Part shown: positions 1 to 50,754 of the stretch, piece after piece
How positions within the stretch are numbered: position 1 is the first letter of the stretch
Layout: every line of letters starts with the position of its first letter
DNA from: a virus
Reading direction: 5' to 3' (one strand)
DNA: 50,754 nucleotides
IMG/VR virus record: IMGVR_UViG_3300029286_000058
Location: 1 to 50,754 of that record
Notes under the pieces: generated by a model
Seen by the model: the letters and a program-made list of their open reading frames with translations, nothing else
Told to the model about the DNA's origin: nothing
The model's database searches: none
Program-made: the position numbers and the translations under genes

Positions 1-220
1 ATTCTCCATCGAGAATAATATTTTTCTCTTTAGATAATTTCGCAAGATATTCAAATCTTTTTCTTAATTGCACATTAGGAAATTGTTTTAATGCTCTAGA
101 ATACATTTGCCCATCTTTAAAGATGCATCTCACACCGTCAAGTTTGTATGAAGCCAATATTGGATATTTCAGAGTCTTAATGTCAATTACCTGATTGGGA
201 GCAAGCATAGGTTTAAACAC
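1..220 (-). CDS. ATP-dependent DNA ligase, N-terminal part
   Basis: Only the first 73 codons lie in the window; the gene runs off the left edge. The product would seal nicks in phage DNA during replication and recombination. The adenylation motif I is visible as KLDGVR (K26 would be the AMP-accepting lysine), and LDGE at the window edge fits nucleotidyltransferase motif III. The GTG start is chosen because AAGGAG sits seven bases upstream; an in-frame ATG four codons later (FKPMLAP) is the alternative. It overlaps the end of the upstream HNH gene by eight bases, so translation is probably coupled. The motif pair is diagnostic of the family; the subfamily cannot be settled from this fragment. 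Confidence 0.85.
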   Translation of the reverse strand, partial: MFKPMLAPNQVIDIKTLKYPILASYKLDGVRCIFKDGQMYSRALKQFPNVQLRKRFEYLAKLSKEKNIILDGE

Positions 221-746
221 TTTTAATCTCCTTACGATATAGTATTTTTCCAATTTCAATCATTTCTTCCTCAGTAAAATAATCTCCTTTAATATAATTA
301 CATCGTCTACATGCCAAAACGATATTACCTAAAACATATCCTATAGAATTATCTTTTCTATCAATAGATAATCTTGTTTTATTCGTTTCTTTTTCTCGTG
401 TATCTATTTGTACTTCTTCTAATGTTCTATTACAATAATGACACTGCTGTTCTTGATTGTTGTACCATTTTATAAAATCATCCTTATTAATATCAAACAC
501 ATAACTTCTTCTCTCATTATGTGATTTTAACCCTCTGTAAATCCCAATCGGCTTTAAACTATATTTTCTCTGGGATTTAGCAACATTTACTTTATTGTTT
601 TTAACATATTCTTTAATTTCTTTACTACGTGATTTTTGATATTTTATTATACAGCCTTTGCACCAATGACTGAAACCATCAGTACCATTACCTTTATAAA
701 AATTATCGATACTCATTTCTATTTGACATTTTGTACATTTCTTCAT
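213..746 (-). CDS. HNH homing endonuclease (N-terminal zinc ribbon)
   Basis: This 177-residue protein has an N-terminal CxxC pair (CTKCQ, then CKGC), a basic middle and a C-terminal HNH module: CHYC near residue 101, the metal-binding stretch LSIDRKDNSIGY, and LACRRCNYIKG. Freestanding HNH proteins of this kind nick or cut DNA at insertion-free alleles and spread their own gene. It lies between a small basic gene and the DNA ligase and overlaps both (ATGA at its start, eight bases at its end), as expected for an element inserted at a gene junction without breaking the operon. HNH assignment is firm; homing activity is inferred. Confidence 0.8.
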   Translation of the reverse strand: MKKCTKCQIEMSIDNFYKGNGTDGFSHWCKGCIIKYQKSRSKEIKEYVKNNKVNVAKSQRKYSLKPIGIYRGLKSHNERRSYVFDINKDDFIKWYNNQEQQCHYCNRTLEEVQIDTREKETNKTRLSIDRKDNSIGYVLGNIVLACRRCNYIKGDYFTEEEMIEIGKILYRKEIKSV

Positions 747-949
747 GTTTTCCTTATACTTACTAATTCGTGCATCTCTATTATATAATGATTTACGACA
801 ATATACCCATTACCTATCTCATCAACTATTGCATCATGACTACATTGTTCTCCACTGGGTTTGCGATACTCTACCCAGACATCATCACCTACTTTTAGGT
901 CTCTTATCTTATTAGAATATTTACGATTAATTTTCTTTCGTTTCTTCAT
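743..949 (-). CDS. small basic protein, unknown
   Basis: A 68-residue protein with a very basic N terminus (MKKRKKINRK) followed by a compact stretch containing KVGDDVWVEYRKPSGEQ that could be a small beta-barrel. The start used is the ATG at 949, which overlaps the TGA of the upstream Cys-rich gene (ATGA); a longer reading from 988 would run deep into that gene and has no better ribosome-binding site. Its own stop overlaps the HNH start the same way. I do not recognise a family. Confidence 0.6.
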   Translation of the reverse strand: MKKRKKINRKYSNKIRDLKVGDDVWVEYRKPSGEQCSHDAIVDEIGNGYIVVNHYIIEMHELVSIRKT

Positions 950-1164
950 AATTTTATTCCAGGCATATGTCTTCCACAAAAAGGACATCTATAATATAAC
1001 GAAGATGTAACTGTTGGAACACTCGGTTGATTAAATTTCCCATGACAATCAGGACATTCATAATTAAATGAACATGTATCTGGATAAAAACAATATCCAT
1101 ATGGGCATTCTTTACAAATTCCCATACAATCTCTTTCTAACTTAACATGTGGGCAATATATCAT
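946..1164 (-). CDS. Cys-rich zinc-binding mini-protein
   Basis: A 72-residue protein with eleven cysteines, among them CKEC, CPDC and CPFCGRHMPG, arranged as at least two zinc knuckles or ribbons. It lies directly downstream of the RuvC-like gene, with a SD (AGGAGGAA) before the ATG. It is one of many Cys-rich mini-proteins in the left half. A DNA-binding, RNA-binding or structural role is possible, but no function can be read from the sequence. Confidence 0.65.
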   Translation of the reverse strand: MIYCPHVKLERDCMGICKECPYGYCFYPDTCSFNYECPDCHGKFNQPSVPTVTSSLYYRCPFCGRHMPGIKL

Positions 1165-1174
1165 AATTTCCTCC

Positions 1175-1750
1175 TTATAGTTTTAATCCCGCAAAACAAA
1201 GCAAAAGGGCATCCGCAATATTGTCGTCTTTGACGGGTTCTTCGATTATATTTGATATAAATTTCATGATTTCCTGTTTCTTTTCTTTACCTTTAGTTCC
1301 TTTGGGTAAATGAGATTCAAATCCCACTAGATTTCTAGCTGTTATAGGAAATATAATTTTTATTTCTCCAAACTTATCACATAACTTAGCATAAATAATC
1401 CCCTGGAGCGCTCGTAAAAAACCGAATGTTACTACATTAATTTTTAAAAATGAATTTTCTAATATTAATAATGATTTACTTTTGTCGAATTTTGGTAAAC
1501 TAGGAATTAATTCTTTATCAATTAACTTAACAAATTCCGCTAAATGTTCCTGATACTTTTCTGCCTTAGATTCTGAATCTTTAGATAACTTAGGCAATTC
1601 TAAAAGATAAGTCTTAACTAATAATTTACCATTAGTAATATCAATCATAGCAATACCAGATTTAGTCGCAGTATCTACCGCTAGGCAGAAGACATTGCTC
1701 TTTAATTTAAATCCAAGATTCTTTTCTAATTTCTTTAAACTCTTTATCAT
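1175..1750 (-). CDS. RuvC-like Holliday junction resolvase
   Basis: A 191-residue RNase H-fold nuclease predicted to cut four-way junctions, clearing branched DNA before packaging. Acidic positions typical of RuvC are visible: D26 in CLAVDTATKSGIA, E98 in LLILENSF, and the C-terminal cluster D175/D176/D180 in KDDNIADALLL. Length matches bacterial RuvC (about 170-190). The ATG overlaps the stop of the upstream HNH gene (ATGA) with GGAGAAC upstream. A RuvB-like motor is encoded at 26.5-27.5 kb, so the two may form a phage version of the RuvBC pathway; no RuvA is seen in this window. An alternative is another RNase H-like nuclease. Confidence 0.75.
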   Translation of the reverse strand: MIKSLKKLEKNLGFKLKSNVFCLAVDTATKSGIAMIDITNGKLLVKTYLLELPKLSKDSESKAEKYQEHLAEFVKLIDKELIPSLPKFDKSKSLLILENSFLKINVVTFGFLRALQGIIYAKLCDKFGEIKIIFPITARNLVGFESHLPKGTKGKEKKQEIMKFISNIIEEPVKDDNIADALLLCFAGLKL

Positions 1751-2331
1751 TTGTTCTCCATTATATATGTAAAATAAGCATACCAGTAATCACGGTTCCA
1801 ATTTGTTTTAATATGGCAAGTTTGACACAACGTAATTAAATTTTCCATTTTATTGTTTTCTTTATTATAATCGATATGATGAACATCCAATTTACGATAG
1901 TCTTTATTTTTATTGCATTTCTTGCATTTACATAAATCTCTATTGCGAATTAAATCACGTATTTTATAGAATTTCTCGGGATATTTATTCGTTTCATACG
2001 GATTTCCAGTACCACCAGCACTTATGCTCATCTTCTTTTTGCTCTTTTTGCTATGTCGTTTTCCGTATAGTGGATGATTAACCCCGCTATTATTAAAAAT
2101 ATTTAATTTAAATTTCCGCTTATTTTCACATGAATAACATCTTACACTTCTAAAATTTATTTCTTTTTTACAATCTATACAATAATGTTTTTTAATAGAA
2201 TTTCCAGTAATCAAAGCAAATAAATTACCTATCATAGATTTTCCGTGTATTTTACCATAACACTTCTGACAGCGTTTCGATGAATTTTTAGTTTTTGCCT
2301 TATTACAGATAACGCATTTATCGTAGTTCAT
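1747..2331 (-). CDS. HNH homing endonuclease with zinc ribbons and NUMOD3-like segment
   Basis: A 194-residue modular nuclease: two N-terminal zinc ribbons (CVICNKAK...CQKC and CIDCKKEI...CYSC), a NUMOD3-like DNA-binding segment (LYGKRHSKKSKKKMS), then HNH with CKCKKC, LDVHHIDYNKEN and LCQTCH, ending in the NRDYW signature shared with four other genes here. The start is the ATG at 2331, with GGGGTGGA seven bases upstream; it sits inside the last codons of DNA polymerase, giving a 14-base overlap. A longer reading from 2436 would overlap polymerase by about 120 bases and is unlikely. Position between polymerase and resolvase fits a freestanding homing gene. Confidence 0.82.
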   Translation of the reverse strand: MNYDKCVICNKAKTKNSSKRCQKCYGKIHGKSMIGNLFALITGNSIKKHYCIDCKKEINFRSVRCYSCENKRKFKLNIFNNSGVNHPLYGKRHSKKSKKKMSISAGGTGNPYETNKYPEKFYKIRDLIRNRDLCKCKKCNKNKDYRKLDVHHIDYNKENNKMENLITLCQTCHIKTNWNRDYWYAYFTYIMENK

Positions 2332-4516
2332 AAGTCCACCCCAATGCTTCGTAAATTGTCTCAGCTTTTTTGTGTATGTTTCTTTCAGCCATTTCTGAAT
2401 AATCTGTTTTGTTGTTTCCAATATTCTGGTGTTCATCGAATGCCATAATTTCCTTAAATTTTTTAACTTCTGTAGTTTTAATCTTAGTTAATTCTTCTGA
2501 AGGATTGTCTTTTATTTCTTTTTTAGTTTTTTTAACTAATTTAGTTATTGTTTTAGTTTCAAATTTTTCGGGAATAATGAATGTGTAAAAATAATCCTGC
2601 CCAATTGTAACGTTCCATTCGGGGTGTTCTATTAATGCGTATCTTAAAGCACGGATGTGTATAGTTTCTACTTTATACGCTTCTGGAGACTTACTTAATT
2701 TGCATGGAAATGCTATTTCTAACAAAGATAGAGTTTTAAATCTCTCCAATTCTTCTTTAATCCATTTATCAGTTTCATCTTTTTGTTTACCACTTAACAA
2801 TTTAATCAATAAATCTTCCTGAAATCTTTCTTGAAATTTAGATGCATCACTTCTAAGAATTTCTAATCCTTTTATGATTGGTTTATCTTTTCCAATCATA
2901 TTTCCAATGTAATGCTTTTTAGAAACTATGAGTAATTCTGAGAATGTCCCCTCATATTTAAACTTTAATGTTCCAGAATCTTTTCCGAAATGATTTAAAA
3001 ATTCTGGGATAATCTGTTCATTAATCATTGACTGAATTACAGCATAGTCCTCTTCTGTCTTCACAAAAATAGAATCTGTATCACTGGCTACTACTTCATA
3101 ACCGAATGTTCTTAGTCTTAATTTGGTATATCTAATCAAAAATCTCGCTAAATAAGTAATCGTAGATGCAATATCTTTATTATACATGCGACTACTTTTG
3201 AATAATAGTGTACCGTAAACAGTGTTGTTTACTCCTTTAATAGCTGCATCTTTCTGCTTCATTAAATCTTTTTCATCTCCCGTGAGGGTTTCTACCAACT
3301 TCTGAATCTCTGCTCTAGAATTAACCATTTTTCTACAAACGGTTGGAACAATAGCATTTGTATTCTGCCAAATATTAACTTTATTTATAGTTACCGTTTG
3401 AGTATTAGGTTCTTTTTTTACATTTACTGGGTCCAGGCAAAAGGAAATGATTAAATTCGGGTACGTTCCGCCTACGTCAAATAAATGAACCCCTTTATGT
3501 AACCCTGGTTTAGCATAAACATATCCGCCTATAATCTCGTCTTCTTCCGTACGTCTAAATTTTTCATCTTCATCCGGTTTCGATGGGAGTATGACTCCTT
3601 TTTCTTTCGCAGTCTGTAAAATAACCCCATCCACTATAACTGAGTTCATGCATAAACTGTCCCATTGAATTTTTCCAATTCTTCTAAGTTCATCAAAGTA
3701 ATTGATGAGGTGAAATTTGTCTTCTAATTCCACCAACATCTTTATGTCATTTAAATTCTTTTCTTTAATCTTTGCATCTATAATATGAAACGCAAATTTT
3801 TCAGGTTTATATTCTTTTTTAAATTCAGTGCAATAAACATACTCCAATTTATATTTTTTAAATTTGTATATTTTTTTAACAAGTTCGTAGTAGTCTAAAA
3901 TACTTATTCCTGCGGGAAAACCATTTCGTTTTGTCATTTTACCAATAGGACTAAGTTTTTCAGCTAAATCTGGGAAACGAGTTGTTAAATATGGGTAATC
4001 AAAACCACGGGAATTATACCCAACTAATAAATCGGGAGTAATACTTTTAATATAAGTAATGAATGCTTCTATTAAAAGAAATTCGGATTTATAATCCAGT
4101 GTCCAGAATTGTTTGTATTCTTTTGTGAAGTTATCGTATGTCGTTATGCATGTGATTGGGTCTGGGGCATATAGTGGGTCTGGCATGTTTTTTGATTGAG
4201 TCTCAATATCAAAAAATACAAAACGCAATTCCGGTTTATCTAAGGTAACTTTGTCGAGAAGATATCTATTACAAAAATTTATATCCGCTTCTTGACTGAG
4301 ATTATCTCTTTTTTTGGAAATTTGATAGGGGTCATGGACAACTACTTTGTCCAGTTTTTCTCCAAAATAACCCTTAAAGATACCTTTCGTTGAGGGTTGG
4401 AAATAATAAGGTAGGAGAGAAGAATCCTGTAGAATCTGAAGTTCTTTACCCGTACGGTGAAACAACCATATTTTATTCCCTTCATTAAATATATTACAAA
4501 CTTTTAACTTTAACAT
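2318..4516 (-). CDS. family B DNA polymerase
   Basis: A 732-residue replicative polymerase with 3'-5' proofreading. Exonuclease motifs: FFDIETQ (D103, E105) and VGYNSRGFDYPYL (residues 165-177). Polymerase motif A is DVGGTYPNL from D347, which lacks the usual SLYPS wording. Motif B is KGVNNTVYG (427-435), motif C SDTDSIFV (478-485), and the KKHY thumb motif follows. The size is toward the short end for family B. The ATG overlaps the end of the upstream damaged HNH gene. This is the likely genome replicase, working with the primase-helicase and RecA-like protein upstream in the same operon. No thioredoxin-binding or TPR1/TPR2 protein-priming insert was recognised. Confidence 0.93.
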   Translation of the reverse strand: MLKLKVCNIFNEGNKIWLFHRTGKELQILQDSSLLPYYFQPSTKGIFKGYFGEKLDKVVVHDPYQISKKRDNLSQEADINFCNRYLLDKVTLDKPELRFVFFDIETQSKNMPDPLYAPDPITCITTYDNFTKEYKQFWTLDYKSEFLLIEAFITYIKSITPDLLVGYNSRGFDYPYLTTRFPDLAEKLSPIGKMTKRNGFPAGISILDYYELVKKIYKFKKYKLEYVYCTEFKKEYKPEKFAFHIIDAKIKEKNLNDIKMLVELEDKFHLINYFDELRRIGKIQWDSLCMNSVIVDGVILQTAKEKGVILPSKPDEDEKFRRTEEDEIIGGYVYAKPGLHKGVHLFDVGGTYPNLIISFCLDPVNVKKEPNTQTVTINKVNIWQNTNAIVPTVCRKMVNSRAEIQKLVETLTGDEKDLMKQKDAAIKGVNNTVYGTLLFKSSRMYNKDIASTITYLARFLIRYTKLRLRTFGYEVVASDTDSIFVKTEEDYAVIQSMINEQIIPEFLNHFGKDSGTLKFKYEGTFSELLIVSKKHYIGNMIGKDKPIIKGLEILRSDASKFQERFQEDLLIKLLSGKQKDETDKWIKEELERFKTLSLLEIAFPCKLSKSPEAYKVETIHIRALRYALIEHPEWNVTIGQDYFYTFIIPEKFETKTITKLVKKTKKEIKDNPSEELTKIKTTEVKKFKEIMAFDEHQNIGNNKTDYSEMAERNIHKKAETIYEALGWTYELR

Positions 4517-5045
4517 GTTTCACCTATTATTTTATCATTTTTAATTAAATTGTCTTCAGCCCACAAGGGCTGCAGGTTTGTATAGTGAAAACACTCAAGT
4601 TGTTCGCTTGACTTGCTAAGGTCAAATGAAGAACAGGGTCTTATATGGTCTACGTGCCATTTACCGTAATTCTTCCAGGACATACCACAAGTGAATTGTA
4701 TTTCTAAATGAGACTTAAGTTGTTTTATTGAGCAACCCAATAATTTTAAAGTATTCGTAGATTTATAGTTCTTTTTTAACACGCCCCATACCCGAGTTCT
4801 TAAATTACCAATCAACCTGAAAATATTATCGTTTTTTCTTCGGTTCCGCATATATTCTTTTTTGTTCGCCAATATCTTTGTCTTGTGGATTTTATAATAT
4901 TTTTTACTATAGACACTATCCTTCTTTTTCGAGTTTCTCTATGAACTTTACGCCAATCTTTCATGTATTTATCAAGTTCTTCTTTATGTTCTTTGCAATA
5001 AATTTTTTGGTATGCTTTCTTCATTTCGGGGTCTTTATAAGGCAC
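4510..5045 (-). pseudogene. HNH homing endonuclease split by a frameshift
   Basis: Two overlapping reading frames together make one protein of the DHI-PC HNH family. The first (GTG at 5045, SD AAAGGA) encodes the usual basic N terminus with MPYKDPEMKKAY and DKYMKDWRKVH. The second (open from about 4940 to 4510) encodes SKKYYKIHKTKI, KLLGCSI, GKWHVDHIRPCSSF and the YTNLQPLW end. Both frames are homologous to the intact copies, so the break lies near the A5 run at about 4926-4940. A one-base slip backward on that run would restore the full protein. It could be a decayed homing gene, a programmed -1 frameshift or a sequencing error; decay is most likely. It overlaps the polymerase start by seven bases. 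Confidence 0.7.
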
Positions 5046-5067
5046 TATTTTAGTCCTTTCTAAAACT

Positions 5068-5433
5068 TTATCTTTCAGTTTCCTTCATTAAATAAAAAGG
5101 AACCCATTCAGCAATATAATTATTATCTTTTAATAAATTTAACATTAAATTTGCTCCAACTGGATTGCAACTATGAATATAAAAAACGGATTTCTTTTGT
5201 AATTCGTTATAAACTAAAAATCTTACAAAATCATAACCAGTTCTTCCGCTATCTAGCGCTTCTAAATTATACGGTTCTAAATCGTGGTCGAGAAGAAATA
5301 TATCTATTTCCTCAAATTGAATAGTATTTTCTGCGTCAAAAATTTCAGAATAAATGTATAACTCATGATTTCTGTATACTCGTTTAAAAAATTCTATTCT
5401 TTCTTGATTATCCTCGAGAATTAATATTTTCAT
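5068..5433 (-). CDS. cyclic-phosphate processing receiver-like (cREC) protein
   Basis: A 121-residue single-domain protein with a receiver-like fold. Visible are ILEDNQERIEFF (E7, D8), the strand with acidic and histidine residues FLLDHDLEPY (D49, H50, D51), GYDFVRFL, and IHSCNPVGANLM (residues 86-97). These fit the cREC group, which resembles response-regulator receivers but is predicted to act on nucleotide or cyclic phosphates rather than accept phosphate from a kinase. The ATG at 5433 is chosen for the GGAGGA seven bases upstream; the gene overlaps the preceding mini-gene. Function in the phage is unknown; a role in counter-defence signalling or nucleotide processing is speculation. Confidence 0.65.
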   Translation of the reverse strand: MKILILEDNQERIEFFKRVYRNHELYIYSEIFDAENTIQFEEIDIFLLDHDLEPYNLEALDSGRTGYDFVRFLVYNELQKKSVFYIHSCNPVGANLMLNLLKDNNYIAEWVPFYLMKETER

Positions 5434-5566
5434 CTTTAAATCCTCCAAATATCTCTTTCATAAAATCAGGTAAATCAGTTTTATTCTTGCAATCAATACA
5501 GACATTGTTCATTAATGCTTTATATTCACCACATACTGAACATTTGTCTAAAGTGAACTCATCCAT
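5408..5566 (-). CDS. zinc-ribbon mini-protein
   Basis: A 52-residue ORF starting MDEFTLDKCSVCGEYK with a second pair CIDC, i.e. a four-cysteine zinc ribbon, then an acidic tail. Its ATG overlaps the HNH stop at 5559 by eight bases, and its 3' end overlaps the cREC start and supplies that gene's SD (GGAGGA). The tight overlaps on both sides support a real coupled gene. Confidence 0.55.
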   Translation of the reverse strand: MDEFTLDKCSVCGEYKALMNNVCIDCKNKTDLPDFMKEIFGGFKDENINSRG

Positions 5567-6080
5567 TCATCACCTTATCTAATTCTTGTTCTAAGTCTCT
5601 AATTCGCTTTTGTAGTATTTCAACAACCGTATGCGTATTGTGCTTTTGAGGAGTAGTTAAACATAAATTAATTAATCTGTTATCATCTTTAATACCATTA
5701 ATATGGTGTACTATCTCATTTTTCGTTAAATATCTTCCTATTGATTGTTCAATGATTAAACGATGCTCCCACATGTATTTTCCATGGATGCTGTGTGGAT
5801 GGTCTGGACAATATACCAAAATATATCCATGTCCTTCCTCAAATCTTCCGCCACGCCAATTTGCATTGTTTTCACCTTTGATATTCATTAATTTTCTTGC
5901 TTCGGTCATGCTCCGTGTGCTTATCTTAAAATTTTTTAATCTTCGATAAATACTTCTGTTAGAACATTTATATATTTTAGCAATCTCTGGAGCAGACAAC
6001 TTCTGTACTATATAATACTCATATAATTTTTCTGCAGTGATTTGGGATTCCAATATTTTATTTATTTTCCAGATATCCAT
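5559..6080 (-). CDS. HNH endonuclease with N-terminal helix-turn-helix
   Basis: A 173-residue protein. Residues 20-55 form a recombinase/NUMOD-like helix-turn-helix (LSAPEIAKIYKCSNRSIYRRL). The middle has GENNANWRGG and GYILVYCPDHP. The HNH core is MWEHRLIIEQ and EIVHHINGIKDDNR, followed by a coiled C terminus. This is the compact HNH_3-type architecture, different from the two larger groups of HNH genes in this window. It sits two bases after the RecA-like gene. Homing activity is inferred from context. Confidence 0.8.
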   Translation of the reverse strand: MDIWKINKILESQITAEKLYEYYIVQKLSAPEIAKIYKCSNRSIYRRLKNFKISTRSMTEARKLMNIKGENNANWRGGRFEEGHGYILVYCPDHPHSIHGKYMWEHRLIIEQSIGRYLTKNEIVHHINGIKDDNRLINLCLTTPQKHNTHTVVEILQKRIRDLEQELDKVMNG

Positions 6081-6082
6081 TA

Positions 6083-7150
6083 TTAATCCTCAACAATTCC
6101 TTTGGAATAATAGAACGGGACGTGTACCTCGGTTAGTTCAGTACAGCCTTCCATTTGTGATTTATCAACGTGTACACACAAATCAAATCCTAATTGTACT
6201 TTCTCAACTTCGTATTTAATCTCTCCATTTTTATCTTTCATAACATTACCTTCTTTATCCTTTTTTGGATTATCAGTTACTTTGTCTTCCACCGGGGCAT
6301 CTGCCTTTTGTCCACGTCTGCATCGCAATATCAACCTGCTGTTGTGCATCAAAGCGTGTCCGCCTGTTAAGTGTTCTAATTTAATAAAACCACTCAAATC
6401 TATACGTGATTGTGCGATAAAAACTATTGCACATTTAGCATTAGAAACAAACGCAGTTCCCATTTCGAAAAACTGGGTTAATGCCCTGGCTCTTAATGCC
6501 ATGTTAGCATCAGATGTAGACTTATCTTTTTCTGCTTTACCCGCAACTAATTCCGCCTTTGGGGCTAGACCGTGTATCGAATCAAAAATTATTAAGTCTG
6601 CTGCCTTCGCTTTACATAATTTAATAATAATATCCAATCCATCTTCTAATTGTTCAGCATCAACGACTACCAACGTATCAACGTTTACTCCTCTTTTTTT
6701 GGCGTAAATTGGGTCATAACTTCTTTCACCGTTTATATACACGCATTGATTTCCTGCTTTCTGAGCCTCTGCAATTAAATCAAGCACCAATGTAGTCTTA
6801 GCACAGCCTTTTGACCCCCAGAACGTACTATAAAGACCTTTTACTATCCCACCGCCTGTTAATTTATTCATGCATTTCTGTTTAAAAGGTATACGGGTAC
6901 GTTCTTCCATAGTATTGGCGTATTTAACAGTATCTTTACCCATATCTTTGTTTATATCCCTTAAAATACTATTTAATTTTTCATTCTTTTCCTTCTGTTC
7001 TTTTGTAAGAGGAGTTAATTCTTTTTCTAAATCAATTCTTTCTATCTTACCTTCTTTTGCTTCTTGTAATCCTTTTTCAACTTTCTTTTTAGATTCTTCT
7101 GAAAGAGGAACTAATTTATTTTTTCCTTTTGAACCTTTAGGTCTTCCCAT
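6083..7150 (-). CDS. RecA/UvsX-like recombinase
   Basis: A 355-residue ATPase for strand exchange and recombination-dependent replication. The Walker A motif is GSKGCAKTTL (112-121), preceded by the RecA-type lead-in LTGGGIVKGLYSTFWG. Walker B is LIIFDSIHG (D190), followed by NMALRARALTQF and a C-terminal IAQSRIDLSGF/GGHAL region that matches the RecA/UvsX DNA-binding loops in position. The first 80 residues are an added highly charged N terminus that begins with an AT-hook-like GRPKGSKGK. Placed between an HNH gene and a small unknown gene, in the same operon as polymerase and primase-helicase. Confidence 0.85.
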   Translation of the reverse strand: MGRPKGSKGKNKLVPLSEESKKKVEKGLQEAKEGKIERIDLEKELTPLTKEQKEKNEKLNSILRDINKDMGKDTVKYANTMEERTRIPFKQKCMNKLTGGGIVKGLYSTFWGSKGCAKTTLVLDLIAEAQKAGNQCVYINGERSYDPIYAKKRGVNVDTLVVVDAEQLEDGLDIIIKLCKAKAADLIIFDSIHGLAPKAELVAGKAEKDKSTSDANMALRARALTQFFEMGTAFVSNAKCAIVFIAQSRIDLSGFIKLEHLTGGHALMHNSRLILRCRRGQKADAPVEDKVTDNPKKDKEGNVMKDKNGEIKYEVEKVQLGFDLCVHVDKSQMEGCTELTEVHVPFYYSKGIVED

Positions 7151-7381
7151 TTAATCCTCCTTAAATTTTATCTCCGCACAATCTAAAACATTTACAATTG
7201 CGATGATTTTATCAATAGTATTAATTTGTATCCAGTTTTCTGTATGGTCTCCTAAATACTCTGAAGAATAAAAAAATTTCTGCCCCTCTTTGGGCAATAT
7301 TATTCCATAAATTTCATTTCCTCGTGAAATAGGATAATAACCAATGATTTCTTTACCGTCTAAACATTCGGATAATCCCAT
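7151..7381 (-). CDS. small protein, unknown
   Basis: A 76-residue protein starting MGLSECLDG, with mixed hydrophobic strands (GYYPISRGNEIYGIILP, IAIVNVLDCAEI). The ATG at 7381 is selected because AAAAGGAG lies eight bases upstream. It ends one base before the RecA-like start, so the two are co-transcribed. No family recognised. Confidence 0.6.
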   Translation of the reverse strand: MGLSECLDGKEIIGYYPISRGNEIYGIILPKEGQKFFYSSEYLGDHTENWIQINTIDKIIAIVNVLDCAEIKFKED

Positions 7382-7386
7382 TTTAA

Positions 7387-7503
7387 TTACTCCTTTTTTA
7401 CCCAATCATCACATTGATAAACTGTTGCGATATCAAAATGTCCACCGCAATGTTTCTTACATGATTCACATAAACTTTTAAATATCTTTCTATTCCAGGT
7501 CAT
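7387..7503 (-). CDS. Cys/His mini-protein
   Basis: A 38-residue ORF (MTWNRKIFKSLCESC...KKHCGGHF...YQCDDW) with a CESCKKHC cluster and a later Cys, compatible with one zinc site. Its start overlaps the 3' end of the preceding mini-gene and its stop lies within the SD of the next gene. Tight packing and Cys spacing are the only support. Confidence 0.45.
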   Translation of the reverse strand: MTWNRKIFKSLCESCKKHCGGHFDIATVYQCDDWVKKE

Positions 7504-7609
7504 TTAACCTTTTAACCTCTTTTTCTAATTCTTCAATCGTATGTAGTGCATCGCATAGCGGACAGTTTCTTGGTTCATGTGCAATATCGCAATCAGAACA
7601 ATAATACAT
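7490..7609 (-). CDS. zinc-ribbon plus short coiled-coil mini-protein
   Basis: A 39-residue ORF with two zinc pairs, CSDC and CPLC, followed by a charged helix (HTIEELEKEVKRL). The ATG overlaps the TAA of the upstream gene. It ends in TAG, a stop used by only a few genes here. This small ribbon-helix design recurs in many phage accessory proteins; function unknown. Confidence 0.5.
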   Translation of the reverse strand: MYYCSDCDIAHEPRNCPLCDALHTIEELEKEVKRLNDLE

Positions 7610-7857
7610 TATTTCTTCTCCTTTTTATCTTCTGCAAACAAATAATCAAATAATTTATAGGACTTCCCATCTGAACTGGAATGATAAATCTGATTAGATA
7701 ACTGTGCATGTTTACCTAAATTTTCTAAAGGAATAGTCATATGTTTTTTATTGTAAGTAATAATTAATCCTTCTTTATTAAGAATACATTCATCTATAAT
7801 TGTACTCTTAATACTGACATAACCTTTATATATTTTTTTAACTGTTACTTTTTTCAT
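7609..7857 (-). CDS. small protein, unknown
   Basis: An 82-residue lysine-rich protein beginning MKKVTVKKIYKGYVSI, with several predicted beta-strands and a charged tail EDKKEKK. It begins one base after the stop of the upstream gene and overlaps the next one by one base (TAATG). No family recognised. Confidence 0.6.
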   Translation of the reverse strand: MKKVTVKKIYKGYVSIKSTIIDECILNKEGLIITYNKKHMTIPLENLGKHAQLSNQIYHSSSDGKSYKLFDYLFAEDKKEKK

Positions 7858-7858
7858 T

Positions 7859-8251
7859 TTAGTCCCATAAATAGTTAAAATACTTTTCGAATAGTTTAAT
7901 ACCGTTATGAAAATCAGTTTTTAACCCTTTATATTTAGCGCTTTTCGGACTTAAATTATCCATCATCTTTAAATTAGCCTCAAAACCTTTTATCATAATA
8001 GATAATTCTTTCTTAGTAGGTTCAAGACCTTGATGATATTTCTTAATTTGTTTTAATCCTTTCGCAATAATCATAGCTAAATACGTATCAAAATCCCATG
8101 TATCACAATCGGCATAACCTCTATATCCTCTTTGGCAAAACCAATAAATCCTTCTCGGTAACATATCCAAATATCTTACAGGAGCATACCATAAATAATA
8201 TTTAATATCATCCCACAGAGTTCTTTTAGTTAATTTATCAAATTTTTTCAT
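7859..8251 (-). CDS. conserved phage protein with RGYRGYADCDTWDFD motif
   Basis: A 130-residue protein starting MKKFDKLTKRTLWDD. The central stretch PRRIYWFCQRGYRGYADCDTW and then DTYLAMIIAKGLK is of a type I recall from many phage hypothetical proteins, followed by helical segments. The ATG at 8251 has GGAGGTAGG upstream; the longer reading is not supported. No catalytic motif is evident. Function unknown. Confidence 0.6.
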   Translation of the reverse strand: MKKFDKLTKRTLWDDIKYYLWYAPVRYLDMLPRRIYWFCQRGYRGYADCDTWDFDTYLAMIIAKGLKQIKKYHQGLEPTKKELSIMIKGFEANLKMMDNLSPKSAKYKGLKTDFHNGIKLFEKYFNYLWD

Positions 8252-8397
8252 TATAATCCTACCTCCAATCGCCAATCTACTTCAGCAACTAAATTATAAG
8301 GACATGCATCGCATGCATAAGGCTCAAAACATTCTGGCTGACCCTCATTTGTACATGCCCCATTGACTACATCCCATTTCTCAAATAAATATTCCAT
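8251..8397 (-). CDS. Cys-rich mini-protein
   Basis: A 48-residue ORF (MEYLFEKWDVVNGACTNEG...) with a CFEPYACDACPYN cluster and one earlier Cys, fitting a four-Cys metal site. AAAGGAG six bases before the ATG, and a one-base TAATG overlap with the next gene, support translation. Confidence 0.5.
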   Translation of the reverse strand: MEYLFEKWDVVNGACTNEGQPECFEPYACDACPYNLVAEVDWRLEVGL

Positions 8398-8709
8398 TTA
8401 TTTCTCCTTTAATATTCTGAAAAAATCTTCTAAATCTAATGTTACTAATTTTCTTCCATTGATATTTTCATTAACTAAGAAGCAGAATTTTTTAGTATTA
8501 ATGGGTAAATTATTGTTTAAATGAAGCCATACGTCTTCTTTGATTGTGAAATCTTTCGTGTTACGTACTTTGCACTCTCCGAAGGCAAAAGAACATTGAA
8601 TATCTTTCTGCTTACAATTAGTATAAAGTCTAGCATTGGGGTCAATCTCTTTAACCTTTGATAAAACATATTGTTCAAGTTTATCGCCAACTTGCCTAGT
8701 AGTTTTCAT
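8398..8709 (-). CDS. PD-(D/E)XK-type nuclease candidate
   Basis: A 103-residue protein from the ATG at 8709 (SD TGAGG). It has a possible small restriction-endonuclease-like core: E12 in VGDKLEQYVLSKV, D36 in KQKDIQCSF, and the ExK pair E45/K47 in GECKVRN, then a long loop and a C-terminal strand KFCFLVNEN. Spacing fits archaeal-type Holliday-junction resolvases and other minimal PD-(D/E)XK enzymes. Activity is inferred from four residues only. Confidence 0.5.
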   Translation of the reverse strand: MKTTRQVGDKLEQYVLSKVKEIDPNARLYTNCKQKDIQCSFAFGECKVRNTKDFTIKEDVWLHLNNNLPINTKKFCFLVNENINGRKLVTLDLEDFFRILKEK

Positions 8710-8867
8710 TAAAACCTCAGTGGATTCTTTTTTAACTGTGCATCTAACATTATTGAAGCAATTACTTCTAAACAATCATTGCAGGTACAGCCTTCCCATT
8801 TTAAACTTTTAGCTTTTACTAATACCTGTTCTTTTTCTTCTTTCGTCAATCTTTTCATTTCAGACAT
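8709..8867 (-). CDS. small helical protein with CTCNDC cluster
   Basis: A 52-residue ORF: charged helix (MKRLTKEEKEQVLVKAK), then WEGCTCNDC, then another helix. AGGAG lies six bases before the ATG. Its stop overlaps the start of the nuclease-like gene. Probably a metal-binding helical hairpin; function unknown. Confidence 0.5.
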   Translation of the reverse strand: MSEMKRLTKEEKEQVLVKAKSLKWEGCTCNDCLEVIASIMLDAQLKKNPLRF

Positions 8868-8868
8868 T

Positions 8869-9039
8869 TTAGACTCCTAGTATTAACTTTAGTAATGAAA
8901 ATTTATAATTATCACAAAATTGATGAACGTTATCTAATTCTATAATTTTTAATACTACATTCTTCCTGCAATCCATACCAGAAACATCTGATTCATCTGA
9001 ACAATAGCAATATTTACAGTACCTGCATTTTTTAAACAT
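8869..9039 (-). CDS. Cys-rich mini-protein
   Basis: A 56-residue protein beginning MFKKCRYCKYCYCSDE, with a CRYCKYCYC run plus later cysteines at MDCRK and FCDNY. The ATG at 9039 is chosen for AAAGG five bases upstream; a longer reading would start inside the HNH gene. It overlaps the HNH stop by eight bases. Confidence 0.5.
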   Translation of the reverse strand: MFKKCRYCKYCYCSDESDVSGMDCRKNVVLKIIELDNVHQFCDNYKFSLLKLILGV

Positions 9040-9523
9040 TTGTGCCTTTCTTAATGTTTTCATTTTCCCACAATGGTTGAAGGTTTGTATAGTGAAAACA
9101 TTTACGCTGTTCTTCAGATTTAGTCAAATTAAAGAATGAGCAAGGTATAATATGGTCTATTTCCCATTTCCCGTAATTTTCCCATGACATACCTTCTGAA
9201 AATAAATTCTTTAAATACACCTTCAAAAAATTGATATCACACCCTAAAAGATTAACAGTTGTGTCCGATTTCTGTTTTCTGTGTAACGCTTTAAATAATC
9301 TTGCTCGTAAATTATATTTGATTCTTGCATTAATATCTCTTTGCAATCTTCTTTTTCGTGCATTTTCATGTTGGACTAAAAGTTTTTTTCTGTTCTTTTT
9401 CCTATATTCTTTTTGATAAAGTGCTATTTCATCTTTATGTTCAACAACATAAATCTTATGAGAATTCAGTATCTTCTCTTTATTTCTCAGATAAGATTCA
9501 TGCCGTAATTGTTTCTTGTCCAT
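9032..9523 (-). CDS. HNH homing endonuclease (DHI-PC family)
   Basis: A 163-residue protein: basic coiled N terminus (KIYVVEHKDEIALYQKEYRKK), the linker NLRARLFKALHRKQKS, VNLLGCDINFL, and the nuclease core YGKWEIDHIIPCSFFNLT followed by CFHYTNLQPLW. Seven genes of this family occur in the window; this copy has IIPC in place of IRPC. It lies just after the primase-helicase with a one-base overlap. Homing function is inferred from family and placement. Confidence 0.82.
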   Translation of the reverse strand: MDKKQLRHESYLRNKEKILNSHKIYVVEHKDEIALYQKEYRKKNRKKLLVQHENARKRRLQRDINARIKYNLRARLFKALHRKQKSDTTVNLLGCDINFLKVYLKNLFSEGMSWENYGKWEIDHIIPCSFFNLTKSEEQRKCFHYTNLQPLWENENIKKGTNV

Positions 9524-11397
9524 TATATTCCACCTTCTGATGTTAGTTCTTTGGTTTCGAAATTGTATTTACAGGGTATTGTTGAATTTCTGTAATTTCC
9601 ACGGGGGTCTCTCAGTTTATCAACCTGCCAATGACCACTACTCCCGTCTTCCGCATCCATAAAATATCTTGCTGCTAATGCTGGCATCTGAACTACCATG
9701 GACGGAGCATACCAGTCAAACGAAGCAGGTTTGAGTTGCATAAAGATAACCAAAATCCCACCTTTACGTGCCATTTCTTCTGTAAAGAATTTAAATATTG
9801 TATCCGTGTTCTCTTTTTCAGAAACCAATAACCAGTCCAGTATTGTGAATGCACTTGGTTCAATTTCAATTGATAATGGATTTCCATGATATGCTTGATA
9901 AAAATCATTTTCTTTTAATCCTAACTTACTTGCGGTTTTTTGATACCTACTTCCTGATTCGGAATAAATATAATAAGGTTTTATTCCTTGCTTAACTAAT
10001 TGATGAATAAAATTCATACTGGTAGTAGTTTTTCCAGTTCCGGGAGTAGCACCTAATAATATAATATCTCCCTCTTCGAAATCCTGTAAATATTCAAAGT
10101 AAGGCATCTTATATTTAAGCGCAGTACCTATCTTACCCCAACTATCGGTCCATTCTACTCTTTCTCTAACCTTATATCTACCTCTTGATAATCGTATCGC
10201 TTTACCTTCTTTAACAAACTTAGATAAATATTTATCTACAATCGCTCGGGATAATTTTAAATTATCCATTATATCTTTCGCATTAACATCGTTCTGTAAC
10301 ATTTTAAGATACTCATAAATTGCCTGTTCTTGCGTAGTATCTTCGGCAGTTTTATATTTATCTAATGAACCAACCATTGCCTGAATTGCTTGCTGTGGCA
10401 TTGGATTCTGTAATAAATTACGATTCATTAAACTCAAAATAAATTCTGTCTGTTCTGAATTAAATTTATTAATCAGTATACCACCTAATTTAGTGAATGT
10501 ATCATTACAACATCCATCTAAACCGTTATTCACTAATTCAATTACTCCGTCGGAAGATGAAGATATTTTGGCAGGTTCTTCTACCTTTCTACCTACTTCT
10601 ACCTTCATTAATGCCAACAGTTTAACCTTAACCTCGTCGGAAAATGATTTAATTTCTGAATTAACATTTTTCCAATTATAATTTAACGTTTCCAATTTAG
10701 ATGGTTGAACTAAAATCTGACCGCCATCATTTCTAACATCAATTTTTAATCCAGCAATATCCACCGTCTGAGTAATCTCTTTATCGTATTTAAAAACATA
10801 ATGTACTCCTGAATGTGCTGTATTTTGCATCAATGTATTTGAATCATTCATTAATTGAATTAATTCTTTTCTCTGTGCTTCTAATTCTGGAGTTGCCAAA
10901 ACCTTATTATCTACATCAATGACAGTGATACCGCTAACTTCTCCGGTTCTAAGACCTATGTTATACCCATTATTTAACCATTTAATCCAATCCATCTTTT
11001 CTAAATGAGTAACATTTGTCCAATCTTTCTCAATCGGATGCTTTCCGTTTTTAGCTATCGGGACTAAAGACCAAGCATTTTTCTTATATACCTCTAATTC
11101 AGAATAAATGTCCACTGCAAAAGAATTAATTAAATACTCTGTAATCTGAGCATCTGAATAATTCTTTTTCTCCTCCTCTAGTATTCGGACTGCATCAAAA
11201 AAAGTTCCTCTCCAACCACATTGCATGCAGGTAATTTTTTGTGTACCTGAAATAGTTGTGGCAGTAGGACTTTTTCCAATGTATTTATGTCCTGCTAGAT
11301 TTGGACATGTAAATAGATTCTGTCCATTCTTGCTTGTTTTCTCAAAAGTTTTTAACTTACTTTTAAGATAATCAAATAATCTGTCATTTATCTCCAT
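9523..11397 (-). CDS. primase-polymerase/helicase fusion
   Basis: A 624-residue replication protein. Residues 31-60 hold a zinc site (C31, H37, C57, C60). Residues about 110-235 match a bifunctional primase-polymerase: GYNIGLRTGEVSGITVIDVDN with acidic D161/D163, then HSGVHYVFKY (H195, H199) and KIDVRNDGGQILVQPS. A winged-helix-like segment lies at 355-410. Residues 445 onward are a RecA-fold ATPase with Walker A GATPGTGKTTT (449-459). This would prime and unwind DNA for the family B polymerase downstream. The N-terminal zinc finger plus Prim-Pol plus P-loop is a known phage arrangement. ATG with GGGAGAG upstream. Confidence 0.85.
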   Translation of the reverse strand: MEINDRLFDYLKSKLKTFEKTSKNGQNLFTCPNLAGHKYIGKSPTATTISGTQKITCMQCGWRGTFFDAVRILEEEKKNYSDAQITEYLINSFAVDIYSELEVYKKNAWSLVPIAKNGKHPIEKDWTNVTHLEKMDWIKWLNNGYNIGLRTGEVSGITVIDVDNKVLATPELEAQRKELIQLMNDSNTLMQNTAHSGVHYVFKYDKEITQTVDIAGLKIDVRNDGGQILVQPSKLETLNYNWKNVNSEIKSFSDEVKVKLLALMKVEVGRKVEEPAKISSSSDGVIELVNNGLDGCCNDTFTKLGGILINKFNSEQTEFILSLMNRNLLQNPMPQQAIQAMVGSLDKYKTAEDTTQEQAIYEYLKMLQNDVNAKDIMDNLKLSRAIVDKYLSKFVKEGKAIRLSRGRYKVRERVEWTDSWGKIGTALKYKMPYFEYLQDFEEGDIILLGATPGTGKTTTSMNFIHQLVKQGIKPYYIYSESGSRYQKTASKLGLKENDFYQAYHGNPLSIEIEPSAFTILDWLLVSEKENTDTIFKFFTEEMARKGGILVIFMQLKPASFDWYAPSMVVQMPALAARYFMDAEDGSSGHWQVDKLRDPRGNYRNSTIPCKYNFETKELTSEGGI

Positions 11398-11435
11398 TTT
11401 CTCTCCCGATAATAGTAAGTAAACTTAAATAAACG

Positions 11436-12101
11436 TTAGTCTTGTTTTAAATAATCTAATAATGAATCTGCAACGATGCGTGTAACTTGTGCAATACCTT
11501 CTGGGTCTAATCCGTCGAGACATTGAGCTCCACACAATACTGCTGCTGCTGCATTTAATGCATTACCTTTTTGAATTTGAGCTGTTTTTTCTGGAGAATC
11601 ATAACCACCCGATTTGGGTTTCCATTGTTTCTTTACTGGATTCTTTTTATTGCATGCAAAACATTTCGTATATTTATCATCTTTTAATGCCACTCCACAA
11701 TCAACACATTTTGGACCTATGGCTGTATCTGTCTTCACTTCTTCGTTTACCGCAGGGGTAGCTTTTGCTGCAATATTACATTCATAACATTTTTTAAATT
11801 TTCCATCTTTTAATTCTTTCCCACAAACAGAACATGTAAATCCAGTTGCAGATGGTTTAGGTGCTTCTTGTTTAACTGGTTCAGGCGCTTTTTGTGCAAT
11901 TGGCGCAGTAACAGCTGTTCCCCGAATATCGGAAACTTTTTTAATCTTTCCGTTCAATTCGTAGACGACAACAACTTCGTCTCCTTTATTAAACTTCTCT
12001 AATAATGATGCATCGGCAGCGTTAAACCATCCATCAATACCTGTAATAATAAATCCTTTCTGATTTCCAGCTTTTGCCCCAATAACTCCTTTAATCTCCA
12101 T
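11436..12101 (-). CDS. double zinc-ribbon protein, possible ssDNA-binding
   Basis: A 221-residue protein. Residues 1-60 form a small beta-rich domain (KGVIGAKAGNQKGFII, GDEVVVVYELNGKIKKV) that could be an OB fold. A Pro/Ala linker leads to two similar zinc ribbons, CSVCGKELKDGKFKKCYEC and CVDCGVALKDDKYTKCFAC, probably an internal duplication. The C terminus is helical and ends acidic (DYLKQD). Position just upstream of the primase-helicase suggests a single-strand binding or mediator role. The OB fold is inferred from strand pattern only. Confidence 0.55.
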   Translation of the reverse strand: MEIKGVIGAKAGNQKGFIITGIDGWFNAADASLLEKFNKGDEVVVVYELNGKIKKVSDIRGTAVTAPIAQKAPEPVKQEAPKPSATGFTCSVCGKELKDGKFKKCYECNIAAKATPAVNEEVKTDTAIGPKCVDCGVALKDDKYTKCFACNKKNPVKKQWKPKSGGYDSPEKTAQIQKGNALNAAAAVLCGAQCLDGLDPEGIAQVTRIVADSLLDYLKQD

Positions 12102-12112
12102 TTGTCCCTCCT

Positions 12113-12718
12113 TTAATTAATCTTTGCATGTTTTTTTAAATTATCAATAGCCCACAGTGGCTGTAAATTTGTATAATGGAAACATAATTTCTGTTCTGAT
12201 TTCTTTGTTAAATCAAAAGAAGCACACGGTTTTATGTGGTCGATATGCCATTTACCGTAATTACTAAAAGACATTCCGGGTTGGAACTTTGACTGTAAAT
12301 ATAATCGCAATAAATCGATATTACATCCTAATAATTTCGTAGTAGTAGATGATTTAACATTATGTTTTAAAGCATGCCATATCCTACACCTTAAACTTTT
12401 TCTTATTCGGTAATTAATATCATTTCTTCTTTTATTAAATTCATATTTCTTTTGACATTGTAATACTTCTATTTTATTTTTTAAATAATAAACTCTCTTA
12501 CGTTCACGAATTTCAACCGAATGAGTTTTATCATATACCTCATGTTGTTTATCAATCTTTATTTTATTCTTGATATAATATGCTTTTCTTTGTCTTTTAC
12601 GCATCAAATCATATTTCCTATAATTTCTTAAATCATTTAGTCGTGAACATCCAGCAGTACAGCATTTCTGTCTACCTTTTGGTTTAAAAATAGTTTTGCA
12701 AATCTTACATTTTTTCAT
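12113..12718 (-). CDS. HNH homing endonuclease (DHI-PC family)
   Basis: A 201-residue protein with an N-terminal zinc knuckle (CKICKTIF...CCTAGC), a long basic coiled region with repeated YYxKNK-type segments, and the nuclease core YGKWHIDHIKPCASFDLT followed by CFHYTNLQPLW. It is inserted between the flap endonuclease/DnaJ-type finger genes and the zinc-ribbon gene. The start overlaps the upstream stop by four bases. All key HNH residues look intact. Confidence 0.85.
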   Translation of the reverse strand: MKKCKICKTIFKPKGRQKCCTAGCSRLNDLRNYRKYDLMRKRQRKAYYIKNKIKIDKQHEVYDKTHSVEIRERKRVYYLKNKIEVLQCQKKYEFNKRRNDINYRIRKSLRCRIWHALKHNVKSSTTTKLLGCNIDLLRLYLQSKFQPGMSFSNYGKWHIDHIKPCASFDLTKKSEQKLCFHYTNLQPLWAIDNLKKHAKIN

Positions 12719-12900
12719 TTCACACTGTCCATGTCGTAGGCATATTTTCCTACGGTCATGATATAATGATAATCTTTTATTTTTCCGGTTCCATCACATC
12801 TAATACAATTTTTTCTTAACTGAGAATTTCCTTGTGCTTTTGGATTGCAGCATCCACATAATTGATTCCTTATTTTTTTAATAACTTTAACTTTAATCAT
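12715..12900 (-). CDS. DnaJ-type zinc-finger mini-protein
   Basis: A 61-residue protein starting MIKVKVIKK with CGCCNPKAQG and CIRCDGTGKIK, i.e. half of a DnaJ-like CxxCxGxG finger. AGGAGG precedes the ATG. Its start overlaps the end of the flap-endonuclease gene by eight bases. Such fingers mediate protein or nucleic-acid contacts; the partner is unknown. Confidence 0.6.
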   Translation of the reverse strand: MIKVKVIKKIRNQLCGCCNPKAQGNSQLRKNCIRCDGTGKIKDYHYIMTVGKYAYDMDSVK

Positions 12901-13636
12901 TATTCCTCCTGTATAATTTATCAATATCAGCAGCAATACTTCTATACGGTAATTTTTTGGTATATAAATTCTTCGGAAGAAATGACCGAAATTTTTCCAA
13001 TATTGGTTGTTCAATAAAATCCGGTAAAGGATTAATTAAATCTACAATTTTTTTACGTTTATCAAATTCCATTTCTGAAGACGGTACTGTAAGTAAATTA
13101 TCTGAAACATCTCCATGTATCTTTTCCATTAAAACTTTCATTGGATTTTTTACTATTTTATATTTTTTAGTCATGGGAGAAAATATTTTTACATTTGGAA
13201 AGTTACAAAGCATCTCCCAGTCTTTATCTGAACTTACTAAAATTATTTCCCGGTCTGTATAATATCTACATGCAACTGAAGCCCAATCATCGGCTTCTAC
13301 TTTATATGTCTTACAAAAATACCACGGTAATGCTAAATCTAAAACTTCAATAAATTGATTAAATTCGTCATATACTGTTTTCCACCACGTTGAATCTTCC
13401 TTTGATTCTCTAAAATCTTTGCGCTGGGCTTTATAAACATTATCGATTTCTTTTCTCCATGAACCATAATCAATCGCAGCGATGACGATATCGTCTTTTC
13501 CTAAACCAATTTTCTTTAAATATCCTATACACATCCTAAGAAACGTATATGTAACTGGTACTTCCTGCATATGTCGATATGCAAAGATTGCTCGGTGCAT
13601 CACATACCCAAAGTCAAGTACGATTACCTTACTCAA
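12893..13636 (-). CDS. 5'-3' exonuclease / flap endonuclease
   Basis: A protein of about 247 residues that would remove RNA primers and 5' flaps. Conserved FEN positions: KVIVLDFGYVMHRA (first Asp), IAAIDYGSWRKEI and YKAQRKDFRE (helical arch), YKVEADDWASVACRYY, ILVSSDKDWEML and GDVSDNL. The helix-hairpin-helix part appears short. TTG at 13636 is preferred because GAGAGG lies six bases upstream; a GTG at 13651 is the alternative but lacks a SD. It overlaps a small membrane peptide gene. Confidence 0.8.
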   Translation of the reverse strand: MSKVIVLDFGYVMHRAIFAYRHMQEVPVTYTFLRMCIGYLKKIGLGKDDIVIAAIDYGSWRKEIDNVYKAQRKDFRESKEDSTWWKTVYDEFNQFIEVLDLALPWYFCKTYKVEADDWASVACRYYTDREIILVSSDKDWEMLCNFPNVKIFSPMTKKYKIVKNPMKVLMEKIHGDVSDNLLTVPSSEMEFDKRKKIVDLINPLPDFIEQPILEKFRSFLPKNLYTKKLPYRSIAADIDKLYRRNND

Positions 13637-13736
13637 TTTCTTCCTCTCCACTATTACTATAATCTAAAATAATTATAACTGTAACGATTATAACAATAAT
13701 TAATAATATTCCTAAAAATATAGATAAATTACTCAT
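13629..13736 (-). CDS. single-span membrane mini-protein
   Basis: A 35-residue ORF: MSNLSIFLG, then a run of Ile/Leu/Val forming one transmembrane helix, and an acidic tail (NSGEEEIE). Its 3' end carries the SD of the flap-endonuclease gene, and it overlaps the preceding ribbon gene by eight bases. Function unknown; small hydrophobic peptides are common in phage early operons. Confidence 0.45.
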   Translation of the reverse strand: MSNLSIFLGILLIIVIIVTVIIILDYSNSGEEEIE

Positions 13737-13812
13737 TTAATAATTCTCCACAAGCAGAACATAAGTTCTGATTTTCTTCATTTAATGCACCACATATAGG
13801 ACAAATTTTCAT
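13729..13812 (-). CDS. 27-residue zinc-ribbon peptide
   Basis: A minimal ribbon: MKICPICGALNEEN then CSACGELLNE, two CxxC pairs thirteen residues apart. Start and stop both overlap neighbouring genes (TAATG before, eight bases after). This is a complete zinc-ribbon fold at the lower size limit. Coding status rests on motif and packing. Confidence 0.5.
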   Translation of the reverse strand: MKICPICGALNEENQNLCSACGELLNE

Positions 13813-14261
13813 TATTTCTCCGTCTTTAAATATTCTTTTCTGTTTCCTTCAACACGGTCTCTACAATCATAAAACAGTGATTCTGCTGACTTGATGTACC
13901 CGCATAAAATATCTCGGGTATTTCGATACAATCTTACTGCGTCTTTCGCCTCGACCGTGGTCGAACCATCAGTAAACTTTCCACCTGTAGTTTCTGCTGT
14001 CTGTTTTTTGATTACATAGAATCTGTATTCTTTCTGCTTCTTTAAACTTAATGCCTGGCTATATATGGGTTGAAGATTCGCAATAATAGCACTCAATTGC
14101 GTCTTAGCAGTATTAAGTTCATCAGTGGTCGTCAATACTCCACCAGCTAGTTGACCATTGATACTATCAATCTCATTAAAATAATCTTTTGCTAATTTAC
14201 CTAATAACTTCGCAATTTCTTCATCTGATTCAAAATACTTTACCATATCATCATAACGCAT
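13812..14261 (-). CDS. helical protein, unknown
   Basis: A 149-residue, largely alpha-helical protein: N-terminal acidic helix (YFESDEEIAKLLGKLAKDYF), a middle coiled stretch (LNTAKTQLSAIIANLQ), and a conserved-looking C-terminal block with KKQTAETTGGKFTDGST and DCRDRVEGNRKEY. It sits immediately downstream of the bS21 homologue. No family recognised. Confidence 0.6.
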   Translation of the reverse strand: MRYDDMVKYFESDEEIAKLLGKLAKDYFNEIDSINGQLAGGVLTTTDELNTAKTQLSAIIANLQPIYSQALSLKKQKEYRFYVIKKQTAETTGGKFTDGSTTVEAKDAVRLYRNTRDILCGYIKSAESLFYDCRDRVEGNRKEYLKTEK

Positions 14262-14461
14262 TATTTCCTCCTTTGTTTTTTATCTAATCGATTTTGCTCA
14301 GAAGGCTTAATATAATACCTGCGAGCCTTCACTTCTTTTAATATTCCTAATTTATCAACATTCTTGATAAATGATTTAAGCATTTTTTCAAATGCATAAT
14401 CTACAGGAACATTCTCTGGAAGTTTTACTTCTGCAAATTTCTTTTCTTTAGGGTCTGCCAT
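14261..14461 (-). CDS. ribosomal protein bS21 homologue
   Basis: A 66-residue basic protein. From residue 20 it aligns with bacterial S21: FEKMLKSFIKNVDKLGIL corresponds to the first helix, KEVKARRYYIKPSEQ matches the signature around the Arg-rich turn (in E. coli EVRRREFYEKPT), then a basic tail KKQRRK. bS21 binds the 30S platform near the anti-Shine-Dalgarno and affects initiation. Phage copies are known and are thought to replace the host protein on ribosomes. The ATG at 14461 is used; a GTG three codons earlier is possible. Family call is strong; effect on host translation is inference. Confidence 0.8.
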   Translation of the reverse strand: MADPKEKKFAEVKLPENVPVDYAFEKMLKSFIKNVDKLGILKEVKARRYYIKPSEQNRLDKKQRRK

Positions 14462-14462
14462 T

Positions 14463-14699
14463 TTACTCACTCACGAACTTTTTGGTATCTAGTTCGCCTG
14501 TTTTTGACTGGTCTGCTTTTAGTTCACCAGTTGTTACAAATTCCCGGTCTAATCTCTTAGTTTTACCGGCTATTTTAATTTCTACTTTTCCTAACATTAC
14601 TTTTCTTACTAATAGAATTACTGCTACACATGTGGTTCCTACTAGCGTTAAATCAATTGCTGCGAAAATTATAAAAGCTATTGTTAATGCGTCTCTCAT
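14463..14699 (-). CDS. single-span membrane protein
   Basis: A 78-residue protein with an N-terminal membrane segment of about 25 residues (ALTIAFIIFAAIDL through VAVILLV) and a charged C-terminal domain (KVEIKIAGKTKRLDREF). Overlaps the upstream gene by four bases. No signal peptidase site is evident. Function unknown. Confidence 0.6.
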   Translation of the reverse strand: MRDALTIAFIIFAAIDLTLVGTTCVAVILLVRKVMLGKVEIKIAGKTKRLDREFVTTGELKADQSKTGELDTKKFVSE

Positions 14700-15067
14700 T
14701 TCTCTTCCTCCGATTTAGATTTTAATATTTCAAATAAATATCCCTGAATGTTAAATAAAATTGCACATAATACTCCTTCAAAAGTTAATTCTTCTTTGGT
14801 TATATCATCATAACGTTTATAACCCCGATGCATAAACCATAAGTCTAAAAAATGTCTCCATGTTGATTTAATATAAGCGTCTTTGGGTATTCCTTTTTGC
14901 CAATTATCAGAATCCCTTAATTTTCCATCGGCTTGTATCCGATGTTTAGTCATATAGTTACCAAATTCCTCAATAACTAATGGACTAAAAAATCCTTCAT
15001 AATCATTCTTTCCTGCATCTGTATTACGTGTAGCCCCGGAACCAAACTGTCTCATCTCAGTTGACAT
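14696..15067 (-). CDS. dATP/dGTP diphosphohydrolase-like protein (DUF5664 type)
   Basis: A 123-residue protein matching the N-terminal domain seen in phage dATP/dGTP pyrophosphohydrolases: FGSGATRNTDAGKNDYEG, the NWQKGIPKDAY block, STWRHFLDLW and an acidic helix ending in CAILFNIQGYLFEIL. Such enzymes trim nucleotide pools, and some (MazZ) support 2-aminoadenine genomes. No PurZ-like synthetase is present in this window, so base replacement is not supported here. The next gene is a nucleoside deoxyribosyltransferase-like protein, which strengthens a nucleotide role. Confidence 0.65.
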   Translation of the reverse strand: MSTEMRQFGSGATRNTDAGKNDYEGFFSPLVIEEFGNYMTKHRIQADGKLRDSDNWQKGIPKDAYIKSTWRHFLDLWFMHRGYKRYDDITKEELTFEGVLCAILFNIQGYLFEILKSKSEEEK

Positions 15068-15666
15068 TATTTCTCCTCTTTCTTTTCTGTTTCAATTTTA
15101 GGTTCTTTTCTATGTAAGTGGTATTTTTCATCTATATAAATTAGGTATTGATTTAGGTTCTCGAAAAATTCTCCTCCAACTGCTTCGATTCCCAAAATTA
15201 AACTCTGAGGCAAATCTCTTTTAGGAATATTAGTAATGAGATAAACTGGAATATTGCTATCTATGGCTACTCCAATTTCAAAATACGTTCCGCAAGGTTT
15301 ATCGCCAATTTTTAAAACAAAAGTTAACCAATCGCTTGCGTGAACATAATCTAAATCTCCTCCAATATGCACTACATTTCCTTCAGCATTTAATTCGTTA
15401 TGACCTTTCCAGATTTGTTTTCCGGTTTCTTGTAATAAATCTCTTTTACCAGAAGCAACCCACCCAACTATCTTTTCAATAGCAGTAGCTGCAGAAATAC
15501 CAGTCTTAGCAGCTTCTAGTTTAGCCGGATTAATTGGGAATACATTCCTCATAAGAAGTTCCTTTTCAACTTCTACACGAGAAGCAATACCTCCGTCTTT
15601 TTCGGCTGTAATTGACATTGCTCCTATGAGATAACTTGAGTATTTATAACCTTCTATTTTTTTCAC
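15067..15666 (-). CDS. nucleoside 2-deoxyribosyltransferase-like protein
   Basis: A 199-residue protein. YLIGAMSITAEKDGGIASR resembles the nucleotide-binding first strand, and the C-terminal half carries HASDWLTFVLKIGDKPCGT then FEIGVAIDSNIPVYLIT, matching the D...GT.xEIG.A.....PV pattern of this family. The enzymes exchange or hydrolyse deoxyribose-base bonds. Here it may salvage or remove particular nucleotides together with the neighbouring diphosphohydrolase-like gene. The charged Glu/Lys tail is extra. The catalytic Glu would be in FEIG. Confidence 0.65.
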   Translation of the reverse strand: MKKIEGYKYSSYLIGAMSITAEKDGGIASRVEVEKELLMRNVFPINPAKLEAAKTGISAATAIEKIVGWVASGKRDLLQETGKQIWKGHNELNAEGNVVHIGGDLDYVHASDWLTFVLKIGDKPCGTYFEIGVAIDSNIPVYLITNIPKRDLPQSLILGIEAVGGEFFENLNQYLIYIDEKYHLHRKEPKIETEKKEEK

Positions 15667-15667
15667 T

Positions 15668-16516
15668 TTAACTCACCCCTCTCAAGAATTCTAATATTAC
15701 ATTTAATCTTACACAACCATGTATAGTCCAAACAGGAGCATCTGCAAACGGTTGTATCGGGACTAAATGCGACATAATTCCCACTAATTTACCTTCTCTG
15801 GTGTAAATTCCCCCGCCTGAATTTCCAAAATAAGAGGAAGTAGCTATCATGTACATAAAATTTCCTCTATACATTATTGCTCTTGCATCACTTACGACAT
15901 CTTCTACTCCCATTGGGTTTCCTACTATATAAAGTTCATTTGAGGTTTCTGGTTCTATATCTGCTATCTCCACATATATTTTAGGAACAATATTAATATT
16001 TTTAGGTCTTAATAAAATTAAATCATTACCATTTTCGGTTAATTCCTCGTCGTATGCTATTTTTACAATCTCTAATTCACATATCATTACTCCATTTTCA
16101 TTAAGGGATAATTTATCTTCTGGTTTACTAGCCATATGTCCAGCAGATAATACATAAAAATTATTTTTCCATTTAATAGTAACTCCACTTCCAGTTGCAC
16201 CTATACTTTCGTTGAAAACCATTACGTTTATTTGCTGTAATCGAGCTTCTAATTCTAATTTCGTTATTTTTTCTAATACGGGAACTTGCTCAATTTGTTT
16301 AATTAATTTGCTATAATTTTCCTTAATTTCTTCGGAAATTCCTTTAAGACTATAGGAATTTAAATTTTCAGATGACTTCATCTGAGATTCTAAATTATCA
16401 ATTTTATTCTTCAATATTTCATTATTTTGAAATTGAAGAACAGAAGAAACAATAATCGCAGCAATAATTATCGAAGCTACAGCACATTCGATTAAATCTT
16501 CATAGAATTTTTTCAT
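15668..16516 (-). CDS. membrane-anchored trypsin-like serine protease
   Basis: A 282-residue protein. Residues 11-28 are a transmembrane helix or uncleaved signal anchor (CAVASIIIAAIIVSSVL). A coiled coil follows (30-95), then a trypsin/HtrA-type domain: H127 in VLSAGHMAS, D165 in NGNDLILLRP, S233 in YFGNSGGGIYT, with EGKLVGIMS after it. All three catalytic residues are present. No PDZ domain is seen. The protease would face the far side of the membrane or periplasm. Such a protein in a phage early region is unusual; the substrate is unknown (host surface or phage proteins). Confidence 0.82.
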   Translation of the reverse strand: MKKFYEDLIECAVASIIIAAIIVSSVLQFQNNEILKNKIDNLESQMKSSENLNSYSLKGISEEIKENYSKLIKQIEQVPVLEKITKLELEARLQQINVMVFNESIGATGSGVTIKWKNNFYVLSAGHMASKPEDKLSLNENGVMICELEIVKIAYDEELTENGNDLILLRPKNINIVPKIYVEIADIEPETSNELYIVGNPMGVEDVVSDARAIMYRGNFMYMIATSSYFGNSGGGIYTREGKLVGIMSHLVPIQPFADAPVWTIHGCVRLNVILEFLRGVS

Positions 16517-16743
16517 TGTTTCTCCTTTGCATTTTCTGCTGCGATGAATTTAAATATACAAACTAAACTGCAAAAATCATAATCAGTGTCTCCCACAATT
16601 AGAGTAATTCTATCGCTTAATGCCTGATTTTCTAAAGCTGCTCCACATGTATCACATACAGTTGTTTCGTCAACAACTATTTGTTTACTACATGAATTGC
16701 ATGCATTACGATTACAATCATTACAATAAATTAATTTCTTCAT
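16513..16743 (-). CDS. double zinc-site protein with treble-clef-like tail
   Basis: A 76-residue protein: CNDCNRNACNSC near the N terminus, CDTCGAALENQ in the middle, and YDFCSLVCIFKF near the C terminus, which resembles the second half of TRASH/MYM-type fingers. It overlaps the protease gene and the upstream mini-gene by four bases each (ATGA). Function unknown. Confidence 0.6.
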   Translation of the reverse strand: MKKLIYCNDCNRNACNSCSKQIVVDETTVCDTCGAALENQALSDRITLIVGDTDYDFCSLVCIFKFIAAENAKEKQ

Positions 16744-16907
16744 TTTGTCTCCGTTTTAAATTCAAAGATTCCTGTTTTAACTGCTTGATATGCATCTTCA
16801 TCGAGTTTATTCCAACTTTCATGTAATTTACCACCAATTCTACATACCTTATAAATAAACTTATAAAAAGCATAAGCAATTTGCGTAGGTGTTATTTTTG
16901 GTATCAT
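16740..16907 (-). CDS. small protein, unknown
   Basis: A 55-residue ORF (MIPKITPTQIAYAFYKFIYKVC...) with an AAGGAG five bases before the ATG and ATGA overlaps on both sides. Mixed helical, with a charged C terminus. No family recognised. Confidence 0.5.
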   Translation of the reverse strand: MIPKITPTQIAYAFYKFIYKVCRIGGKLHESWNKLDEDAYQAVKTGIFEFKTETK

Positions 16908-17653
16908 TTTATCTCCTTAAATTTTGTAAGGATTTCATTTAATAATAATAATCCGCCAATCATCTGACTATCTTCAGGTATCTTTCCGGGAATTTCAATA
17001 CATAAAGAATATATAGCACCTCTTTGAAACATTGAATTATCCATACTCCCATCACGTATAGGTTGAATTACTACACCATTAATACATTTTTCCTGATAAA
17101 CAGTTTCAGATTCCAATATAGGTATTTTGTTTTTCTTGAGAATTTTTAAACTTTCTTCAGCCAAACTTAATTTATCCGGTCGTTTTCGCTCATAAATATA
17201 AAATCCCGTTTTCTTATCAGCATGTAAATCAATAAATAAATCAACTTTATTTGGTATTGCTTCTCCAATTAATTTCGCTTCTTCAGTAATATTTTCTTCT
17301 TTTGACTGTATAAAACCCGTATTTCCATATTTATTGTTCCCTGTTTTTCTTCGAGCATAACTATAGCCATACCCATTGACAATTGGGAAGATTGTAAAAT
17401 TATAATAACCCAATAATTCTTTATTAAACTCCTGCAAAAATCTTAACATAACTCTTACGCCGATTGGTTCTGTTCCATGAGCTCCAGAATTTATAACAAC
17501 GTTATATTTTGCTGATTTAGAATGACTATGTAACGACAAAAAGGGATAACAAATATCGTAATGTACAGACCCGATGATTTCTGTATCAAACGGGGTCTGA
17601 GTATTGATAATTTCATTTAAAATCCGCAAGTAATTACGTGTAGGTTTACGCAT
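16904..17653 (-). CDS. M14-family zinc carboxypeptidase-like protein
   Basis: A 249-residue protein with the M14 zinc site: H59 and E62 in INSGAHGTEPIG, H144 in FIDLHADKKTG, and catalytic E220 in LCIEIPG. The NGYGYSYARRKTGNN stretch would supply substrate-binding Asn/Arg residues. It is closest in style to the aspartoacylase/succinylglutamate desuccinylase or D,L-carboxypeptidase branches. A peptidoglycan-peptide or small amide substrate is plausible. No signal peptide is present, so it would act in the cytoplasm or after lysis. It overlaps the LAGLIDADG gene by eight bases. Confidence 0.75.
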   Translation of the reverse strand: MRKPTRNYLRILNEIINTQTPFDTEIIGSVHYDICYPFLSLHSHSKSAKYNVVINSGAHGTEPIGVRVMLRFLQEFNKELLGYYNFTIFPIVNGYGYSYARRKTGNNKYGNTGFIQSKEENITEEAKLIGEAIPNKVDLFIDLHADKKTGFYIYERKRPDKLSLAEESLKILKKNKIPILESETVYQEKCINGVVIQPIRDGSMDNSMFQRGAIYSLCIEIPGKIPEDSQMIGGLLLLNEILTKFKEIK

Positions 17654-18245
17654 TATACTCCTTTAATAAGTATTTAGATTTTTTAATCCTTAATTTAGAT
17701 TTCATAAACGGTAACATTGTCTCCAATAACGCAATAATAATTCCTCTTCTGCTTATTACAAATCTATGAACATAATACTTTCTTTTATTTGTTTCCTTTC
17801 TAATGTGTCCTATTTTTAAATGTCTTTTGATAATTAATAGTGGTTCTTTTTCTTTTTGAGTAATCTGAAGATGCCTTAAATAATTGTCTGAAATACCTAC
17901 ATTTCCTTCGCCTTCATAAAAGCCAGTTAACCACGCCAAAAAGACTCTCGGAATTTTATTAAATTTCTTTTTAAATTTTAAATAATCGAAAACGACTTTT
18001 CTTTTTCTCGAACATTGCAAACAATATTTTCTTTCTTTCATATATTGCGATGTTTGACTCATTACTTTTTTACATATTAAGCATTTTTTAGTATAAACTT
18101 TCCGACCTTTTTTGTCCCAGTATTTTAATAACAGAACACTTCTTAATTTACAATTGCACTGAACACATCTTGCAGCGTCATTACTGATTAATGTTCTGCA
18201 ATCTTTACATTTTATGTTTTTAGAATAGCGGAATTTATTTTTCAT
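17646..18245 (-). CDS. LAGLIDADG homing endonuclease
   Basis: A 199-residue protein. The N terminus has three zinc pairs (CKDC/CVQC, CLICKK, CLQC). The single LAGLIDADG helix is LTGFYEGEGNVGI (around residue 105-117), followed by LRHLQITQKEKEPL, GHIRKETNKRKYYVHRF and a C-terminal helix, as in homodimeric enzymes. It is the only LAGLIDADG protein in the window and is freestanding, not within an intron. It overlaps both neighbours by four to eight bases. Confidence 0.82.
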   Translation of the reverse strand: MKNKFRYSKNIKCKDCRTLISNDAARCVQCNCKLRSVLLLKYWDKKGRKVYTKKCLICKKVMSQTSQYMKERKYCLQCSRKRKVVFDYLKFKKKFNKIPRVFLAWLTGFYEGEGNVGISDNYLRHLQITQKEKEPLLIIKRHLKIGHIRKETNKRKYYVHRFVISRRGIIIALLETMLPFMKSKLRIKKSKYLLKEYNA

Positions 18246-18595
18246 GTTGTTTTATTATCCCTTATTTTACAATATGCAGCAACACAGTCTCTACATTGTC
18301 TTGATTCCCAGAATAATCTACAATTGTTCTTTTTACGTCTAGTATCTTTATCTCGATTTTCCCATTTCATTATAACCCAGTTACCCACGCCACACGATAA
18401 AGCGTAGGAGACTAATAAAGGAACTGTATCACCATCTTTAATCGCATAACTTATAATAAAAAGATAAATCGACATGTAAATTACCATTAAAATAGTCGAT
18501 GCCATAACTTGCTTCTTCGTAACACTAAGAAGATAGCTGGTATACAGCAACTGTTCAACAAATCCAACTATAAATACTAGAAGTATCTTTAACAT
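18242..18595 (-). CDS. polytopic membrane protein, three or four spans
   Basis: A 117-residue protein with hydrophobic helices at about 3-24, 32-52 and 58-76, and a cytosolic Cys-containing tail (CRLFWESRQCRDC). The FVEQLLYTSYLLSVTKKQ and SYALSCGVGNW motifs resemble the N-terminal membrane part of DUF5698-type proteins. The ATG overlaps downstream codons that would be read if the upstream TAG were suppressed. Function unknown. Confidence 0.6.
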   Translation of the reverse strand: MLKILLVFIVGFVEQLLYTSYLLSVTKKQVMASTILMVIYMSIYLFIISYAIKDGDTVPLLVSYALSCGVGNWVIMKWENRDKDTRRKKNNCRLFWESRQCRDCVAAYCKIRDNKTT

Positions 18596-18618
18596 TTTTC
18601 TTCCTCACTTTTTATCTT

Positions 18619-18879
18619 CTATGCTAATCTAATAATCTCGTGGTCTATTTTTTCCAAATTTAATGCTTCTGTATGAATAATATCTTTTAATCCATCTATT
18701 TCATGTCTATCTGCAATTGCTTCTAAATCTCCTGCTATAATTTTTAAGTCTCTAAAAATTTTTCCTAACCTTTTAGCATCATCAATCATTTCTAAAACAT
18801 GCGGATTGGAAGTGCAATAATCCAATCCTAATTTTGCACATGCTTCTCCAATAATCAAACTTATTCTTTCTGCTTTCAT
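18619..18879 (-). CDS. small helical protein, unknown
   Basis: An 86-residue, mostly helical protein (ERISLIIGEACAKLGL, then several acidic helices). It ends in TAG; the same frame stays open for nine more codons to a TAA that overlaps the next ATG, so readthrough would give a slightly longer product. Overlaps the upstream membrane peptide gene by four bases. No family recognised. Confidence 0.55.
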   Translation of the reverse strand: MKAERISLIIGEACAKLGLDYCTSNPHVLEMIDDAKRLGKIFRDLKIIAGDLEAIADRHEIDGLKDIIHTEALNLEKIDHEIIRLA

Positions 18880-19016
18880 AATAATTCCTCTATTTGAATT
18901 CGTGATAAATATTCAAGATTACTTGCTATATTAACTACCGTGAAAATAAAAAACCCTAATACTACTAAAGATAAGATAATCATTATTATTGTTTCTATTT
19001 TAGTCGACATCGCCAT
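18876..19016 (-). CDS. single-span membrane mini-protein
   Basis: A 46-residue ORF with one strongly hydrophobic helix (TIIMIILSLVVLGFFIFTVV) and a polar C terminus. GGAG lies three to nine bases before two possible ATG starts (19016 and 19010). Overlaps the genes on both sides. Function unknown. Confidence 0.45.
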   Translation of the reverse strand: MAMSTKIETIIMIILSLVVLGFFIFTVVNIASNLEYLSRIQIEELL

Positions 19017-19356
19017 TTTCTCCAATCTTGAGGTCTTCATAAATATTTATTTCATTTTCATAACTTTCAAGAATATCTATTAAATTTTGTTCTCTATATC
19101 CTAACCTTCTTTCTACCTCTTTATAACATCTATATAATGCCCCTGTTGCATCATTATATTTTTGATAATTTGGTTTGTCTCCTAAAAATTGTTGCACACA
19201 TGTTCTTAATTTATTCCCCAAATCCATCGACACATTATAATTAAAATTATATTTGATATAATAGAACATTTGAAAATTAAGTTCTCCAGCTAACTTGGCT
19301 ATATCGCCTTGCTTTAATGCTTCTCTACGCCCATCGTCGGATTTTATATAAGGCAT
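19000..19356 (-). CDS. conserved phage protein ending YEDLKIGENGDVD (DUF6899 type)
   Basis: A 118-residue protein from the ATG at 19356, with GGAGG nine bases upstream. The start MPYIKSDDGR, GELNFQMFYYIKYNF, YNDATGALYRCYKEVERR and the terminal YEDLKIGENGDV match a widespread phage family whose members end in a closely similar motif. Molecular role is unknown. Confidence 0.6.
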   Translation of the reverse strand: MPYIKSDDGRREALKQGDIAKLAGELNFQMFYYIKYNFNYNVSMDLGNKLRTCVQQFLGDKPNYQKYNDATGALYRCYKEVERRLGYREQNLIDILESYENEINIYEDLKIGENGDVD

Positions 19357-19357
19357 T

Positions 19358-19456
19358 TTATTTATCCTCCGCATCTTTAATCTGAATATATAATGTGCAT
19401 TCTTTACACATAAAAGCATCTGTATCGCATTCAATATTTGCGTATAAGCATTTCAT
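19358..19456 (-). CDS. Cys-rich 32-residue peptide
   Basis: ORF MKCLYANIECDTDAFMCKEC... with four cysteines that could bind one metal. It starts at the TGA of the upstream endonuclease (ATGA) and contains the SD of the next gene. Support is packing and Cys content only. Confidence 0.4.
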   Translation of the reverse strand: MKCLYANIECDTDAFMCKECTLYIQIKDAEDK

Positions 19457-20097
19457 TTTATAACTCCTAACTTTTTTAAATCTTCTTTCATTAACAACGT
19501 TATCTCGGTTTCTGGATATTTTGTTTTAAATAACTCAAATTTAAGTTTACTGTTTCCTCTCCACCAACCCTTAATTTCGATATATTCGTTCGTTTTAAGT
19601 AAATAAAAATCGGGTGTATATGTTGTGTTTCCTAAATCAAATGCTTTAGGTTCGTATAACCATTTAGTTCCTTGTTTGTCAAGAAATTTAGCATAAGCAA
19701 TTTCATAACTGCTTCTCATGTAAATTTTTTGATAATATTCACCTTTACCACTTGCTGCGATTTTTCCGAACATAGGGTGATTTCTGGGATTTTCTAATTG
19801 TTTTTTCGTTGCGCATGATTTACATCTTTCATACCCGGCATAATCTGCCTTTCGGCTCAATAATTTACCACAGGTAACACAATATTTCTTTGGTTGTTCT
19901 TTATAATTATGATTAAATTCTCCGTTTTGCATTTCACTACAATTTCTAATTTTAATATTATTTAATAACAAGTATTCTCTGATAGTAGAATGATGTACGC
20001 CTACTTCTTTGGCAATCGTATAGGTTGATTTACGATTGTCTGTATATTCTTTTAATAAGAAATCTTTAGTTAATAAATTTAAATATTTAAATCTCAT
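19453..20097 (-). CDS. PD-(D/E)XK homing endonuclease
   Basis: A 214-residue modular protein: N-terminal helix-turn-helix (TIAKEVGVHHSTIREYL), a zinc ribbon (CVTCGKLL...CKSC), a NUMOD3-like segment (NHPMFGKIAASGKG), and a PD-(D/E)XK core with MRSSYEIAYAKFLD, D163 in TPDFYLL and E174/K176 in YIEIKGWW. This is the same modular front end as the HNH group but with a different nuclease. It overlaps both neighbours by four bases, as for a freestanding homing gene. Confidence 0.8.
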   Translation of the reverse strand: MRFKYLNLLTKDFLLKEYTDNRKSTYTIAKEVGVHHSTIREYLLLNNIKIRNCSEMQNGEFNHNYKEQPKKYCVTCGKLLSRKADYAGYERCKSCATKKQLENPRNHPMFGKIAASGKGEYYQKIYMRSSYEIAYAKFLDKQGTKWLYEPKAFDLGNTTYTPDFYLLKTNEYIEIKGWWRGNSKLKFELFKTKYPETEITLLMKEDLKKLGVIK

Positions 20098-20474
20098 TTT
20101 AATTCCTCTTTGATTGCGTTAAACATTTCCTCTCTTGTTTCCCCCCTAGAGACAAAATCTCTCCAAACCTGCCTTATTTGCTGTCTAGATTTGCCTTCTT
20201 TTACCATTTTCCGGTCAATATACTGCAAAATCTTTAAAGCCCTCTGAAGGTCTGCTTTGACCTTATTATGTTTATCAAATTCTGCTTTCTGTTTACGGTA
20301 TTCCGGGTCAAATAATTTAAATAAATTTTGTACTTCCTGAACATGAATTTTTATATATTGCTTTGCTACGTCTCTTAAAAAATAAACTAATTCTTTTGGA
20401 GTGCGCTTCTTTTTTAATTCTGCACTTAAAAATTTAAACAATCCTACATGTAATTTTATAAATTTATTTAACAT
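20094..20474 (-). CDS. basic helical protein, unknown
   Basis: A 126-residue Lys/Arg-rich, fully helical protein (KKKRTPKELVYFLRDVAKQY, KVKADLQRALKILQYIDRK, SRQQIRQVWRDF). Nucleic-acid binding is possible from charge. Overlaps the upstream ribbon gene by eleven bases. No family recognised. Confidence 0.55.
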   Translation of the reverse strand: MLNKFIKLHVGLFKFLSAELKKKRTPKELVYFLRDVAKQYIKIHVQEVQNLFKLFDPEYRKQKAEFDKHNKVKADLQRALKILQYIDRKMVKEGKSRQQIRQVWRDFVSRGETREEMFNAIKEELK

Positions 20475-20622
20475 CTTCTTTTCCTTTCTGTTCTAAATCA
20501 ATTATATTTTTACAATTAGTGCATAAATAACATTTCTTAGTTTGCCCATTTCTATTTCTCATGATAACCGGGGTTAAATAATTTTGAGGCAAACATAATT
20601 TACATCTTTCGCATGAATTCAT
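20464..20622 (-). CDS. zinc-ribbon mini-protein
   Basis: A 52-residue ORF: MNSCERCKLCLPQN, then CYLCTNCKNI, two CxxC-type pairs separated by about 25 residues. Overlaps the upstream membrane protein by four bases and the downstream gene by eleven. Likely real from motif and packing. Confidence 0.5.
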   Translation of the reverse strand: MNSCERCKLCLPQNYLTPVIMRNRNGQTKKCYLCTNCKNIIDLEQKGKEDVK

Positions 20623-21065
20623 TTTCTCACCTCTTTAACTTTACAATCAACACATTCATTATTAACTGTTACCGTTTTATTTATTGGGGCTGAAGTACAT
20701 CCAAATTGAATTAAACCCCATAGAATTTTTGTTGGAATGCATTTAGCGCCTACCGACTGGTCGATTATGACATCTTGATTACCTGTAATTTGATTTCTAT
20801 AATCTGTGTCATACGAGTTAGTTGGTCGCATCACAAAATTATAAACCAAAATACATGCAAAAAATATCAATCCATAATAAATTAATTTTCCTTGCACTCC
20901 ACCTGAAAATGGATTAAATCCAGAAGCAAATTTAGCGATACTAAAACTTCCACTCACAATATTTTTTACTAAACTACCACCTAATATGACGCCAACTACA
21001 ATGGCGATAATCCACCCAAATTTTGTTCCAAGTAATCCTTTTAATAGTAATAATATGGCATTCAT
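20619..21065 (-). CDS. two-span membrane protein with Cys-rich C terminus
   Basis: A 148-residue protein from the ATG at 21065 (GGAG upstream). Hydrophobic helices lie at about 14-32 (GWIIAIVVGVILGG) and 60-78 (YYGLIFFACILVYNF). The C-terminal domain carries KCIPTK, FGCTS and NECVDCKV, so four cysteines may form disulfides if it is exported. Overlaps both neighbours by one to four bases. Function unknown. Confidence 0.55.
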   Translation of the reverse strand: MNAILLLLKGLLGTKFGWIIAIVVGVILGGSLVKNIVSGSFSIAKFASGFNPFSGGVQGKLIYYGLIFFACILVYNFVMRPTNSYDTDYRNQITGNQDVIIDQSVGAKCIPTKILWGLIQFGCTSAPINKTVTVNNECVDCKVKEVRK

Positions 21066-21280
21066 TATATCTTCTCCAATCTGCACCCACAATTATTACA
21101 TTTTATATGAGTGATAATATCGTTTACATGAACACCTTTTTTGATATATGTTTCTGTTTTTGTAATACAATTCTTGCACTCTAAATATAATCTATAATAA
21201 TTAGAATAATCTACATTTTTAGTGTAATTTTCTCCAGGATAAAAATGATTTTTTCCGAATAATCTCACTCGTAATTTCAT
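21065..21280 (-). CDS. zinc-ribbon protein
   Basis: A 71-residue basic protein with CKNC and CNNCGCRLEKI near the C terminus, i.e. a four-Cys ribbon. It overlaps the membrane protein by one base and the upstream mini-gene by one. No function can be assigned. Confidence 0.55.
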   Translation of the reverse strand: MKLRVRLFGKNHFYPGENYTKNVDYSNYYRLYLECKNCITKTETYIKKGVHVNDIITHIKCNNCGCRLEKI

Positions 21281-21366
21281 TATTTACTCCTGTCTTTAAT
21301 TTTAATTATTAAATATGATAATGCTAAAACAAACATTAATACTTCACTCCAATGAAAAGTATGCAT
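21280..21366 (-). CDS. hydrophobic 28-residue peptide
   Basis: ORF MHTFHWSEVLMFVLALSYLIIKIKDRSK: a short membrane helix with a basic tail. It lies two bases after the preceding stop, with AAGGCGG upstream. Weak support; kept because the interval is otherwise empty and neighbours are tightly packed. Confidence 0.35.
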   Translation of the reverse strand: MHTFHWSEVLMFVLALSYLIIKIKDRSK

Positions 21367-21368
21367 AA

Positions 21369-21584
21369 TTACACCGCCTTTTTAATTTTGTCTAAATACC
21401 AATCAAGGGTTTTTAACTCTTTTAATTTAATCGGTAATTTAGTGGGCGGATTAATAACTTCTTTCTTGCGATTCTCAACTAATTTATTGTACCAATCTGT
21501 TACTTGTTCTCTTTTTTGTTGATAAACTTCTGAACTTCTTTTTTTAACTGGAGTTTCTTTTCTATTTGCTAATTTTTTAGACAT
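21369..21584 (-). CDS. small basic helical protein
   Basis: A 71-residue Lys-rich protein (MSKKLANRKETPVKKRSS...). AAGGAG lies six bases before the ATG. The upstream side is a structured GC-rich stretch rather than a close-packed gene, unusual for this operon. Its frame is open, apart from three TAG codons, back to the preceding gene. No family recognised. Confidence 0.55.
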   Translation of the reverse strand: MSKKLANRKETPVKKRSSEVYQQKREQVTDWYNKLVENRKKEVINPPTKLPIKLKELKTLDWYLDKIKKAV

Positions 21585-21608
21585 TTTATACTCCTTAATG
21601 GTGCAGTG

Positions 21609-21680
21609 GGGGAGATGCCTGCCCTAATTTCTGACCTGCCAGCTCAACTTTAGCTATATGGTTGGAGGCAAGGTCTCCCC
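21609..21680 (-). ncRNA. candidate structured RNA element in operon gap
   Basis: A GC-rich island in AT-rich surroundings. On the transcribed strand GGGGAGA (21674-21680) pairs with TCTCCCC (21609-21615), extended inside by TGCCT/AGGCA after a three-base bulge, making a 12-bp closing stem. Inside, AGCT...AGCT can form a hairpin, and CAAC...GTTG can form an overlapping pairing, so alternative folds or a pseudoknot are possible. Length is tRNA-like (72 bases) but T-loop and D-loop consensus are absent. It ends about 25 bases before the next ATG, so a cis-acting leader or processing element is possible. Confidence 0.45.
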
Positions 21681-21686
21681 GATAAT

Positions 21687-21893
21687 CTATATATTTTCTA
21701 CTAATGTTTCTGTGTGTAAAAGTATTCTATTCATTTGTTGTTTGGATAAACGTTGCTCTATTCTTAATGCTTCAATACCCCTATCAAGTTGATGATTGTA
21801 AAACCAGCAGATAAAAGGAATACCAGAAATAAATTGCATGTACCACTTATCGGTTATTGCAAATTTTTCACGTGATGATTTTAAATTTTTCAT
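21687..21893 (-). CDS. small protein, unknown
   Basis: A 68-residue protein with a hydrophobic centre (WYMQFISGIPFICWFYN) and a charged helical C terminus (RIEQRLSKQQMNRILL). It could be membrane-associated. It stops at TAG immediately before the structured element. No family recognised. Confidence 0.5.
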   Translation of the reverse strand: MKNLKSSREKFAITDKWYMQFISGIPFICWFYNHQLDRGIEALRIEQRLSKQQMNRILLHTETLVENI

Positions 21894-21895
21894 TA

Positions 21896-22531
21896 TTATT
21901 TACCTTTCTCTGCTAAATCGATTATTAACGTATAAAACTCTTGCCAATAAGACCTATTTACGTTCGCCCTTGCATTGCATGAATGGCACACGGTTATTAA
22001 ATTATTCTCATTACAATTAGTTTTATTGTAATCTATATGGTGTATTGTTAAAACTTCACCGTATACTATAATATTTTCTTCTTCAGTCATATTGCAGTTT
22101 TTACATATATAGTTATCTCGCTCACGTATTGATTCTTTGAGAGCATCATTAAATAACGATTTATTATATTTAGAATCTTCATAAGGTGTCCCAGTTCCAC
22201 CCAAAGCTAAACTTATTTTTGCTCTTGTCTCTGTGCTGTGTTCCTTTCCAAACATTCCATTTTTATCTCCTCTTAAATCAGGATGCAATTCCCCTTTTTG
22301 ACAACAACTATGGCATCGTTTAGCAGAATAGTTATCCAACTGTTTTTCACAATCCAAGCATTTTGGTAAACCTTTTTTATATTGTGAATGATTCTCCCCC
22401 GATTGATTCAATTTACCAATAACAAATAAATATTTGGTATTGCAAGAATGACAACGTTTAACAGTCTTATATGCGGATAGAATCCCGAGTTGAATACCAC
22501 AATCCACACAATTTGTGCGTGATTTTCTCAT
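21896..22531 (-). CDS. HNH homing endonuclease with zinc ribbons and NUMOD3-like segment
   Basis: A 211-residue protein of the same build as the one at 1747-2331: ribbon 1 (CVDCGIQL...CHSC), ribbon 2 (CLDCEKQL...CHSC), a NUMOD3-like stretch (MFGKEHSTETRAKISLALGG), and HNH with CKNCNMTEEE, LTIHHIDYNKTN, VCHSCNARANVNRSYW. It is inserted downstream of the metallophosphoesterase gene. Confidence 0.83.
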   Translation of the reverse strand: MRKSRTNCVDCGIQLGILSAYKTVKRCHSCNTKYLFVIGKLNQSGENHSQYKKGLPKCLDCEKQLDNYSAKRCHSCCQKGELHPDLRGDKNGMFGKEHSTETRAKISLALGGTGTPYEDSKYNKSLFNDALKESIRERDNYICKNCNMTEEENIIVYGEVLTIHHIDYNKTNCNENNLITVCHSCNARANVNRSYWQEFYTLIIDLAEKGK

Positions 22532-22532
22532 T

Positions 22533-23639
22533 TTATAATTTAAATCCTTTCGACAGAGTTATTCCTTTAAAATCTAATTCGTATGCCCACGTCATCGGTC
22601 TGTGTTTGTTTGTACCAAAAAACCATTGTTTAGGTTCTGTATACATACCGTATAATTTACGGGCATATTCGTCAAAGGGAATCCACGCACCATTTGTCAA
22701 CAATATTCCTTTATCACCTATTGGCTCTTTCTCAAGGGAATGAAAATGACCCATCATATAGACGTCATACTTTTCTTCTGGTAAATTAATATAAACATCT
22801 TTTGCCTTTTTAATACGTGTAGTTTTTGCTCCTCCCCCTGTTTCGTCGCCATGCGTCATAAAAAATAAATGGTCGTATACTTTCGTAGAATAGTATCTCG
22901 ATGTAGGAACTGTAATCTTTACTTTATCATTTTTACTAAACAGTATTTCCAAAGTTTTGTATAAATGATATTCTAAATAATTTTGAACTGGTAAATCAGC
23001 TTTACGATTTGAAGTTGCCATTGAATGATTACCAACTAAACAGAAAACTTCTATTTTAGGATATAATTTGCATAGTTCATTAATTAAATATGCAAAATCC
23101 CTAACTGCGTCCCAAATCTGTTCTCCAGCTATCTTAGTAATCTTAAATTCTTGACCTTCAAAAACATAACCATCTCCTTCAATCAAATCCCCAAGTAAGA
23201 AAATATTTAATTTTTCAAAATTATAACAATCTTTTTGTAAAGACCTTATTTCTACAATAGAATCTAAATATCTCTGCATCATCCTTTTCCTTATATCATC
23301 GTTATACGTTTCTATTTCTCTTTGTAGTGGGGGATAATAGACTTTATTCAATTTTCCAACGTGCATATCCGAAATGATTAAATTGGCAATTTCTAATTTT
23401 TTAGCTTTGCTAAAATCAATTAGACTTTCTACGGGTTTTAGAAAACATTTATAATCTGTTATTGTCTTATTGATAACATTAAAGCACTCTGTATACAGTT
23501 CTGCTTTATCCACTTTTTTAATTTTACTTTCTTTATCTTCTTTTTGTTTGTTATTTGCAGTCCACTTATCAAAACACGGTCTACATCTTTTCGCATCACC
23601 TCTACTAATTCTTACACCACAATCTTGGCATTTATGCAT
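22533..23639 (-). CDS. metallophosphoesterase with N-terminal zinc ribbon
   Basis: A 368-residue calcineurin-type phosphoesterase. All five metal-binding blocks are visible: SDMHVGK, LGDLIEGDG, VGNHSMA, THGDETGG and MGHFHSL. A zinc ribbon (CQDCGVRI...CRPC) occupies residues 4-20, followed by a helical linker. SbcD/Mre11-like nuclease activity is possible, but no capping domain or SbcC partner is visible here; nucleotide or RNA phosphoesterase activity is equally open. A promoter-like motif lies just upstream and AAGGAG precedes the ATG, so it starts a transcription unit. Confidence 0.82.
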   Translation of the reverse strand: MHKCQDCGVRISRGDAKRCRPCFDKWTANNKQKEDKESKIKKVDKAELYTECFNVINKTITDYKCFLKPVESLIDFSKAKKLEIANLIISDMHVGKLNKVYYPPLQREIETYNDDIRKRMMQRYLDSIVEIRSLQKDCYNFEKLNIFLLGDLIEGDGYVFEGQEFKITKIAGEQIWDAVRDFAYLINELCKLYPKIEVFCLVGNHSMATSNRKADLPVQNYLEYHLYKTLEILFSKNDKVKITVPTSRYYSTKVYDHLFFMTHGDETGGGAKTTRIKKAKDVYINLPEEKYDVYMMGHFHSLEKEPIGDKGILLTNGAWIPFDEYARKLYGMYTEPKQWFFGTNKHRPMTWAYELDFKGITLSKGFKL

Positions 23640-23667
23640 TATAATCTCCTTTTTAACCTCTCACTAA

Positions 23668-23688
23668 AGTATACCACACTTTTTACGC
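23668..23688 (-). promoter_or_regulatory. promoter-like motif GCGTAAA-N8-TATACTT
   Basis: On the minus strand GCGTAAA (23682-23688) is followed after eight bases by TATACT (23668-23673) with TG one base before it, an extended -10 pattern. There is no good -35. The same bipartite motif with identical spacing lies before the RuvB-like gene. The transcript would lead into the metallophosphoesterase. Confidence 0.5.
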
Positions 23689-23694
23689 TATTCT

Positions 23695-24333
23695 TTATTC
23701 AATGTATTTATTTTTCAATCCCTGCAAAATTTGCTTTACTCTTTGTTTTGTAACTCCAATAATACGAGCTATTTCCGTCTGTTTTATGTTACCATTTTCC
23801 TGAAATAAATTTATTACTTTTATTTCATTTTCAGTCAAATTTTCAAACATATCTATAAAATTATTATCTGATGATTCCGGTTGCGGAATTTCATCAATTA
23901 AACTTTTTTCTTTTCCTTCGTCATCAACTACACTCATCGAATTAAATTTTAAGTAATTAAAAAATTTATTTTTACGTGCGAATTTTGGAGTCCAGTTCCA
24001 TAATGCTCCAATTAAATATGTTTCAAAATCTTGTTCCGGTTTATATTTTTTAAGAATTCTGATTAATTCGATTGCTAATTCTGATTGAACATCTGCCAAT
24101 TCTGTCTGACCAGTTTCGCATAATTTAAAATTATGTTTATAAACTGGTATCTTTTTTCCTTCTAATGTTTTAATATGTCCTGTAATCTTTCCTTCATGAA
24201 ATTTTCTGGCATAAAAAACAAAAGATGCTTTTTTCTTTAATAGATTTTTTAAAATAGCAAAAATTTTAGTTAATACTATTTTATCTTTATTTTCAGAATA
24301 TTCTTTGGCTAATTTATTTAATTCAGGATTCAT
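23695..24333 (-). CDS. RNA polymerase sigma-factor-like protein
   Basis: A 212-residue protein. The C terminus is a sigma region 4 helix-turn-helix: LTENEIKVINLFQENG then IKQTEIARIIGVTKQRVKQI. The middle has ELAIELIRILKKYKPEQDFETYLIGALWNW, comparable to the region 2 helix ahead of the -10-binding part. The N terminus is basic and helical. It would direct host RNA polymerase to phage promoters, perhaps those of the late region or the GCGTAAA motif. Region 2 is divergent, so a transcription factor lacking full sigma function is possible. Confidence 0.7.
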   Translation of the reverse strand: MNPELNKLAKEYSENKDKIVLTKIFAILKNLLKKKASFVFYARKFHEGKITGHIKTLEGKKIPVYKHNFKLCETGQTELADVQSELAIELIRILKKYKPEQDFETYLIGALWNWTPKFARKNKFFNYLKFNSMSVVDDEGKEKSLIDEIPQPESSDNNFIDMFENLTENEIKVINLFQENGNIKQTEIARIIGVTKQRVKQILQGLKNKYIE

Positions 24334-24643
24334 TGGGTAAATTCTCCAGTTCGAATAATCGCTGTTTTAAATCTGCTATTTCATCTTTAATCTTATGTTC
24401 CTTATCTCTACAAAATCCCAAATCCTCAATTGCTAATCTATAAGCGCTTAATCTATCTTCCATAGCTTGACCGCAAGCTGTTGCTTCAATAATTAATCCT
24501 CGCATCTTGATTAAAATTTCATTTAATTTAGTTTCGTAATCCTTTAAAGTATCATAAGATAAAGGCTTTAATTGACCTATATCATAGATGAGGTCATCTA
24601 TTTCATAATGAATATTACAGATTAATCTTCTTTTTGGTTTCAT
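24323..24643 (-). CDS. coiled-coil protein, unknown
   Basis: A 106-residue protein starting MKPKRRLICN at the ATG with AAAGGA upstream. Long helical region (KDYETKLNEILIKMRGL, KHKIKDEIADLKQRLFEL). It overlaps the start of the sigma-like gene by eleven bases, so co-translation is likely; it could be a partner or anti-sigma, but nothing in the sequence proves it. Confidence 0.5.
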   Translation of the reverse strand: MKPKRRLICNIHYEIDDLIYDIGQLKPLSYDTLKDYETKLNEILIKMRGLIIEATACGQAMEDRLSAYRLAIEDLGFCRDKEHKIKDEIADLKQRLFELENLPNES

Positions 24644-24647
24644 TTTA

Positions 24648-24956
24648 TTATCCTTTATACCTTTTCCAAGCAAAATTACATGCATTATCTTCTGCTAATT
24701 TATCATCAATTGCATGTTTTATTTCATGCAATAGAACGTACTTATAGGCGTGTAATTTATTATAAATATTTACACTTTTATACCCATTATATGCTAGAAA
24801 TATCCCATGTTTTACTGCTTCATCAATTTGCTTTTTATCTATCGTAATTAATTTAGTTTCTGAATCATACTGTCCAAAACAACATTCTCTTGGAATATGT
24901 CCGATTTTAACCTTTAAATCGTATTTTTTAATATAATAATTTATAGTTTTAGGCAT
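24648..24956 (-). CDS. small HExxH metallopeptidase-like protein
   Basis: A 102-residue protein with HEIKHAID (H77, E78, H81) and a third-ligand candidate E89 in LAEDNACNFA, the arrangement of ImmA/IrrE-type zinc peptidases. It is shorter than ImmA, so it is the core only. Its neighbours are the coiled-coil protein and the sigma factor. ImmA-like proteases cleave repressors, so a regulatory role is possible but unproven. The ATG at 24956 follows GGGGGAAA. Confidence 0.6.
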   Translation of the reverse strand: MPKTINYYIKKYDLKVKIGHIPRECCFGQYDSETKLITIDKKQIDEAVKHGIFLAYNGYKSVNIYNKLHAYKYVLLHEIKHAIDDKLAEDNACNFAWKRYKG

Positions 24957-24957
24957 T

Positions 24958-25329
24958 CTATTTTCCCCCATTCAGATATTTAATAGCTGATTGTAGGATT
25001 TCAATGTCATCTTTTAAATAACCAATAGCTTTATTGCAGTCATCACATAACAAACCTCTAACCCTTTTAGTTATATGACAATGGTCAATACACGCATGTT
25101 TATATCCTTTTGTTCTTATGGGTTTCATTACGTCCCCACATATTTTGCATTGACCGTTTTGGGTTTCGAACATTTCGTTAAATTCTGCCAAATTGATTCC
25201 GTATCGTTTTAATATCTTACAATTTTTAATTACATCATTTATCCTAACTTTATACGTTTTTCTATAATCAATATCATACAAACGTTTTTCTTCTCTATGT
25301 GTTGAAAACCATTCTTTTTTATTAAACAT
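24958..25329 (-). CDS. endonuclease VII-like (HNH) nuclease
   Basis: A 123-residue protein with the endonuclease VII pattern: YGINLAEFNEMFETQNGQC, CKICGDVM, CIDHCHITKRVRGLLC, CNKAIGYLKDD and a final IKYL. T4 endonuclease VII resolves Holliday junctions and debranches DNA before packaging. The C-terminal dimer arm is missing or short, so a homing or general HNH role is also possible. It ends in TAG. Confidence 0.78.
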   Translation of the reverse strand: MFNKKEWFSTHREEKRLYDIDYRKTYKVRINDVIKNCKILKRYGINLAEFNEMFETQNGQCKICGDVMKPIRTKGYKHACIDHCHITKRVRGLLCDDCNKAIGYLKDDIEILQSAIKYLNGGK

Positions 25330-25341
25330 CTGATTTCCTTT

Positions 25342-25470
25342 TTAGCGATAAAATATTAAAACATTAACAATTAATAAAAGAACACCAATTAATTTCCCTT
25401 TAATATCCGGGGTCTGTAAAGATAATCCTAAATAACCTATTAACATCATTATATAAAAAAGTTTATACAT
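25342..25470 (-). CDS. hydrophobic 42-residue membrane peptide
   Basis: ORF with two hydrophobic stretches (LFYIMMLIGYLGLSL and LIGVLLLIVNVLIFYR) separated by a polar turn. AAAAGGA precedes the ATG, and it overlaps the upstream gene by eight bases. Two-span membrane peptide; function unknown. Confidence 0.45.
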   Translation of the reverse strand: MYKLFYIMMLIGYLGLSLQTPDIKGKLIGVLLLIVNVLIFYR

Positions 25471-25630
25471 TTTTTCCTTTTAACATTGATAAATACCCGT
25501 ATCTATCCTTAACAACCTTATATTTATTAATACTTACTTCTTTAATAACTGCGTCTTGCAGAGTAATCAGTTCATAGTCCATCTTCTCATTTTTTCGTAA
25601 AACGGTTATACAATAATTTACTCTTCTCAT
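25463..25630 (-). CDS. small protein, unknown
   Basis: A 55-residue ORF (MRRVNYCITVLRKNEKMDYELI...) with an excellent ribosome-binding site AAGGAGGG. Mixed strand/helix, basic. It follows the recombinase gene by 18 bases. No family recognised. Confidence 0.55.
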   Translation of the reverse strand: MRRVNYCITVLRKNEKMDYELITLQDAVIKEVSINKYKVVKDRYGYLSMLKGKNV

Positions 25631-25648
25631 TTTATCTACCCTCCTTAA

Positions 25649-26467
25649 TTACCCCATTAATTTTTTATAATTGGTTTCTATTGTTTTCTCATCTGGAGAA
25701 ATATATCTAAGAGTGCTTGCCATAGAACTGTGTCCTAAAAGTTTACTAACTGTATTCGCATCCATACCTTTGTTATAAATTAAGTTTCGAGCAAAACTAT
25801 GGCGGAATAGATGAAAAAAACAGTTACGACCTAAATATTTTGCAAAAACTTTTGGCATATAGTTTAATATTCCTAATGTAACATTGAAAGCCGAATTAAC
25901 TTCTGGTTCTGATAAAAAATAAGTCTGTATCTCTTTTGCAGTTTTTGCTGTGTAATACGTAATTCGCTGTTTTTTTCCTTTGCCATGTATTAATACAGAA
26001 TTATTAGTGAAATCAAAATCTGCTCGCTTTAATTTTAAAATTTCAGATTTTCTGCAACCACTATGATATAAAAAATGCACTAAAGCAGTTAATTTAGTTG
26101 AATTCATCAACCTATGATTGTGTGTTATCATTTTAGATATTACTAAATCGAGTTCTTCTTCCTTTATATATACTGGTATATTCGTTTCTGCCTTTATCAA
26201 TTTTATGAAATTCCAAGCATTATCTTCTTTCTTCATTTGCATAAATTCATTGTAGTATGAACGTCCAGAACGTATAAATTGAGATTTAGAATTATCTTTA
26301 TATTGATTCTCTGTGAAAAATTGAGTTATAGTTTCTTGAGTAAATGATTCTAGTCCTTTAGTCTGCAAATAATTAAGCCATATCCTAATAACATTGTGGT
26401 AGTTAATGCTAAGAGAACGGGCAACTAAATATTCTTTGTATTTGATTAACTGCTCTTTAATAATCAT
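25649..26467 (-). CDS. tyrosine recombinase / integrase
   Basis: A 272-residue XerC/D-type recombinase. A SAM-like N-terminal core-binding domain spans about 1-95. Catalytic residues: R139 in YHSGCRKSEIL, a Lys in HGKGKKQR (around 163), H219 and R222 in FHLFRHSFARN, H246 in LLGHSSMA and Y255 in TLRYIS. It could integrate the phage or resolve genome multimers. No attachment site or repressor was identified, so a temperate lifestyle is not established. Its start abuts the RuvB-like gene by one base. Confidence 0.85.
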   Translation of the reverse strand: MIIKEQLIKYKEYLVARSLSINYHNVIRIWLNYLQTKGLESFTQETITQFFTENQYKDNSKSQFIRSGRSYYNEFMQMKKEDNAWNFIKLIKAETNIPVYIKEEELDLVISKMITHNHRLMNSTKLTALVHFLYHSGCRKSEILKLKRADFDFTNNSVLIHGKGKKQRITYYTAKTAKEIQTYFLSEPEVNSAFNVTLGILNYMPKVFAKYLGRNCFFHLFRHSFARNLIYNKGMDANTVSKLLGHSSMASTLRYISPDEKTIETNYKKLMG

Positions 26468-27462
26468 TATTCCACCCCATATAAGAATTTCTTGCCCAAC
26501 TCAGTTATCATTCTCCCAGATTTTCCTCGAGCAATTAATCCCTGTCTACATAAATAAGGTTCTGTTAATTGTTTATATTCTGCTTTAGTCATATTTCCGA
26601 TTACTGATAAATATTCCTCTCCTACTCCTTTGCCATTTGCACTTTCCAATGCTTTTAAAATCCTAATATCGACATCACTTAATCCTTCTTTAATAATTCT
26701 GTTCATTTTTAAAACTCTATTCAAATCTCCATTGGTTGCGATATAGTAATCAAACAAAGCGATTGCTAAACGTGGCGTATATCGGACGTTCTTGCTTATC
26801 GTATCATAATCCGCTTCTGAAACATTCGCTTGATGAACCTGATTATTATATTGTTTTAATAATTTAATTATATCTTCTGCTGAATAATCTTCTAAATAAA
26901 TTTTGCAAGCAATCCTATCCAAAAATGGTTGACATCTTTTTGATAATACATAAGTGTCCGTCGTAGCACCAACCAGAATAAACTTTCTTATATTCAACCC
27001 ATTAAATTTAAAATCTTCTATTATCGGGAGCATATAAGTTAAAACATCTTTTGATAATTCTGCTATTTCATCAATAAATAAAACATTGGCTAATTTAGTG
27101 TCCTGCTGTTTAACTAAAAAATCATTCATTGTATCAATTGTAAAATTACTGCCTACATATACATTAAAATTTAATCCCATTTCTTTTGCAATTATCCCTG
27201 CTAACGTAGTCTTGCCATAACCGGCATTACCCATTAAAAGAAAATGCTTGGCGAATCCCTTAGAGATTAGTTCGATAGTTAATTTCGCTTTATCTTTAGC
27301 CCTATCTTGCGAAATATAATCGTCGAATGTTTCGGGTCTAAACATAAATTTTGTGGGTTGTGTAGATTGCTGAATGTATTGCGGTTCAGCATTTTTTCCG
27401 CCAAATACTTTATTTCCCCACTCTAACAAAGTAGTTATTCCAAATATGTCGAAAAAATCCAT
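26467..27462 (-). CDS. RuvB-like AAA+ branch-migration motor
   Basis: A 331-residue AAA+ protein with RuvB architecture: FRPETFDDYISQDRAKDK, Walker A GNAGYGKTT (78-86), Walker B VLFIDEI (D131/E132), sensor 1 LVGATTDTY, arginine-finger region RCQPFLDR, sensor 2 RYTPRLA, and a C-terminal winged helix (YLSVIGNMTKAEYKQLTEPYL). RuvB drives branch migration of Holliday junctions with RuvA. No RuvA is visible here, but a RuvC-like gene is at 1.2-1.75 kb. Loader-type AAA+ functions remain possible. It begins a transcription unit behind the GCGTAAA motif. Confidence 0.82.
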   Translation of the reverse strand: MDFFDIFGITTLLEWGNKVFGGKNAEPQYIQQSTQPTKFMFRPETFDDYISQDRAKDKAKLTIELISKGFAKHFLLMGNAGYGKTTLAGIIAKEMGLNFNVYVGSNFTIDTMNDFLVKQQDTKLANVLFIDEIAELSKDVLTYMLPIIEDFKFNGLNIRKFILVGATTDTYVLSKRCQPFLDRIACKIYLEDYSAEDIIKLLKQYNNQVHQANVSEADYDTISKNVRYTPRLAIALFDYYIATNGDLNRVLKMNRIIKEGLSDVDIRILKALESANGKGVGEEYLSVIGNMTKAEYKQLTEPYLCRQGLIARGKSGRMITELGKKFLYGVE

Positions 27463-27481
27463 AATTTATCCTTTCTAAGTA

Positions 27482-27502
27482 AGTATATCATAAACTTTAC
27501 GC
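27482..27502 (-). promoter_or_regulatory. promoter-like motif GCGTAAA-N8-TATACTT
   Basis: On the minus strand GCGTAAA (27496-27502), eight bases, then TATACT (27482-27487), with TG one base before. It matches the element upstream of the metallophosphoesterase in both sequence and spacing. It lies about 20 bases before the RuvB-like ATG, with AAAGGA between. Confidence 0.5.
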
Positions 27503-27529
27503 AAAATTTATTAAAACAATAAATTATAA

Positions 27530-27706
27530 TTAATCGTCATTCCGGAAAAAATCTTGCCAATCTTTATCATAATCATTTCCAATGAAATGGTTTTTTCCAC
27601 ACGTAATTGAAGTTTCACTTGTTATATAAAGATAAACTGTGTAAATATCATACCATTTATTACATTCGAAACAAAATACTTCTTTATTTTTATTATTTAT
27701 TATCAT
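27530..27706 (-). CDS. small zinc-binding protein
   Basis: A 58-residue protein starting MIINNKNKEVFCFECNKW, with CFEC near the start and a later single Cys (TCGKNHF), ending acidic. The ATG at 27706 has AAAGGA six bases upstream; an ATG at 27736 overlapping the HNH stop, also with AAAGG upstream, is equally possible. Function unknown. Confidence 0.5.
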   Translation of the reverse strand: MIINNKNKEVFCFECNKWYDIYTVYLYITSETSITCGKNHFIGNDYDKDWQDFFRNDD

Positions 27707-27735
27707 TTTTAGTCCTTTATTTAAAACTACATACA

Positions 27736-28314
27736 TTATTTACCTTTATAAAAACTTGATTTTTCTAAATTATCTTTAGCCCATAAAGGTTGCAAATTAG
27801 TATAATTAAAACATAGGGCTTGTTCTCCCGGCTTACTTAAATCGTAACTGCTACAAGGTCTTATATGGTCAATATGCCACTCTTTCATATTTCTACCATT
27901 CCAACCTGTTCCCCAATTATCCCAAGTCATACCTAATAAAAATTTTTTCTCTAAATACTTTCTAGCAAAATCTACACTACAACCTAATAACTTTATAGAA
28001 TGTTCTGATTTAACTATTCCTTTTAATACTTCTTGAATTCTCGTTCTTAAACTACTGGCTATCTTAAAATTTATATCTGTTTTTCTTTTGTTTCTGCTAT
28101 AATTATTTATTTCTATTTGTCTGACAAATAAACATTCGTTACATCTACAATTTAATTTATCTTTTCTTGAATTATCTAGTTTAAAATTTTCCACGGGCAA
28201 TTCTTCTTGGCAATCTAGGCATTTTTTAATTCCGTTTATAGCAAGAGAACCTCTTGGTTTATTTTTATATAACTTATCTTTGTAGTAGTATTTCATTCTC
28301 GATTTTCTTATCAT
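27736..28314 (-). CDS. HNH homing endonuclease (DHI-PC family)
   Basis: A 192-residue protein with a mid-N-terminal zinc pair (CLDCQEELP...CRCNEC) and the family core: SSLRTRIQEVLKG, IKLLGCSVDFA, an expanded segment GTGWNGRNMKEWHIDHIRPC, then CFNYTNLQPLW. The insert before the DHI motif (GWNGRN) is not seen in the other copies. It overlaps the upstream mini-gene by four bases. Confidence 0.83.
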   Translation of the reverse strand: MIRKSRMKYYYKDKLYKNKPRGSLAINGIKKCLDCQEELPVENFKLDNSRKDKLNCRCNECLFVRQIEINNYSRNKRKTDINFKIASSLRTRIQEVLKGIVKSEHSIKLLGCSVDFARKYLEKKFLLGMTWDNWGTGWNGRNMKEWHIDHIRPCSSYDLSKPGEQALCFNYTNLQPLWAKDNLEKSSFYKGK

Positions 28315-28472
28315 TTCTTTTCTTTGGTCTGTTTTAACTTAAATCCTTGTAGATGTTTTTTAATATTCTTTAGTCGATTAAGAATATCTTGTAAATAAAC
28401 ACCCTGCTTTAATTCATTTAAGCAATATTCAAATAATTCGTATTTATTTTCTATGATATGTTTTTTATTCAT
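28311..28472 (-). CDS. small helical protein, unknown
   Basis: A 53-residue charged helical ORF (MNKKHIIENKYELFEYCLNEL...). Its stop overlaps the HNH start (ATGA), and the start follows AAGGATATAA. No family recognised. Confidence 0.45.
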   Translation of the reverse strand: MNKKHIIENKYELFEYCLNELKQGVYLQDILNRLKNIKKHLQGFKLKQTKEKK

Positions 28473-28480
28473 TTATATCC

Positions 28481-28735
28481 TTATAATAGTTTCTTTTTTA
28501 AATAATATGTTCTTAATACTCTTTTGGCTTCACTAAAACGTCTTTCCTCTTTAGTCATTGTAGGAATCTTAATTCTTCCTTTGTGATTATCTAAATATTT
28601 TCTTATTTTTATTGCGTTATCAATTACATCAAGTTCAGTATAATATTCCATATCTCCTCTGCTGACCTTTTTTTGTAATCTTGCTTCCGCAAATTCAAAT
28701 ATATTTCCTATCGCAATAAACTTTTTCGTATTCAT
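28481..28735 (-). CDS. basic helical protein, unknown
   Basis: An 84-residue Lys/Arg-rich protein (ARLQKKVSRGDMEYY, TMTKEERRFSEAKRVL). A strongly purine-rich AAAGGGGGGAA precedes the ATG. No family recognised. Confidence 0.55.
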   Translation of the reverse strand: MNTKKFIAIGNIFEFAEARLQKKVSRGDMEYYTELDVIDNAIKIRKYLDNHKGRIKIPTMTKEERRFSEAKRVLRTYYLKKKLL

Positions 28736-28747
28736 TATTCCCCCCTT

Positions 28748-28882
28748 TTAAATTACAAAACTTTTTAAATATTCTTTTACTTTTTCTTCAATCATTTCAA
28801 AATCAGTTATAACTAATCCGTTTCCGTCTAAACATTCTCTACAATGTTTTTCACAACTAATACAAATATATTTTCTTTTCAT
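28748..28882 (-). CDS. Cys/His mini-protein
   Basis: A 44-residue ORF: MKRKYICISCEKHCREC, then an acidic helical tail (MIEEKVKEYLK). AAGGAG sits before the ATG. A four-Cys/His zinc site is likely. Function unknown. Confidence 0.5.
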   Translation of the reverse strand: MKRKYICISCEKHCRECLDGNGLVITDFEMIEEKVKEYLKSFVI

Positions 28883-28900
28883 TTTAACTCCTTATCTTGT

Positions 28901-29917
28901 TTAGAATTCTCCATTGATTGATAATCCGTTTTCTTCTATTCCAATGGATATAACATTTCCCTTTTTATCAACTACTCTAGTGATTACTGGGCTAACACCT
29001 AATCTAGTTTCAATCGCTTTTACTCTTTGATTAGTATTCTCTATTAATTTTTCTTCGTAACTCTTACCAATCTTAAATAAAAATTTTACTCCTATTTCTG
29101 ATACTTTAGCCCTAGTAAAGTTCTGCTGAATATATGGGGTTATTGATAAATGTTTGCTATCATATACTCTAACACCTAATTCTGCAACTACTTGGGTTTT
29201 TTCTAATCTACCAACTCGGTTGCTTAAATCGTCAACTCTTGAATTTGTAGAATTAATATTATTTTTTAAATTAATATCTTCCTTTTGTAAATTATTAACT
29301 ACTTCTGGGTCTACATCTTTTCCATTTTCTCCATTAACCCCATTCGTTCCATTAAGTCCGTCAAAATAATCTACATTCTTAATAGGAGTATATCCGGCTT
29401 TTCCTGTTTTGCCTCTGTCGCCTTTATCTCCTTTAGCCCCTTTATCTCCTTTATCGCCCTTTAATCCGTCTTTTCCGTCTATACCATTTGTTCCGTCAAC
29501 TCCATTAAACCCTTGCAATCCTTGTATTCCCGGGTCGCCTTGCAATCCATTAAGTCCGTCTTTACCATTAATCCCAGATAGTCCTTGAATTCCCTGTATG
29601 CCTTGCAAACCCTGTAATCCGTCTTTACCATTGGTTCCGTTTATTCCGGAAACCCCCTGTATTCCTTGTAAACCAGTATCTCCTTTATCACCTTTTAGTC
29701 CACATATATCCCTCGGGTCTGTCCAAGTTCCTACACTATTACTGCCATGGTTTTCTCCTGTGCTAACAAAAATATCTCCCTTATCTCCATTGTTATTATC
29801 TGTAACTCCCCCGGCAAAAGCATTAGTCATTCCGCTAACTAAAACTGCAATTAAAACTAATCCTAATATGAATATTGTTCCGTCAAACTTTTTGATAAAC
29901 TCATTTAACTTTAACAT
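28901..29917 (-). CDS. exported collagen-like protein
   Basis: A 338-residue protein. Residues 13-36 are a hydrophobic signal or anchor ending in a cleavage-like TNAFA. Residues about 70-200 are collagen-type Gly-X-Y repeats rich in GDKGDKG and GLQGIQG. A short coiled coil follows (NNLQKEDINLKNN, RVDDLSNRVGRLEK), then a beta-rich C-terminal domain and a second helix (IENTNQRVKAIETRLG). It is trimeric in design and would sit outside the membrane. It lies in the early region, away from the virion genes, so it may be a host-surface protein made during infection or lysogeny rather than a tail fibre. Confidence 0.78.
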   Translation of the reverse strand: MLKLNEFIKKFDGTIFILGLVLIAVLVSGMTNAFAGGVTDNNNGDKGDIFVSTGENHGSNSVGTWTDPRDICGLKGDKGDTGLQGIQGVSGINGTNGKDGLQGLQGIQGIQGLSGINGKDGLNGLQGDPGIQGLQGFNGVDGTNGIDGKDGLKGDKGDKGAKGDKGDRGKTGKAGYTPIKNVDYFDGLNGTNGVNGENGKDVDPEVVNNLQKEDINLKNNINSTNSRVDDLSNRVGRLEKTQVVAELGVRVYDSKHLSITPYIQQNFTRAKVSEIGVKFLFKIGKSYEEKLIENTNQRVKAIETRLGVSPVITRVVDKKGNVISIGIEENGLSINGEF

Positions 29918-29930
29918 TTTGTTCTCCTTT

Positions 29931-30071
29931 TTAGTTATCCCAATTATTAATCTCTAATCGAAAACAATATTTCCTGTGGTAAAAACACCATTCTATTTTT
30001 ATCCCAAATAGTCTGATGTATGATATTTGATATTTTCCAACTATTGATTTTTTATAATCTAAAATATCCAT
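29931..30071 (-). CDS. small basic protein, unknown
   Basis: A 46-residue ORF (MDILDYKKSIVGKYQISYIRL...) with AAAGGA before the ATG. Basic and strand-rich, with two cysteines. It fills the gap before the collagen-like gene. No family recognised. Confidence 0.45.
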   Translation of the reverse strand: MDILDYKKSIVGKYQISYIRLFGIKIEWCFYHRKYCFRLEINNWDN

Positions 30072-30078
30072 ATTTCCT

Positions 30079-30219
30079 TTACAATGGGTCATAATGATAC
30101 TTCTTAATAAAATTACTCAATACCCTTTTTAATTGATAAGTATTTCTTTCTATATATCTGTATCTAAAAACTCTTAATAAATCTACTGCTTCTTTTTTTC
30201 TACCAAATACCCTAATCAT
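30079..30219 (-). CDS. small Arg-rich protein, unknown
   Basis: A 46-residue basic ORF (MIRVFGRKKEAVDLLRVFRYRY...). AAAGGAG lies about nine bases before the ATG, and the ATG overlaps the upstream TGA (ATGA). Helical; nucleic-acid binding possible from charge. Confidence 0.5.
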   Translation of the reverse strand: MIRVFGRKKEAVDLLRVFRYRYIERNTYQLKRVLSNFIKKYHYDPL

Positions 30220-30578
30220 TTCTCACTCTCCTTTATTCTCTGTTTCGCTTCTATATATATCGGAATCAATAATACTCTTAAATCTATTTCACTATGGTTA
30301 ATTTCCCACCAAACTTTTTCTTCTCCTACTTTTTCAATATCGTTTATCATACTTGATATAAGTATATTGTCTATCTGTTCATTCATGCCCTCTGTTTCAT
30401 TTTGGATTTCGTTATGTTCCCTGTGGTCATTATCCAATCTTTCTTGGTCTGCTAAATAGTCTGCTGATTCTTTAAATAACATAGTTCCACCGCATATATC
30501 ACATTCGGTAGATTCCATAATTTCATTTTCTAGCACTTCTTTTTGATAATTACAATTTGTGCATTTTATTTTAATCAT
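30216..30578 (-). CDS. zinc-ribbon protein with acidic helical tail
   Basis: A 120-residue protein: CTNCNYQK and CDICGGTML form a ribbon at residues 6-33, then a long acidic stretch (DQERLDNDHREHNEIQN) and a helical C terminus. No catalytic residues are evident. Function unknown. Confidence 0.6.
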   Translation of the reverse strand: MIKIKCTNCNYQKEVLENEIMESTECDICGGTMLFKESADYLADQERLDNDHREHNEIQNETEGMNEQIDNILISSMINDIEKVGEEKVWWEINHSEIDLRVLLIPIYIEAKQRIKESEK

Positions 30579-30587
30579 TATATCCTC

Positions 30588-30776
30588 TTATATTTGTCCT
30601 ACTAAAACAGGTCTTTCATTCTTAATTACCCATTCATCAACCACGACATCCACTCCGGCTTCAAGAAATTCCCTTTTCTTATTCTCTGCTTCCTCTAATG
30701 ATTCTGTATCTTTAATACGTATTTTTTTATTTTCTGCTTTTAATATTACGCTAATTTCAAACCATTTAGTATTCAT
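30588..30776 (-). CDS. small protein, unknown
   Basis: A 62-residue protein: strand (WFEISVILKAENKKIRI), helix (LEEAENKKREFLEAG), strand (VDVVVDEWVI). The compact alpha/beta pattern resembles small phage RNP-like or inhibitor folds, but no family is recognised. Confidence 0.5.
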   Translation of the reverse strand: MNTKWFEISVILKAENKKIRIKDTESLEEAENKKREFLEAGVDVVVDEWVIKNERPVLVGQI

Positions 30777-30793
30777 ATATTACTCCTTTCTAC

Positions 30794-30976
30794 TTAATCA
30801 TATAACGCATTTTCTTTGTCTACTATGTTCCCGGCTATTGCTAATTCCCGGCGTTCCGCTTCCTTGAGCAATAATTCATACCTTACAATATCATTCCCGG
30901 AAAAGCATTCGGTAATATAAATCTGTCGATATAATCCTTTTAACTCTGCTTTAATCTGCTTATTAGTCAATAACAT
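30794..30976 (-). CDS. small helical protein, unknown
   Basis: A 60-residue mostly helical protein (NKQIKAELKGLYRQIYI, RYELLLKEAERRELA). It adjoins the next gene with no gap. Contains several CCGG tetramers, which are unusually dense from here to about 34.9 kb. Confidence 0.5.
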   Translation of the reverse strand: MLLTNKQIKAELKGLYRQIYITECFSGNDIVRYELLLKEAERRELAIAGNIVDKENALYD

Positions 30977-31231
30977 TTATTTCTCCTTTCTTATTACATC
31001 AAATCCCCATTCACCATAATCTAACAAATAATTTAGTTTTTCTTCTATTGTTTTAAAATTTTCATTCAAAAACTCATATATACTTACTTCTTTGTCCTCT
31101 CCATTGTCGTCTATACACCCGGTAAAGTCTATATCGTGATAATCTGCCAATGCTTTTACAATATCCGCTTTTGTTTTAAATACCCGACTTTCCATTATTC
31201 CCATTCCCTGACGGTCAATTATACGATACAT
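30977..31231 (-). CDS. small protein, unknown
   Basis: An 84-residue protein from the ATG at 31231, with AAAAGGAG six bases upstream. MYRIIDRQGMGIMESRVF and the acidic C-terminal half (DDNGEDKEVSIYEFLNENF) suggest a folded alpha/beta domain. No family recognised. Confidence 0.5.
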   Translation of the reverse strand: MYRIIDRQGMGIMESRVFKTKADIVKALADYHDIDFTGCIDDNGEDKEVSIYEFLNENFKTIEEKLNYLLDYGEWGFDVIRKEK

Positions 31232-31244
31232 TTTATTCTCCTTT

Positions 31245-31412
31245 TTAAAGTATACCATTTTCTTTAAATTCTCTAAGCAACCCAAACTTTTTTCCAAGTA
31301 TTCTAAAATATTCTGCTTTATCGCAAACATCCTGTATACTTAAAGATAAATTGCTTTGCCTATACTGCCATTCAATAGCTTCTTGTCTTGCTTCTTCTTT
31401 TGTTTTAATCAT
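31245..31412 (-). CDS. small helical protein, unknown
   Basis: A 55-residue ORF (MIKTKEEARQEAIEWQYRQ...) whose ATG overlaps the preceding stop by eight bases. Helix-turn-helix-like content (LSIQDVCDKAEYFRILGKKF) is suggestive of DNA binding but too short to be sure. Confidence 0.45.
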   Translation of the reverse strand: MIKTKEEARQEAIEWQYRQSNLSLSIQDVCDKAEYFRILGKKFGLLREFKENGIL

Positions 31413-31614
31413 TTGTTATTCCTTTCTTTATAACAATGGTTCTTTCTTCTTCTAATATCTTTAAAAATAAACTTTCCGGCTTGGTTTTTTCTTCTTTTTC
31501 TGCCTTCACCTGCTTGAAAAAATCCGGCTCTAAAACTTCCTTACCTAAATTTATTTTCTGCCATATCCTTAAATAAGTCGTATCTGTGTTTTCTATATTG
31601 TGGGTTCTAATCAT
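31405..31614 (-). CDS. small protein, unknown
   Basis: A 69-residue charged protein (DFFKQVKAEKEEKTKPES, LKILEEERTIVIKKG). It is the first gene behind the promoter at 31643-31672, with AAAAGGAG before the ATG. No family recognised. Confidence 0.5.
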   Translation of the reverse strand: MIRTHNIENTDTTYLRIWQKINLGKEVLEPDFFKQVKAEKEEKTKPESLFLKILEEERTIVIKKGITND

Positions 31615-31642
31615 TTTAATATCTCCTTTTTAATTATAAGTA

Positions 31643-31672
31643 AGTATAACATATCTAATGCCCCTTTGTCAA
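31643..31672 (-). promoter_or_regulatory. sigma-70-type promoter with dyad over the -35
   Basis: Minus strand: TTGACA (31667-31672), 18 bases, TATACT (31643-31648), with an extended TG one base before the -10. The -35 lies inside the inverted repeat CCCCTTGACAAAGGGG, which could be an operator. The -35 overlaps the 3' end of the upstream gene. It drives the genes from 31.6 kb leftwards. Confidence 0.7.
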
Positions 31673-31948
31673 GGGGTTCGCTTTTAATTTCTTAATATGA
31701 TATTCTAATTCCTTTATGGTAAATTTATTCAAGTCCATAGCCATAACCTTAATTAAAGGGTCAAGAATATAGATTTCCTCTATTAACTTTTCTTTCCCGG
31801 GTTCTACTATCCCGGCTTTAAGAATATCGCCCTTTAATTCCTTGATTCTATGCTCTAATTCTAATCTTTCCGGGCTACCCGGTCTACATTTTAATTTTAA
31901 TTTCTTTAATTCCCGGATTCCTCTTTTAATCTCTTTAATTTCTGACAT
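31655..31948 (-). CDS. charged helical protein, unknown
   Basis: A 97-residue, very charged helical protein (EIKRGIRELKKLKLK, ERLELEHRIKELKG, KELEYHIKKLKAN). GAGGGG precedes the ATG at 31948. It ends in TAG within the promoter of the next unit. Coiled coil likely; function unknown. Confidence 0.5.
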   Translation of the reverse strand: MSEIKEIKRGIRELKKLKLKCRPGSPERLELEHRIKELKGDILKAGIVEPGKEKLIEEIYILDPLIKVMAMDLNKFTIKELEYHIKKLKANPLTKGH

Positions 31949-31949
31949 T

Positions 31950-32108
31950 TTATCCCCTCTCAATAGGTTTTACTAAAATATCTCTTACTCCCCTAAGTCT
32001 TAATTCGTTTATGTAACTAAGGGCTTGTCTATAAGTCGCCCCGGATATATAAACCCTCTCGGCTTGTGTAACTCTCCAATTCTTTTTTAAATAGATTTTA
32101 GTATTCAT
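31950..32108 (-). CDS. small basic protein, unknown
   Basis: A 52-residue ORF (MNTKIYLKKNWRVTQAERVYISG...) with AGGAG before the ATG. The arrangement strand-turn-helix resembles other phage early mini-proteins. Overlaps the upstream gene by eleven bases. Confidence 0.5.
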   Translation of the reverse strand: MNTKIYLKKNWRVTQAERVYISGATYRQALSYINELRLRGVRDILVKPIERG

Positions 32109-32301
32109 TATATTTTCTCCTGTATATTATATCGCCTTTAGAATTCATAAACCCTCTATCTATTAGAGATAATGCAAATTTACCAAAACCTAATTCCCAA
32201 ACTCTCCCGGTTCGCAAAAGTAAGCTGAATAAATCTAATACCGCTTGTCCTCTTAAAGTTCCGGCTTTATATTTCTCTATGCTTTCCAATTCGTTAATCA
32301 T
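32098..32301 (-). CDS. small phage protein, paralogue of 32634-32858
   Basis: A 67-residue protein with LLRTGRVWELG, FALSLIDRGFM and GDIIYRR. The same pattern (a helix, then L-x-L-I-x-x-G-[FY]-[IM], then G-x-I) is seen in the gene at 32634-32858, so the two are diverged paralogues of one common phage family. Function unknown. Confidence 0.55.
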   Translation of the reverse strand: MINELESIEKYKAGTLRGQAVLDLFSLLLRTGRVWELGFGKFALSLIDRGFMNSKGDIIYRRKYNEY

Positions 32302-32374
32302 TATATACCCCGGCTCTTGATTCGTTTTCGAGTGCTAACCCCTTAAATAAATTATCTAAAATTAAATCCCACAT
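32294..32374 (-). CDS. 26-residue peptide
   Basis: ORF MWDLILDNLFKGLALENES... with AAAGGGGG before the ATG and an eight-base overlap into the next gene. It could be a leader or a tiny protein. Only the SD and packing support it. Confidence 0.35.
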   Translation of the reverse strand: MWDLILDNLFKGLALENESRAGVYND

Positions 32375-32388
32375 AGTAACCCCCTTTT

Positions 32389-32637
32389 TTAGTAACCTAA
32401 ATTTTTAATTACTTCTCTAAATTTATTTCCGGTTGACCCGGCAAATCTTTCGGCGATAACTTTTAATAAAATTGTTTCAAATTCAAACCTTTCCCAAGTT
32501 CTATTCAAGTAACAAATTTTAGTTTTATATACAGAAAATCCATTACTGCATAAATTCGCTATATGCTTAAATCCGTTTCTAGTTCCTACTGAATCACACA
32601 CTACACTAAATCTTTCGTCTAAATTAAATATTTTCAT
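32389..32637 (-). CDS. small protein, unknown
   Basis: An 82-residue protein with the N terminus MKIFNLDERFSVVCDSVG and a helical second half (ETILLKVIAERFAG). The DNA-level CCGG count is high here too. Overlaps the upstream gene by four bases. No family recognised. Confidence 0.5.
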   Translation of the reverse strand: MKIFNLDERFSVVCDSVGTRNGFKHIANLCSNGFSVYKTKICYLNRTWERFEFETILLKVIAERFAGSTGNKFREVIKNLGY

Positions 32638-32858
32638 TTTTCCACCTCGTCAAATTCTTTTAAAATCTCCCCGGAATTCGATATATAGCCGGATTCTATT
32701 AAAGCCCTTGCGGTTCTCTGATAACTTCCTTGTAACGTGCATATCATATTGCTTTTAATCAATTCACTGAATAAAATTAATATATCATTTTCCTTTAACT
32801 CCCCGGATTCATAGCTGATTATGTTTCCCACAAAATCATAAAACTTTGCTTTTGACAT
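32634..32858 (-). CDS. small phage protein, paralogue of 32098-32301
   Basis: A 74-residue protein with LFSELIKSNMICTLQGSYQ, ARALIESGYISNSGEI. LQGxYxRxAxxLIxxGYI is recurrent among phage early proteins of unknown function. It is the first gene after the promoter at 32901-32929. Confidence 0.6.
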   Translation of the reverse strand: MSKAKFYDFVGNIISYESGELKENDILILFSELIKSNMICTLQGSYQRTARALIESGYISNSGEILKEFDEVEK

Positions 32859-32900
32859 TTTAGCCCTCGCTTTTAATGTTTCCTTTTCTGCCTACGATTA

Positions 32901-32929
32901 AATATAACATATTTTTAACCATTTTTCAA
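32901..32929 (-). promoter_or_regulatory. sigma-70-type promoter
   Basis: Minus strand: TTGAAA (32924-32929), 17 bases, TATATT (32901-32906). The sequence around and after the -10 (TGTTATATTTAATCGTAGGC) closely resembles the promoter at 34562-34590 (TGTTATAGTTAATTGTAGGC). The -35 overlaps the end of the upstream gene. Confidence 0.65.
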
Positions 32930-33297
32930 GCCCTCTTATCAATATATTTTATAGCCCGGAATAAGCAAACTACTGGGAATCCATTATCCCCGGATATACC
33001 CATATAACCCAATTTTTTGACTTGTTTTAATAAATCATTAAAATTAAATTTATCTTTTAAACCTTTTAAATCTTTTTCTAAATTATAAATCTTGCCCGGC
33101 TCAACTTCTGCAATATAGCAAAATTTTGTGCCGGATAAAAAATATTCCTTGCCTTTTCCTATATAGAAAAAACTGCGGTTTAAATCTGATTCCCTTGCGG
33201 ATTCTTTTGTATAATAATTAAGCCCAAAGTATTTAGGCTCAATTTTTCCTTTAAAATCCCGGTTTGAATAATGATATATTTGAATTTTTTTAGCCAT
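32926..33297 (-). CDS. conserved-looking phage protein, unknown
   Basis: A 123-residue protein: IQIYHYSNRDFKGKI, YFGLNYYT, a Ser/Arg block (ARESDLNRSFFYIG), CYIAEVEPGKIYNL, and KKLGYMGISGDNGFPVV. The HYS/YFG/R-S-F-F-Y pattern recalls ADP-ribosyltransferase-like or RES-type folds in layout, but no catalytic set can be confirmed. Confidence 0.5.
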   Translation of the reverse strand: MAKKIQIYHYSNRDFKGKIEPKYFGLNYYTKESARESDLNRSFFYIGKGKEYFLSGTKFCYIAEVEPGKIYNLEKDLKGLKDKFNFNDLLKQVKKLGYMGISGDNGFPVVCLFRAIKYIDKRA

Positions 33298-33305
33298 TTT
33301 TCCGC

Positions 33306-33713
33306 CTATATAGTAGTAAAAATTTCTATATAATATCTTTTATTTTCTTGGTATATGGTCAAGCCGGAATATTGCTTCAATGTTTCCCGGATTGATTGCT
33401 TTAAATTATCCCGGCTAACTTCTTTAATGATTCTATGCGGTAGAATAGTAATTTTATCCCTAGAATAATAAATATATCCTATATTGCCTATTTTATAAAA
33501 TATACATTCTTGCGGTTTTCCATTAGTTTTAATCCGCTTTAACAAGTCAAGGTAATTAAAAAAGTTATTTTCATAATAAAGCCCATTAATTACTTGGTTA
33601 TATTCTAAAGAGTTAATATAATCTTTTTCTACCTTGCCGGCTTCGTTAATCCAATAACCCCGGCAATTAGAATCTTTTTTACTTCCTGGAATGTATACAA
33701 TAGGTTTAATCAT
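33306..33713 (-). CDS. protein of unknown function
   Basis: A 135-residue protein from the ATG at 33713 (AAAGGGG upstream). Beta-rich N-terminal half (PIVYIPGSKKDSN, GYWINEAGKVEKDY) and a helical middle. No motif recognised. High CCGG density at the DNA level. Confidence 0.5.
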   Translation of the reverse strand: MIKPIVYIPGSKKDSNCRGYWINEAGKVEKDYINSLEYNQVINGLYYENNFFNYLDLLKRIKTNGKPQECIFYKIGNIGYIYYSRDKITILPHRIIKEVSRDNLKQSIRETLKQYSGLTIYQENKRYYIEIFTTI

Positions 33714-33714
33714 T

Positions 33715-34089
33715 TTAGCCCCTTTGGTATAACTCATTTTTCAATGTTATATGATTATCTTCTGCGGAATTAATATATAGAGTTATAATCTCTTTATATT
33801 GATTAATAACTAAAACTAAATCAATGCCGGGGTTATAATTTACCCGGTAACAACTTTTTTCCGGCTCTTTAGTTAAATCATTCAAATAATACTCGAAAAT
33901 CTGCTCCGGTAATAAATTTAAATTGCGGATATATAATAAAATTGATTCTAAATCAATAACTCTATACTTTAAATTTTCTAAACAATGCTCCGAATAACCC
34001 CATCTAAGCCTATTTAGCCGGGAAGTAAAGCCCTCAAGAGCTTTTTTATGGGCTAAATTGGTATAAACTTCAACATGATATCTTAACAT
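33715..34089 (-). CDS. protein of unknown function
   Basis: A 124-residue protein (MLRYHVEVYTNLAHKKALEG...), with helix (IDLESILLYIRNLNLLPEQI) and a strand-rich C-terminal part (IDLVLVINQYKEIITLYIN). AAAGGGG precedes the ATG. It overlaps nothing and lies one base before the next gene. No family recognised. Confidence 0.5.
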   Translation of the reverse strand: MLRYHVEVYTNLAHKKALEGFTSRLNRLRWGYSEHCLENLKYRVIDLESILLYIRNLNLLPEQIFEYYLNDLTKEPEKSCYRVNYNPGIDLVLVINQYKEIITLYINSAEDNHITLKNELYQRG

Positions 34090-34103
34090 TTTATATCCCC
34101 TTT

Positions 34104-34163
34104 TTAATTACTCCCGGCTTTAATCGATAAACTCAGTTTAATATTTTTAACAATTTTAATCAT
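34104..34163 (-). CDS. possible 19-residue peptide
   Basis: ORF MIKIVKNIKLSLSIKAGSN with AAAGGGG before the ATG, overlapping the upstream stop by eight bases. Basic, amphipathic. Too short for confidence; it may be only an accident of packing. Confidence 0.25.
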   Translation of the reverse strand: MIKIVKNIKLSLSIKAGSN

Positions 34164-34296
34164 TATAAACCCCTTTTTTTAAATTATCTAATAAATAGTT
34201 TAATTCCAATTGATAATGATAATAAAAAATCATAGAATAATCATTACCTTTAATCCTTGCATAAATAGATTCAATTTTATTGAGTAATTCTAACAT
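34156..34296 (-). CDS. small helical protein, unknown
   Basis: A 46-residue ORF (MLELLNKIESIYARIKGNDY...) with GGGGATTAAAA before the ATG. Helical with aromatic residues. It lies two bases after the first gene of the operon. Confidence 0.45.
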   Translation of the reverse strand: MLELLNKIESIYARIKGNDYSMIFYYHYQLELNYLLDNLKKGVYND

Positions 34297-34298
34297 TT

Positions 34299-34532
34299 TT
34301 AATCCCCTATTCTTTTAATACCATAATGATATTCGGATTCAATAATTCTAGCCTTTAAAAGATTATCGTTTAATCCGTTATGTATACTAACTTTTAATCC
34401 CTCGATAATGTAGCCCTCATCAATAACATCATTAGAAGTTAATCCATTATCTTTCATTAAATCTTCGTGCCTAGCAAAAGTTCCTATTGCTTTTAATTCT
34501 TTTCCTGATTTTGTTATTATGTATTTTACCAT
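34299..34532 (-). CDS. first early-operon protein, unknown
   Basis: A 77-residue protein (MVKYIITKSGKELKAIGTF...), acidic and mixed alpha/beta. It is the first gene behind the strongest promoter in the window, so it is probably expressed immediately on infection. Such proteins often target host functions; no motif identifies one here. Confidence 0.5.
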   Translation of the reverse strand: MVKYIITKSGKELKAIGTFARHEDLMKDNGLTSNDVIDEGYIIEGLKVSIHNGLNDNLLKARIIESEYHYGIKRIGD

Positions 34533-34561
34533 TTTAATTACTCCTCTTTTGCCTACAATTA

Positions 34562-34590
34562 ACTATAACATTTTTAAAAGGCTTTGTCAA
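34562..34590 (-). promoter_or_regulatory. strong sigma-70-type early promoter
   Basis: Minus strand: TTGACA (34585-34590), exactly 17 bases, TATAGT (34562-34567), with TG one base before the -10. The -35 sits in CCCTTGACAAAG, a wording shared with the promoter at 31.6 kb. This is the outermost leftward promoter and would start the whole minus-strand operon. Confidence 0.8.
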
Positions 34591-34599
34591 GGGCTAGAG

Positions 34600-35578
34600 C
34601 AAAAATAATTAAAATATTTTTAGGGATAGTTAAAACAAGATAATCATTAAAAATAAAGCCGGATAATTAATTATGCTAAGATAAGAGATAATAAAATAGT
34701 TTTAATGAGTTAATAATAAATCATTCTATTGAGTTAATTTATAAAACTGGCAAAGCCCAAACTTACCTAGACTTACTTGTGAATTATAATTTATTTATAA
34801 TAATAAATCATAACTGAAGCATTGGCAATCGATTATAAATTCTTATAACTTATTGCAATCATTAGAGATAGCCCGGCAGGTTAAAATTAGCAACTAAAAC
34901 CACTTTTAATTTTACCCGATAGACTGTTTGCTCATGAGAAGAAATTAATTTTTCCATTCCAATAAATATAAAATCAATAACACCATCATGTTACATTAAT
35001 TATTTAATAAAAATCCCATGCATCCATCATTATTGGTCAATCTCTGGCGAATAATTATATATTATTTCTTATATATTATTGCTATTATTAATCTTATATT
35101 AATATTTAGTCTGACAAATCCTCTGTCAGTAATTTATTGCTCGGTAAATTATCTATTCCGTTGCCAAAAATTCCCTCACACCCGTAAGGAAAAATATAGC
35201 GTAACTCTACTAAATAACGAGAGTTACAACAATTAGCAAAATCAAGCACAAACCTTCCCCAGTGGGGTTATATTTAGCAAAAAGGTATATATCCTACTTT
35301 TACCAATAATATACGTTTCCAGTTCATCGAATTAAGAAATTTAATGTATTCTTTCTGCTTATGCGGGATGTTAAATTTAGCAATAAGTCTAATCTATATC
35401 ACTTTGCCAACATCGGCAAACAGATGTGCGTATCCTTTTTTTATATGTTTTGCCAAAATACTATATAAAGTGTATATATTCTTCTTAAATTCTATATATC
35501 ACATGAAACTACTAATTTGCTGCCAGTGAATACTAAATTAGTATTTACATAATGTACTGCAATCAGTAATGTTATAAA
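34600..35578. other. gene-free AT-rich divergent region, part 1
   Basis: No ORF here has both a ribosome-binding site and a plausible protein. The stretch is very AT-rich. It contains recurring TTTAGCAA/TTTGCCAA words (around 35229, 35270, 35373, 35400, 35450), a CCGG at 34660 and another near 34870, and an inverted repeat at 35201-35227. Together with its position between the divergent gene blocks this suggests control or replication signals. Confidence 0.5.
35201..35227. repeat. 8-bp inverted repeat
   Basis: GTAACTCT (35201-35208) and AGAGTTAC (35220-35227) are perfect complements separated by 11 bases. This could be an operator or a hairpin. It lies in the gene-free region left of the TCTACC array. 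Confidence 0.55.
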
Positions 35579-35837
35579 TCTACCTACCATCTACCAGCAA
35601 TCTACCCATTATCTACCTTCTCAAGTCAGGTAGAAGTGAGGTAGAAGTTAGTAGATTCGGGTAGAAGTAGTCTTTATCACAACGATAAATTACAATACAA
35701 TCTCTGCATGCGTATAGTTTCTACCCTATTTCTACCTTTTTATAAGTGTTAACGATTTCAATAGGTTACGAGTTTCTACCTAGTTTCTACTATTTAAGGG
35801 TAGATGAAGGTAGATACTAAATCTACCTCAATCTACC
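35579..35837. repeat. TCTACC/GGTAGA hexamer array (iteron-like; candidate origin)
   Basis: At least 14 exact copies of TCTACC or its complement in about 260 bases, plus TCTACT and AGTAGA variants. Plus-strand copies begin at 35579, 35590, 35601, 35612, 35720, 35731, 35775, 35822 and 35832; complement copies begin at 35629, 35640, 35660, 35799 and 35809. The first four are spaced exactly 11 bases, about one helical turn, and 35629/35640, 35720/35731 are also 11 apart. Copies face both ways and a very AT-rich tract follows at 36.06-36.17 kb. This fits an initiator or regulator binding array at a replication origin in the divergent gap. Confidence 0.7.
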
Positions 35838-36680
35838 TAATTAGTTTTATATCAAGCATCAATCTTAGATTTGCCGAGCCGAGTTTCCCCCAGCCCCCCA
35901 GGATTATGTAAGTCGACCAATATGAGGAGATTATGATTGTTATTCTCCGCATAGCCTTGCGGATGTTCGTTTGGAAGGGATAAACAAATTGGGCGGATTA
36001 TACGTGGAGCGCTTTTTAGCGACACCTAATTAGATTTATGGTTTATATAAATCTAATTAAAAACAAAAGGTTTTCTTAAATAATTGTTATTGATTACTTA
36101 TATTCTAATTAATGATTATTAATATATTATATAATCAATGACTTATATAAGGCTGAGATAAGATTAATTAAATTGGTCAATATAACGTGTTTTATTATTT
36201 TGTGAGTGTGCGGGGGCATTTTGCCAGAAATTGCTTCATATAAAGCAGTCTATTCATTGTAACTTGAAAAATATTATATAGCCTGAAAAAATTTAACGAT
36301 TGATTTTATGAAATGGTTAAAATTGAGCGATATAATCAATCTATTTGTTAAATAACTCATATAACGATGATATATCTATATATATTGCAACATGTTATAT
36401 AATTTACATAACTATAATGATTGCAATATGATACATAAATTACTAAGTGTAATGATATCAACGAGTTAAGTAATCTTTTTACATAACTCAAGTTGTTTCA
36501 AGTATTTAAAGAATAAACGGGAGTTTTTTAAAAATAATTTGGAGCATTATTATAAGTGTATTAATAACAATAGGTTATGATATAAATTATTTTTAGGTTG
36601 CCCCTTGACTTTCGACTCAAAAACCGCAAACTTCTTGTATAGAGGCATAAAGTTTTTAATCTTAAAATAGAAAGGGTTAT
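35838..36680. other. gene-free AT-rich divergent region, part 2
   Basis: No supported gene. A short hairpin CCGCA/TGCGG lies at 35947-35962. The tract 36060-36170 is almost pure A/T and could be a DNA-unwinding element for the neighbouring hexamer array. Near 36605-36643 are TTGACT and TATAGA, with poor spacing (27 bases), so a phage-sigma or other late promoter is possible but not established. An AGAAAGGG SD precedes the first plus-strand gene. Confidence 0.45.
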
Positions 36681-37187
36681 ATGACAGATTTAGAGTTTAA
36701 CTTATTTTTCAATATTCATCCAAAAGACCCGATTAAAGAGTATGCTGCGGAGTATTTTAAGTTACACACAGAACAGTCAGATATATCACGAAAAATTAGC
36801 CAAAAGGTTTATCGTGAAACACACCGATATCAGAAGAACGAAAGAGAACGGAACAGAAGAAATACCGATATAGTATATAGATTAAGACTTTATTTAGCTA
36901 GCAGAATATTAAATGTTTTGAAAGGGAAAACCAAATCCGACTCAACCACGAAATTAGTTGGCTGTAGTAGAGAATTTTTTAAGAAATATTTTCACTCAAA
37001 ATTTACATCGGGAATGACATGGGAAAGGTTCATGAACGGTGAAATTCACATAGACCACATAAGACCATGTGCATCGTTCGATTTATCGAAACCAGAAGAA
37101 CAAAGATTATGTTTTCACTATACGAACTTGTAGCCCTTATGGGCTAAAGATAATTTAATAAAAAGTAATAAATGTTCTTTTAAATAA
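36681..37187 (+). pseudogene. HNH homing endonuclease interrupted by an amber codon
   Basis: The frame encodes the DHI-PC HNH family over 168 positions: LASRILNVLKGKTKS, KLVGCSREFF, IHIDHIRPCASFDLS and CFHYTNL, then TAG at 37131-37133, then PLWAKDNLIKS to a TAA. Intact relatives all have NLQPLW, so the amber replaces a conserved Gln (CAG to TAG, one change). The catalytic core lies before the stop, so a truncated 150-residue product could still be active. It may also be decaying or suppressed. It is the first gene of the plus-strand block, placed just before the structured leader. Confidence 0.7.
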
Positions 37188-37579
37188 TTGTAAATTTAAT
37201 AAGGCTGATACTGGAAAATTCAGGGGGACTACCTCGACAAATGTCCAGCACAACGATAACCTTAAATAAATTTTAAAATAATATGAAGCAGACACTGATA
37301 AAACCAACTTGCCTATGGCATAAAGCGGTCAGCGAACAAGTCTTCATAATTTTTTTATAACTGCCAATAATTTTTCGGCAGACAAGTCATCTCATAGGGT
37401 ATGCGGACTGGGGATTCCTGGTCGACTGTTGGGATGCAGGTATATAGGGCAATCACTGCCAATGCGGGGGTTGCCCACCACATGTATCTACTAGAATTAA
37501 AATTATTAAAGTTAATGCTTAGGGCGAAGAAATTTTTTCGCTCTAATTGTGTTTACTAATTTTTAGAAAGGAAATTAAA
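37188..37579 (+). ncRNA. candidate structured leader RNA
   Basis: A gene-free stretch of about 390 bases, GC-richer than its surroundings. Pairings seen: TAAGG (37200-37204)/CCTTA (37260-37264) with TTTA/TAAA outside; TATGAAG (37282-37288)/CTTCATA (37342-37348), enclosing CTGA..CC/GG.TCAG (37295-37305/37327-37332) and a crossing ACTTG (37307-37311)/CAAGT (37337-37341), i.e. a pseudoknot or switch; CTGCC/GGCAG (37361-37381); ACTGGG/CCTGGT (37407-37422); GGGCAA/TTGCCC (37447-37476), directly followed by ACCA; and AGGGCGAA/TTCGCTCT (37521-37544). No known RNA family is recognised. It could control late transcription, translation or packaging. Confidence 0.6.
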
Positions 37580-38140
37580 TTGAATTTTAAAAATATTATC
37601 AATAAGATTGGATTATTCACGCTTCCGATAATCGGTGGATTATTGGGCGCACTTGGTGGCGCCGATAAGAGTTCCAAAAGTTATCGTAGATTTGTTCTTC
37701 CCGCATTATTAACTAGCTTTGCATTTAGTAATACTGAAAGTATATTTGTTCTTTCGATAATGACAATGAGCGGATGGTTAAGTATGGGTTACGGAATTCC
37801 TTCGTACACAGATGACATCGAAGAAAACTCATACGACAGCGGAAGTTTTCTTGGAAGATTTTTTTATAAATTATTTAAGAAAAATCATTTAATCGCTGAC
37901 ATAATGACCAGAGCGACTATAGGATTATTAATTGCAGTTTCATTTATTTCAATTCCGATTATAAAACATAATTGGCTAATTTATTCTGTAGGTAGTTTAG
38001 GAATTATTTTAACAAATGGTTTAATTAGTTTTAGAAATTTTGGAGTTTATAAATTATTCGGCAAAGAATTATCATGGGTAGAAACAATTAATTGGGGATT
38101 AATAACTTTATTTGGAACATTAATAATCTATTTAAAATAA
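37580..38140 (+). CDS. polytopic membrane protein
   Basis: A 186-residue protein from the TTG at 37580 (SD AAAGGA). Four or five hydrophobic helices are visible: LFTLPIIGGLLGALGG, FVLPALLTSFAF, IFVLSIMTMSGWLS, ATIGLLIAVSFISIPI and TINWGLITLFGTLIIYL. A hydrophilic loop (DDIEENSYDSGS) lies in the centre. It is the first intact late gene. A holin, envelope or DNA-entry role is possible; size is large for a holin. No family confirmed. Confidence 0.6.
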   Translation: MNFKNIINKIGLFTLPIIGGLLGALGGADKSSKSYRRFVLPALLTSFAFSNTESIFVLSIMTMSGWLSMGYGIPSYTDDIEENSYDSGSFLGRFFYKLFKKNHLIADIMTRATIGLLIAVSFISIPIIKHNWLIYSVGSLGIILTNGLISFRNFGVYKLFGKELSWVETINWGLITLFGTLIIYLK

Positions 38141-38156
38141 AAAGGAAAATAATAAA

Positions 38157-38498
38157 ATGAATATTTATGATTTCGAAATTGTAATATTAGATACTAAAAC
38201 AATCCCGCTAGAATTCTATACTGATTCTGGAAAAATCGATATTTCTGCATGGACTGTATTTTTTACGATGAAAGAAAAAATTACAGATTTGGATGCTGCT
38301 GCGAAAATTTCAAAAACAATAACCGTTCATGTTGACCCGACAAATGGTTATACTGAAATTCCATTAACTTCTGCGGATACCACACAAAATCCTGGAAATT
38401 ATGTTTATGATGTTCAGGTAAAATATTCTGGAGAAATTAAAACTATTTTAACAGGAACAATAACTATTCTTAGTGGAGTTACAATAAGAGTCGCCTAA
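38157..38498 (+). CDS. BppU-like N-terminal domain protein (baseplate/receptor-binding)
   Basis: A 113-residue beta-rich protein: ISAWTVFFTMKEKITDLDAAAKISK, DPTNGYTEIPLTSADT, NPGNYVYDVQVKYSGEIKT and ending LSGVTIRVA. This matches the small immunoglobulin-like domain found at the N terminus of baseplate or receptor-binding proteins. It stands alone here and is followed by collagen-like fibre genes. Function as an adaptor is inferred. Confidence 0.6.
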   Translation: MNIYDFEIVILDTKTIPLEFYTDSGKIDISAWTVFFTMKEKITDLDAAAKISKTITVHVDPTNGYTEIPLTSADTTQNPGNYVYDVQVKYSGEIKTILTGTITILSGVTIRVA

Positions 38499-38521
38499 AT
38501 TTCTAAAAGGAAAATTTAAAA

Positions 38522-38848
38522 ATGTCAGATAGAAATGTACATGTTAAATTAGAAAACCAAATTTTTAATTTTAAATTAGCAGATGAATGCATAAATTTTA
38601 AATTAAGAGATTGTGGTGTTGGTCCTGTAGGAGCCACCGGTACGACTGGTGCTGCTTCCACTGTTGTTGGACCTACCGGTGCTCAAGGTTTACCAGGAAC
38701 TACTGGAGCCACGGGTACAACCGGTGCAGCTACGGGAACTATGGACCATGCTGCATTAAATAATAAAGATTATGCTAACGCAGGACATACGGGATTTCAA
38801 GAAGAATTAGACTATATTTCAGAATATAAAGCATACGAAATTAATTAA
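38522..38848 (+). CDS. short collagen-like fibre protein
   Basis: A 108-residue protein: an N-terminal globular part ([15 protein letters not shown]), a Gly-X-Y stretch rich in GATGTTG (residues 35-70), and a C-terminal motif [21 protein letters not shown] of the kind seen in phage tail and fibre proteins. Together with the next two fibre genes it probably forms or trims a receptor-binding structure. Confidence 0.65.
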
Positions 38849-38859
38849 GGAGAAATAAA

Positions 38860-39417
38860 ATGGCGACAAAAAGAATTGCAGTAATGGACGAATTTCCGTT
38901 TCAGCCATCAGTAAAAGATTTTATAACTGATGCTGCTCGTGCGGGAATAGGTTCACCAGTAAAAGGTGATAGGTACATTCTTACAGACGGTGCTAATGCT
39001 GATAAAATATGCTACCATGATGGGGCGATATGGCAATATTTAACACCGGTACAAGGATGGTTAGTTTTCGATGAGGATTCAGATAAATTTTATAAGTTTA
39101 TTACGTCATGGACCGAATATATTGGTCAGGCTGGGGCGGACGGTACAACGGGTGCTGTAGGTACTACGGGAGCTGAGGGTGCTGACGGAACTACAGGTAT
39201 CGTCGGAACTACAGGCGCTGTTGGAACCACAGGTGCTGTAGGTACTACGGGAGCTGAGGGTGCTGACGGAACTACAGGTATCGTCGGAACTACAGGCGCT
39301 GTTGGAACCACGGGTGCTGTAGGTACTACGGGAGCAACCGGAACTACCGGAGCAGATTTATTAGCATCGACTTATGTTGCTGAATATCATTGCCTCGAGA
39401 TTTCTTATATTGAATAA
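38860..39417 (+). CDS. collagen-like tail fibre protein (DUF2793-like head)
   Basis: A 185-residue protein. Residues 20-85 resemble DUF2793-type tail domains ([30 protein letters not shown]). Residues 92-165 are collagen-like repeats with GTTGA units, containing an 81-bp direct repeat at the DNA level. A short C-terminal tail ends the protein. The N-terminal domain is closely related to that of the gene at 40161-41201, so the two genes are duplicates with different ends. Confidence 0.7.
39151..39335 (+). repeat. 81-bp tandem repeat in collagen-like gene
   Basis: A unit of 81 bp (27 codons) starts at 39151 and repeats at 39232; a partial third copy starts at 39313. The first two copies differ by essentially one base (ACCACA versus ACCACG at the end). 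Near-identity at synonymous sites points to recent slippage or recombination, so fibre length may vary between isolates. Confidence 0.85.
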
Positions 39418-39428
39418 TATTTAAAAAT

Positions 39429-39452
39429 GAGGGGAGTCGAAAGACTCCTCTC
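39429..39452 (+). terminator. GAAA-loop hairpin, possible terminator
   Basis: GAGGGGAGTC (39429-39438) pairs with GACTCCTCTC (39443-39452) around a GAAA tetraloop, ten pairs with one G-U. It follows the collagen-like gene by about ten bases. There is no T-run after it, so it may be a weak terminator or an mRNA-stabilising hairpin. A homing endonuclease gene begins immediately after. Confidence 0.6.
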
Positions 39453-39460
39453 CCAAAATA

Positions 39461-40138
39461 ATGAAAAAATATTGTATAGATTGTAAAAAAGAGATTTATT
39501 ATAAAAGTACTAGATGTAAATCTTGCGCTAAAAAAGGAAATCAAATAGCCCGAATTGATGGTAGAAGTACTATAAAACATTATTGTATCGATTGTGGTAA
39601 AGAAATTTGGTATACGAGTACTCGCTGTAAAAAGTGTGCAAAACAAGGTAAGTTACATTCACAATTTGGTATGAAAAGACCTGATGTAAGTGAGAGAATG
39701 AAAGGAAATAACAATATAAATTTTATTGATGGAAGAACGATGTTGAAATACCATTGTTCAGAATGTGGAAAAGAAATAACTTATAATATTAATAGTAAAG
39801 GAAAATGTCAACAGTGTTATGATAGAGTGGGAGATAAAAATCCTAATTGGATTGACGGAAGAACTAATTTTCCATACCCAAAAGAATTTATAAAATTACG
39901 AAATACCATTCGTAAACGTGATGATTATAAATGTAAAAACTGTGGAATGACGGAAGAGGAACATTTAATAGTTATCGGTACTAATTTACATGTTCATCAT
40001 ATCGATTATAATAAAGAAAATTTAAAAGAAGATAATTTAATAACTTTATGCGGTGCATGTAATATTAGAGCAAATTATAATAGAGAATATTGGAAAGATT
40101 TTTATATTAATTTAATGAATAAAATTTTCTCAAAATAA
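39461..40138 (+). CDS. HNH homing endonuclease with three zinc ribbons
   Basis: A 225-residue protein: ribbons CIDCKKEI...CKSC, CIDCGKEI...CKKC and CSECGKEI...CQQC, then the nuclease part CKNCGMTEEE, LHVHHIDYNKEN, LCGACNIRANYNREYW. There is no SD before the ATG; it starts nine bases after the hairpin, so its expression is probably low or depends on the hairpin. It separates two related fibre genes. Confidence 0.83.
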   Translation: MKKYCIDCKKEIYYKSTRCKSCAKKGNQIARIDGRSTIKHYCIDCGKEIWYTSTRCKKCAKQGKLHSQFGMKRPDVSERMKGNNNINFIDGRTMLKYHCSECGKEITYNINSKGKCQQCYDRVGDKNPNWIDGRTNFPYPKEFIKLRNTIRKRDDYKCKNCGMTEEEHLIVIGTNLHVHHIDYNKENLKEDNLITLCGACNIRANYNREYWKDFYINLMNKIFSK

Positions 40139-40160
40139 TAATTAAAAAGGAAAATTAATA

Positions 40161-41201
40161 ATGGCGACTAAAAAAGTACCTATAATAGATGAATTTCCCT
40201 GGCAAGGTTCTGTTGTTAGGATAATACCATATACTACTTTATCAGAAGAATATACTGAGAAAGGTTTTAGATTTCTTATTAGTGCTGGAGATTATGAGAA
40301 TACTATTGCTATTTGTACAAATGCAACTGGACCAGTATATACTTTTCTTACTCCTGCTGAAGGTTGGATATTATGGGTTAATAATTTAGATAAATATTAT
40401 AAATTTGACGGAACTAATTGGTCTATAGATATTTCAGCAACAGGTACTACAGGAGCTACTGGTACTACGGGAGCTCAGGGCGAGACCGGTACTACAGGTG
40501 CAGGAGTAGATGGTACTACAGGCGCTGAAGGTGCTGATGGTACGACAGGTGCAACCGGAACAACTGGTGCTGGAATTTCTGGAACAACTGGAGCAATCGG
40601 AACTACAGGCGCCACAGGTACTACCGGCTCTGCAGCTGCTGCAGACTATCCTTGTTTAAGACCACGTAAATCTGGATGTCCATATACAATTCCAGGTTGG
40701 ATTTCTTTTGCCTCATCTAATCAGGCATCACTTAATATTCTTTATTATATTCCTATTTTTCTTAATGAAACTATGACTTTTGATAGAATAACTATAAACG
40801 TTTCAACAGCTGGAGCTTCCGGAGCATTAGCAAGATTAGGAATTTATAATTCTACATCTGGAGTTCCAAGCACTCGTATTGTGGATTGTGGTACTGTTGC
40901 TACTGATAGTACTGGAGCAAAAGAAATAACTATAAATCAAACATTAAATAGAGGTTATTATTTTCTTTGTTGGGTTGGAGATAAAGATACAACATATAAA
41001 TGCATGTCAGCTTCTGACTCTTGTTTACCCATTGGCGGATACAGAGTTAATAATACTGACTTAACTTTAACTGGTTATGAAGTTTTTTATTTAACCGGTC
41101 AAAGTGCTTTAGTTGCATCAGGATTTCCTGCTAATGCAGCTGCAGTAGAAGGAACAGACGCAGTAACTAGGGCAATAATTTTATTGCGGAGGTCAGCATG
41201 A
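40161..41201 (+). CDS. collagen-like tail fibre protein with C-terminal globular domain
   Basis: A 346-residue protein: DUF2793-like N terminus ([28 protein letters not shown]), collagen-like repeats of GATGTTGA type (residues 93-155), and a beta-rich C-terminal domain of about 190 residues ([45 protein letters not shown]) that would bind the host surface. It shares its N terminus with the shorter gene at 38860-39417. Two Trp/Cys-rich segments may bind sugars. This is the best candidate for the receptor-binding tip. Confidence 0.7.
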
Positions 41202-41500
41202 GAATAGAGAGTTATGAGCAAGGTACTGGTAAATTAATTCAATTAGATGTATTAGATTATAAAACAGGAATATGGAATATTTATGATAATAAAGGGGAAC
41301 TTTTAAGACAAGAAGTTATGAGTGAAAAACAAATAGAACAATTTAATGAAGAACAAAAGAATAATAGGGAAAAAGCCTTTAAGAATGAAACTGATGCAAT
41401 ATTTTTCCAAGTTCAGGCAGGAGAAAAATCTTCTCAGGATTGGGTAGATAAAAGAGCAGAAATAAGAGAACGATATAAATATATAGAACAGGGAGAGTAA
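41198..41500 (+). CDS. small protein downstream of the fibre gene (possible chaperone)
   Basis: A 100-residue protein, acidic and helical at the C terminus ([33 protein letters not shown]). It overlaps the fibre stop by four bases (ATGA). Fibre genes are often followed by an assembly chaperone, and size and placement fit, but no family motif proves it. Confidence 0.45.
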
Positions 41501-41536
41501 TACGAAGCAAAAACTAATAAAGAAAGGTAGTATTAA

Positions 41537-42256
41537 ATGACTAAAAAAGAGCAGATAATAAAAAAATTAAGAAATTTACCTCAGAACGCAGGTAAATCTG
41601 ATAAAGAGATGGAAGTTTTAGCTGACGAAGAGTTACAGAAAAAAGATATAATTGAGAATACTTTCGCAGCTACAGAAGAAGAAGAAAAATTTGTAAAAGA
41701 TTTATTAAAGAAATACATGTCTCAGGGAAGCATCGAGACAGAAAGCGATAAATTAACTTTACAGCAATTACTATGTCAGGAATTAATAGCAGAAAGATTT
41801 AAACATTTATTGAAGGTTCAATATTCTGCTGCCAACCCAGCTCAAGATTTAGAGATAGTTGAGCAACTTGATAAAGTAGTTAAAAGAATTACTGAATTAA
41901 AAATAGAATTAGGATTATCTCAGAAAGACCGACAATCAGCAACATGGTTAGTTGAATGGGATAAGTTAAAGAGGAAAGCCTTAAATTATTACGAAACGCA
42001 TAAAGGCTGTAATGTAGTAAAATGCCCTTATTGTTCTAAAATATTTTATCTATTATTAAAGACTGAATATTTAACTGCAGAGACATGTAGTTTTTTTAAA
42101 GGCACAGCCCTTTATAACCGAAGACTTATGGAAATGGTAGAAAAGAACCAGATTAGCAGACAAGATGCAGCAGACGTGCTCGGGGTTAATATACTTTATG
42201 TTGATAAGATTTTTGAGAATATCTATTTGAAAGAAAAAACAAATGAAAAATCATAA
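41537..42256 (+). CDS. small-terminase candidate
   Basis: A 239-residue protein immediately upstream of the HNH gene and the large terminase. Mostly helical (EEKFVKDLLKKYM, LEIVEQLDKVVKRITELK), with a zinc pair CPYCSKIF, one further Cys, and a C-terminal helix-turn-helix-like end (ISRQDAADVLGVNILYVDKI). Small terminases are helical oligomers with a DNA-binding domain. The identification rests on position and layout. Confidence 0.5.
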   Translation: MTKKEQIIKKLRNLPQNAGKSDKEMEVLADEELQKKDIIENTFAATEEEEKFVKDLLKKYMSQGSIETESDKLTLQQLLCQELIAERFKHLLKVQYSAANPAQDLEIVEQLDKVVKRITELKIELGLSQKDRQSATWLVEWDKLKRKALNYYETHKGCNVVKCPYCSKIFYLLLKTEYLTAETCSFFKGTALYNRRLMEMVEKNQISRQDAADVLGVNILYVDKIFENIYLKEKTNEKS

Positions 42257-42914
42257 AAAAGTATGCACGTGTTCTTATTGTAAATCAAAATTCGGAAAAG
42301 ATAATTATGCGTTCATAGATGGTAGAACTTTAAAAGATTATTTATGTAAAGATTGTGGTAAACCTATTTCAATAACATCAGCTCTTTACGGAAGTCATCA
42401 ATGTAAAAGATGTAACAGACTCGGTAAACATCTAACAGAAGTTACAAAGAAAAAGATTAGTGAAAAAGAATCTGGTAAGAATCATCATTATTTTGGGAAA
42501 AAGTTATCACAATCCCACAAAGATAAAATATCAAAATCTCATTTAGATTTACATTTGACTGGTTTTTGGACAGGTAAGAAATTATCAGATGACCATAAAA
42601 GTAAATTAAGTGTATCTCATGGTGGCACAGGAATTCCGTATGAGAACAAGGATTATGATAGGTCGATTTTTACGCAAGAACTAAAAGAAGAAATAAGAGA
42701 TAGAGATAATCATATCTGTCAGAATTGTGGCATGACTGAAGAGGAACATTTAATAGTTCTTGGGTATGTTTTAACAGTTCATCACATAGATTATGACAAA
42801 GATAATTGTTCTAAAGAAAATCTTTTAACTTTATGTAGCAATTGCAATATAAGAGCAAATTATAACCGGGATTACTGGAAAACTTTTTACCAACAGAAAG
42901 TGAAAATATCGTGA
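42243..42914 (+). CDS. HNH homing endonuclease with zinc ribbons and NUMOD3-like segments
   Basis: A 223-residue protein: CTCSYCKSK, then CKDCGKPI...CKRC, NUMOD3-like repeats (YFGKKLSQSHKDKISKS, WTGKKLSDDHKSKLS), and HNH with CQNCGMTEEE, LTVHHIDYDKDN, LCSNCNIRANYNRDYW. Overlaps the upstream gene by 14 bases and the terminase by four, so it is wedged between the two terminase genes. Confidence 0.85.
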   Translation: MKNHKKVCTCSYCKSKFGKDNYAFIDGRTLKDYLCKDCGKPISITSALYGSHQCKRCNRLGKHLTEVTKKKISEKESGKNHHYFGKKLSQSHKDKISKSHLDLHLTGFWTGKKLSDDHKSKLSVSHGGTGIPYENKDYDRSIFTQELKEEIRDRDNHICQNCGMTEEEHLIVLGYVLTVHHIDYDKDNCSKENLLTLCSNCNIRANYNRDYWKTFYQQKVKIS

Positions 42915-44527
42915 TTGATAGAATAAACGAAGATGAGTTAGCGATATTCAACACATTGCACAACCCTATCGCTGCCACAGAAATTTTATTTAGCGATTTA
43001 GGAAATCTTTCTGAATTTGACGAATTTAAATTCTCCGAAGTAAGAAAATATCAGTGGGACTATCTGAGTTGGGATTATTTGCTCTTTGACAATGGAACTT
43101 ATACAGAAAAAGAATTTTTTAATTTAAAAAAAGGTATGGCTGAAACTTATATCCTTGGTGGACGATTAACAGGAAAATCTCTACTTGGACTTATAGTTGA
43201 TGCGACTTTAGCGTTATTTCACAATACGTTTCATAAAGGTTCTGTATCAAGTGCTGATGCCGAAAAAATAAAAAAGGTTATGGAACAAATTTTTGTTCCT
43301 TTGGAATTTCACCCAATATTAAAATTATTAAATATTCGAGTAATTAGAAATCCTTATCAAGCTAAAACCCCAGCAGGAACGATTTTAGAATCAGTAAATT
43401 CGAATATCGCTGGAAAAAATCCTGGCGGAAATTGGCACGGAAGGCATGATGAGAAAAATTTTGAGGAAGAGGCATCATATCTCACAAATCAGGTAACACA
43501 TGAGAAGTTAATGGCTCAGTCAGAAATGGGGTGTATTCATCATTATACAGGAATGACTACATTCGCCAAAGAATCGCCAATGGGTAAAATTTTCTATGAT
43601 TTAAAGAATGAAAGTAAAATAATTAATTTTCCTTCTTATGTTAATCATACATGGGATGCGGATAAAGAAGAAGCAGCGATTCGAGAATTTGGTGGTAAGT
43701 CATCTTCAGGTTATCAGGTGCAAATCGATGGTCAAGTAATTGAAAATGGTGAATCAGTTTATATAATTGAAAAAATAAGAGATACTTATCTTCGTGATGC
43801 GAACGGAACACCATTACCAATTAAAACTTTCGAAATAAATACTAATAATTTCTTTAGATTTAAAGACATAGTTATAGTAGATAGACCAAATAATGCCGAT
43901 TCAATTCACATACACATGGATATCGGTGAAGGCGGAGCGCCAACGGAAATAATCGTTCTTTCTAAAATAAACGATGTTTATAAATATATTTATAACATCA
44001 CCACATTTAAAATCGCTCCTGATGAGAACGAAGTAGTTGTTAGATATCTAATCGAAACAATGAAGGCAAATGTAATTGGAATAGATATCACATCGGGTGG
44101 TGGAAAAGCATTATTTTGCAATTTAGCGAAAGATTACAATAAAGAAAACGAGGAACACATCTTTGGAGTGTCTTTTAATGAGAAAATTGCAATAGGTTTC
44201 AAGCAAGATGAAAAAGGAAATTCTACTTCAGAACATGTTGAGGAATACATTGTTGATTGGAGCATCCAAAGATTAAAACAGATTTTTTATAACAGTAAAA
44301 TTAGATGCCTTTACGATTTAAAGTTGGACGCACAGATGGACGGAATTATCGTAATGAAATCAGGTCAAAGAACTGTATATGGCTCTAAGTGTGCAAACCA
44401 TTTACACCAAGCCTTCCAGGTTTTTAGCATTGTAGATTGGCAAACTGAATTTAAAAATATAAATCCTACTCAACGACAAAAATTGGGCTTGGGTTCCATG
44501 GGTAGTAAAAAACAACGAATAATATGA
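42911..44527 (+). CDS. terminase large subunit
   Basis: A 538-residue packaging motor and nuclease. Walker A is LGGRLTGKS (82-90), a Walker-B/catalytic region HGRHDEKNFEEEA (176-188) follows, and a coupling motif HYTGMTTFAKES. The nuclease domain carries D-containing strands HIHMDIGEGGAPTE and VIGIDITSGGGKA, and an acidic DLKLDAQMDG. It would cut the concatemer and drive DNA into the prohead through the portal encoded downstream. The GTG start overlaps the TGA of the HNH gene. Confidence 0.85.
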   Translation: MIDRINEDELAIFNTLHNPIAATEILFSDLGNLSEFDEFKFSEVRKYQWDYLSWDYLLFDNGTYTEKEFFNLKKGMAETYILGGRLTGKSLLGLIVDATLALFHNTFHKGSVSSADAEKIKKVMEQIFVPLEFHPILKLLNIRVIRNPYQAKTPAGTILESVNSNIAGKNPGGNWHGRHDEKNFEEEASYLTNQVTHEKLMAQSEMGCIHHYTGMTTFAKESPMGKIFYDLKNESKIINFPSYVNHTWDADKEEAAIREFGGKSSSGYQVQIDGQVIENGESVYIIEKIRDTYLRDANGTPLPIKTFEINTNNFFRFKDIVIVDRPNNADSIHIHMDIGEGGAPTEIIVLSKINDVYKYIYNITTFKIAPDENEVVVRYLIETMKANVIGIDITSGGGKALFCNLAKDYNKENEEHIFGVSFNEKIAIGFKQDEKGNSTSEHVEEYIVDWSIQRLKQIFYNSKIRCLYDLKLDAQMDGIIVMKSGQRTVYGSKCANHLHQAFQVFSIVDWQTEFKNINPTQRQKLGLGSMGSKKQRII

Positions 44528-45192
44528 AAAGAAAATATACAGTACCCCAAAAAGAACATTTAAAAGAATATTTTAAAATTTATTATTTAAATAATAAATT
44601 AAGATTATTAAAAAAGCAAGAAGAGTATTATAAAAATCATAAACAAGAGCAAAAGTTATATTGTGATACACATAAAAAAGAGAAGGAATTATATCGTAAA
44701 TTAAATGTATCTAAAATTAAAGAAACCAACAGAATTTATAGGTTAAATCACCGGGAAGAAATAATTGAATATAATAAGAATTACCGTGAAACGAATAAAT
44801 CAGAAATAAGAGATAAAATGAAAATTTATAATTCCAAAAATAGAAGAAGAACGCAGGATTTGATAAATAAAAAACGAAGAGAAAACGATACATTTAGATT
44901 GATTGGAAATTTAAGACATAGAATATGGAATGCATTAAAAGGAAACACCAAATCAAAATCTACTCTTAAGTTATTGGGTTGTTCTGTTGAGAAATTGAAG
45001 AAGCATCTGGAACTTAATTTTAGTGAAGGTATGTCTTTTAAAAACTACGGAAAATGGCATGTGGACCACATAAGACCATGTGCATCATTTGATTTAAATG
45101 AACCTTCAGAACAACGTAAATGTTTTCATTATACAAACCTTCAGCCCTTATGGGCGAAGGATAATTTATCAAAAAACGATAAATTTTATTAA
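44524..45192 (+). CDS. HNH homing endonuclease (DHI-PC family), long coiled N terminus
   Basis: A 222-residue protein. The N-terminal 130 residues are basic helical repeats (KLRLLKKQEEYYKNH, KSEIRDKMKIYNSK). The core is LRHRIWNALKGNTKS, LKLLGCSVEKL, YGKWHVDHIRPCASFDLN and CFHYTNLQPLW, intact. It overlaps the terminase stop (ATGA) and sits before the portal gene. Confidence 0.85.
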   Translation: MKRKYTVPQKEHLKEYFKIYYLNNKLRLLKKQEEYYKNHKQEQKLYCDTHKKEKELYRKLNVSKIKETNRIYRLNHREEIIEYNKNYRETNKSEIRDKMKIYNSKNRRRTQDLINKKRRENDTFRLIGNLRHRIWNALKGNTKSKSTLKLLGCSVEKLKKHLELNFSEGMSFKNYGKWHVDHIRPCASFDLNEPSEQRKCFHYTNLQPLWAKDNLSKNDKFY

Positions 45193-45210
45193 AAGAAAAG
45201 GAGATAAAAT

Positions 45211-46851
45211 ATGGATTCTCTCGGGGGCGGGTTATTCAATGCGTTTTTAAATTACTTATATGCTACTGGCGGAATTTCAATTCCAAAAGATTATCATAGC
45301 CAGTGTGCAGAAGTAAAAAATATGTTAAGTAATGATGTTACCGGAACAATTACTGCAGTTACTGATTATGCGGTAAATTCTGCGTCTGAGACGGTGTATT
45401 CCATTGAATCTTCTAATGAAACAATCGAGAAATTATTAAATTTGTGGTTATCTAAGATAAATTTAATGGTTAATGGTGTCCCGACGGGTATACATGAGTT
45501 AACCAAGGAGTACTACAAAGAACGCTGGCAAGGGTCATCTTTATGTTTACTCAGGGTTAGTTCATGGAAAAACATTACAGTCGATTCCACAACTATTTCA
45601 GTACCCACAGTATTGTGGTTCGTAAATGGTTCGTCAGTTTATGTTAAAAGAGATGATAAGAACTTTAAATTAGGTTCTGATAAATTTTTCTTGGACCAAG
45701 AATTTAAAAATGAAGTTCCTAAAAATAAAGATGAAAATATTATAGTTAATAAACCTTATGCACGTTGGTTTGATAAATACCCTTCACCGTATTTAGTTCG
45801 CAGTGGAGTTCTTAAGAATTTTTTAGGTATCAGAGCTATTCAAAATAAATCAGATGAAGTAATTACGAAAGTATTACCGTATTTATTAAACATAACTAAA
45901 GGTACCGAGAGGCTCTTTATAGATGGTAAGGTAAATTATACAGATGGAGATTTAACCCAGTTAGTAGATAATTTTAATGAATATTTAAAAACGTATCAAG
46001 CCGAAAAAGATGCAACACCAGTTAACGCTGTACCGTTTGACCAAAAGATTGAACACATTATCCCTGATTTAACTAAAATTTTATCTGAAGAATTATACAG
46101 ACAGGGATATCGTGCTTTACTTTGTGGATTAGGATTTATTGATGTATTGCAGGGAGTATCGAGTACCAGAAAAGAATCAGTATTGAATCCTAAGCCTTTT
46201 ATTGCCGAAGTTAACGCTGGCGTAGATGGTTTTAAGACTGTTCTTTTAGAAATAATTAATATTATAATCGCTAAAAATAAAGCAGACCATAAGAAATTAT
46301 TTAGCGAAAATAATGAATTAAAAATAACGAATTCACCGCTCAAGATTAACGTCGAAGTTATTTTAGACCAACTTCGAAGTGGATTTGTTTATGGTATTAT
46401 ATCTGTTCAGTCTTATCAAGAAATTTTAGGAATCGACCCGGATAAAGAACTTCAGAGAATGAAGAAAGAATGGAATGATGGATTAAGAGAAATATATTAT
46501 CCTCATTTAATTCAAAATCAGGAGGCTACGCCTGATAATGAAGTTAAACCGGCTCCGATTACTAAGAAACAAATCGAAAAGATTCAAGAAAAAACTAAAG
46601 TTCCTCCGAACATGAAAAAAGCAGAAGTTATTAACGAACCAATTGACCCGAATTTAGAAAATTTAGAAGAGGCACCGTATTCAATGGATAGTTATCCTGA
46701 TTATTTAAAAAAATATCCTAAACACGCTATTGAAATATGGGTAAGTACTTGGAATAGTGTCTATGAGAAAACAAAAGATGAAGCCAAGGCTTTTAAAATT
46801 GCTTGGAATGCTTTGCAGAAATATATGAAAACTTTAAAAGAAAAGAAATAA
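45211..46851 (+). CDS. portal protein with ChaB-like C terminus
   Basis: A 546-residue protein between large terminase and head-protease gene. The N-terminal two thirds are portal-like in length and layout (SQCAEVKNMLSNDV, VVDSTTISVPTVLWFV-type strands, a hydrophobic clip region, and LDQLRSGFVYGIISVQSYQEILG). At residues 474-482 is INEPIDPNL, also present in the capsid protein. The end (YPKHAIEIWVSTWNSVYEK, AKAFKIAWNALQKYM) matches a ChaB-like domain, a known add-on in phage head proteins. Portal identity rests on context plus layout. Confidence 0.75.
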   Translation: MDSLGGGLFNAFLNYLYATGGISIPKDYHSQCAEVKNMLSNDVTGTITAVTDYAVNSASETVYSIESSNETIEKLLNLWLSKINLMVNGVPTGIHELTKEYYKERWQGSSLCLLRVSSWKNITVDSTTISVPTVLWFVNGSSVYVKRDDKNFKLGSDKFFLDQEFKNEVPKNKDENIIVNKPYARWFDKYPSPYLVRSGVLKNFLGIRAIQNKSDEVITKVLPYLLNITKGTERLFIDGKVNYTDGDLTQLVDNFNEYLKTYQAEKDATPVNAVPFDQKIEHIIPDLTKILSEELYRQGYRALLCGLGFIDVLQGVSSTRKESVLNPKPFIAEVNAGVDGFKTVLLEIINIIIAKNKADHKKLFSENNELKITNSPLKINVEVILDQLRSGFVYGIISVQSYQEILGIDPDKELQRMKKEWNDGLREIYYPHLIQNQEATPDNEVKPAPITKKQIEKIQEKTKVPPNMKKAEVINEPIDPNLENLEEAPYSMDSYPDYLKKYPKHAIEIWVSTWNSVYEKTKDEAKAFKIAWNALQKYMKTLKEKK

Positions 46852-47501
46852 TGACACAATATATGAAGAACAATAATCGATGTTTAGATTGTGGTATTCA
46901 GATAGACGATAGGGCTAAACGTTGCTGGGGGTGTTATCTCAAATGGAGAGAAAATCCAAAAAATCACCCTAGTTATACCAACGGTATTACATTAGAAAAG
47001 CATTATTGTTTAGATTGTAATAAGGAAATAAATTATAAGGCAGAACGATGTAGTGTTTGTGCTAATGAAAAAATTAATAATCCTAACTGGAAGAATGGGA
47101 AACCGCACTGTATAGAATGTGGTAAATTGTTAAGCGATTATAATGCTAAAAGATGTGTAAAATGTTATTCACCAATATTCAAGAATCAGGGTAAAGAGCA
47201 GCTAGGAAATAATCATCCTAATTGGCAAGGCGGTAAGTCTTTTGAGGAATACGGTAAAGAATTTGATTCTTCTTTAAAAGAACAAATAAGATTTAGAGAC
47301 CATTATGAATGTCAAAACTGCGGTTGTTCTCAATTAGAAAATGGAAAGCAGTTAGATGCTCATCACAAAGATTATAATAAAAAGAATAATATTTTAACCA
47401 ATTTAATCGCACTATGTAAAAGTTGCCACACGAAAACTAATTTTAATCGTAATTATTGGAAAGATTTTTATAACAAAAAGTTAATACAGGGGGTATTATA
47501 A
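46851..47501 (+). CDS. HNH homing endonuclease with multiple zinc ribbons
   Basis: A 216-residue protein starting at the TAATG overlap with portal. Ribbons: CLDCGIQI...CWGC, CLDCNKEI...CSVC and CIECGKLL...CVKC. The nuclease core is CQNCGCSQLENG, LDAHHKDYNKKN, LCKSCHTKTNFNRNYW. It lies between portal and protease genes. There is no strong SD, so translation probably depends on coupling to portal. Confidence 0.8.
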   Translation: MTQYMKNNNRCLDCGIQIDDRAKRCWGCYLKWRENPKNHPSYTNGITLEKHYCLDCNKEINYKAERCSVCANEKINNPNWKNGKPHCIECGKLLSDYNAKRCVKCYSPIFKNQGKEQLGNNHPNWQGGKSFEEYGKEFDSSLKEQIRFRDHYECQNCGCSQLENGKQLDAHHKDYNKKNNILTNLIALCKSCHTKTNFNRNYWKDFYNKKLIQGVL

Positions 47502-48952
47502 TGGAAAATAAAAAATTATTAGCAGAAGCATTATTAGAGTTAGCTAAATCCTCCACGACTGAAATAGTTGAAGCTGCAGAGGATAAAGAGTTAATCGATG
47601 CTGCTTCTAAACTAGGAATCGTCTTGCCGAGTCCCGACCTAGCGGTACTCAAAACAGTTTATGCTGAAATAGATAAAGTTAATTTAAATGGAGTGGTTCT
47701 TTCCAGAAAAGCAGTAGAAGCAGGATTACTTACATTAATAGGTAAGCAAATGAACTGGGAACACTTAGGTGCTTACAATGTTTGTGGATATATTATCAAT
47801 TCCAGTATTAAGGAAGATAAGATTGAAATCATCGCAGTAGTATTTAAGTCTTTATTTCCAGAAGAATTTGATATTGTTCAAGAAAAATTTAAAAAAGGAA
47901 CATTAGCAGTATCATTTGAAATTTGGAATGTAGACCCAACGACACACCAATCAGTAGTTTCCGAACTGGCTGATGGGAATGTAGAAATTAATCCCATAAT
48001 TTTTCATGGTTGCGGATTATTATTAACGTCCGCTCCCGCCTGTCCGAAAGCTAAGATTTATAAATTGTTAGCTAAAAAAGAAGAAGATAAATCTTTTACG
48101 GAAGATTTAGTATTTGCACGTATGGCTATTGAAGAGCCTAAATGCAATAACTGTCAGAATTGTACTTGCGAAAAGGAGGTAAAAATCGTGGAGGAAATCA
48201 AAGCAGAGGAAATTAAATCCGAGACTGCTCTTGTGGTTATTCCAGAAGAAACAGTCGCAGAAGTTAAATTATGTCCTGAATGTAAACAGCCATTAAAAGA
48301 AGATGAGGAAGAAATATGTGCTGTTTGTAAAACAAAAAAAGAAGAGGAAAAAGATAAAGCCGAAATTATTCCCGAAATCAAAGTCGAAGAGACTAAATTA
48401 GAAACTGAAGTCAAACTAGAGGAGGTTGCGAAGACCACACCCGAAGAGACTAAGGTAGAAGATGAAGTCAAACCCGAAGTTGTCGAGGAAGTAAAAGCAG
48501 CAGAAGAAGTACCTGTCGAGGTTAAGGCAGAAGAAATAAAGGAAGTAAAAGTCGTAAAAATTACCACTGAAGAAACTAGCGTAAGAGTTGAAGTGCCGGA
48601 AGGAGACGGTTATAAAACCGAACTCAGAGCATTTCGAAGAGTTACGACAGAATTCGATAATGGTAAACAAGATGTTCATGAAGAAGATGTTGCGATTGTC
48701 AACAGATATCTTCAGGCTCAATTGGACGAAGCTGTAAATACTGCGAAAGCAGAGAAAGATGTAGAAATTGCAAAACTGAAGGAAGAACTTGAAGCTGCGA
48801 AGCAGCCAAAAGAGATTGTCAAGGCGAGCGAAGAGGAAACCACTCAAGCAGACCTTACAGTGGGCGAAGTAAATACCACTGGTAAAGATTTGGAACTAGA
48901 GAGGCAAAAAGATAATGTAAATAAGTTCATAGCCTCGAAGCATAAAAAATAA
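47501..48952 (+). CDS. prohead protease fused to scaffold
   Basis: A 483-residue protein. Residues 40-185 form a head-maturation-protease-like domain with a candidate catalytic His in MNWEHLGAYNVCGYI (H88) and Ser in TLAVSFEIW (S138). A Cys knot (CNNCQNCTC) marks the domain end. From residue 230 the rest is acidic, Lys/Glu/Val repeats with a zinc pair (CPECKQPL...CAVC), then coiled coil (LDEAVNTAKAEKDVEIAKL), as in scaffolds. A strong internal SD and in-frame GTG at 48188 would produce the scaffold alone. Protease assignment is from motifs and place. Confidence 0.7.
   Translation: MENKKLLAEALLELAKSSTTEIVEAAEDKELIDAASKLGIVLPSPDLAVLKTVYAEIDKVNLNGVVLSRKAVEAGLLTLIGKQMNWEHLGAYNVCGYIINSSIKEDKIEIIAVVFKSLFPEEFDIVQEKFKKGTLAVSFEIWNVDPTTHQSVVSELADGNVEINPIIFHGCGLLLTSAPACPKAKIYKLLAKKEEDKSFTEDLVFARMAIEEPKCNNCQNCTCEKEVKIVEEIKAEEIKSETALVVIPEETVAEVKLCPECKQPLKEDEEEICAVCKTKKEEEKDKAEIIPEIKVEETKLETEVKLEEVAKTTPEETKVEDEVKPEVVEEVKAAEEVPVEVKAEEIKEVKVVKITTEETSVRVEVPEGDGYKTELRAFRRVTTEFDNGKQDVHEEDVAIVNRYLQAQLDEAVNTAKAEKDVEIAKLKEELEAAKQPKEIVKASEEETTQADLTVGEVNTTGKDLELERQKDNVNKFIASKHKK
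48188..48952 (+). CDS. predicted scaffold protein from internal start
   Basis: An in-frame GTG at 48188 (residue 230 of the larger protein) is preceded by AGGAGGT at 48174-48180 with a seven-base spacer, the best SD in this part of the genome. The start lies exactly where the protease-like domain ends and the acidic/coiled scaffold begins. A 254-residue product would result. Nested protease/scaffold genes with internal starts are known in other phages; here the evidence is the SD and the domain boundary. Confidence 0.6.
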   Translation: MEEIKAEEIKSETALVVIPEETVAEVKLCPECKQPLKEDEEEICAVCKTKKEEEKDKAEIIPEIKVEETKLETEVKLEEVAKTTPEETKVEDEVKPEVVEEVKAAEEVPVEVKAEEIKEVKVVKITTEETSVRVEVPEGDGYKTELRAFRRVTTEFDNGKQDVHEEDVAIVNRYLQAQLDEAVNTAKAEKDVEIAKLKEELEAAKQPKEIVKASEEETTQADLTVGEVNTTGKDLELERQKDNVNKFIASKHKK

Positions 48953-48982
48953 GAAAGATATTATTAAAAAAAGTAACACAAT

Positions 48983-48997
48983 GGCATGATACATGCC
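48983..48997 (+). promoter_or_regulatory. hairpin in the capsid 5' leader
   Basis: GGCATG (48983-48988) and CATGCC (48992-48997) form a six-pair stem with the loop ATA, ending two bases before the AAAGGAG SD of the capsid gene. It may stabilise or tune this highly expressed message. No T-run follows, so it is not a terminator. Confidence 0.5.
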
Positions 48998-49011
48998 GAA
49001 AGGAGTCAAAG

Positions 49012-49947
49012 ATGGAAAGAAAAGATGTGATTGACAGGGCATACCAGCTCATTAATGAGCCGATTGACCCGAATTTGAAGTGTGCTGTAGAGTTAGTTGA
49101 CATTGTCAACTACAAAGAATCAGAAGCGGGTGAGACAGTAGAATATTTTGCTTCTTCTGCTCAGGATAGGGCTGCTGATGATATCTATGCTGCTGATGCA
49201 AATGGTACTTTAACGTATCATAAAATCGGTTTAAAGACCGTTACTGCTCTTACCTTCGTTGGTTTGCAGTCTAAATTAGAGACTGTATTAATTGACGAGA
49301 TTTTGAACAGCAAGGACCAGTCCGCTTTAGCGCAGAAGAAAGAAGCTATCATCCGTGCTATGGACTGCGAAGAGGTAAAAAGGATTTTGAATCTTTGTTT
49401 AGCTGTTGCCTCACAGGAAGTAAATAAAGTTACTGGTATGGATTTACTCGATACTATTATCTTGATGAAAGAGAAAGTATCAAACTATGCGACAGATTAT
49501 GTTCTTTTAGTTGCTTCCGATGTTATGAACGAAATCGAAAGCTATGATAAAGATAATGTTTCTACATTTAATTACAAGATGTCAATCAAAGAAGAGTTAG
49601 CTAAGATTGGTATCGTAAAGATTGTAAAAGTATTAGGGGATTCTGGTTTAGCTGGTTCTTCTACTCCTACGTTAGCTGCTGGTAAGGCTATCTTAGTGGG
49701 TCGTAATTCTGGTTTAGCTGCTGGAAGACCTATCACTTTCTTGCGTAGAAAATTCGGCAAAGAAATCGCTGAGTTATCTGGTGCTGGAGAAGGTGCTGTT
49801 CGTTTAATCGATGTCGCTAAAACGCCTACAGTTATAAACGGTTCTAGTGCTAACACATTAGGATACGGAGTATTTGGATATGAGTCAATTATTCAAGTTT
49901 TGACCAATTTCCGTGCCATCGCATGGTCGGATGATTTAATCGCTTGA
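49012..49947 (+). CDS. major capsid protein
   Basis: A 311-residue protein following the protease-scaffold, with an HK97-like layout: an N-terminal arm (about 1-40), a beta-rich region (FASSAQDRAADDIYAADANGT), a spine helix region (KKEAIIRAMDCEEVKRIL), P-domain strands (YVLLVASDVMNEIES) and a C-terminal Gly-rich loop. INEPIDPNL occurs at 14-22. Codon use is visibly richer in GCT, GGT, CGT and ACT than neighbouring genes, as for a strongly expressed protein. The SD is AAAGGAG. A hairpin terminator follows. Confidence 0.82.
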   Translation: MERKDVIDRAYQLINEPIDPNLKCAVELVDIVNYKESEAGETVEYFASSAQDRAADDIYAADANGTLTYHKIGLKTVTALTFVGLQSKLETVLIDEILNSKDQSALAQKKEAIIRAMDCEEVKRILNLCLAVASQEVNKVTGMDLLDTIILMKEKVSNYATDYVLLVASDVMNEIESYDKDNVSTFNYKMSIKEELAKIGIVKIVKVLGDSGLAGSSTPTLAAGKAILVGRNSGLAAGRPITFLRRKFGKEIAELSGAGEGAVRLIDVAKTPTVINGSSANTLGYGVFGYESIIQVLTNFRAIAWSDDLIA

Positions 49948-49969
49948 GCAATTTAAGCAAATGATAAAA

Positions 49970-49990
49970 GAGGGGACGCAACGTCCCCTC
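49970..49990 (+). terminator. hairpin terminator after capsid gene
   Basis: GAGGGGACG (49970-49978) and CGTCCCCTC (49982-49990) form a perfect nine-pair stem with a CAA loop, about 22 bases after the capsid stop. The T-tract behind it is poor (ATAAATTTTATC), so termination may be partial, boosting capsid mRNA over downstream genes. An HNH gene starts right after it, as at 39461. Confidence 0.65.
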
Positions 49991-50016
49991 CCATAAATTT
50001 TATCATGAAAGGAAAA

Positions 50017-50652
50017 ATGGAAACTAAATATTGTAATAAATGTAAAACTGAAAAAGAATTAACCTGTTTTGGAAAACATCGTCTACATTCCGATGGATTG
50101 CAAAGTATTTGTAAAATTTGTAAAAAACAAACAGATAAAATTTATAGTTCAATACACAAAAAAGAAATTTTACTAAAAGCAAAAGACTGGTATCTGTTGC
50201 ATAAAGAAGAACGTAAAGAATACATGAAAAAGTATAATCGGATTAATTTATCTGAAATAGCGTTAAATCAACACCAGAAATACTTAAAAAATAAATCGAA
50301 AAACCGAATATGGTCCAAAGATTACGTCAGAAATCGCTGCAAAACAGATATTTGTTACCGATTAAAGAGATATCTTAGTAATAGAATTTATTATGCACTA
50401 AAAGATATTTCTAAATCCGAATCAACAATGAAATTAGTTGATTGCTCTATAGAATTTTTGAAATCTTTTTTAGAATCGAAGTTTACGGTTGGAATGTCGT
50501 GGGATAACTACGGTAAATGGCATGTGGACCACATACAACCATGTATTACTTTTGACCTTAGTAAACCGAGTGAACAGCTTAAATGCTTTAATTACACAAA
50601 TCTTCAACCTTTATGGGCGAAAGACAACCTACGGAAAGGTAGTAAAAGATGA
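50017..50652 (+). CDS. HNH homing endonuclease (DHI-PC family)
   Basis: A 211-residue protein with an N-terminal knuckle (CNKCKTEKEL...CKICKKQ), basic repeats, and the core LSNRIYYALKDISKS, MKLVDCSIEFL, YGKWHVDHIQPCITFDLS and CFNYTNLQPLW. The conserved LLGC is LVDC here. The ATG at 50017 with AAAGGAAAA upstream is preferred over the ATG at 50005. It sits behind the capsid terminator and overlaps the next gene by four bases. Confidence 0.83.
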   Translation: METKYCNKCKTEKELTCFGKHRLHSDGLQSICKICKKQTDKIYSSIHKKEILLKAKDWYLLHKEERKEYMKKYNRINLSEIALNQHQKYLKNKSKNRIWSKDYVRNRCKTDICYRLKRYLSNRIYYALKDISKSESTMKLVDCSIEFLKSFLESKFTVGMSWDNYGKWHVDHIQPCITFDLSKPSEQLKCFNYTNLQPLWAKDNLRKGSKR

Positions 50653-50754
50653 TTGAGAGATTAACAAATAAGAATTTGATGGACGTGTATGAGTTTGTAC
50701 AGAAAATAAAAGACCGGTTTGAAGATTTCTACATTACGTGTGAGAATCAGAGAT
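50649..50754 (+). CDS. start of a further late gene, unknown
   Basis: The frame MIERLTNKNLMDVYEFVQK... runs to the right edge (35 codons). Its ATG overlaps the HNH stop (ATGA). A helical N terminus fits a small head-completion or connector protein, which is what usually follows the capsid gene, but the visible part is too short to assign. Confidence 0.5.
   Translation, partial: MIERLTNKNLMDVYEFVQKIKDRFEDFYITCENQR

Follow-up and report, generated by a model that had tools for sequence, protein, structure and literature searches.

TCTACC iterons at a very probable replication origin of an uncultivated ~100-kb phage

A cluster of TCTACC sites, located where two sets of genes diverge, is very probably the place where an uncultivated phage of ~100 kb starts copying its DNA, because in three relatives such a cluster is found with the same arrangement of a palindrome, a C-rich tract, and an easily melted A/T stretch around it. 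More specifically, we propose with good confidence that positions 35529-36135 of the window (the whole 50.7-kb stretch of DNA that was analyzed) form an iteron origin at which a winged-helix initiator of the phage would bind TCTACC and an A/T segment would be melted. Binding, melting, initiation, its direction, and the identity of the initiator are all things that we infer from sequence. The origins of large uncultivated phages have seldom been located from sequence alone, and an order of parts that holds in four genomes, together with a named candidate initiator, makes the use of this origin directly testable.

The phage and its relatives

The window is a fragment of a phage with a circular map of ~96-109 kb. 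Nucleotide and protein BLAST of the window found no near relative among annotated phages, and the family-B polymerase matches only distant phages (22-26%), chiefly cyanophages and other T4-like phages. Searches for the host yielded nothing beyond a 30% match to one contig of a Longicatena MAG, and Rfam gave only a chance-level match to let-7. We compared the window with three relatives. G001 is close (96.5 kb; its polymerase is 81% and its PrimPol protein 90% identical). It is probably circular, because its contig ends overlap within a collagen-like repeat, and the assembler probably broke the circle at this repeat, as the contig ends fall within it. G006 and G008 are distant relatives of 105 and 110 kb, with end repeats of ~127 bp (identity to the window phage is 34-36% for the polymerase and 48% for the PrimPol protein). 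As G006 and G008 are near-identical at the array (97%), we count them as one witness.

The first-pass annotation described a gene-free gap at which transcription diverges, and the gene map agrees. To the left, genes on the − strand encode a family-B DNA polymerase (2318..4516, − strand; PF00136, 1.4e-33; phrog_262, 3.8e-66), a PrimPol-helicase, RecA, a RuvB-like ATPase, a tyrosine recombinase, and a 5'-3' exonuclease. To the right, genes on the + strand encode fibre-like proteins, collagen-repeat proteins, and HNH nucleases. Collagen-like repeat proteins are found on both sides of the putative origin (38860-41201 and 28901-29917).

Two further features were seen in these genomes. First, seven paralogues that are 42-52% identical and have an HNH-like DHIxP motif are dispersed over the window (4510-4851, 9032-9523, 12113-12718, 27736-28314, 36681-37133, 44524-45192, and 50005-50652). 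The copy at 12113 has no Pfam match and the copy at 36681 has no PHROG match. One copy lies just right of the putative origin and is absent from that place in G001, which has at least 6 copies, mostly at other places. These paralogues are probably an unannotated family of mobile HNH nucleases. Second, the PrimPol-helicase of G008 (exactly at the Walker A lysine) and its family-B polymerase are interrupted by insertions of ~400 amino acids with an N-terminal Cys and a C-terminal His-Asn (G008:106081-109119 and G008:93655-96939). These insertions are absent from G006 and are probable inteins.

A phased array of TCTACC sites

Fourteen or more exact copies of TCTACC or its complement GGTAGA had been reported between 35579 and 35837, in both orientations. 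A recount finds 14 at the same coordinates, with 9 on the + strand and 5 on the − strand. Near-exact TCTACT sites lie in register at 35650 and 35786, for a total of 16 sites. They are arranged as follows:

35579..35665: iteron block I, with four TCTACC on the + strand at 11-bp steps, then GGTAGA on the − strand at 35629, 35640, and 35660, and also TCTACT at 35650; inverted about ~35623, with positions and spacing as in G001
35666..35719: core 1, which separates iteron blocks I and II; the sites on either side are 60 bp apart, as they are in G001
35674-35690: inverted repeat TTTATC-ACAAC-GATAAA in core 1, kept in G001 and not in G006 or G008
35720..35736, + strand: iteron block II, a pair of TCTACC with an 11-bp step, retained in G001
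35737..35774: core 2 (GTTAACGATTTCAATAGGTTACG), kept in G001 with a 2-bp length change
35775..35837: iteron block III, with TCTACC at 35775, TCTACT at 35786, GGTAGA at 35799 and 35809, and TCTACC at 35822 and 35832

The steps between the 16 sites are 11, 11, 11, 17, 11, 10, 10, 60, 11, 44, 11, 13, 10, 13, and 10 bp. The neighbors that had been described as exactly 11 bp apart are indeed so (35579/35590/35601/35612, 35629/35640, and 35720/35731), and there is a further 11-bp step from TCTACC at 35775 to TCTACT at 35786. With so many steps of 10-11 bp, the array has the helically phased clustering of short sites that characterizes an iteron origin.

The clustering is far above chance, as the first-pass annotation had argued from the expected density of a hexamer. 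The maximum in 2,000 Markov simulations of the gap was 3 copies of TCTACC/GGTAGA per 260 bp, and no other hexamer of the window is as clustered as TCTACC. The whole window contains 36 copies (shuffled sequences had a mean of 14.6 and a maximum of 24). As 14 of the 36 are inside the array and the other 22 are scattered over the window, no equal density is seen elsewhere. Separately, the PrimPol gene contains three TCTACC within 24 bp (10580-10603). This trio is probably codon-driven, because it is conserved in G001 but not clustered in G006 or G008.

Conservation of the array and of its neighbors

Identity to G001 is 95.8% in the hexamers, 81% in the spacers of the array, and 44% (left) and 58% (right) in the flanking gap. 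Thus, as in an iteron origin, the hexamers are better conserved than the spacers (Fisher p=3e-4). All 16 site positions are recognizable in G001, with a single 2-bp length change and with one mismatch in each of the last three sites of block III. The arrays of G006 and G008 occupy the corresponding divergent gap, adjoined by homologues of window genes 31655-33737 (left) and 38157-38498 (right); they consist of the same hexamer with the sites rearranged.

Three further parts flank the array:

35529..35545: palindrome AATACT-AAATT-AGTATT, left of the array
35880..35935: block conserved in the alignment, in which the C-rich tract CCCCCAGCCCCCC (35887-35899) precedes a GTAAGTCGACCAATATGAGGAGATTA block
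36035..36134: candidate DNA-unwinding element (88% A/T); by nearest-neighbor stability, no other 100 bp of the window is as unstable

The palindrome AATACT-N5-AGTATT is present in three copies in G006 and in a single copy in each of the window, G001, and G008, and in all four genomes one copy is immediately left of the array sites. (In G001, the loop differs and the arms are retained.) The C5-N2-C5 tract occurs once in each of the four genomes, always on the right side of the array (35887-35899 in the window, 93238 in G001, 36140 in G006, and 33527 in G008). It could be a priming site or a G-quadruplex-forming strand. G008 has an additional poly-G run elsewhere in its genome. A sequence similar to the C-rich tract, CCCCTACCCCCCCCC, lies inside the TCTACC region of another contig, G017. 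In G006 and G008, a few TCTACC sites are also found outside these limits, on the left side of the palindrome and beyond the C-rich tract on the right.

The first-pass annotation also noticed an A/T tract beside the array. The tract is there, but its position is better given as 36035-36135, 198 bp right of the last site. The unstable segment starts at nearly the same distance past the array in every genome (198, 200, 208, and 208 bp in the window, G001, G006, and G008), so that an adjacent A/T-rich segment of low stability, as expected for an iteron origin, has equivalents 200-208 bp off in the three relatives. In three of them (the window, G006, and G008), no stretch of 100 bp in the whole sequence is less stable than this segment, and in G001 the segment at +200 bp is in the top 0.08% of the genome for instability. 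The least stable segment of G001, however, is 1.2 kb to the left of the array and not to its right, which counts against an origin. Overall, the order of palindrome, TCTACC array, C5-N2-C5 tract, and unstable A/T segment is common to the four genomes. The proposal that this gap holds a replication origin is thus supported, as the array, its spacing, its orientations, and its meltable neighbor are conserved in three relatives.

Cumulative GC skew had been suggested as a check, and its minimum does fall inside the gap; the sign of the skew changes at the array in four of four genomes. This coincides with the switch in gene orientation and is not independent proof. Because the arms of G001 are unequal (about 33 and 63 kb) and the skew follows gene direction, we set it aside as weak evidence.

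A candidate initiator

The likeliest initiator, we infer, is the phage's own PrimPol protein:

9523..11397, − strand: PrimPol-winged-helix-RecA-like protein of 624 amino acids, candidate initiator and replicative helicase-primase

This is the only PrimPol-helicase gene that we found in the window phage. The protein has a Zn-ribbon-like N-terminus, a PrimPol domain (~104-247), a winged helix (~350-410), and a RecA-like helicase domain (~437-624). The Prim-Pol profile matches at 1.4e-19, while HTH_11 (2.4e-4) and DnaB_C (0.0022) are both below the cut-off. The nearest solved relatives are ORF904 of pRN1 (PrimPol domain, E=1e-4) and the DnaB helicase. As in PrimPol-helicase replicons, a PrimPol domain is fused to a helicase domain, whose RecA/DnaB-like P-loop has sub-cut-off E values of 0.001-0.002; for the type of helicase, there are only weak DnaB/KaiC-like matches and a match to a DnaB chain. 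(An AlphaFold model of the protein, with pLDDT of 43, was too poor for use.)

The winged helix is the best-conserved domain of this protein: 45 of 61 positions are identical in G006 (74%), as compared to 250 of 547 elsewhere in the protein (46%, p=2e-5). This would fit with a domain that reads an unchanged site, but is suggestive only. Counting against the candidate, its gene is ~24 kb from the array, unlike at SaPI or Cch-type origins. An HMM of the winged helix matched nothing outside the window phage's family, and no winged helix in common with the initiators of the other TCTACC lineages described below was found. As for other kinds of initiator, we found no VapE match in G000, G001, G006, or G008, no DUF5906 match over the cut-off, and no Rep_3 protein (the Rep_3 search was positive in the controls, E. 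coli and L. lactis).

We propose that the initiator binds the 14-16 TCTACC sites by its winged-helix domain. In the runs of 10-11 bp, protomers would be stacked on one face of the helix, and the opposed blocks would provide seats for two complexes facing in opposite directions. The nucleoprotein would bend or underwind the DNA and so melt the A/T segment ~200 bp to the right. The helicase, the PrimPol primase, and the family-B polymerase would then assemble, and replication would proceed outwards along both of the divergently transcribed arms.

TCTACC arrays in unrelated phages

A search with a three-site TCTACC pattern gave 15 viral contigs, and 13 of these have 6-12 TCTACC sites within 350 bp. 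A control search with the reversed hexamer gave 17 contigs, none with more than 5 sites, and when the array contigs were scanned with a reversed two-site control, nothing matched. (On its own, the conserved core repeat TTTATCACAACGATAAA hit 14 unrelated contigs without arrays besides G001, and was rejected.) Altogether, TCTACC arrays are present in about ten other phage lineages, on contigs that range from 25% to 63% G+C; as these were selected by a TCTACC search, their number does not indicate how frequently origins use this hexamer. Six unrelated lineages have the array immediately 3' of a gene of helicase or primase type (in one lineage a gene without an assignment), which also backs the interpretation as an origin:

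G003, G004, G010, and G012: 3' of a DUF927/Cch-HTH helicase gene
G005 and, separately, G013: 3' of a VapE gene
G009: 3' of a PrimPol-PriCT-AAA_25 gene
G015: 3' of a Toprim/P-loop gene
G016: 3' of a gene for a 722-aa protein without family assignment

Two other contigs, G007 (19092 and 53650) and G011 (18893 and 54279), have two TCTACC arrays each, neither of which directly adjoins the DUF5906/VapE-like helicase gene.

Starting instead from the proteins, we found that in 6 of 10 annotated VapE/Cch-type phages (Listeria LWP01, Staphylococcus R1988, Paenibacillus NHScienceFair, Streptococcus Javan610, Roseburia Jekyll, and Rhodobacter RcPescado) the helicase gene is immediately followed by a cluster of a different hexamer. 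TCTACC clusters were absent from these annotated phages. The arrays with other hexamers are:

L099, 7326: GTCAAC
L100, 7399: GTTGCA
L103, 7236: GTTGCA
L105, 6468: AACTAC
L097, 7620: GTAACA
L101, 7552: GTGAGA

With such clusters in 6 of the 10, these sequences show a general layout in which the array comes after the helicase gene and the hexamer varies. The arrays with other hexamers are probable unannotated origins.

TCTACC itself is found, with steps of 8-11 bp, in phages with PrimPol-RecA-like, VapE, Cch/DUF927, and Toprim/P-loop helicases. TCTACC might be a widely shared origin "word," read by a common, unrecognized DNA-binding module that is swapped between unrelated initiators, but we consider this rather unlikely. 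HMMs of the window phage's conserved proteins identified no shared initiator in the other TCTACC contigs: they matched only HNH nucleases, collagen-like proteins, weak sigma-like and recombinase matches, and one 82-aa protein. (The sigma-factor-like protein at 23695-24333, with a weak sigma region 2 and a winged HTH/region 4, has weak relatives in G007 and G011.) We found no publication that names TCTACC iterons among open-access full texts. How the specificity of initiators has evolved becomes a testable question, given that one hexamer recurs next to unrelated replication helicases.

Alternative explanations

A variant of the origin reading is that the sites are bound by a host-encoded protein or by a separate small phage protein. 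We view this as a tentative possibility, and a separate small DNA-binding protein as a possible binder: the same hexamer accompanies unrelated helicases (Cch/DUF927, VapE, PrimPol-AAA_25, and Toprim/P-loop), no common DNA-binding domain was detected among them, and the candidate initiator gene is not adjacent to the array. But a single host factor is unlikely given the span in G+C of the contigs, and the several different hexamers of the annotated VapE/Cch-type phages favor recognition that is specific to the initiator.

A second possibility is that the array is a transcriptional operator, where a repressor or activator would control divergent early and late promoters. It does lie where transcription diverges, and the phage encodes the sigma-factor-like winged-helix protein mentioned above. 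This nevertheless seems quite improbable, as the best promoter-like site, which matches at 11 of 12 positions (34590-34562, − strand), lies ~1 kb to the left of the array, the right-hand genes begin more than 800 bp away, and the gap has about as many promoter matches as expected by chance (24 versus 23.9). Also, an operator leaves the unstable segment at a constant distance, and the arrays 3' of helicase genes, unexplained.

Third, the array could be a partition centromere (parC/parS-like), with an adaptor such as ParR on the iterons and a ParA, ParM, or TubZ motor that segregates the genome during plasmid-like lysogeny. The parC of plasmid R1 has 11-bp iterons in two sets, which the array resembles in layout, and the circular maps and the tyrosine recombinase are compatible with a temperate or plasmid-like phage. 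We think this very unlikely because the four genomes have no ParA over the cut-off (sub-threshold matches are only in the RecA gene), no tubulin/TubZ match, and no ParM match (although the ParM search was not positive in any control genome); the array has no motor gene next to it; and arrays of the same hexamer elsewhere adjoin helicase or primase-type genes.

Finally, a neutral tandem-repeat expansion or chance cluster can practically be dismissed: some TCTACC contigs (e.g., L015, L023, and L025) do have plain tandem repeats with the hexamer in an 11-bp unit, but in the window the five bases between sites vary from copy to copy, the sites are in both orientations with hexamers better conserved than spacers, and the conservation in G001, G006, and G008 contradicts it.

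Comparison with known origins

The origin of phage lambda, where theta replication starts, has an array of O-protein iterons and an A/T-rich melting segment; the iterons are four repeats of ~18 bp inside gene O. The putative origin in the window likewise combines an iteron array with an A/T-rich segment, but its sites are hexamers in intergenic DNA, and no homologue of O or P was recognized among the scanned proteins. Iteron plasmids with Rep_3/RepA also have repeats, bound by the initiator, next to an A/T-rich region. In the window, the repeats are much shorter, there is no Rep_3 protein, and we noticed no DnaA box. The candidate initiator shares its PrimPol domain with ORF904 of pRN1, but its helicase part looks RecA/DnaB-like rather than SF3, it has a winged helix in between, and the architecture of the replicon differs.

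In SaPI origins, an A/T-rich segment lies beside the iterons. Multiple short iterons are common to the window and to SaPI Rep origins, where they are bound by an initiator helicase that the element encodes (PMC7581432). The origins of SaPI and SCCmec are directly downstream of the helicase gene, and the C-terminal domain of the helicase (SaPI Rep or SCCmec Cch2) binds the short iterons (PMC7581432). The arrays of G003/4/10/12, G005, G009, G013, G015, and G016 are similarly placed, directly 3' of a helicase or primase-type gene, and in the lineage of G003/4/10/12 the gene at the TCTACC array is that of a Cch-HTH helicase. In contrast, the array in the window is in a divergent gap 24 kb from the helicase-primase gene. 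SCCmec Cch2 is a self-loading helicase with five-base iterons (AAGTG) (PMC7581432). It has three iterons, versus 14-16 sites in both orientations and a separate melting segment in the window. Among the families searched, the window phage has no Cch-type helicase match and no VapE/DUF5906 helicase over the cut-off.

As the array is not beside a helicase gene (the distance to the candidate initiator gene is ~24 kb) and no D5/VapE/Cch-type helicase was detected that might be the initiator, we place the putative origin outside the SaPI/SCCmec class. It is read most economically as an iteron origin bound by an initiator, with an unwinding segment downstream, and would still work as SaPI, SCCmec, and lambda-type origins do.
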